Below are positions 1 to 23,218 of a DNA stretch of 23,218 nt, one piece after another. A model generated the notes under the pieces. That model saw nothing but the letters and a program-made list of their open reading frames with translations. It did no database searches and was not told the DNA's origin. The DNA is from a virus. The position numbers and the translations under genes were made by a program. The DNA lies in IMG/VR virus record IMGVR_UViG_3300035698_005341, positions 1 through 23,218 of that record. One strand, written 5' to 3'. Within the stretch, counting starts at the first letter, position 1, and every line of letters begins with the position of its first letter.

Positions 1-4
1 AATA

Positions 5-14
5 TTTATATATA
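5..14 (+). promoter_or_regulatory. Late-promoter-like motif, close to start
   Basis: TTTATATATA, one of the two forms of the 10-mer that recurs before genes in this window. It ends only 5 nt before the ATG at 20, unlike the usual 20-22 nt, so a transcript from it would be nearly leaderless. The window edge prevents seeing whether another promoter lies upstream. Confidence 0.4.
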
Positions 15-19
15 GTTTT

Positions 20-640
20 ATGAAATATTTGAGAACATTTGAAGAAAGTAGATTGACAAAATTTATTCACAAAGTAAAAAAAGCTAAGAAATATGCAACG
101 GATGCTCATGCTGGTGTATTTAGAAGAGGAAAAGATGAAGATGGTAATAAAATACCATATATTATTCATCCTGATACAGTTGCGAAAATAGTTCATGATG
201 TTAAGGATTCAGAATATATTGCTCATTTGATTGCAGCTGCATATTTACATGATGTTGTAGAAGATGTTGAAGGTATTAGTGTAGAAGATATTAGGAAAGA
301 ATTTGGTGATATAGTTGCTGGATTGGTGGGTGAATTAACAACAGATTTGGAAAAAATGAAAATATCTGGTAAAGAAGAATACTTAATAGATAAAATGTTA
401 AATATGTCTTCTTGGGCATTAGTTATAAAAATGGCTGATAGATTACATAATTTATCTGATTTCAAACAGATTATGGCGAGTGATGATAAAAAGAGACAAA
501 AGTGGGCGAAGGGTTATGCTAAACAAACAATGAATATTATAAATGAAGTAGAATGGTATAGAGATTTATCAGATACACAAACAAGATTGGTTAAAAAGAT
601 TAAAAAAAGACTGAATCATGTTTTAAAAAATGAAGATTAG
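20..640 (+). CDS. Small alarmone hydrolase-like HD-domain protein
   Basis: A 206-aa protein that aligns by eye with the hydrolase (HD) half of RelA/SpoT enzymes, and with stand-alone Mesh1-type hydrolases that remove the 3'-pyrophosphate of (p)ppGpp. Visible landmarks are R35-R36, PYIIHP with H50, LHDVVED (H77, D78, E81, D82) and KMADRLHN (D140, N144), which correspond to the Mn-binding and nucleotide-binding residues of that family. There is no synthetase domain, so degradation of the alarmone is the likely activity. Removing (p)ppGpp would keep a starving host productive during infection. The first residues MKYLRTFEES belong to the shared N-terminal leader seen on many proteins here and proposed to be a capsid-targeting signal. 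The next gene overlaps or nearly abuts the stop. Fold assignment is strong; the exact substrate is inferred and could be another nucleotide. Confidence 0.85.
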   Translation: MKYLRTFEESRLTKFIHKVKKAKKYATDAHAGVFRRGKDEDGNKIPYIIHPDTVAKIVHDVKDSEYIAHLIAAAYLHDVVEDVEGISVEDIRKEFGDIVAGLVGELTTDLEKMKISGKEEYLIDKMLNMSSWALVIKMADRLHNLSDFKQIMASDDKKRQKWAKGYAKQTMNIINEVEWYRDLSDTQTRLVKKIKKRLNHVLKNED

Positions 641-644
641 TAAA

Positions 645-1034
645 ATGAAAAGATTAAAGAAATTCGAAGAAATAAACTCACAAGATATGATGAGTATTCC
701 TACAAGTATTAATAAAGCTGAAAAGGTGAAAAAAGAAATTTCTGATCAAGTTAATAGATTTGAAAAGAATAAAAACAATAATACATCTGATTGTACTGAT
801 GCATTAAGTGAAATTGTTGATAGTACATTTGATAGTGGTGGAAATGGTCAAAATTTAGAAGATTATCTATCAGGTTTGGCAGATTTTTTAGATGGTAATC
901 ATGTTAATGCAAAAAGAGATCATGTTGCTATGGAAGGTGGTTGGTATTCTGATGAAACAGTTGAGAAATTTAAATCTTTACTTAAATCTATGGCAAATGA
1001 TGAGATTGCAGACAATAATATGTCCCAGTTATAA
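645..1034 (+). CDS. Unknown protein with capsid-targeting-like leader
   Basis: A 129-aa acidic protein I do not recognise. An in-frame ATG exists at 630, inside the end of the preceding gene, but the ATG at 645 is preferred because it gives MKRLKKFEE, matching the N-terminal leader shared by many proteins in this window. The body is hydrophilic and probably helical at residues 20-40, with a Gly/Asn/Asp-rich middle and a second helical part near the C-terminus. There is no signal peptide, membrane segment or cysteine pattern. It probably sits in one transcription unit with the upstream HD hydrolase, whose stop lies 5 nt before this ATG. Function unknown. Confidence 0.65.
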   Translation: MKRLKKFEEINSQDMMSIPTSINKAEKVKKEISDQVNRFEKNKNNNTSDCTDALSEIVDSTFDSGGNGQNLEDYLSGLADFLDGNHVNAKRDHVAMEGGWYSDETVEKFKSLLKSMANDEIADNNMSQL

Positions 1035-1080
1035 ACATTTTTTATATTCCTACCTATAATATAAAAAATAATCAAACAAT

Positions 1081-1254
1081 ATGAAAACAATGAAACTTGG
1101 AGACTCTATAAAGAGAGTTAGTGAAAAGGACGTAGATGCTAAATTAAGACAAGGGTGGAATTACTGTTCTAAATCAGAATGGAAAGAAAACGTAAGAGTT
1201 TTAGCACCAAAGAAAGAGAAGAAAGTAAAGAAAGAAAAAAAATCAAATAAATAA
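1081..1254 (+). CDS. Small lysine-rich phage protein
   Basis: A 57-aa basic protein. It contains KLGDSIKRVSEKDVDAKL followed by a GWNYCSKSEWK segment and a tail that is almost entirely Lys and Glu. From memory, short proteins of the pattern 'KRV-x-x-x-x-A-x-x-x-x-x-GW-x-YC-x-KS-x-WK' are common in T4-like phages of Bacteroidetes, but their role is unknown. The leader is A-rich, and TATAATATA at 1055-1063 may be a weak variant of the promoter motif. The stop at 1252-1254 is 2 nt before the next ATG, so translation of the pair is probably coupled. Confidence 0.65.
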   Translation: MKTMKLGDSIKRVSEKDVDAKLRQGWNYCSKSEWKENVRVLAPKKEKKVKKEKKSNK

Positions 1255-1256
1255 TT

Positions 1257-1442
1257 ATGAACGAGAAAAAATTTAAGGTGACCAAAGTTGGTCCTAGCGG
1301 AGAACACACTGAAGAGTTGACATATGCACAAGTTTGCGAGATGATGATGTCAGGTGGATTTATGACAATGATAAAGAGAATGTCAGTCGGAGAAGAATTA
1401 TATTATAATGAAAGAAATTTAAATTTTCAAAGAATTGAGTAG
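1257..1442 (+). CDS. Small hypothetical protein
   Basis: A 61-aa protein beginning 2 nt after the stop of the preceding small gene. It reads as a beta-rich N-terminus (KKFKVTKVGPSGEHTEELT) followed by a methionine-rich helix (residues 26-42) and ends FQRIE. There are no cysteine pairs, signal peptide or membrane helix. The tight spacing with the preceding gene supports it as real. Function unknown. Confidence 0.55.
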   Translation: MNEKKFKVTKVGPSGEHTEELTYAQVCEMMMSGGFMTMIKRMSVGEELYYNERNLNFQRIE

Positions 1443-1513
1443 TAAATAGTTATAAGTTTTATCCTAATTTAGAATGATTTTTGTTGTGAAAAGGCACTAT
1501 TTTTAGAAAAAAA

Positions 1514-1523
1514 TTTATATATA
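1514..1523 (+). promoter_or_regulatory. Late-promoter-like motif for thioredoxin gene
   Basis: TTTATATATA lies 20 nt before the ATG at 1544, at the spacing seen for most copies of this motif in the window. The 20-nt leader is A-rich and has no Shine-Dalgarno sequence. Confidence 0.6.
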
Positions 1524-1543
1524 AAAATAAAAACAAATCATAT

Positions 1544-1885
1544 ATGAAGAAAGTAACAACAAGTGAATTAATGAATAAAGGGTTTGTGGTAAATAATGGA
1601 AAATGGACATATAATGGAAAATTATGCGTGATAGACTTTTATACCGAGTGGTGTCAACCATGTAAGCCACAATTAATGATATTAACTGATTTGAGTAAAG
1701 ATTATGATGATGTGGAGTTTTTAAAAGTGAATGTTGAAGAAGAATATGAATTAGCAGAATTATTCAATATTAAAAATTTACCAACTGTTTATGTTTGTGG
1801 TAAAGACACAAAAGTATTTACAGGACTCACACAGAAAAGTAAAATACAGGAAGTATTAAAATCACAATCAACTATCAAAGTTTAA
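1544..1885 (+). CDS. Thioredoxin-like protein
   Basis: A 113-aa single-domain thioredoxin-fold protein. The sequence shows VIDFYTEWCQPCK with the redox pair C37 and C40, and the cis-proline loop NLPTVYV (P80). Length and order match ordinary thioredoxins, with Gln replacing the usual Gly in the CGPC motif. It should reduce or exchange disulfides in the host cytoplasm; phage thioredoxins and glutaredoxins often support ribonucleotide reductase, but none is visible here. It has its own late-type promoter motif and is followed by a strong hairpin terminator, so it is a single-gene unit. It lacks the MKYLK-type leader, which suggests it is not head cargo. Confidence 0.9.
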   Translation: MKKVTTSELMNKGFVVNNGKWTYNGKLCVIDFYTEWCQPCKPQLMILTDLSKDYDDVEFLKVNVEEEYELAELFNIKNLPTVYVCGKDTKVFTGLTQKSKIQEVLKSQSTIKV

Positions 1886-1909
1886 TTATAATCACTTAAA
1901 CAAAAATAT

Positions 1910-1941
1910 AAAACCAGTAATTAATATTATTGGTTTTTTTT
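1910..1941 (+). terminator. Rho-independent terminator after thioredoxin
   Basis: A 12-bp stem (arms 1910-1921 and 1926-1937, one G-T wobble) with a 4-nt loop, followed by a run of T ending at 1941. It ends the thioredoxin unit just ahead of the next promoter motif. Confidence 0.8.
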
Positions 1942-1942
1942 A

Positions 1943-1952
1943 TTAATATATA
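1943..1952 (+). promoter_or_regulatory. Late-promoter-like motif
   Basis: TTAATATATA lies 22 nt before the ATG at 1975 and directly follows the thioredoxin terminator, as expected for the start of a new transcription unit. Confidence 0.6.
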
Positions 1953-1974
1953 ATAGTAGAAAAAAATCTAAAAT

Positions 1975-2643
1975 ATGAAAAGATGGAAATTAGTTAGATC
2001 AATGTTAAAAAATTTGGGATATTCTCAAGTAGAATCTGATGATATAACTTTTGACTATATTGATAGGGATGGTAATATTTATTTTACTACTAAAGCCACA
2101 GGAGTAAAATATAAGGCAAAATATGATTCAGTGGAACCTACTCCAGTGGAACCTACAACTGATACAATTACAATGATATTCAATAATTTACCATCATTTT
2201 TATTAGAGCATGACATGGGTATACCACTTAATTTAAGTCAGTTGTTATCTAGTTGGAATACATTTTTTGATACAACTGCCTATGCTGATACATCATTTAC
2301 AAATGGTAGTATGGATACACCTAACAATACAATAATTCTGGAAGGTGCAACAAACCTCACTGTAAAGGCTAATTTGTTTAAGCCAGATTCTAGAGTTGGA
2401 ATTGCTGATAGATTAATATCATTCATAGATACAGTAATTGTCACATCAATAGAAGACAGCACATTTTCTAATTGTTTATTATTGACTTCAATAGATTTAC
2501 CTGCCGTAAACACTATGGGAACTGATGTATTTGATAATATTATAGGAAATATAATCACACTTACAATACCAGCAACGCTTAATGGTGATGCAAACGTTAT
2601 TTATTTAGAAGAAAATAACACAGTTACCATAATAAATCCATAA
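1975..2643 (+). CDS. BspA-type (LRR_5-like) repeat protein
   Basis: A 222-aa protein. Residues 1-50 form a small domain (MKRWKLVRSMLKNLGY, then beta-strands with DRDGNIYFTTKATGVKYKAKY). A short Pro/Thr/Glu linker with two VEPT copies follows near residue 55. The C-terminal half has the cadence of BspA-type leucine-rich repeats: ITSIEDSTFSNC, LTSIDLPAVNTMGTDVFDN, then TLTIPA. Such repeats form stacked beta solenoids used for binding, often in surface proteins of Bacteroidetes, and occur in phage structural proteins. There is no signal peptide. A virion decoration or adhesion role is possible but unproven. Confidence 0.6.
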   Translation: MKRWKLVRSMLKNLGYSQVESDDITFDYIDRDGNIYFTTKATGVKYKAKYDSVEPTPVEPTTDTITMIFNNLPSFLLEHDMGIPLNLSQLLSSWNTFFDTTAYADTSFTNGSMDTPNNTIILEGATNLTVKANLFKPDSRVGIADRLISFIDTVIVTSIEDSTFSNCLLLTSIDLPAVNTMGTDVFDNIIGNIITLTIPATLNGDANVIYLEENNTVTIINP

Positions 2644-2650
2644 TATTATT

Positions 2651-2660
2651 TTAATATATA
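2651..2660 (+). promoter_or_regulatory. Late-promoter-like motif
   Basis: TTAATATATA ends 21 nt before the ATG at 2682, the standard spacing in this window. Confidence 0.6.
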
Positions 2661-2681
2661 GAGTAATAAAAAATTTTAAAA

Positions 2682-3377
2682 ATGCAATACTTAAATAAAT
2701 TTAATAATTTCGATAAACTTAATGAAGAAGAAGCATTAGATATATCATATGATATGGGTAATATCTTTAATAATAAGACTCCAGAAGAAATTGAAGCAGA
2801 ATACGAAAAACGATTAGGTAGAGAAGGACATTTGAGTACATATTTTAGAAAAAATGGAAAAGTTTTTACATTTGGTGTTTTAAAAAGTATATTCCAAGAT
2901 GCGATAGATTATAAGAAGAAACGAGAATTTATAAAAGGTGGGTATAAAATGTTGCATAGAGCAATTCCAATGGCATTAGCTTTTGTATCTTTTCCTGTTT
3001 GGTTGGCTGGTAATGTTTTAGGTGCAAGTAGAGCCTTGAATAAGATATTGCAACCATTATTGAAAAATCCAGAGACAAATTATAATAAATTCTTAGTAAA
3101 AATGATACAGGGAACAATGGCAGTAATGGAGGGTGAGATAAAATATATTATGGGGGATGATTGGTTTTATTCTACTTTTATTATGGATGATAAATTGATA
3201 AAAATGGTGAGAAAAGATGTTCTAAGAGTTTTTGCAGTAGAATTAGCAAATATCATGGAACAAGAACCAGATGATAAAGAAGTGCCACACCATTATATAG
3301 AAAATGAACTCAAAAAATTCTTGAATGAGAAATTTGATATTTCTCCACCAATGGGACTGAAAAATTCTAAAAAATAA
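2682..3377 (+). CDS. Conserved unknown phage protein with one hydrophobic helix
   Basis: A 231-aa protein. The N-terminus MQYLNKFNNFDKLNE is a variant of the shared leader and ends in LNE, a possible prohead-protease site. A charged stretch (residues 76-86, YKKKREFIKGG) precedes a hydrophobic segment at about 94-116 (IPMALAFVSFPVWLAGNVLG) that could span or insert into a membrane; amphipathic helices follow. I recall similar proteins in Bacteroidetes T4-like phages without a known function. The stop is directly followed by the ATG of the next gene at 3378, so the two are co-translated. If packaged, the hydrophobic helix might act at the host membrane during DNA entry; this is speculation. Confidence 0.65.
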   Translation: MQYLNKFNNFDKLNEEEALDISYDMGNIFNNKTPEEIEAEYEKRLGREGHLSTYFRKNGKVFTFGVLKSIFQDAIDYKKKREFIKGGYKMLHRAIPMALAFVSFPVWLAGNVLGASRALNKILQPLLKNPETNYNKFLVKMIQGTMAVMEGEIKYIMGDDWFYSTFIMDDKLIKMVRKDVLRVFAVELANIMEQEPDDKEVPHHYIENELKKFLNEKFDISPPMGLKNSKK

Positions 3378-4084
3378 ATGAAATACTTATATAATTATAG
3401 TTTATTTGAATCTAGTCTCAGTGGCACAAAAACATTAACTGAAGATGAGTTTCAACATCTTTTAAAAACAAAATGTTCAGATTTTTCTTGGGATGATACA
3501 CCAATTTTCAGATCAGTAAAATTAAAAGAAGAACAATATTATGAAATGGATCCTAACATACCATTTGGTAAATACTATGATCACGATGGTAAAAAATTAA
3601 GAAGATCAGCATACACCAAAAATTATTATAATCTGTTATTGAATCATACACCAGCATTTAGTGATTTTCCAAAAAGGCAAGTAATTTGTTCAACTGTTCC
3701 TACATTTTTTGCTAGTAATATGTTTAGAGTTATTCCATTTAATAATGCAAAAATTGGAATCGTTCCAGATAGCGATATTCAAAATGGTTGGGATTGTGAT
3801 TTCACAAGGAAATATGGTTCTTTTAGTAGTTTTAATAGGGTGTTTCCAGAAGATGTTGAAGATTATAACTGGAAATTTTTTTAGATACTATTGATCCAGA
3901 ACTCAAAGAAAAAGTATTTGTTGATTTCACACCAGAAGCATTAAAATTAAAATGGGTATATTATAATGAATATAAAAAAGATTATATCAAGGTTATTGAT
4001 AGTCGAGGGGGAAAAGACATTTATAAACGACACGAATTGTGGTTAGACTCAAAATATTTATTGGTGTTTTCTCATTCACATTAA
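3378..4084 (+). pseudogene. Frameshifted phage protein, possibly ADP-ribosyltransferase-like
   Basis: The first frame gives 168 aa ending at the TAG at 3882-3884, immediately after a run of seven T. Shifting by -1 at that run continues without a stop for 67 codons (LDTIDPELKEKVFVDF and so on) to TAA at 4082-4084. The natural protein is therefore about 235 aa. The T run could be a programmed slip site, a real inactivating deletion or a sequencing error. The N-terminus MKYLYNYSLFE is the shared leader. IFRS (R45), SAYTKNYYNLL (77-87), FPKRQVICST (97-106) and MFRVIPFNNAKIGI resemble the strand order of R-S-E ADP-ribosyltransferases, and T4 Alt is such an enzyme packaged in the head. That link is tentative because the Glu motif cannot be placed confidently. 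Confidence 0.6.
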
Positions 4085-4161
4085 TTGTAAAAGATATTTA
4101 TCTTTCATAAACTATTATTTATTTTTTCTATATAATCTATATTAAAATATAAAAACCAAAA

Positions 4162-5194
4162 ATGATAATAAGTTATTTTGGTGGTAATTTAATCAAAAAA
4201 TAATCCTAACACTATCATAATTAGCTATTTCGGAGGAAAAAATAAGCAATCGGAGTGGATATACGCTCATGTCACAGAAGAAATGAAAAAAAACACAAAG
4301 ACCTTTACTGAGGTCTTTTCTGGTGCGTTTTGGGTATATGCCAACGAAGACTGGTCGTTTTGTGATAACATTATATACAATGATATGAACTCTTACATAA
4401 CCAACCTGTTTGCGTGTTGTAAAGAGCCTAAGTTTATAGAGTATTTACAAAAACAATATGAGCCAGGAAATCTGTTACATTATGAAAAAGATATAAGCAC
4501 AGACTTGAAAGAAGTGTATGATTACAACTATGCAAAGTTTAAGAAGATTTTCTTAAAGTATAGACAAGAATTATATCATGATACTGATGGACAAGAAATA
4601 AGTATAACACCTACTGACTTTGAAATGGCATTTAAGTATGGTTTTATGTTAAGACATGCATTTTCTGGAATACCTTCTAAAAAGATTGGATATTCTTATT
4701 CAGCATCTTCTTATAAACCTGGTATGAAAAAAGCACCAGAACCAAAATCACAAATCTTATTAAGAAATATTGTTAAAGATAAAGTACAGAATAAATTAGC
4801 AAAAGTGACTGCTTTTGAAAGTTTAGATTTTGAAGAACATATTAAGAAATATGATTCGCCTGAGACTGTGTTTTATATAGATCCACCTTATGCTTTTCAT
4901 GAAGATAATTATTTTCGTGGTGAAGAAAATTTTGGATATGCTGGTCATGCCAGATTGGCAAAAGTCTTATCTAAAATAAAAGGTAAGTTTTTATTATCTT
5001 ATTATGATTTTGATGATTTAAAAGATTTATATCCAAAAGATAAATATCATTGGAAATCTAAAAGTTTTAATAGACCAACAGCCTCTTGTCTCAAAGATGA
5101 TACTAAGGATAAAAAAGGTCATGAGGTTTTAATTCTAAATTATGATTCTGAAAAAAATGATGTTGTGGATAAGGTTGATGATTTTTGGAAATAG
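4162..5194 (+). CDS. dam: D12-class N6-adenine DNA methyltransferase, abnormal 5' end
   Basis: The uninterrupted ATG frame is 4283-5194 (303 aa). It contains motif I as EVFSGAF (residues 10-16) and catalytic motif IV as DPPY (200-203), so it is a Dam/MTase_D12-type enzyme that methylates adenine in DNA. The expected first motif, ISYFGGK, lies upstream in the same frame at 4217-4240, but no ATG precedes it after the stop at 4190-4192. An ATG at 4162 starts the peptide MIISYFGG in another frame and stops at 4201-4203. The two copies of IISYFGG are 52 nt apart and differ by synonymous changes. Joining them would restore a 326-aa enzyme. Possible explanations are ribosomal bypassing, initiation at a non-ATG codon, or a recombination scar with a shortened protein. 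The first ~250 nt also look less AT-rich than the rest. Confidence 0.85.
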
Positions 5195-5310
5195 ACTTTT
5201 TGTTTTGATCCTATTTTTTTCTTTTGTTTTTCAATTTTCTTTTCTTTTGAAGTTAATTTGTCTTCATTAAGAAATTCTCTATATATGTTTCTTTTTTCTA
5301 TTCTATCCAT
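5140..5310 (-). CDS. Possible small basic protein at operon end
   Basis: A 56-aa ORF starting MDRIEKRNIYREFLNEDK, followed by a Lys/Glu-rich helix and a Ser/Thr-rich tail. The ATG lies 4 nt after the stop of the upstream minus-strand gene, which supports it as the last member of that operon. Its 3' third overlaps the end of the convergent methyltransferase gene by 55 nt, so that part may be dictated by the other strand. REFLNE contains an (L)xE step like the proposed leader cleavage sites, though the rest of the leader pattern is missing. Function unknown. Confidence 0.4.
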   Translation of the reverse strand: MDRIEKRNIYREFLNEDKLTSKEKKIEKQKKKIGSKQKVYFQKSSTLSTTSFFSES

Positions 5311-5314
5311 TATT

Positions 5315-5731
5315 TTATTTATTTAATTCGTAAAATGCTCTAGACATGAACTTGTCTGCATCATATTCCAACCCTTCTAAATCTGTCCAAAGGTCGCTGT
5401 CATCATTTTCAAAATAACTACTTACATAATTATCACCATTAAACATAATTTCTCCTTCATATTCAATATCATTAACCGTTAATTTGCCACTCCAAGAATA
5501 TTGTTTATTTGGTGTTTCAGTATATAAAACGAGTTTTGCTTCATATGGTCCAATTTCATCTATATAGATTTTATGTTCCATTTCCTCTTGAATATTCTTT
5601 CTTTCTTTCTCATTATTGAAATTCTTTAGAAATTTCTTTTCTAAATCAGATAAACTATTCATACCATCACTAGATGCTTTATCTAATATATCATTAAGTG
5701 TTTGGTTTTCAAATGTTTTTAAATGTTTCAT
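5315..5731 (-). CDS. Unknown protein with capsid-targeting-like leader
   Basis: A 138-aa acidic protein. MKHLKTFEN is a clear copy of the shared N-terminal leader. Next comes LNDILDKASSDGMNSLSDLEKKFL, which resembles the short helical motif found at the C-terminus of some Bacteroidetes rhomboid-type proteins ('ILDKI-x-x-x-G-x-x-SL-x-x-EEK-x-FL'). The rest (residues 50-138) looks like a small beta domain (EAKLVLYTET, SGKLTVNDIEYEGEIMF) ending in a helix. The start overlaps the upstream stop as ATGA, which indicates translational coupling. Function unknown. Confidence 0.65.
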   Translation of the reverse strand: MKHLKTFENQTLNDILDKASSDGMNSLSDLEKKFLKNFNNEKERKNIQEEMEHKIYIDEIGPYEAKLVLYTETPNKQYSWSGKLTVNDIEYEGEIMFNGDNYVSSYFENDDSDLWTDLEGLEYDADKFMSRAFYELNK

Positions 5732-6678
5732 GTTATGATATCATATATTTTTCTTCTAGCTTTTCCAGGTTTGAAATCTTTTTTATGTAGAATGTGAGTT
5801 CTTTTGTCTGCTGTGAAATCATTTACTTTTACCCAACCTTTTCTTACATTATCTTCATCTATTTGTATATCAGTATATTGGTAACCTTTTATTTTACATT
5901 CGACTCTTTCGCCATCGTCTTTAACTATTTCATAATCAACGACATACAATATTGGATTTTTTTGTGTGTTGTATTTAATTGCTTGATATTCAAATGATTT
6001 CATGTTTGATTTGGTTTCTAATATAAACTCGTCAAAAGAAAGGTTTTCTCCTCTAAATTTTCCGAGAGCATCTCGCCATTCGATTGGCATATCTTTTGCT
6101 GATTTGGTTGATCCAAACCCACCAGTTTTTAATTTGCCTTGTTTTTTCAAATTTTCTTTTTGTTTCCAATTTAAATTATGCATAATAAATTCTTCTTCTG
6201 AAGGATTAAGGCTATTTACATAATCTTTTATATTGATTACTTCAGATTTTTTATCTGCATTGTCATCTGGGTTCCATCCGCCCACGACTATTTCTATTCT
6301 CCAAGTATCATCAATCTTGAAATATGACATAGTATTTATGTGATCAATTACTCTTTGTAATTCTTCTTTTGATTCTGGATATTCCCAGAATGATATAACT
6401 TTATCTTCCGACCATAATCTTCCAGCATAATCAAAATATTTATATGGTATTTGATCCCAAGAATCGCCAAATAAATCTAATGATATGAGTGGGTGTATAG
6501 AATATTCTCTACCAAGGACAAAATTATCTTTTACTTCGCCTCTGGTGAATTTTTTATCATTCATTTTAAATTTATCCTTTATGATGCCGAATGGTCTTGC
6601 ATTATATGTATTGTAAGTTAAAAATTTATTGTCTATTTCTAATCTGTCTGGGCTTTCATATTTTTTTAAGTATTTCAT
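5728..6678 (-). CDS. Unknown protein with capsid-targeting-like leader
   Basis: A 316-aa protein, leader MKYLKKYES. I recognise no family. The N-terminal half is rich in aromatic residues and predicted strands (residues 50-150, including WRIEIVVGGWNPDD). A Lys-rich central segment follows (KQKENLKKQGKLKTGGFG), then LSFDEFILETK near residues 213-223, which is an internal F-I-L-E step that would suit the prohead protease. The C-terminal ~90 residues are a beta-rich domain ending basic (KPGKARRKIYDIIT). It is tightly packed in the minus operon: 3 nt after the upstream stop and overlapping the next start by 4 nt. No catalytic motif or membrane helix is visible. Confidence 0.65.
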   Translation of the reverse strand: MKYLKKYESPDRLEIDNKFLTYNTYNARPFGIIKDKFKMNDKKFTRGEVKDNFVLGREYSIHPLISLDLFGDSWDQIPYKYFDYAGRLWSEDKVISFWEYPESKEELQRVIDHINTMSYFKIDDTWRIEIVVGGWNPDDNADKKSEVINIKDYVNSLNPSEEEFIMHNLNWKQKENLKKQGKLKTGGFGSTKSAKDMPIEWRDALGKFRGENLSFDEFILETKSNMKSFEYQAIKYNTQKNPILYVVDYEIVKDDGERVECKIKGYQYTDIQIDEDNVRKGWVKVNDFTADKRTHILHKKDFKPGKARRKIYDIIT

Positions 6679-6681
6679 ATT

Positions 6682-8535
6682 TTATTCATATAATTTATTC
6701 AGTATTTCTTCTGTTAGTGTATCACCATCAATTGTTCCATGAAATCCATTATAAGGTGGATCACAATCAATTAAATATTCATTATCATATGAATCAATAT
6801 ACCTAATATCGTTTATAGTGGCTAATACACTGTCCCTATCTATGTGATTTGCTATTGTTGAAAACCATTCTAAATCTAAATTAAAATGTAAGCCGTCTTC
6901 CCACCACATCATTTTGTCATTATTATTCTTCTTAATTAAGTTTCCTATTGTGTTTATTAATTTGTCTGTTACAAAATCCCATGCGGCTGAACTATCTGCA
7001 AGTTCTAATGCTGATGTGAAACCATTATCAAATGCTTCTCTTAATACATCTAAATCGCTTGAATAAAATTCGATTTCACCTTCTTTTGTATCTATTTCTA
7101 TATTTTTTTTATCGAGTAATGATTTTAATGAAATTACTCCACCAATAGGTGTTTTTATCCATATGTCATCTTTATTTGGACTTATTTCAGAATTTTTAGA
7201 TGAAATTGTAAATTCTTCACCATCATCATAACTTATAGAATATTTTTTTTCATCAAAAATTTCTAACAATTCTGTAAATATTCTTGATTCTAAATCATCC
7301 CAATGATATTGATAATCGAATTTTTGTGTGTCATAATAATTTATATCATAATCTCCATTTATAACTTCTTTTTGCCAATCGTCTCTATAATCATTATTCT
7401 TTGCGAATATGTCTTCTACATCAAAACTCATCCATTCATCTACGATAAAATGTATTTCATTATTTATAATTTTTAAATCAGAATATCCAGAAATTACTTC
7501 TTCTTTTGTTATATAATTTTCTTTATATAATTTATATTTTATTCCAAAGCCTTCGCTCTTAATGAGTATTTTGTTATTTTCGGCAATTATTTTAAGATCT
7601 TTTCCTGATAAGTCTGATAAATGGAAATCTTGATCTGGATCATATTCAATCGTAGAAAATTGTGTTATTGGTTGGAATTCGTTTATTATTCTAACATTTT
7701 CACTAACATTTGGGTAAGATAAAAGTTCAACAATATATGAGTGATATTTTTCTGTAGGTTTTTCATTATTTCTGCCTTTCATTTGGAAAATTTCACCCTC
7801 AGATGATTTGATAGCGGTGGTGACATGAGGAGATTGTTTTCTTCTCAATGAATATAAAGTGTCGCCATAAGTTGTTGTTCCACAATGTCCCATTGCATTT
7901 GCTTCGTCTTCATCAGAATTTGTTTCTAAATCAATCCAATAATGACCATCTTCAAATGTCATTAGAACAGTGCCTTTCTCGTTTATAACAACTCCTGTTG
8001 CTTTAATATTGTCATGCCATTCATTTGCTCTATCGCCTGCTTCTTTTAGTGTTTTGTATTGTTGTAAGTCAACAATTTCTTCTTCTCTAATAGGTGATTT
8101 TAACCAATCAACAATCACGGTGACCATTCCACTTGGTTTAAATTTTTCCCATTGATGGGTGAGTTCTTTTTTTATTTTACTTAATTTATTGACATCAGAT
8201 AGTACATCATTTAAAAACTTTTTAGATTTTTTATTATCAACAAACTTATTGTTTGCATCACTAAGTATGTTAAGATCCGCCATTTGTGTCATTGTTAAAT
8301 TTTTCATAAAACCTGATTCAACTAATACGTTAATAAAATCTTCTTTGAGTTTATCAGCAAACCAAATAGTATATTGTAAACCTTTTGTACCATCTTCACC
8401 AATAACTTTATCAAATACATAATTTATAATAGGTTCAAAAATCAAAAATTTCTTAATTTTTTCTCGTTGTTTTGCCAACTTTTTGTCTCGCTTTTTACTT
8501 TCAAGTAGTAGAGTATATGAAGTATATTTTAACAT
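6682..8535 (-). CDS. Large cargo-like protein with PcfJ-like central domain
   Basis: A 617-aa protein, the largest complete gene here. The leader MLKYTSYTLLLE is a divergent copy of the shared N-terminus and ends in LLLE. Residues 13-30 are strongly basic. Residues about 170-275 look like a PcfJ-type domain: W200-I-D, NAMGHCG (213-219), LYSLRRK, PHVTTA and FQMKGRNNEKP (250-260) followed by a helix. PcfJ proteins occur on plasmids and phages and have no proven activity. The remainder is acidic, with Tyr/Asp-rich segments (FDYQYHWDD) and a Trp-rich stretch MMWWEDG near residue 550. It directly abuts the next operon gene. The PcfJ assignment is by motif only. Confidence 0.6.
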   Translation of the reverse strand: MLKYTSYTLLLESKKRDKKLAKQREKIKKFLIFEPIINYVFDKVIGEDGTKGLQYTIWFADKLKEDFINVLVESGFMKNLTMTQMADLNILSDANNKFVDNKKSKKFLNDVLSDVNKLSKIKKELTHQWEKFKPSGMVTVIVDWLKSPIREEEIVDLQQYKTLKEAGDRANEWHDNIKATGVVINEKGTVLMTFEDGHYWIDLETNSDEDEANAMGHCGTTTYGDTLYSLRRKQSPHVTTAIKSSEGEIFQMKGRNNEKPTEKYHSYIVELLSYPNVSENVRIINEFQPITQFSTIEYDPDQDFHLSDLSGKDLKIIAENNKILIKSEGFGIKYKLYKENYITKEEVISGYSDLKIINNEIHFIVDEWMSFDVEDIFAKNNDYRDDWQKEVINGDYDINYYDTQKFDYQYHWDDLESRIFTELLEIFDEKKYSISYDDGEEFTISSKNSEISPNKDDIWIKTPIGGVISLKSLLDKKNIEIDTKEGEIEFYSSDLDVLREAFDNGFTSALELADSSAAWDFVTDKLINTIGNLIKKNNNDKMMWWEDGLHFNLDLEWFSTIANHIDRDSVLATINDIRYIDSYDNEYLIDCDPPYNGFHGTIDGDTLTEEILNKLYE

Positions 8536-9105
8536 TTAATCAGTTATTTTTATTATTGGGTAATATTCTCCCATAAAATCGCAGAAAATTTTATCAATTT
8601 TCCAATTTGGTTTTTCTTTTTTGAAATAAGCTAAATATAAATTTTCTCTTTGTTCTTTATCGTTTTCTTTTTCGCCTCTTTGTCCTCCAGCAAAAATATA
8701 TTTAACTTCTGGATTTTCTTGTAAATATTCCGTTATGACTTCTTTTAAAGTAGCCATTATTCTAAATACTTCGCCTCTATTTGTAATTATTGTATCATTA
8801 TAAGTTCCGAAAATATTATCACCTTCAAACGTAAAAAATGATATTCCTATTAATTTATTATAAAAATCTTCATCCTCAATAATTTCACATTCTTCAACAT
8901 GTTCTTCATGTAAATGGAATTCTCCCATATTTCTCATAATATTTATAGAATATTGTATGCCACTATCAGTATGAAAAATATAATTTTTTGTTTCTGTTTC
9001 AAATGGACCAGATAAATCAACAATATTCTCAATATTATAAGGTGGAACAGTTGATTTTCCAATTTCTAAAATAAGATAGTTCTCGTATGTGTTTAAATAT
9101 TTCAT
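8536..9105 (-). CDS. Conserved phage protein of unknown function, cargo-like leader
   Basis: A 189-aa protein starting MKYLNTYENYLILE, whose TYENYLILE is identical to that of the next upstream gene although the bodies differ. LILE fits the T4 prohead-protease consensus exactly. The rest contains NRGEVFRIMATLKEVITEYL (109-128) and KYIFAGGQRGEKEN with a later YLAYF. I recall this 'N-x-GE-V-[FY]-R-[VI]-MAT-[LV]' pattern from many phage proteins that lack an assigned function; the order of strands and helices could suit an acetyltransferase-like fold, but I would not claim it. It begins 6 nt after the preceding stop and ends exactly where the next gene begins. Confidence 0.65.
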   Translation of the reverse strand: MKYLNTYENYLILEIGKSTVPPYNIENIVDLSGPFETETKNYIFHTDSGIQYSINIMRNMGEFHLHEEHVEECEIIEDEDFYNKLIGISFFTFEGDNIFGTYNDTIITNRGEVFRIMATLKEVITEYLQENPEVKYIFAGGQRGEKENDKEQRENLYLAYFKKEKPNWKIDKIFCDFMGEYYPIIKITD

Positions 9106-9111
9106 AATTAT

Positions 9112-10413
9112 TTAATTTTTAATTATTTCCATTAATTCTTCAGTTGAATATTGTGATAAAATTTCTTCTTCTAAGTCACTAACAGAATAATTTGGTATTT
9201 TTGATAATATATCTGTTAAATTCATTATACCTCCGTCTCTGCGTCTTTCCCAATCTTGATGATTTCTGTCCATGCTGTCTTCGTAGCCATAATAATTGTA
9301 TAAAATGTCTATTGCAGTATAGCCTTCAAATCTGTAATTGATAGAACGTGTAGCCATTTTTTTATCTAAACGATTATCAGTAATAAATTCTGATGCAGAA
9401 CTAAAATCATATTCTTCCATAGTGTCTAATAGATTTTCTTCTGTTGTCCCATAAAAATTCAATACTGTTTCCAAACTTGTATATTTTATAAATAATTTTT
9501 TCAAAGTATCAAAATCATAATATTCAACTAATTCAATTGTGTTTTCTGTGTAATATTTTATTTCTTCTTTTTTGTAATCTTCGACAAAATCTGTTTCATC
9601 TAAAGCGTCAATAATATTTTGATCACTTGCGCCTATACCAATTTCACTTTGATTTTTCTTAATTCTTTTAATTAATTCTTCTCTAGATAAATTTGGGAAT
9701 TGAATTTCGTGTTCAATCGTATCATCGAAAATTTTATAAATATCTTCATTTTTGAAAAAATCCTTCATACCATATATAGACATATCGCTTTCTACTTCAT
9801 TGTCTTGATAATTCCAAACATCAATTCTTTCACTTGGTTTTAATTCAAAAGCAATGTCTTTTTTATAATCTATTTTATTTATACAATATAAAAGTGATCC
9901 AAATTCTCCAAAATGGTGTGAAAAATGTTCATCATCCCATGTAGTACACCAATTAGCATTATCATTTTGTCTATTATTATTTCTTTCGGTATTAAATGCA
10001 TATTTTGAATATTCAAATTTAAATGGTTGAAAAATACACCATTCAATAGAGTTATACCAAAGGATAACCTCATCTTCATGATAGTCTTCTAGATTATTAA
10101 GATTTCTTTTTTCATCAATTAAATTGCTTAATTCAATTAAAGTTTTCATTTTAGAAATAGGTTTAGATAAAAATTCACTATTCCTAATATATTTGTCTAA
10201 TAATAATCGAAGATGTTCTAAATTTTTTACTTCATCTTTATTGTTTTTATAAAATTTAAATAACCAATCAGAATATGCTTTATTCTTAGTTGTATCGAAA
10301 CTGTATAATTTTTCACCAAGTTCATCGCCAAATTCTTTTTTGAATTTAGTTTCTAAATCTTCTTTTCTGCCTTCGAGTATAAGATAGTTTTCATATGTCT
10401 TTAAATATATCAT
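9112..10413 (-). CDS. WCT-motif phage protein with cargo-like leader
   Basis: A 433-aa protein, leader MIYLKTYENYLILEGRKED, again with LILE. Residues 124-200 carry a pattern I associate with a widespread, uncharacterised phage family: EWCIFQPFKFEYSKY, NANWCTTWDDEHF (152-164), FGSLLYCINK, then KDIAFELKP and VWNYQDNEV. Compare 'W-x-V-x-x-P-x-T ... TKWCT ... Y-x-x-x-G-x-LYY-I-x-NK' in other phages. This shares general logic (W-C/H-C loop, strands, then a polar loop) with the PcfJ-like part of the 617-aa protein two genes downstream. The acidic C-terminal half shows no motif. The ATG overlaps the preceding stop by 1 nt (TAATG). Confidence 0.6.
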   Translation of the reverse strand: MIYLKTYENYLILEGRKEDLETKFKKEFGDELGEKLYSFDTTKNKAYSDWLFKFYKNNKDEVKNLEHLRLLLDKYIRNSEFLSKPISKMKTLIELSNLIDEKRNLNNLEDYHEDEVILWYNSIEWCIFQPFKFEYSKYAFNTERNNNRQNDNANWCTTWDDEHFSHHFGEFGSLLYCINKIDYKKDIAFELKPSERIDVWNYQDNEVESDMSIYGMKDFFKNEDIYKIFDDTIEHEIQFPNLSREELIKRIKKNQSEIGIGASDQNIIDALDETDFVEDYKKEEIKYYTENTIELVEYYDFDTLKKLFIKYTSLETVLNFYGTTEENLLDTMEEYDFSSASEFITDNRLDKKMATRSINYRFEGYTAIDILYNYYGYEDSMDRNHQDWERRRDGGIMNLTDILSKIPNYSVSDLEEEILSQYSTEELMEIIKN

Positions 10414-10724
10414 TATACTAGAATATAAGATTTTGTTTTGAATTCTCCAGCAACTGTCTCATTATCAGTCTCTTGTATGAAATTTTCATCGACTAATGTT
10501 TTGATTATGGTTTCATCAATTTTTGGATTTAAGAAAAATTCTTTTCTATCGAGTTCATCTGAATCAGGAACAATAATACTGAGTTCATCATAATCATCAT
10601 TATCTAATACAATCTTTATTTGTATAGGAATTATGTTTTCGTCATATTTCAATCTGAGTGCTAATTTTCTATCATCAATTGTTACAGAAAAAAGTCCAGA
10701 AAATTGATTAAATTTTGTTATCAT
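10413..10724 (-). CDS. Unknown protein, first gene of minus-strand operon
   Basis: A 103-aa acidic protein. The start MITKFNQFSGLF is only loosely like the shared leader. The body is predicted to be mostly beta (VTIDDRKLALRLKYDENIIPIQIKIVL) followed by a helix and a final strand. It is the first gene behind a late-type promoter motif at 10746-10755 and is joined to the next gene by a 1-nt stop/start overlap, so it leads an operon running to 5140. Function unknown. Confidence 0.6.
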   Translation of the reverse strand: MITKFNQFSGLFSVTIDDRKLALRLKYDENIIPIQIKIVLDNDDYDELSIIVPDSDELDRKEFFLNPKIDETIIKTLVDENFIQETDNETVAGEFKTKSYILV

Positions 10725-10745
10725 TTATAAAGAATATTTTGCTGG

Positions 10746-10755
10746 TATATATTAA
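10746..10755 (-). promoter_or_regulatory. Late-promoter-like motif for minus operon
   Basis: On the minus strand this reads TTAATATATA and ends 21 nt before the start at 10724. It forms a divergent pair with the plus-strand motif at 10803-10812. Confidence 0.6.
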
Positions 10756-10802
10756 AAATATATTATCAGTTTTTCATAATTTGTTCTATTGAATAAATAT
10801 TT

Positions 10803-10812
10803 TTAATATATA
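10803..10812 (+). promoter_or_regulatory. Late-promoter-like motif for gp15-like gene
   Basis: TTAATATATA ends 20 nt before the ATG at 10833. The leader is A-rich with no Shine-Dalgarno sequence. Confidence 0.6.
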
Positions 10813-10832
10813 CTAAAAAACAATAATAAAAT

Positions 10833-11819
10833 ATGATTGGAAGACAATATGATATGGATAACCAATTTTTTCGCATGGTTACTATTGCATTGGCGAGAAC
10901 ATTAAATAAATCTATAAGGTGGATAAATTATTTTGAACCATTAAATGATACAGACACAGGTAGACGAAGAGTTTTGGTTCCGTTTTATACAAGTTTAACA
11001 GGAGATGAAAGATTTTGTTTTGATGCTTTTGTGGATGATGTTGTAGATGCTAGAGTTACAATGAATACAGATCAATTCCAAAGGGGTATGATTCAATGGA
11101 ATGGTGTTGGGTCAAGATCAAGTGAATTTGCTAATCCGAATCAATATTTGGCACAAAAAGTAAATATAAATGGTGCGTTGAAAAAAGTTATTTCTAAGGT
11201 GAAAGCTGTGCCATTGGTATTAAATTATGATATTGAAATACAATTGGCAACTGAAAATGAAGTAAGTAAATGTAGCCAAAAAATATTAAGCTTATTGTAT
11301 AATTATATGTTTTTTAATATTGATTATTTTGGTATTAAAATAGATGCAGTTTTACAATTACCAGATGACAAAACAGTTGAAATTCCTAGAGAAGTTTCTA
11401 TGGATTCTGATAGAAAAAAGATGATAAAATTTTCATTGGAGGTTCAAACATATTTTCCAATATTTAAAATTGATGCAGATGATTTGATTACGTGCGATAA
11501 TGATGGCGATATTGATTGGGATTATATGGGTATTCCACAACCAACAGACGATTTCTTAGATTCATTGGGATCGTATAATGAGTCATTCGGTAATGTTGGT
11601 ATAGATGGTACTCCAGATGGATCTGGTTCCACAAATACTGATAGTGTTGGTATGTCAGAAATTAAAAGAGTTTATTGGGAAAAATACTTACACCAATTAA
11701 CTACACAACAAAAAGTTGTTGATGATAGAGGTCCAGATCCAAAAACATGGAAGAAAGAAACATTCGATATAAATCCAGTAGACACATCTGGCTCAGTACC
11801 AGACAATGATATAGACTAA
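10833..11819 (+). CDS. gp15-like tail sheath stabilizer / tail completion protein
   Basis: A 328-aa protein whose architecture follows T4 gp15, the hexameric cap at the head-proximal end of the contractile tail. The N-terminus has an aromatic, helical start (QFFRMVTIALARTLNKSIRW). VLVPFYTSLTGDERF corresponds to the 'VPI-x-YAS' strand, and PLVLNYDIEIQLATENEVSKCSQKILSLLYNYM corresponds to the 'YELSI-x-x-R-x-ED-x-x-QI-x-EQILPYF' segment. A final strand set DRKKMIKFSLEVQTYFPIF parallels the 'RRIEW-x-L-x-F' part. The C-terminal ~110 residues are a low-complexity Asp/Gly/Thr extension. The assignment rests on remembered pattern similarity; a hairpin terminator follows. Confidence 0.6.
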   Translation: MIGRQYDMDNQFFRMVTIALARTLNKSIRWINYFEPLNDTDTGRRRVLVPFYTSLTGDERFCFDAFVDDVVDARVTMNTDQFQRGMIQWNGVGSRSSEFANPNQYLAQKVNINGALKKVISKVKAVPLVLNYDIEIQLATENEVSKCSQKILSLLYNYMFFNIDYFGIKIDAVLQLPDDKTVEIPREVSMDSDRKKMIKFSLEVQTYFPIFKIDADDLITCDNDGDIDWDYMGIPQPTDDFLDSLGSYNESFGNVGIDGTPDGSGSTNTDSVGMSEIKRVYWEKYLHQLTTQQKVVDDRGPDPKTWKKETFDINPVDTSGSVPDNDID

Positions 11820-11822
11820 ATT

Positions 11823-11849
11823 AAATCCTCTTTTTTAAGAGGATTTTTT
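11823..11849 (+). terminator. Rho-independent terminator after gp15-like gene
   Basis: A perfect 10-bp stem (11823-11832 with 11837-11846), TTTT loop and T run to 11849, four nt after the gp15-like stop codon. Confidence 0.85.
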
Positions 11850-11875
11850 CTTTAGAAAAAAATGGCTTTTATCAG

Positions 11876-11885
11876 TTAATATATA
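11876..11885 (+). promoter_or_regulatory. Late-promoter-like motif, displaced from its gene
   Basis: TTAATATATA running into AATA, so it also contains the exact T4 late consensus TATAAATA at 11882-11889. It lies 78 nt before the HNH gene start, much farther than usual. This suits insertion of the endonuclease gene between the promoter and the 428-aa gene at 12608. Confidence 0.5.
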
Positions 11886-11963
11886 AATACGATAAAAATT
11901 ATATCTAAAAATTTGAAAAGGTGCAAGATATAAACCCGAAAGGGATAAAAATAAAACAATTTT

Positions 11964-12605
11964 ATGTTGATTGAGTGTAAATATTGTGGAAAAATAAAAG
12001 AAAAAAAGAGAGGTAAAAAATGCGTCGATTGTCATAAGAAATATATGCAAGAATATTACCAACAAAATAAAGATATAATAGAAGAAAAAAATAGAAATTA
12101 TTACAAAGAATATTATATAAAGAATAAGGAATTGATTTTGGAAAAAAATAGAAAAGAATATTCAGAAAATAAAGAATATCATTCCAATAGAAAAAGAAAA
12201 GATAGAGAAGAAAATCCAGAAAAATATAGATTGAGAAAAAATGAATATAATGATAATAATCAGCATATTGTAGCTTGGAGAAATTTATTAAAGCATACAA
12301 TTAATTATTATCAAAATAAGAAAAATGATAAAACAGAAAATCTTTTAGGATATGATTTTAATGAACTGAAAACTCATATTACATCATTATTTACACCAGG
12401 TATGAATTGGGAAAATTATGGTGAATGGCATATTGATCATATTAAACCTATTTGTACATTTTCAAAAGAAACTTTACCTTCTGTTGTGAATTCGTTAAAA
12501 AACTTAAGACCTTTGTGGGCAACTACAAGAGAAATAAACGGAATTATTTATGAGGGCAATTTAAATAGAGAAAAATACCCGAAAGGGACAAAAACAAATA
12601 AATAA
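11964..12605 (+). CDS. HNH homing endonuclease
   Basis: A 213-aa protein. The N-terminus has a zinc-ribbon-like CKYC (5-8) and CVDC (20-23). Residues 25-100 are a highly charged Lys/Glu/Asn/Tyr helical linker that probably wraps DNA. The C-terminal catalytic part is HNH: LLGYDFNELKTHITSLF, then EWHIDHIKP (H156, D158, H159) and NSLKNLRPLW-x-x-x-x-x-x-N. This matches free-standing phage HNH endonucleases that nick or cut at a target and spread by homing. It interrupts the run of structural genes between the gp15-like and 428-aa genes. The short sequence CCCGAAAGGGA occurs both just before the gene and in its last codons. Confidence 0.85.
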   Translation: MLIECKYCGKIKEKKRGKKCVDCHKKYMQEYYQQNKDIIEEKNRNYYKEYYIKNKELILEKNRKEYSENKEYHSNRKRKDREENPEKYRLRKNEYNDNNQHIVAWRNLLKHTINYYQNKKNDKTENLLGYDFNELKTHITSLFTPGMNWENYGEWHIDHIKPICTFSKETLPSVVNSLKNLRPLWATTREINGIIYEGNLNREKYPKGTKTNK

Positions 12606-12607
12606 AA

Positions 12608-13894
12608 ATGAATACATTAAAATTAAAATTATTTAATTTCAAAAATCAATTAAATATTGAACAATTGGATATTTCTAGAATTGCACAATTACATTTAGAA
12701 AATAGTGACAATCTTTCTGAAATTGAATTAAATGAATCATTGAAGCAAAACTTAAATGCTTTTAGATATGAACCAGAAGTGAAAAAATTACTGGAATCAA
12801 TTCAAGATGAAATTCAAACACAAAGCTTAGTGATGGAATTGAAAGACTTGTATAAAAAAGTTGAAAGACAAAATTTAGGTGTTCTGTATCGACCAGCATT
12901 AATACAACTTTTAGAAACAATTAATAAGCCAGATGATGATTCGAGAATGGAATCAATTCTTAATGAATTAGCTATTTATGATTGGGTAAAAGATATTAAA
13001 CATTTCTTATTAAAAATGTCTGCTTCACCAATTGAAAGACAAAATCTTCAAAATTCTGGTAAAGCACAAAAAGTTTTTACACTTGTAGAAAAAGTAGAAG
13101 AAGGACACTTAGCATATATCATAGATAAATGGTTCTTAATCGCTGAATCAGAAATTAAGCAAGTTTTAGCTGATGATTATATTAAAGATCCAGATAAAAT
13201 TAGAAACATTAGATTACTTGAACAAGTAATGAATATGGCTGACATTGACGAAACAACAATCACTTTCCAAATTAGTGAAGACTTAAATTTAGGAGTATCT
13301 ACAAAAGATAATTCAATTTACTTAAACGGAGAGAAATTAGATAAAGAAACAACATTAGAAACTTTATTCAATTCACCAATTATTCCTTATTTGAAGAAAG
13401 ATTATTATAATTTACTTGAATCTACAGTTAATAACTTAGATAAATTTGTAGATTTAGATGTTGCTATGAAAGTATCAAATCTATTAAATCCTTTCACAGA
13501 ATCAGTAGTGTTTAATTATAAAGATAAAATGTATATTTATAATAAAGATAACAGAACAGGAACTAAATTTTATGCATATGAAAATGCAAGCGAATTAATT
13601 CATGATGTGCAGAAAGAATTAGATTATGATTTGACACATTTTTATGAGAACAAATTATCTTCAGAATTGAAAACTTTAAGAGGTTTAGAAGATAAAGAAC
13701 AACAAATTGATATGAAATTACAAGATGTTAGTGAATCACTAAAAATGTTAGCTGAAAATCCAGAACTTGTAGAAGAAAGTAAAGAATTACAATTAACTCA
13801 CAAGAATTTATTAGTATATAAAGATAAATTAACTGTTGAATTAAATGAAATTAAAGCTGAGAAAACTGCTGCAAGAAAGATGTTATTGAAATAA
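12608..13894 (+). CDS. Conserved 428-aa structural-type protein, function unknown
   Basis: A soluble, helix-rich acidic protein of 428 aa, beginning MNTLKLKLFNFKNQLN. It has a helical N-terminal half, a mixed alpha/beta centre (FQISEDLNLGVSTKDNSIYLNGEKL at about 218-245; VVFNYKDKMYIYNKDNRTGTKFYAYE at about 303-330) and a long C-terminal coiled coil (about 350-428). I recall similar proteins next to head genes in Bacteroidetes T4-like phages but no assigned role; a scaffold, chaperone or virion protein is plausible. It starts 3 nt after the HNH gene and ends at a strong terminator. Its DNA uses fewer of the rarest A/T codons than the accessory genes, perhaps reflecting high expression. Confidence 0.65.
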   Translation: MNTLKLKLFNFKNQLNIEQLDISRIAQLHLENSDNLSEIELNESLKQNLNAFRYEPEVKKLLESIQDEIQTQSLVMELKDLYKKVERQNLGVLYRPALIQLLETINKPDDDSRMESILNELAIYDWVKDIKHFLLKMSASPIERQNLQNSGKAQKVFTLVEKVEEGHLAYIIDKWFLIAESEIKQVLADDYIKDPDKIRNIRLLEQVMNMADIDETTITFQISEDLNLGVSTKDNSIYLNGEKLDKETTLETLFNSPIIPYLKKDYYNLLESTVNNLDKFVDLDVAMKVSNLLNPFTESVVFNYKDKMYIYNKDNRTGTKFYAYENASELIHDVQKELDYDLTHFYENKLSSELKTLRGLEDKEQQIDMKLQDVSESLKMLAENPELVEESKELQLTHKNLLVYKDKLTVELNEIKAEKTAARKMLLK

Positions 13895-13911
13895 TAATTA
13901 ACCAACAAATG

Positions 13912-13942
13912 AAAAAAGACTATTACACAATAGTCTTTTTTT
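13912..13942 (+). terminator. Rho-independent terminator after 428-aa gene
   Basis: A stem formed by AAAAAAGACTATT (13912-13924) and AATAGTCTTTTTTT (13929-13942) with an ACAC loop, the T run being part of the second arm. Confidence 0.85.
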
Positions 13943-14153
13943 GTTTATAAATACTTGATTATCATGTACATAAAAGGCTAACTACTTGATATTAAAGTTT
14001 TTCCAACTTTTTTTAACAATTACAATATAAATATTAACGTGAGAATACATTCTCGCCAAATCTTAAAGAAAAATAAAGCCTCGAAAGAAATTACCTGAAA
14101 TATTAATAGCATAAATTTTGTATTTATTACAAATAAAAAACAACTATTAACAC
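13943..14153 (+). promoter_or_regulatory. Noncoding leader before gp55-like gene
   Basis: About 210 nt without an ORF. It holds an exact T4-type late sequence TATAAATA at 14026-14033 and a small inverted repeat GTGAGAAT/ATTCTCGC at 14039-14056 directly after it, which would fall at or near the 5' end of a transcript from that promoter. The rest is A/T-rich with no recognisable RNA gene. The long leader, compared with about 20 nt elsewhere, hints at separate control of the sigma-like gene. Confidence 0.4.
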
Positions 14154-14534
14154 ATGGCTAATTATTTAGAAGATAGTGACTTATACTATGAAATCGTACT
14201 TTCAAAAGGAAAGGGAAATTTAACTAGAAAAGCAGAACACTATTTTGAACTAATCGCAAAAAACACAATTCGAAGAAAAATTAAAGACTATCGTGATGAA
14301 GACGAAATGATGGATTGTATGCAACATGGCATACTCATTATGTTTGAAAATTGGTACAATTTTGATGATAAAAAATATAAATATGCTCTCCCGTATATGA
14401 CCGAAATTTTCAAGCGCGGTACGGCAGCTGGTTACAATGAGTTACATGGTAGGAAACCCCATCAACAAAACAATCAGATTAAATTTATTTCATTAAGTTC
14501 ATCAAATGATGGTAAAGGAATGCATCATATATAA
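14154..14534 (+). CDS. gp55-like late sigma factor
   Basis: A 126-aa protein matching region 2 of T4 gp55, the sigma-like subunit that directs host RNA polymerase to late promoters. The segment DEMMDCMQHGILIMFENWYNFDDKKYKYALPYMTEIFKRGTAAGYNEL (residues 50-97) parallels gp55 '[30 protein letters not shown]'. It is shorter than T4 gp55 (about 185 aa) and ends ISLSSSNDGKGMHHI, with no obvious equivalent of the acidic/hydrophobic clamp-binding tail. A homing endonuclease gene begins immediately after the stop, so part of the C-terminus may have been lost on insertion, or this short form may be normal in the group. It is the likely reader of the recurrent TTAATATATA motif. Confidence 0.75.
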   Translation: MANYLEDSDLYYEIVLSKGKGNLTRKAEHYFELIAKNTIRRKIKDYRDEDEMMDCMQHGILIMFENWYNFDDKKYKYALPYMTEIFKRGTAAGYNELHGRKPHQQNNQIKFISLSSSNDGKGMHHI

Positions 14535-14558
14535 ATGGTAAAAAGTGGTATTGTTCGT

Positions 14559-14568
14559 TTAATATATA
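14559..14568 (+). promoter_or_regulatory. Late-promoter-like motif, 5 nt before endonuclease start
   Basis: TTAATATATA ends 5 nt before the ATG at 14574. This is the same short spacing as at 5-14 and, within 1 nt, at 21219-21228, giving a nearly leaderless message if used. Confidence 0.4.
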
Positions 14569-14573
14569 ATTAT

Positions 14574-15476
14574 ATGAGAAAAAGAAAATACACAACAGAA
14601 GAATTTATTGATAAATGTAAAAAAATACATAACAATAAATTTGATTATAGTTTAGTTAAATATATTAATAATATAACAAAAGTGAAAATTATTTGTCCTG
14701 AACATGGTGCTTTTGAACAATGTGCAAAATCTCATATGAGTGGAATTGGTTGTCCCAAGTGTTCAGGTATGTATAATTTTACCACTGAAGATTTTATAAA
14801 GAAAGCAGAACAAATTCATGGTTTTAAATATGATTATAGTTTGGTTGAATATATTAATAATATAACAAAAGTGAAAATTATTTGTCCTACTCATGGTGTT
14901 TTTGAACAATTACCATCTAATCATATAAGGAGAAGTTCAATTTGTCCTAAATGTAATAATGAAAGTAAAGCCTTAACTACTGAACAATTTATAGAAAAAT
15001 CAAAAAAAATACATAATAATAAATATGATTATAGTTTAGTTAAATATAAAAATAATATAACTAAGGTAAGTATTAAATGTAATAAGTGTTGTCGAATATT
15101 TACGCAAACACCAAATTCACATTATATTAAAGGGCAAGGGTGTCCGTTTTGTATTGAAAGTAATGGCGAAAAACAAATAAAAAATATATTAAATGAGAAA
15201 AATATTAAATATATAAGACAAAAGACATTTGAAGATTGTGTGGATAAATATAAATTACGGTTTGATTTTTATTTACCAGATTTCAATACTTGTGTAGAAT
15301 ATGATGGTAAACAACATTATGAGCCAATTGAATATTTCGGTGGTGAAGAAAAATTTCAATTAGTTAAAAAACATGATAATATTAAAAATTTATATTGTAA
15401 TAAAAATAATATTAGAATTATTAGAATTAAATATAATCAAAACATCGAGAAAAAATTAAATAATATTTATGGGTAA
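14574..15476 (+). CDS. Homing endonuclease, DUF723-like repeats plus VSR/PD-(D/E)XK nuclease
   Basis: A 300-aa protein from the preferred start MRKRKYTTEEFIDK; an in-frame ATG at 14535 would add 13 residues that look unrelated. Three tandem ~60-aa DNA-binding repeats follow, each reading FI-x-K-x-x-x-IH-x-x-K-[FY]-DYSLV-x-Y-x-NNITKV, then a Cys-rich HG-x-F or zinc-like finger. The C-terminal part, RFDFYLPDFNTCVEYDGKQHYEP, is the nuclease core of VSR-like homing endonucleases with catalytic Asp and Glu. The first two repeats are almost identical at DNA level, a sign of recent duplication. The gene sits exactly between the gp55-like and gp4-like genes and overlaps the latter by 8 nt, so it looks like a mobile insert. 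Confidence 0.85.
   Translation: MRKRKYTTEEFIDKCKKIHNNKFDYSLVKYINNITKVKIICPEHGAFEQCAKSHMSGIGCPKCSGMYNFTTEDFIKKAEQIHGFKYDYSLVEYINNITKVKIICPTHGVFEQLPSNHIRRSSICPKCNNESKALTTEQFIEKSKKIHNNKYDYSLVKYKNNITKVSIKCNKCCRIFTQTPNSHYIKGQGCPFCIESNGEKQIKNILNEKNIKYIRQKTFEDCVDKYKLRFDFYLPDFNTCVEYDGKQHYEPIEYFGGEEKFQLVKKHDNIKNLYCNKNNIRIIRIKYNQNIEKKLNNIYG
14640..14909 (+). repeat. Two near-identical DNA repeats inside the endonuclease gene
   Basis: About 80 nt at 14640-14720 recur at 14830-14909. Both include an identical run of more than 35 bases encoding INNITKVKIICP, and synonymous positions are conserved too. This is recent internal duplication of the DNA-binding module, or gene conversion between modules. Confidence 0.7.
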
Positions 15477-15981
15477 CAATAGGTTTCCAAAATCCCCCCG
15501 TGGAAGAAATAATAAGCGTAAATATCATCAGGGTTTTTATAAAGTAAAAAACACTGATAAATATATTGGTGATCCGTCAAAATGTATCTATCGTTCTAAA
15601 TGGGAATTACACTTCATGAGTTGGTGTGATGCAAACACACAAATTAGACGATGGGGATCTGAGCATGTTGTGATTCCATATCAAGATGAAAAAGGTAAAT
15701 ATCATCGTTATTATCCAGATTTTTATATTGAAAGGATAGATAAAAATGATCCAATGAGATTTGATCAAGTTGTGATTGAGATTAAGCCTTATAAAGAAAC
15801 ACAAAAACCAGTTCAACCAAAAAAGATAACTGCGAAATCCTTAGAAACATTTGAATATCAACTTAGGATGTATCAGAAAAATCTTTACAAATGGACAAGA
15901 GCAATAAATTGGTGTGAGGCACATAAGATGAAATTTATAATTGTTCATGAAGGACATTTGAAAGAAAATAAAATTATGTAA
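15469..15981 (+). CDS. 4: gp4-like head completion nuclease
   Basis: A 170-aa protein that follows T4 gp4 (50), the head-completion protein needed after DNA packaging, in order and spacing: YIGDPSKCIYRSKWELHFM (32-50), RRWGSEHVVIPY (60-71), KYHRYYPDFY (77-86) and VIEIKPYKETQKPVQP (102-117). T4 has 'YRGDPKKITYRSNWE', 'WGSE-x-x-VIPY', 'RRYFMD' and 'IEIKPKKETQPPVKP'. E46, D84 and E104-x-K106 form a PD-(D/E)XK-type nuclease centre. The N-terminal ~28 residues are basic and Gly/Arg/Asn-rich. The start lies inside the last codons of the upstream homing endonuclease gene. Confidence 0.9.
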   Translation: MGNNRFPKSPRGRNNKRKYHQGFYKVKNTDKYIGDPSKCIYRSKWELHFMSWCDANTQIRRWGSEHVVIPYQDEKGKYHRYYPDFYIERIDKNDPMRFDQVVIEIKPYKETQKPVQPKKITAKSLETFEYQLRMYQKNLYKWTRAINWCEAHKMKFIIVHEGHLKENKIM

Positions 15982-16712
15982 TGTATAAAAATTTTACAGA
16001 TTATATATGGGGTATGTTGGGTATGTCTGGTTCTTGGGAAAGATTAGTTTATGATATGACTGAAAAACTTAATAATTTAAGAAAGAGACCCAACTATTCA
16101 GAAGTTCTTGAAATTAATCCAACAAAATTGGTTCCTGGTAGATTTTATTTAATACAATATGATTTTAATGGTAATTATATTTGGTGTCCAATTTTGGCAT
16201 TAGATTACAAAGTTCATAAAAATTCTCATATATTATATGCAATTAATTTAGAATATTTAGCACCTAGATATAAGATGTTAATTTTTAATAAAATATTCAA
16301 AGATGTTCATGTTGATTTAGATTTAATTGCTCAGAAAGAATTAGTTAGGGATGAACGTGCTATGGATTTTATAAATTTTGAGAATATGTATAAAGTATTA
16401 AAGGCTAATGGTAATATGCAATATGCAATTACAGGTTATTCAATAAAAAATTCATTGGGTAATTTTAAAATTAGAAAAAGTTATTTATGTTCTGTGAAGA
16501 TTGCACCAGAAATAATATTTTCAGATTTTAAAAGGTATAATGCTGCAGATATGATGAAATTACATCAAAGTTTAGTAGGCGAAGAACAAGTGAAAATGGG
16601 TGAAATTTTAACTCAATATAATACATTAATAGAAGAATATCAAGCTGATAGTATAGCTTATCATAAAAAGGTTGCATTGTTCAGAGAGAAACTAAAACTC
16701 TTTAATGAATAA
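15981..16712 (+). CDS. Conserved phage protein between gp4 and portal
   Basis: A 243-aa protein whose ATG overlaps the last base of the gp4-like stop (TAATG), so translation is coupled. Recognisable features are LVPGRFYLIQYDFNGNYIWCPILALDYKVHKNSHILYAINLEYL (residues about 50-93), a beta-rich core that I recall from T4-like phages of this group without a name. A helical C-terminus (190-243, YNAADMMKLHQSLVGEEQ onward) ends in a coiled coil. Position beside gp4 and gp20 suggests a head, neck or tail assembly protein. I cannot tie it to a specific T4 gene product. Confidence 0.6.
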   Translation: MYKNFTDYIWGMLGMSGSWERLVYDMTEKLNNLRKRPNYSEVLEINPTKLVPGRFYLIQYDFNGNYIWCPILALDYKVHKNSHILYAINLEYLAPRYKMLIFNKIFKDVHVDLDLIAQKELVRDERAMDFINFENMYKVLKANGNMQYAITGYSIKNSLGNFKIRKSYLCSVKIAPEIIFSDFKRYNAADMMKLHQSLVGEEQVKMGEILTQYNTLIEEYQADSIAYHKKVALFREKLKLFNE

Positions 16713-16725
16713 TGACCAATCATTT

Positions 16726-16735
16726 TTAATATATA
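16726..16735 (+). promoter_or_regulatory. Late-promoter-like motif for portal gene
   Basis: TTAATATATA ends 20 nt before the ATG at 16756, at the standard spacing. Confidence 0.65.
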
Positions 16736-16755
16736 ACAAAAAATAATAAACACAA

Positions 16756-18477
16756 ATGTCATCATATAATAGATTCAATAATAAACCAGATACATTAGGA
16801 AGTACAGTTGATAATAAAGGATATTTCAATAAAATGCTAAGAAATCTTAGTAATTGGGGTATGGATTATGAGAATATGGTAATTCAGAATACTTATTCAG
16901 TAGGTATGCATGAAGATCCACAAGGAGGTGCAGCAGATGGTGGATATGGTACAAATATGTATGATATTTTCTCAAAAAAGCTTATTTCGAAAGTTCTAGA
17001 TAGAAAATCAATTGCATATTTAGATAGAGCATATCAAGACAAAAGAAAAATACTTAGACAATATTCTATTAAGGATGAAATAAAAGATTTTCTTACACAA
17101 ATTGCAGATGAAAGTGTTATTTATGATGATGATAATTATTTTTGTAAATTAAAAGATTTGCCAGATGAGTTTGATAATTCTGTCAAACAAAGATATCAAG
17201 AAAATTTTAATAAGATTTATAGGAATTTTGGTTTTAATGATGGTATAACTGCTTGGAATTATTTTAAAAATTTCCTTATTGATGGTTATATTGCTTATGA
17301 GATAGTTTATGATAATAAACAAAAGAATATTATAGAATTGGTTCCAATTGATCCAATGACTTTAGTAGTTGCAACTGATCCAGGAACAGCTACAATGGTT
17401 TGGATTCAGTATCCAGATAATCCACAAATTAGAAGAGTCTTATTAGATGCACAAATTGTATATATTTCATATTCTAATAATACAGATTTTGCAGAAACTT
17501 CATATGTTGAAAATCTTATTAGACCTTATAATCAATTGAAAATGCTAGAACAGACAAGATTATTATATAATATTAATCAAGCTGCGATATATAAGAAATT
17601 TATTATTCCAACAAATGGATTGACAAGACAACAAGCAGAACAACAAATTTATGAATTGATGTCAGAATACCATGAAGATGTCCAATGGGATGATACAATG
17701 GGAACCGTGACAATTAACGGTTCAACAGATATTCCACACTCTAAAGATTTTTGGTTTCCAAACTCAGATTTAGGGCAACCAGATATTGAAATTATGCCAT
17801 CTCAAGGAACAGATTTAAATGAAGATACTATGTTACAATGGTTTTTCAAAATTCTTAAAAGAGCATCAAAATTACCATTTTCAAGATTTGATGAAGAATC
17901 AGGTGGTGGTAATGTTTATAATGATAGTGCAGAAATTACAAGAGATGAAATTAAATTTGGAAATTTTATTAAAAGATTGAGAACAATTTTTAAGGAACTG
18001 ATTATTAAGCCTATAAAAATACAAATGATTTTAGATTTTCCTGAATTAAGAGATGATAATCTATTTCATGCATCTTTACATCTTATTTTTAATTCTAATG
18101 AATTATTCGAAGAATGGAAATATCTTAATAACTTATCAAAGAGAGCAGAAATTGCTTCAACTTTAAGTACTAATTTAATGGGAGCAGATGAAAAACCTTA
18201 TTTGCATATTGAGTGGATTATAAGAAATATTATGAAATTTACAGATGCAGATATTGCTGAAAATAACAAATACAAACTTGGAGGTGGTGGTATGACACCA
18301 GGACAAGGTGGAGGTGCAGGCGGTCCAGGTGGCGGAGCACAAGGTGGTGAAGGTGATTTCGGTGAAGAAGGTGGAGCACAAGGTGGTGATGAAGGTGATT
18401 TCGGTGAAGAAGGTGGAGCACAAGGTGGTGACGAAGGCGGAGGTGACGAAGGTGGAGCGCAAAACTTTGAATTTTAA
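16756..18477 (+). CDS. 20: Portal vertex protein (T4 gp20-like)
   Basis: A 573-aa protein that forms the dodecameric portal through which DNA enters and leaves the head. Diagnostic parts are IRPYNQLKMLEQTRLLYNINQAAIYKKFII (compare T4 '[30 protein letters not shown]'), and LPFSRFDEESGGGNVYNDSAEITRDEIKFGNFIKRLR (compare T4 'S-x-x-KPEGGFN-x-GRSSEISRDELKF-x-KFI-x-RLR'). The last ~65 residues are a Gly/Glu/Ala tail with imperfect copies of GDFGEEGGAQGGDE that T4 gp20 lacks; they are probably disordered. It has its own promoter motif and ends at a bidirectional terminator. In T4 the prohead core and protease genes follow; here a minus-strand island intervenes. Confidence 0.95.
   Translation: MSSYNRFNNKPDTLGSTVDNKGYFNKMLRNLSNWGMDYENMVIQNTYSVGMHEDPQGGAADGGYGTNMYDIFSKKLISKVLDRKSIAYLDRAYQDKRKILRQYSIKDEIKDFLTQIADESVIYDDDNYFCKLKDLPDEFDNSVKQRYQENFNKIYRNFGFNDGITAWNYFKNFLIDGYIAYEIVYDNKQKNIIELVPIDPMTLVVATDPGTATMVWIQYPDNPQIRRVLLDAQIVYISYSNNTDFAETSYVENLIRPYNQLKMLEQTRLLYNINQAAIYKKFIIPTNGLTRQQAEQQIYELMSEYHEDVQWDDTMGTVTINGSTDIPHSKDFWFPNSDLGQPDIEIMPSQGTDLNEDTMLQWFFKILKRASKLPFSRFDEESGGGNVYNDSAEITRDEIKFGNFIKRLRTIFKELIIKPIKIQMILDFPELRDDNLFHASLHLIFNSNELFEEWKYLNNLSKRAEIASTLSTNLMGADEKPYLHIEWIIRNIMKFTDADIAENNKYKLGGGGMTPGQGGGAGGPGGGAQGGEGDFGEEGGAQGGDEGDFGEEGGAQGGDEGGGDEGGAQNFEF
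18308..18468 (+). repeat. Gly/Glu-rich tandem repeat at portal C-terminus
   Basis: Imperfect repeats of about 39-42 nt encoding GGEGDFGEEGGAQ and GGDEGDFGEEGGAQ. Long open frames on the opposite strand here are by-products of the repeat. Confidence 0.8.
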
Positions 18478-18497
18478 CAATAATAACTATATAAATG

Positions 18498-18528
18498 AAA
18501 AAAGACTTCTAAATGAAGTCTTTTTTTT
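18498..18528. terminator. Bidirectional terminator between portal and papain-like gene
   Basis: AAAAAAGACTTC (18498-18509) pairs with GAAGTCTTTTTT after a 5-nt loop. T runs result on both strands, which suits the two converging genes. The minus-strand stop codon lies inside its edge. Confidence 0.85.
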
Positions 18529-19021
18529 AGTTTATTTCCCAAGCCTTTTGTACTATGACTCTTGCTTTTCTAAAATCGCTAAAATTTCCACAAACTACTG
18601 AATCTTTAATTGCGAATGTGTGTCCTTTTACAGAAATGATAAATGTTCCTTTTGGGTGATTCTTGATAAATGAGCCAACAGTCATTTTTGAATATTTTTT
18701 GCCTCTTTTTATATAAAGTTCTAAAGTATCATAACGTTCATAATATCCTTTATCTCTTAAAACTTGAACTGGTTCGTATTTTATTTCTGTGATTGTCTTA
18801 TTAAACGCACTACCTTTAGATAAAAATATGTGATATGTCCATGTGTTTACTCCTTTGCCATTTTTCCTATATAATGTTTTTCCACAAAATTTGTGTGATT
18901 GGTTATATGTTAAGCCAAAAGCTGTTGCTAATGTTCTAACTACGCAATCATTTTTTTCAGTTCTTGCGAGTTTTGATGTTTTATATCCTTTAATAGTTTC
19001 GGAAGATGATTTATATATCAT
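18527..19021 (-). CDS. Papain-like fold (possible cysteine peptidase) protein
   Basis: A 164-aa protein from the start MIYKSSSETIKGYKTSK. A longer frame to 19084 adds 21 hydrophobic residues but crosses the region next to a terminator and is less likely. NDCVVRTLATAFGLTYNQSHKF has a Cys (C26) at the start of a helix, and PKGTFIISVKGHTFAIKDSVV has a His (H134) followed by Asp (D140). This is the C...H...D order of papain/C39-like folds. I recall phage proteins with 'NDCV-x-R-A-x-A-x-A-x-G' and 'GH-x-x-A-x-x-x-G-x-x-x-D' that are annotated as such. Activity is unproven. TATATTTG on the minus strand at 19054-19047 resembles a Bacteroidetes -7 box and may drive early expression by host polymerase. 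Confidence 0.6.
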   Translation of the reverse strand: MIYKSSSETIKGYKTSKLARTEKNDCVVRTLATAFGLTYNQSHKFCGKTLYRKNGKGVNTWTYHIFLSKGSAFNKTITEIKYEPVQVLRDKGYYERYDTLELYIKRGKKYSKMTVGSFIKNHPKGTFIISVKGHTFAIKDSVVCGNFSDFRKARVIVQKAWEIN

Positions 19022-19071
19022 AGTTGTTATATTTTTAAGTTCAATACAAATATACAGCAAAATGATAGATA

Positions 19072-19106
19072 AAAAAAATCCCACCTCGAAAAAGTGGGAT
19101 TTTTTA
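19072..19106 (-). terminator. Terminator after small lipoprotein gene
   Basis: On the minus strand, AATCCCAC pairs with GTGGGATT across a 9-nt loop and is followed by eight T. It ends the 84-aa gene and isolates it from the papain-like gene downstream. Confidence 0.8.
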
Positions 19107-19125
19107 TTTGTTTTAAAAGTGTTTT

Positions 19126-19380
19126 TTAAGGTAAAGTAGAATAAAAATTGTTTCTATCGCCCTCATTAGTAAAAATGTAGTTCTGAGCATGTGATGCGTT
19201 ATCAAATACGATAACTACAATAAATTGGTATGTGAAATCATTTGCTTTACTTTTTCCTATATCTTTCTTATAATAAGTTATTATTTTTTCATCATTGTAC
19301 ATAACACCGTATGCTGATAATGTTTCTCCTGAGGCTGGACTTACACATCCAGTTATTCCGCTTAATGCAAAAAATGCCAT
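19126..19380 (-). CDS. Small putative phage lipoprotein
   Basis: An 84-aa protein beginning MAFFALSGITGCVSPASGE. The short hydrophobic start ends in the lipobox-like ITGC, so Cys12 could be lipidated, though the signal is shorter than usual and lacks the normal N-terminal positive charge. The mature part is a small beta domain (YGVMYNDEKIITYYKK, FTYQFIVVIVFDN). The start is fixed by a promoter motif ending 21 nt upstream. Small phage lipoproteins such as T5 Llp block the receptor and exclude superinfecting phage; that role would fit here but is only an inference from size and lipobox. It is a single-gene unit with its own terminator. Confidence 0.6.
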   Translation of the reverse strand: MAFFALSGITGCVSPASGETLSAYGVMYNDEKIITYYKKDIGKSKANDFTYQFIVVIVFDNASHAQNYIFTNEGDRNNFYSTLP

Positions 19381-19401
19381 AATTAATAATTTGTTTTGGT
19401 T

Positions 19402-19411
19402 TATATATTAA
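19402..19411 (-). promoter_or_regulatory. Late-promoter-like motif for lipoprotein gene
   Basis: On the minus strand TTAATATATA ends 21 nt before the start at 19380. Confidence 0.6.
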
Positions 19412-19459
19412 ATACTAAAAGTCTTTTTTTTTACATTGAAACATTACAAAGCTTAGAAA

Positions 19460-21214
19460 TCAATATACCCATTTAATTTTGCCAGCATCAAAAATTCGAT
19501 ATATTTTGTTTTCTAAACAAATTTCATGTTCAGATTTATTAGAGTTTCCAAAATTTTTAAATAATTGTTTTTTTCTAAAATTAAATTTGTGATATTTTTT
19601 ATCTTTTATGATATATGAATAATCTGGGATTAAATATTTATTAATTTTAAACCCTATCTTATTATATAATTTGCCATATGAATAATCATTTTTTGAAAAT
19701 GAAATAATTTGGTTATAATCATGATTTTTAATAAAATGATTAAATAATTTGGAAGCACCGCCAACAACATTAGTATTTAGTTTGTTACAAAATCTATTTA
19801 ATTCATAATTTTCTTTAATCTTTTTGAAAGTCATTAAGCTTACTAATACATTTTCAAAAAACAGCCCTAATTTCACAGAAGATCCCACAAATCCTTGAAT
19901 ATGATTATCATTTAAAAATGATCTAATTATTTTATTATCAATGATTTCTTTGATTTCTGTTTTTCTAGCAAATATTTTAGATATACTTTTTCCTAATTTA
20001 TTTAGAATCATTGATTTAATAATGTCTTCTCTATATTGCCAATCATCTTCATAAATATGTAATAATTGTATTTCTTTATCTTGACATTTTTTGGTTTTAT
20101 TGTAATGGTAATTTTTTGGTTTATAAATTTCTGAATGCCAATATAGGCCATTAAATTCAAATGCTAAATTAATCTCAGGTAAATAGATATCTAGTTCTTT
20201 ACCATTTAATATTTTTCTATCATTTTCAATAATTTCACCATCATAATTTTCTTTAATGAAATTCAATAATTGAATTTCTAATCCTGATATTTGTTTATCT
20301 ATTGGATTACATTTTGTACATAAACAAGTTTTATATTCTTTTCTTTTATAATAAAGTATAGTGGTTATATCATATGTATTATTACATAATGGGCATCTGA
20401 TAGTCAAAAGTTTGTCTTTATTGTTTATAATAATGATGTTTGTATCATTTTCTAATGTTTTTTTATTGAGAGTGTTATAATTTGAGTTTCTGATTTTATT
20501 TTTTATTTCGTTTGTTTTACTTGGAATTTCGTCACCATATTTCTCTTTATTTGTTTTCTTTATTTTTTCTTGTATTTCTTTATTTAAGAAAACATATTCT
20601 GTGTTCCATTTTTTGAGGTTGTGTGTTTTTAAATCAGATTTAAATTTTTCTGATTTGAAAATATATTCTACACCATTATTTTTTTTGCAAGTGTCTTCTT
20701 TTTTCTTTTTGATTTCTGAATTTTTAGAAATGTTATCTACTTTCCAATTTTTTAAACAAGTTAATTTTTGTTTTTCTTTAATTTTATCATTTTGTGAATG
20801 ATGTCGAACTCCATATTTCTCTAAACAAGTTTTTTCTTTTTTTTCTTTTATTTCTTTTGATTGAGACACATTATTGACCCCATATTTTTTATTTACTGTG
20901 TTTTTAGATTTTTCTTTTGTTTCTTCTAATTGAAAAACATTTTCAACTCCATATTTTTCATTTAGAGTTTTTTTCATTTTGCATTTTCTACACAAGTAAT
21001 CACCATCTTTATAACCATAGGATAAATATAAATTATATTTTATGTTTTTTTTTACACCACAATCATCACACTGTAACGATACGATTGTAGATGAACCTTT
21101 ATTTAATTCATTTACATTTACTTCAATTATATCTCCAACACGAATATCATATTTTTTAAAATATTTGAAGTTGGATGGATTAATTTTCACTTTCACTTTT
21201 TCATTAATAATCAT
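19460..21214 (-). CDS. Large homing endonuclease, KYGV repeats plus PD-(D/E)XK core
   Basis: A 584-aa protein. Residues 45-80 form a zinc ribbon (CDDC, CRKC). Residues 82-245 hold about six degenerate ~26-aa repeats of the form EKYGVENVSQ-x-x-E-x-K-E-K, each a DNA-binding helix unit typical of phage homing enzymes. A second zinc finger (CPLC, CTKC) lies at 274-302. The nuclease core is KELDIYLPEINLAFEFNGLYWHSE with D342 and E353-x-N355, then HIYEDDW. The C-terminal 160 residues (FLNDNHIQGF, VVGGASKLFNHFI, YNKIGFKI) look like an acetyltransferase-type fold often found at the end of this enzyme class. It is inserted opposite to the structural genes, between portal and protease. Confidence 0.85.
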   Translation of the reverse strand: MIINEKVKVKINPSNFKYFKKYDIRVGDIIEVNVNELNKGSSTIVSLQCDDCGVKKNIKYNLYLSYGYKDGDYLCRKCKMKKTLNEKYGVENVFQLEETKEKSKNTVNKKYGVNNVSQSKEIKEKKEKTCLEKYGVRHHSQNDKIKEKQKLTCLKNWKVDNISKNSEIKKKKEDTCKKNNGVEYIFKSEKFKSDLKTHNLKKWNTEYVFLNKEIQEKIKKTNKEKYGDEIPSKTNEIKNKIRNSNYNTLNKKTLENDTNIIIINNKDKLLTIRCPLCNNTYDITTILYYKRKEYKTCLCTKCNPIDKQISGLEIQLLNFIKENYDGEIIENDRKILNGKELDIYLPEINLAFEFNGLYWHSEIYKPKNYHYNKTKKCQDKEIQLLHIYEDDWQYREDIIKSMILNKLGKSISKIFARKTEIKEIIDNKIIRSFLNDNHIQGFVGSSVKLGLFFENVLVSLMTFKKIKENYELNRFCNKLNTNVVGGASKLFNHFIKNHDYNQIISFSKNDYSYGKLYNKIGFKINKYLIPDYSYIIKDKKYHKFNFRKKQLFKNFGNSNKSEHEICLENKIYRIFDAGKIKWVY

Positions 21215-21218
21215 AATT

Positions 21219-21228
21219 TATATATTAA
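21219..21228 (-). promoter_or_regulatory. Late-promoter-like motif, 4 nt before endonuclease start
   Basis: On the minus strand TTAATATATA ends 4 nt before the start codon at 21214. This is a second endonuclease gene with the short-spacing arrangement. Confidence 0.4.
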
Positions 21229-21302
21229 ATAACACACATCAAAAACACCATATATCATCTATTTTTAAAAGTTTCAAAATGGAAAAATAACACATTATTA
21301 AG

Positions 21303-21312
21303 TTTATATATA
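21303..21312 (+). promoter_or_regulatory. Late-promoter-like motif for protease gene
   Basis: TTTATATATA ends 20 nt before the ATG at 21333; the leader is A-rich. Confidence 0.65.
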
Positions 21313-21332
21313 ATAAAAAATAAATAATAACT

Positions 21333-23218
21333 ATGGTAAATCCAAACAAACATGTTTTGATTGTAGAGAATAACACCAATGGTTTGACACTAAATGAGAG
21401 TGTAAAAGTTGAGAAGGACAAGAATGGTAATAGAATTTATCGTCTTTCAGGTATTTTTACAGAATTTGATGTGACAAATCGTAATGATCGTGTTTATACA
21501 TCAGACAAATTTTTACCGCATCTTAACGAACTCGTAGAACGAAAGAATACGTTGGGTGCAGTTTATGGTGAGTTTGATCATCCAGACGTTTTCGATACTT
21601 CTTTACAAAGAATATCGCACACAATAGAAAAAGTATATTTTAATCAAAATGAAAACCGTGTAGACGGAGAGATTAGATTATTGAATACTCGTTGGGGCAA
21701 AGAAGCTAAAGCATTAGTGGAAGACAATTGTCCTATTTTTGTGTCTTCGAGAGCCGCTGGAATTACAGAATCAGACGGAACTGTTACAGTTAAAAAATTA
21801 TTCACTTACGATTGTGTAGCTGACCCAGGATTTGGTTCTGCTCGTATGGAAGTAATGAATGAATCCTTAGGATTCAACACACAAAACACTAACTTTAGGA
21901 TATTTGATGTATCTGATGAGTCAAAAATTAATGAATTATTCAAAATGAACCAAAATGATTTCGTTACAAAAACGCAAATGGTTGAGTATTCAGAGTATTT
22001 AAAAGAAGAGGTAGAAAATGTAAAATCTGTTCTTGATAAATCTATTAAAGATGGTAATGTACCTTCTGAAGATATTATGAAAATGTCTGAAAACTATGAA
22101 AACCTAATGGAAACACAAAACAAAGTTTCTAAGTATCTTGACTACCTAGCTGAAACAATTCAGGTCGTAGTAAATGAAAACAAATCATTACAAGAAACTA
22201 CTACTAAACTATCTAGTCATAATGATTACTTGGCTGAGAATTTAGAAAAATCTATCAAGTACAGCGAGTATTTAGCTGAAAAACTTGACAAAAACATTAA
22301 CTATTCAGAATACATTGCTGAAACTTTAGATAAAAATATTGATTTCTCTGAGTATATTGCTGAACACGTTAATAAAAACATTCAATTTTCTGATTATTTA
22401 GCAGAAAATATTGAAAAATCTATTGATTATGGTGAGTATATCGCTGAAAATCTTGATAAAAATATCGCTTACTCTGAGTACATAGCTGAAAACTTAGACA
22501 AGAATATCGCTTATTCAGAATATATCGCAGAAAATGTAGATTCTTCAATCGCTTATTCTGAGTATCTTGCTGAGAATATAGATAATAATATTGCTTATTC
22601 TGAGTATATCGCTGAGAATGTAGATAACAATATTGCTTATGCAGAATATATTGCAGAACACGTAGACAATAACATTGCTTACTCTGAGTATATCGCTGAA
22701 AATGTATCTGACGGACAAGCTTATATGAATTATATTGCTGAAGGTCTAGATAATACTATGGAAGTTCTTAAAGAAAATAAACTTTTCGAACAAGGACAAC
22801 AAATGCAAGTTCCAACAATGAGACAAGTTGATGATGTTGAAAAATATTATGACGAAGACGATGATTTCGTTCAAAGACCTCAAGGACAAGCACAAACTAT
22901 CCAAACACAAGTACAAGAGCCTGTTCAAGGTGCTCAAGAAGGACAACCTGTTCAAGGTGAAGTAGTTCAAGAGCCTGTTCAAGGTGAAGTTCCTGTTCAA
23001 GGACAACCTATTGAAGGACAACCTATTGAAGGACAACCTATTGAAGGACAACCAGTTCAAGGTGAAGTTCCAGTTCAAGGTATTGAAGGTGGAATGGTAC
23101 AAGAACCAATTGACGCAGAAGGAAATCCTTTTGATGCTCAAACAATTGAAGGACAACCAGTTCAAGGAATGCCTGATTCAGTAGAAGGACAACCTATGGG
23201 AGCACAAGTTCAATTCGT
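21333..23218 (+). CDS. 21: Prohead protease (T4 gp21-like) fused to repeat/scaffold-like region, 3' end outside window
   Basis: The frame is open for 628 codons and runs off the window. Residues 30-180 are the serine protease that matures T4-like proheads: GIFTEFDVTNRNDRVYT, then GEFDHP with catalytic His83, IFVSSRAAG with Ser138/139, and FTYDCVADPGF with Asp161/164. T4 gp21 is about 212 aa, so over 400 extra residues follow. Residues 200-298 are helical. Residues 299-470 contain thirteen 14-residue repeats of the type YSEYIAENLDKNIA. Residues 480-628 are a Gln/Gly/Glu/Pro-rich low-complexity region with GQPIEGQP copies. T4 encodes the main scaffold as the separate gp22, so this looks like a protease-scaffold fusion. 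Each repeat carries (I/L)-A-E, matching the T4 gp21 cleavage consensus. Confidence 0.9.
   Translation, partial: MVNPNKHVLIVENNTNGLTLNESVKVEKDKNGNRIYRLSGIFTEFDVTNRNDRVYTSDKFLPHLNELVERKNTLGAVYGEFDHPDVFDTSLQRISHTIEKVYFNQNENRVDGEIRLLNTRWGKEAKALVEDNCPIFVSSRAAGITESDGTVTVKKLFTYDCVADPGFGSARMEVMNESLGFNTQNTNFRIFDVSDESKINELFKMNQNDFVTKTQMVEYSEYLKEEVENVKSVLDKSIKDGNVPSEDIMKMSENYENLMETQNKVSKYLDYLAETIQVVVNENKSLQETTTKLSSHNDYLAENLEKSIKYSEYLAEKLDKNINYSEYIAETLDKNIDFSEYIAEHVNKNIQFSDYLAENIEKSIDYGEYIAENLDKNIAYSEYIAENLDKNIAYSEYIAENVDSSIAYSEYLAENIDNNIAYSEYIAENVDNNIAYAEYIAEHVDNNIAYSEYIAENVSDGQAYMNYIAEGLDNTMEVLKENKLFEQGQQMQVPTMRQVDDVEKYYDEDDDFVQRPQGQAQTIQTQVQEPVQGAQEGQPVQGEVVQEPVQGEVPVQGQPIEGQPIEGQPIEGQPVQGEVPVQGIEGGMVQEPIDAEGNPFDAQTIEGQPVQGMPDSVEGQPMGAQVQF
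22227..22745 (+). repeat. Thirteen 42-nt coding repeats in protease fusion
   Basis: Y-(I/L)-A-E starts at residues 299, 313, 327 and every 14 residues up to 467, without any slip in phase. Two related outliers occur upstream at residues 222 (YLKE) and 271 (YLAE). A 14-residue period equals two heptads and suits a continuous helix or coiled coil. The DNA copies have diverged at synonymous sites, so selection acts on the protein. Confidence 0.9.
22884..23200 (+). repeat. Gln/Gly/Glu-rich low-complexity coding repeats
   Basis: Short units encoding EPVQGEVPVQ and GQPIE alternate through this stretch; at 23001-23057 the 15-nt unit GGACAACCTATTGAA is repeated almost exactly. The region is probably disordered. 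Open frames on the other strand are artefacts of the repeat. Confidence 0.85.

Follow-up and report, generated by a model that had tools for sequence, protein, structure and literature searches.

A short, exchangeable N-terminal leader in megaphages that likely represents an expanded T4-type capsid-targeting propeptide

Introduction

Why should nine otherwise unrelated proteins encoded in one viral locus begin alike? An earlier note on this sequence had read their common start as a modular packaging tag, comparing it with the capsid-targeting sequence (CTS) of T4, which gp21 removes after (L/I)xE, and had inferred that the tagged proteins are effectors delivered with the DNA. We examined this proposal in the whole 23,218-nt stretch of DNA (hereafter the window), a 23-kb megaphage fragment with a T4-type portal and a gp21-type protease, and in its relatives. 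Features of the window are collected in Table 1, and ↓ marks a known or putative cleavage site throughout.

Results

The leader in the window

All nine ORFs named previously are present in the window with the starts assigned to them; gene starts in this analysis come from a simple in-house caller. We built a leader profile from two relatives only (W02 and G001), excluding the window. Eight of the nine N-termini pass (6.0 to 21.2 bits), namely those starting at 20, 645, 2682, 3378, 5731, 6678, 9105 and 10413. These represent 8 of 27 window genes, compared to a chance expectation of 0.09 (rate at internal methionines) to 0.5 (N-termini of other phages), with a binomial tail of 3e-8 or less. The ninth, MLKYTSYTLLLE (8535), falls below threshold (-9.6) and keeps only the looser core [FY]xx[FY]...LxE, as Y4-x-x-Y7...LLE12↓S. 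The portal, protease, thioredoxin, methyltransferase and other window ORFs score negatively with the profile. The common leader and its absence from morphogenesis proteins, the thioredoxin and the other listed ORFs thus both held, the former for eight of nine proteins by an independent profile.

The minus-strand genes between 5315 and 10724 form a single contiguous run of six, comprising five from the original list and one that begins MITKFNQF (10413-10724). The N-terminus of the latter, MITKFNQFSGLF, is similar to leaders with the pattern M[IV][KT]x[FY]xx[FY] found in W01 and G001.

Table 1. Leaders and head genes in the window
Feature	Position	Strand	Details
Leader MKYLRTFEE↓S	20..46	+	ORF 20-640, 206-aa RSH-type HD protein; profile score 18.8
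Leader MKRLKKFEE	645..671	+	ORF 645-1034; profile score 10.4; second in-frame ATG at 630
Leader MQYLNKFNNFDKLNE	2682..2726	+	ORF 2682-3377; profile score 11.1
Leader MKYLYNYSLFE↓S	3378..3410	+	ORF 3378-3884; profile score 6.0
Leader MKHLKTFEN	5705..5731	-	ORF 5315-5731; profile score 21.2
Leader MKYLKKYESPDRLE	6637..6678	-	ORF 5728-6678; profile score 19.2
Divergent leader MLKYTSYTLLLE↓S	8500..8535	-	ORF 6682-8535; fails profile (-9.6); YxxY...LLE↓S core; body with weak PcfJ match
Leader MKYLNTYENYLILE	9064..9105	-	ORF 8536-9105; profile score 16.9
Leader MIYLKTYENYLILE↓G	10372..10413	-	ORF 9112-10413; profile score 16.2; no relative of body found in IMG/VR
Possible second-type leader MITKFNQFSGLF	10689..10724	-	ORF 10413-10724; tentative; fails type-1 profile
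Portal protein (gp20 type), without leader	16756..18477	+	phrog_213 E 1e-63
Head maturation protease (gp21 type) fused to probable scaffold domain	21333..23216	+	phrog_207 E 3e-29; extends past window
Tandem 42-bp (14-aa) repeats Y-S-E-Y-[IL]-A-E	22290..22706	+	Inside protease ORF; TRF

The leader is widespread in relatives and conserved at the protein level

In the training genomes, the leader occurs on 132 of 892 proteins of W02 (635 kb; 1.8 expected) and 56 of 477 of G001 (0.6 expected). Outside the training set, it was found on 19 of 214 proteins of G002 (0.6 expected) and 53 of 630 of W03 (2.6 expected), and about 76 proteins of W01 carry a diverged form, compared to 1-3 expected. IMG/VR portal loci yielded 68 of 723 (0.8 expected), some of these loci deriving from G001 or G002. 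Leader genes also cluster in W02, with 42 adjacent pairs versus 17 and a maximum of 31 over 2000 permutations.

The leader takes lineage-specific forms, such as MKYLKxFNE, MKYIKEYEEFILE and MIKxYxxFINE; individual leader sequences include MKYLKTFNES... and MKYIKEYEEFILEA... The [FY]xx[FY] motif has a sharp, genome-specific register (position 5 in W01, 7 in W02 and W03), at which it is enriched 7-10x in each of the three genomes. The pattern hxE↓small residue is likewise sharp, at 9 and 11 in W02, 13 in W03 and 9 in Sphingomonas phage PAU. We note that some profile matches are signal peptides, including W02 MKYLITLLLSITYLFS... (a TonB-plug protein) and G001 32119. The coarse N-terminal hxE count is raised 1.6x in unrelated phages as well; this leaves the weaker Lak, pT24 and PTm1 signals insecure, and we dropped the enrichment as proof for these phages.

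Many proteins of these genomes start with MK, raising the possibility that an AT-rich translation-start or composition effect makes the first codons alike. This explanation can be all but ruled out: the profile scores above 6 on only 4 of 1276 N-termini taken from other phages, the motif extends to residues 9-15, and synonymous codons within leaders are not fixed. The profile specificity and the codon data refute composition as the main cause. Codon usage in the leaders tracks that of the genome; therefore, selection acts on the peptide, and we rejected a DNA-level or translation-start signal on the same ground.

The leader is joined to unrelated bodies

Clustering the protein bodies gave 118 clusters from 122 leader proteins in W02, 47 from 50 in G001 and 8 from 8 in the window. 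Homologous bodies in different genomes bear the leader of their respective genome, or none, and body families such as HD and NUDIX begin within about 10-20 residues. For the ORF 20-640 protein, (p)ppGpp hydrolase/RelA-SpoT structures match from residue 15 onward, and a 48% identical protein in W02 (40135) has no leader. Homologs of ORF 2682-3377 start with MDYMKSYKDKLNE in W01 and MNTIKKYDEFLIQE in W02, the W01 homolog of ORF 3378-3884 starts VITKYKSYNLINE↓V, and homologs of ORF 5728-6678 in G001 and G002 bear their own leaders. In ORF 5315-5731, a DUF6576-like segment follows the leader (E 1e-5, just under the cutoff for DUF6576). A search for IMG/VR relatives of the window leader-protein bodies found none for four of them; the portal has 57.

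Inheritance of the leader as a piece of one paralogous family might be suggested by families that expanded together with it (LRR proteins in W03 and a W01 cluster of 11). However, the near one-to-one ratio of clusters to proteins and the homologous bodies that bear a different leader or lack one leave almost no room for this alternative, and we rejected a single homologous domain as a general explanation, barring a deep structural relationship that links most bodies. The modularity claimed in the earlier note is thus supported, the computational finding that would have refuted it having failed to appear and the leader being widespread in relatives.

Leader proteins are poor in recognizable functions, matching 8 Pfam families and 8 PHROGs compared to 50 and 87, respectively, in length-matched controls, with an HD hydrolase, a NUDIX protein and a cyclase among the enzymes. 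In W02, the bodies exceed other proteins in acidity (net -0.044 per residue, compared to -0.025); W03 bodies are slightly basic.

The leader core matches the T4 capsid-targeting sequence

Using T4 leaders from NC_000866, we found that the core aligns with the T4 CTS MKT-YQEFIAE↓A, matching IPII and IPIII (ipII/ipIII) without gaps. In the T4 CTS, residues 4 and 7 serve targeting and residues 8 and 10 processing (PMC9026906); the T4 targeting pair Y4 and F7 corresponds to Y7 and F10 of MKYIKEYEEFILE↓A, and the cleavage pair I8 and E10 to I11 and E13. In the FNE↓S register, only one of the two targeting aromatics is in place.

Like the CTS of IPI, IPII and IPIII, the leader is a short N-terminal sequence, a putative propeptide of the MKxYxxFIxE↓A type, on unrelated bodies, accompanied by a cognate gp21-type protease, which is also present in six relatives and in PAU, pT24 and PTm1. 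Both also include a long-spacer form, represented in T4 by ipI (MKTFKEF...ITE↓A). The systems differ in number, with three in T4 versus about 50-130 leaders per megaphage genome (at least 10 CTS internal proteins are reported across T-evens; PMC12373910), in the lineage-specific sequence of the megaphage leader and in the bodies, which are small, basic and DNA-associated in T4, whereas those of W02 are acidic. The ejection proteins of phiKZ and SPN3US similarly carry inner head propeptides cut by the prohead protease after x-x-E, with a suggested targeting role (PMC5694885), but these are few and mostly over 100 residues, compared to 9-15 residues on many megaphage proteins.

The (L/I)xE cleavage rule held only in part. 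Endings of this kind occur at 2682 (LNE), 3378 (LFE), 6678 (RLE), 8535 (LLE), 9105 and 10413 (both ILE); leaders 20 and 645 end in FEE, and the ending at 5731 is unclear. The D-R-L-E of the 6678 leader is not a clean site because its P3 is R. Across the wider set, clear peaks of the putative site lie at E9, E11 and E13, but in around half of the type-1 leaders our classification detected no clear hydrophobic-x-E, and in the commonest register (FNE/FEE) P3 is aromatic rather than L or I.

The leader coincides with the major capsid protein cleavage site

In two megaphages, the leader lies directly before the mature N-arm of the major capsid protein (MCP), in place of the MCP propeptide (W01 730457, W02 93266); pT24 71192 likely shows the same junction. 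N-terminal sequencing of the PAU MCP indicated processing from 585 to 520 aa (PMC5646251), which agrees to within one residue with LME64↓N65. At this alignment column, megaphage MCPs read MNE↓N, INE↓N, LYE↓N and LNE↓N.

PAU also bears a leader on gp142 and gp154 (annotated "internal capsid protein", a depositor's note with no basis given) and on gp152 (annotated "scaffolding"). Like the megaphages, PAU has a T4-type portal, protease and MCP; in some cases a second site, LNE↓A, lies after its MK[TS][LI]xxLYE leader. It differs in having 18 leader proteins and another leader sequence. Together with the IPII/IPIII match, these observations newly back the link to the prohead protease.

Discussion

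We consider it likely that the leader is a T4-type capsid-targeting propeptide, greatly expanded in megaphages; packaging, cleavage, ejection and an effector role, including the virion presence and delivery proposed earlier, remain inferred. To our knowledge, no virion proteomics exists for any leader-bearing megaphage, the ones studied here being uncultured.

One alternative is that the leader directs proteins elsewhere in the infected cell, such as the membrane or a replication compartment. Such a role would be within reach of a short amphipathic peptide at the N-terminus, and leaders without a cleavage site would need no cutting. We regard this as very unlikely given the match to four functional T4 CTS residues, the hxE↓small-residue registers, the leader on the MCP N-arm and the leader-bearing internal capsid and scaffold proteins of PAU. 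A second alternative, that the tagged proteins are prohead core parts degraded and expelled at maturation, few or none reaching the host, finds support in PAU gp152 and in the acidic W02 bodies. It is nonetheless unlikely, as many diverse, fast-turnover bodies and enzymes (HD hydrolase, NUDIX, cyclase) suit cargo better.

Under the capsid-targeting model, newly made leader-bearing proteins would use the aromatic [FY]xx[FY] segment to attach to the prohead core, and the shell would enclose them as it forms. Encoded beside the portal, the gp21-type protease would then cut after the leader glutamate, at [L/I/F/Y]xE↓[S/A/N/G]. The freed bodies would remain inside the head together with the DNA, which they would probably accompany into the host. 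Any protein could be recruited by gaining a leader of roughly 9-15 residues. In this way, megaphages of this lineage would have tagged about 8-15% of their gene complement, chiefly fast-evolving proteins of unknown function together with some enzymes. The resemblance to the T4 head-loading label suggests that a large set of proteins is injected with the DNA.

A bolder reading is that the leader mimics one unit of the scaffold, so that cargo joins the prohead core by homotypic packing; a protease that cuts both leader and scaffold unit would release the cargo. The protease-scaffold fusion carries 8-15 copies of the leader core Y-x-x-Y-[IL]-A-E, mostly as tandem 14-aa repeats, and the repeats in the window protease ORF share this pattern (15 motif matches, 13 at regular 14-aa spacing). 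We put this forward tentatively, leaning slightly against it. If it were true, the more than 100 tagged proteins would constitute a sizeable proteome delivered at infection.

For most megaphage genes, no function is known. Should the leader indeed be a packaging tag, 50-130 genes per genome could be sorted from sequence alone into a head-carried class, whose members would be candidates for injected proteins of host takeover and anti-defence. The leader would also supply testable tags with which to load proteins into very large capsids, and would suggest how megaphages could recruit new cargo, by adding about 10 codons.

Relatives of the window phage

The window, a virus record of 23,218 bases, is AT-rich. 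The closest named records to its portal are the uncultured megaphages LR756501 (735 kb, 65%), LR745206 (635 kb, 53%) and LR756500 (462 kb, 38%), hereafter W01, W02 and W03, followed by Lak phages, Sphingomonas phage PAU and Tenacibaculum phages. Related portals were found in 57 IMG/VR loci, with up to 87% identity to the window portal. Genes were called with a simple caller based on codon statistics in genomes covered wholly or mostly (W01, W02, W03, PAU, pT24, PTm1, and G001 [344 kb] and G002 [159 kb], both from IMG/VR) or in part (Lak-B5). In W01 and W03, short second protease-like matches lie beside the full protease gene. Endonuclease-like ORFs occur among the window head genes; similar-looking ORFs lie near head genes in G001, G002, W02 and W03 at other positions, a pattern expected of mobile elements.

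Coordinates of features in the window and its relatives (L numbers, pieces of relatives' genomes)
Feature	Genome	Coordinates	Remark
RSH-type HD protein	window	20-640	
Six genes in one contiguous run	window	5315-10724	minus strand
Endonuclease-like ORFs	window	11964-12605; 14535-15476; 19460-21214	
Portal, T4-type	window	16756-18477	phrog_213
Head maturation protease, gp21-type	window	from 21333, past window end	phrog_207
Second protease-like match	W01	11437-11814	
Second protease-like match	W03	154846-155133	
Class III nucleotide cyclase	W02	528558-529244 (L160:8558-9241)	behind leader MQHLDKYKYFQINE↓A
Leucine-rich-repeat protein	W03	L166:13446-14279	one of six
SusC-like protein	W02	L137:17457-19991	false positive
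MCP-N-arm small protein	W02	93266-93520 (L138:13266-13517)	
MCP-N-arm small protein	W01	730457-730711 (L107:10457-10708)	
MCP-N-arm small protein	pT24	71192-71377	
MCP-N-arm small protein	W02	554784	
MCP-N-arm small protein	W03	265261	

Leader frequency

N-termini were scored with a profile of residues 2-8 (K2, H/Y3, L/I4, K/R5, T/K6, F/Y7, E/N8) trained on W02 and G001. The earlier note had read nine window N-termini as one leader class; eight of the nine exceed the threshold, the sole failure being MLKYTSYTLLLE. Its claim that morphogenesis proteins and the thioredoxin lack the leader held, as no morphogenesis, methyltransferase or thioredoxin ORF exceeds the threshold. Chance expectation for the 27 window genes is 0.09-0.5 matches (binomial tail 3e-8 or less).

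In W02, 132/892 proteins carry the leader, where internal methionines predict 1.8, and in G001 56/477 do (0.6 expected); these counts are circular because both genomes trained the profile. In the held-out genomes, it is found on 19/214 proteins in G002 (0.6 expected) and 53/630 in W03 (2.6 expected). IMG/VR genes near related portals gave 68/723 (0.8 expected), some of these loci belonging to G001 or G002. The W01 form has diverged to M[IV]KxYxxFINE↓A/G/S (↓, cleavage point), and 57 W01 N-termini carry [YF]xx[YF][ILV]xE compared to 2.3 expected. A search of IMG/VR with an exact degenerate DNA pattern for the MKYLKxFNE-type leader gave 29 matching stretches, on contigs as long as 476 kb. Leader genes are adjacent more often than by chance in all four genomes tested.

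We note that some profile matches are signal peptides. One W02 match, a false positive, is a SusC-like 845-aa TonB-plug/carboxypeptidase-regulatory protein with signal peptide MKYLITLLLSITYLFS. Leader signals are weak in Lak, pT24 and PTm1. In Lak-B5, coding coverage rises from 0.68 to 0.88 when TAG is read as Q. Many of its proteins share recurrent N-termini, for example MNKxIKxLxESLFDD and LYESIMKSxSK...LNE, which might constitute a leader type of their own.

One leader on unrelated bodies

After removal of the first 18 residues, the bodies form nearly as many clusters as there are leader proteins in W02 (118 for 122), G001 (47 for 50) and the window (8 for 8), with 61 for 76 in W01 and 37 for 43 in W03. 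The consensus from aligned leader proteins is the leader alone: MKYLKxFxxF (W02), xxxxYxxFxNE (W01) and MKYLKxYExF (mixed set). Bodies homologous across genomes carry their own genome's form. The window protein at 3378 begins MKYLYNYSLFE↓S, and in W01 its homolog has the start VITKYKSYNLINE↓V; the protein at 2682 begins MQYLNKFNNFDKLNE, with homologous bodies behind MDYMKSYKDKLNE (W01) and MNTIKKYDEFLIQE (W02). A hydrolase-like body follows MKVIKFSDYLKE↓S (W01), MKYIRTYESY (W02) or MIKKFSNLIE↓S (G001), and the window HD protein has MKYLRTFEE, which its 48% identical W02 relative lacks. Codon choice within leaders follows that of the genome at large, so conservation is at the level of the peptide.

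W02 leader proteins (n=121) mostly lack a recognized function: Pfam names 8 families compared to 50 in length-matched other W02 proteins, and PHROGs 8 compared to 87. Named bodies include NUDIX, class III nucleotide cyclase, leucine-rich repeats (a W03 family with six members in one genome), RNase H, lysozyme and RSH-type HD. From residue 15 onward, the window HD protein has matches to (p)ppGpp hydrolases, and its conserved RSH-type metal-site residues (H50, H77, D78, E81, D82, D140, N144) do not vary across five aligned relatives. It could be an injected alarmone hydrolase, an inference from sequence; that the W02 cyclase is carried in the head is a similarly tentative inference.

Likeness to the T4 capsid-targeting sequence

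T4 ipII and ipIII begin MKTYQEFIAE↓A and ipI begins MKTFKEFTSTTTPVSTITE↓A (NC_000866). W03 leaders (MKYIK-E-YEEFILE↓A) align with the ipII/ipIII core without gaps. Residues 4 and 7 of the T4 sequence serve targeting and 8 and 10 processing (PMC9026906); these four correspond to Y, F, I and E in W03-type leaders. The ipI form resembles window leaders with a spacer ahead of LNE or ILE. Both motif registers are sharp and particular to the genome: that of [FY]xx[FY] has its peak at position 5 in W01 (9.6x) and 7 in W02 (8.3x) and W03 (7.0x), and that of hydrophobic-x-E↓[ASGN] at 9 and 11 in W02, 13 in W03, and 9 in G001 and PAU.

Links to the major capsid protein and protease

N-terminal sequencing showed that the PAU major capsid protein (MCP) is shortened from 585 to 520 residues (PMC5646251). 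Cutting at LME64↓N65 gives 521, thus matching the mature form within one residue. At this column of the alignment, the sites of the relatives read MNE↓N, INE↓N, LYE↓N, LNE↓N, INE↓S or ILE↓S, and many leaders end in a site of this type. In W02 93266 (MRYLKPYKKFIE↓NADGSSTSGMGAVSSAQPGGLAGTT) and W01 730457 (MKRVITFTEYLNE↓SDGG...GMGNIVAP), a leader replaces the MCP propeptide and is fused to the mature N-arm (...GMGAVVAAQPASLAGTT...GSGD); pT24 71192 has an apparently similar join. Small proteins repeating this arm (GMGxV...GSGD) lie behind a leader or other cut-like site and may be capsid-lining proteins.

PAU encodes 18 proteins with an MKxLxxLYE-like start, 12 of them in a 14-kb stretch around the portal, protease and MCP; the depositors annotated two as 'internal capsid protein' and one as 'scaffolding'. 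The protease ORFs of the window and its relatives contain tandem 14-aa units, Y-S-E-Y-[IL]-A-E. The E is often missing from the W03 repeats, and the original repeat role may therefore be a coiled coil.

Proposed mechanism

Capsid-targeting leaders on variable bodies are already known in T-even phages (PMC3012670; PMC12373910), which have 'at least 10' internal proteins (PMC12373910). In the literature searched, whose coverage was incomplete, we came across no account of such leaders in megaphages. New in this analysis are how many proteins bear the leader, its lineage-specific forms, the chimeras that join it to the MCP arm, and the scaffold-like repeats.

Several features count against a plain copy of the T4 system. 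W02 bodies are acidic; in W02, proteins with a leader exceed the remaining proteome in acidity, whereas T4 internal proteins show the opposite. By our own classification, about half of the type-1 leaders (the form captured by the profile) lack a clear hydrophobic-x-E site, and in the commonest register P3 is aromatic. Two options follow: FNE↓S and FEE↓S are also substrates of the protease, or some leaders target uncleaved. In T4, a change at position 10 stops processing but leaves targeting intact (PMC9026906).

A T4-like head-packaging route remains the most likely working of the leader, on computational evidence only, with packaging, cleavage and ejection inferred. By this route, the leader would attach to the prohead core, as inferred from T4, the shell would close around the leader-bearing proteins, and the protease would cleave behind the leader. 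The body would then remain with the DNA and, again by inference from T4, probably be ejected.

Follow-up and report, generated by a model that had tools for sequence, protein, structure and literature searches.

A duplicated start of an adenine methyltransferase gene in a phage record, probably a recombination scar

Several described systems can be set beside a phage gene whose 5' end occurs twice. According to the account in PMC11194080, ribosomal bypassing in T4 gene 60 involves a stop codon at the take-off site, a take-off stem-loop and a 46-codon ORF1 encoding a nascent peptide whose interaction is needed. The free-standing homing endonuclease genes (HEGs) of T4-like phages, as treated in PMC2988022, occupy intergenic gaps beside the gene that they target and spread through the repair of breaks, during which the flanks are co-converted, and the same source describes autorepression of I-TevI through an operator that resembles its homing site. 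In Torulaspora and Lachancea yeasts, WHO elements are described in which the target of the HEG, the gene next to it, is also present as duplicated pieces, some of them broken (PMC7282813), and nuclease genes have been reported at exchange boundaries in phages (PMC10448857).

Here we analysed a virus record of 23,218 bases (27% G+C, carrying a T4-like portal gene), referred to in its whole length as the window, in which the start of a methyltransferase (MT) gene is found twice. A sequence-only reading had reported MIISYFGG at 4162-4185 and IISYFGG at 4217-4237 in another frame, 52 nt apart, with the first copy ending at a stop and the second lacking an ATG and preceded by ATC (4214), all of which the sequence confirmed. 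Copy 1 reads ATG ATA ATA AGT TAT TTT GGT GGT AAT TTA ATC AAA AAA TAA (MIISYFGGNLIKK and a stop at 4201-4203). Copy 2 reads ATA ATT AGC TAT TTC GGA GGA AAA from 4217, at an inter-frame shift of +1, and its frame is open up to the stop at 5192-5194, giving an MT of 325 codons counted from 4217 that begins IISYFGGKNKQ. The features of the locus are as follows.

4162-4203, plus strand: 13-codon mini-ORF MIISYFGGNLIKK followed by TAA, holding copy 1 (4165-4185).
4188-4216, no strand assigned: filler of 29 nt between the copies, unstructured, matching neither the 3' ends nor the left flanks of HEGs significantly.
4195-4200, plus strand: A6 run within 4193-4200, where both frames are open (the MT frame from 4193); a +1 shift or a one-base length change here would join the ATG of copy 1 to the MT frame.
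4217-4237, plus strand: copy 2 (IISYFGG), the start of the conserved FGGK motif region in the alignment of relatives, with no in-frame ATG, GTG or TTG before it.
4217-4558, plus strand: MT 5' tract with a GC3 of about 0.4, probably from another phage lineage, as judged by a GC3 change-point at codon 114 and by L007-like residues 1-66.
4283-4285, plus strand: earliest standard start of the MT reading frame, which would yield a product of 303 aa without the FGGK motif.
4559-5194, plus strand: body of the D12-class adenine MT including DPPY, with window-typical GC3, L006-like residues and the Dam fold.

Of the 21 nt compared, 5 are not the same in the two copies, and every difference is third-position and synonymous, as the sequence-only reading had said, although its list of the differences omitted ATA/ATT. 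Five randomly placed changes were wholly synonymous in 0.00014 of trials (1.4e-4), and 0.0005 of shuffles gave a nucleotide match with the 200 nt upstream as good as that of copy 2. The pattern TAYTTYGGNGGNAA occurred without mismatch at just two places in the window, the two copies, and with at most one mismatch it gave 4 matches compared to 0.41 expected. Moreover, 17 nt of copy 1 were identical to the true MT starts of two related loci (L167 and L156), and the MT start of another (L169) matched copy 2 at 21 of 22 nt. We read both copies as genuine MT starts of different lineages. Comparison with the locus in related phages showed the duplicated-start arrangement in none of the 80 relatives kept with an alignment (out of 331, some of the 80 ending at contig ends), and no second MT start motif was found among them in the available 600 nt upstream.

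The encoded protein is a D12-class (Dam-like) N6-adenine methyltransferase with a Dam-like predicted fold. It matched PF02086 of Pfam (E 1.2e-15, residues 4-280) and the DNA methyltransferases of PHROG 56 (E 3.5e-37), and the AlphaFold prediction (pLDDT 83.8, pTM 0.83) gave 25 structure matches with E<=0.001, being entries of E. coli Dam, Mcbe1, DpnM and T4Dam; the best PDB matches were E. coli Dam, with DpnM and T4Dam lower in the list. Both the FGGK and the DPPY motif are present, and S3, G6, G7 and K8 as well as D222-P-P-Y225 were invariant in 19 aligned enzymes. Since the 303-aa form begun at 4283 would be without S3, G6, G7 and K8, it is probably not the active form of the enzyme. The frame of copy 2 contains no ATG, GTG or TTG before that position, whereas all 54 relatives checked have a start codon at the start or within 5 codons of it (48 ATG, 6 GTG or TTG).

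The body of the gene is a mosaic. GC3 codons made up 33 of 76 in the 5' part of the MT as compared to 39 of 250 thereafter (Fisher 1.2e-6), and the best change-point, at codon 114 (about 4559), was matched by 0 of 10,000 permutations. The change-point likelihood was 16.3 for the window MT versus a maximum of 7.8 among the 80 relatives, and in each of the 22 other window genes of at least 100 codons the change-point p was at least 0.069. The two closest of the kept relatives, L007 and L006, share 52% and 54% identity, respectively, with the window MT, and 93 residues tell the two apart. Within codons 1-66 the window MT sides with L007 at 15 of 18 such residues, and after codon 66 with L006 at 46 of 75 (permutation p 0.008); codon 66 is the best break of this test itself, and at the GC3 break (codon 114) its p is 0.054. 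A foreign tract of the kind expected from co-conversion is thus found at the insertion point by both GC3 and residue affinity, which together with the synonymous divergence bears out the earlier suggestion that the copies came from different phages. The L006 record (344 kb) has a portal 74% identical to that of the window, and both have a thioredoxin gene upstream of the MT. An MT relative was held by 6 of the 44 portal-bearing records searched. Single-sequence patterns gave no close relatives of the window MT in IMG/VR or GTDB contigs, and no donor sequence was found in these collections or among the kept relatives.

Directly upstream of its MT, L007 carries a LAGLIDADG HEG; the gene at the corresponding place in L006 belongs to no recognised HEG family. 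A search of the LAGLIDADG family, in which 80 of 85 loci were kept, revealed a D12 MT after the LAGLIDADG gene, on the same strand and within about 50 nt, at 28 of the 80 loci (within L151-L174, L218, L219, L226 and L227), several of these being near-identical contigs and hence not 28 independent events. A second HEG family was present at the equivalent place in L062, where a GIY-YIG gene with an I-TevI-type DNA-binding domain (5402-6001) abuts the MT; here the GTG start of the HEG-less locus L042 is replaced, and a GTG within the HEG 3' end takes over. These gene arrangements make the start of the MT a hot spot for HEGs in related phages. L032 retains, at 5912-6012 upstream of its MT, a left motif and the C-terminus of a HEG (TISNSKTKYRKNN), the HEG itself being gone; these remains make L032 a scar that arose independently, by deletion of a LAGLIDADG HEG at an MT start. 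The HEG-plus MTs showed no clear trend of identity decay away from the HEG, and only L156/L029 had a GC3 switch. This switch lies at codon 40 of an MT adjoining a homing endonuclease (0.38 to 0.70, p 0.004 and 0.007).

In 16 of the 28 HEG-plus loci the motif TTYGGAGGRAA, which resembles the FGGK codons of the MT, lies 35-36 nt before the HEG start, and it is possibly an operator mimicking the target. A role as genome-wide promoter was rejected, the motif occurring once or twice per record (13 places in 12 records), and among 47 HEG-less loci checked over up to 1000 nt upstream it was found in two, L032 and L008, in the latter inside another reading frame. The HEG-minus locus L053 and the HEG-plus locus L064 are 94-96% identical on both sides, and the HEG unit replaces a 41-nt leader before the MT ATG. 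This pair places the left YFGGK-like motif in the inserted unit, and the motif was rejected as a fossil of a recipient MT start.

Between 4086 and 4216 of the window no HEG or HEG remnant was recognised. The match of the filler to HEG ends was not above chance (p 0.81 in shuffles, 0.32 against window 29-mers). As a HEG 3' end the filler was rejected, the resemblance of AAAAAATAATnnTAA to L168 not exceeding chance either. Eighteen nt of the filler (window 4188-4216) weakly matched a gene resembling an endonuclease gene, on its reverse strand (L136, 13050-13067), at an E of 0.004, yet another AT-rich part of the query reached 0.001, and this candidate was also set aside. The left copy of the window is not the usual HEG left flank: the flanks of HEG units read ACTTYGGAGGRAA and the window ATTTTGGTGGTAA, and the stub differs from them in having other third positions and its own ATG. 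Of two patterns describing a scar like that of the window, the first had a single match in IMG/VR, in an aminotransferase-like gene, and the second had none; in GTDB contigs 8 matches were obtained, 0 of which fitted the MT profile, and a wider pattern recovered only L253, which is unrelated, and L254, which is the L032 contig again. Elsewhere, the window encodes three more possible nucleases, at 11964-12605 (endonuclease VII-like, PHROG 1035), 14535-15476 (DUF723 and a treble-clef domain) and 19460-21214 (DUF7487).

The explanation that we favour, with moderate confidence, is that the duplication is a recombination scar of two versions of the MT gene, with a HEG as the likely cause of the break. 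The resident phage MT gene would have suffered a break in its YFGG(K) codons or immediately behind them, and another MT gene would have supplied a new 5' end (about 66 to 114 codons and a short leader). The downstream junction would have formed by homologous exchange within the gene and the upstream one by an imprecise join, which would leave the resident start (copy 1, from ATG to GGT-GGT) as a stub ahead of the incoming start (copy 2). This explanation is supported by the two real MT starts, the mosaic gene body, the HEG hot spot in relatives and the L032 scar. We regard a HEG as the likely agent of the break, given that HEGs of related phages have repeatedly landed at the MT start. Since the window contains no HEG and the 29-nt filler could not be traced, we infer the action of a HEG in this lineage. 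Which way the transfer ran and in what order the steps took place are likewise inferences. The recombination or homing origin suggested by the sequence-only reading fits the GC3 switch, the residue mosaic, the hot spot and L032. Several results speak against our explanation: the window scar shows no recognisable HEG or HEG remnant, the residue test gives p 0.054 at the GC3 break, neither a donor nor a second scar like this one came up with the patterns and collections searched, and in the L053/L064 pair the HEG unit takes the place of the leader ahead of the MT ATG and not of codons inside the gene.

The most probable alternative, although we consider it unlikely, is that the A-run at 4195-4200 contains a sequencing or assembly error or has very recently gained or lost one base, in which case the true gene would begin with the ATG at 4162 and continue without a frame break, by way of a 17-codon repeat, into the MT. 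Both frames are indeed open around the A6 run, and the upstream gene (3378-3884) seems to go on in another frame past a T7 run (3869-4084), so that some 320 nt separate two frame breaks that are both linked to homopolymers; this similar break keeps the sequencing explanation alive. In contrast, a one-base error alone explains neither the synonymous divergence nor the GC3 switch, the 17-codon repeat occurs in 0 of the 80 relatives, and outside the tail of the upstream gene a homologous-ORF screen of the window found no frame-split gene. As for the upstream gene itself, the ORF at 3378-3884 is followed by a frame open after the T7 run (3876-3882) through 3869-4084, as a result of either a real frameshift or a sequence error, and the tail at 3869-4084 had no detectable relatives.

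It is also rather improbable that the two starts came together without any HEG, through ordinary illegitimate recombination or through tandem duplication long ago. Such a joining would agree with the lack of a HEG in the window and of a traceable origin for the filler. Against it, the join falls at the position occupied by HEGs of two families in relatives, where a HEG-deletion scar is known as well (L032), and the GC3 switch is not something that tandem duplication predicts.

Programmed recoding maintained to make the enzyme, either by a +1 frameshift at AAA AAA TAA or by re-initiation on ATC-ATA-ATT, appears very unlikely. Although the enzyme frame is intact over 325 codons despite having no standard start, the frames overlap, if only at 4193-4200 around the A6 run, and the mini-ORF stop lies 13 nt ahead of copy 2, the arrangement is shared by none of the 80 relatives and there is no structure near the site. 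To our knowledge, AAA AAA TAA does not contain a slippery sequence of the known programmed +1 type. We give equally little credence to an assembly chimera of the MT genes of two strains, to which a single metagenomic contig without reads and the mixing of two lineages in one gene might point; it needs two joins within about 370 nt, both keeping the downstream protein frame intact, and the two copies have no long exact word in common. Finally, the 52-nt bypass of the T4 gene 60 type that the sequence-only reading had put forward, giving a 326-aa product with the N-terminus MIISYFGGKNKQ, is hardly credible. In its favour, the take-off and landing codons are the same (ATA/ATA, TAT/TAT), and their distance of 52 nt is nearly that of the 50-nt gap in gene 60. 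Against it, there is no stop directly after the proposed take-off codons, no take-off hairpin (z -0.10, for the gap, and +1.05; filler alone 0 kcal/mol), only 5-8 codons translated ahead of take-off and no relative with the arrangement among the 80.

For the scar left by recombination, the most likely present states are a weakly started gene, initiated on the near-cognate ATC, ATA or ATT and perhaps aided by termination of the mini-ORF, or an impaired gene. Fusion of the ATG at 4162 to the enzyme by a one-base error or a +1 frameshift in the A-run is possible.

More generally, we tentatively propose, while rating it below an even chance, that the first codons of Dam-like MTs in large phages are a recurrent homing target, where a specialised LAGLIDADG family replaces the MT leader, carries a YFGGK mimic serving as operator or homology arm, and drives exchange of the MT 5' end. 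The window would then be a remnant with a stub of the old start, a new start without start codon, and an enzyme begun at a near-cognate codon or by frameshift from the stub. The association of LAGLIDADG HEGs with Dam-like MT starts in large phages is apparently undescribed so far; a literature search on this combination yielded no paper about it, its single match concerning, by title and abstract, a restriction enzyme structure. What was suspected to be a ribosomal bypass becomes a probable recombination scar. If the endonuclease cuts the MT start, these loci would offer a clean natural system in which to study how a HEG can edit its neighbour's 5' end while sparing the gene, and also how a phage gene survives loss of its start codon.

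Compared to T4 gene 60, the window is alike in gap length and matching codons and differs in having neither a stop at take-off, a hairpin, a long nascent peptide such as the 46-aa ORF1, nor conservation. The WHO elements, as presented in PMC7282813, share with the window the duplicated fragment of a target gene; however, they involve the 3' end of FBA1 in fragments of about 400 bp, whereas the window is from a phage and holds a short 5'-end stub with no HEG left. With the I-TevI operator the comparison rests with the HEG-plus relatives, in which the FGGK-like motif has an operator-like position and is a putative operator; in contrast, copy 1 of the window is coding-type sequence with its own ATG and not TTYGGAGGRAA. 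Regarding the free-standing HEGs of T4-like phages, the family in our relatives is LAGLIDADG, a term missing from the main text of PMC2988022, and the window itself is without HEG. The free-standing enzymes of that account cleave hundreds or thousands of bp away, whereas here the neighbouring MT start looks like the target. Shared with these phages are HEGs in the gap beside the putative target gene and, in the explanation favoured here, break repair that co-converts the flanking sequence.
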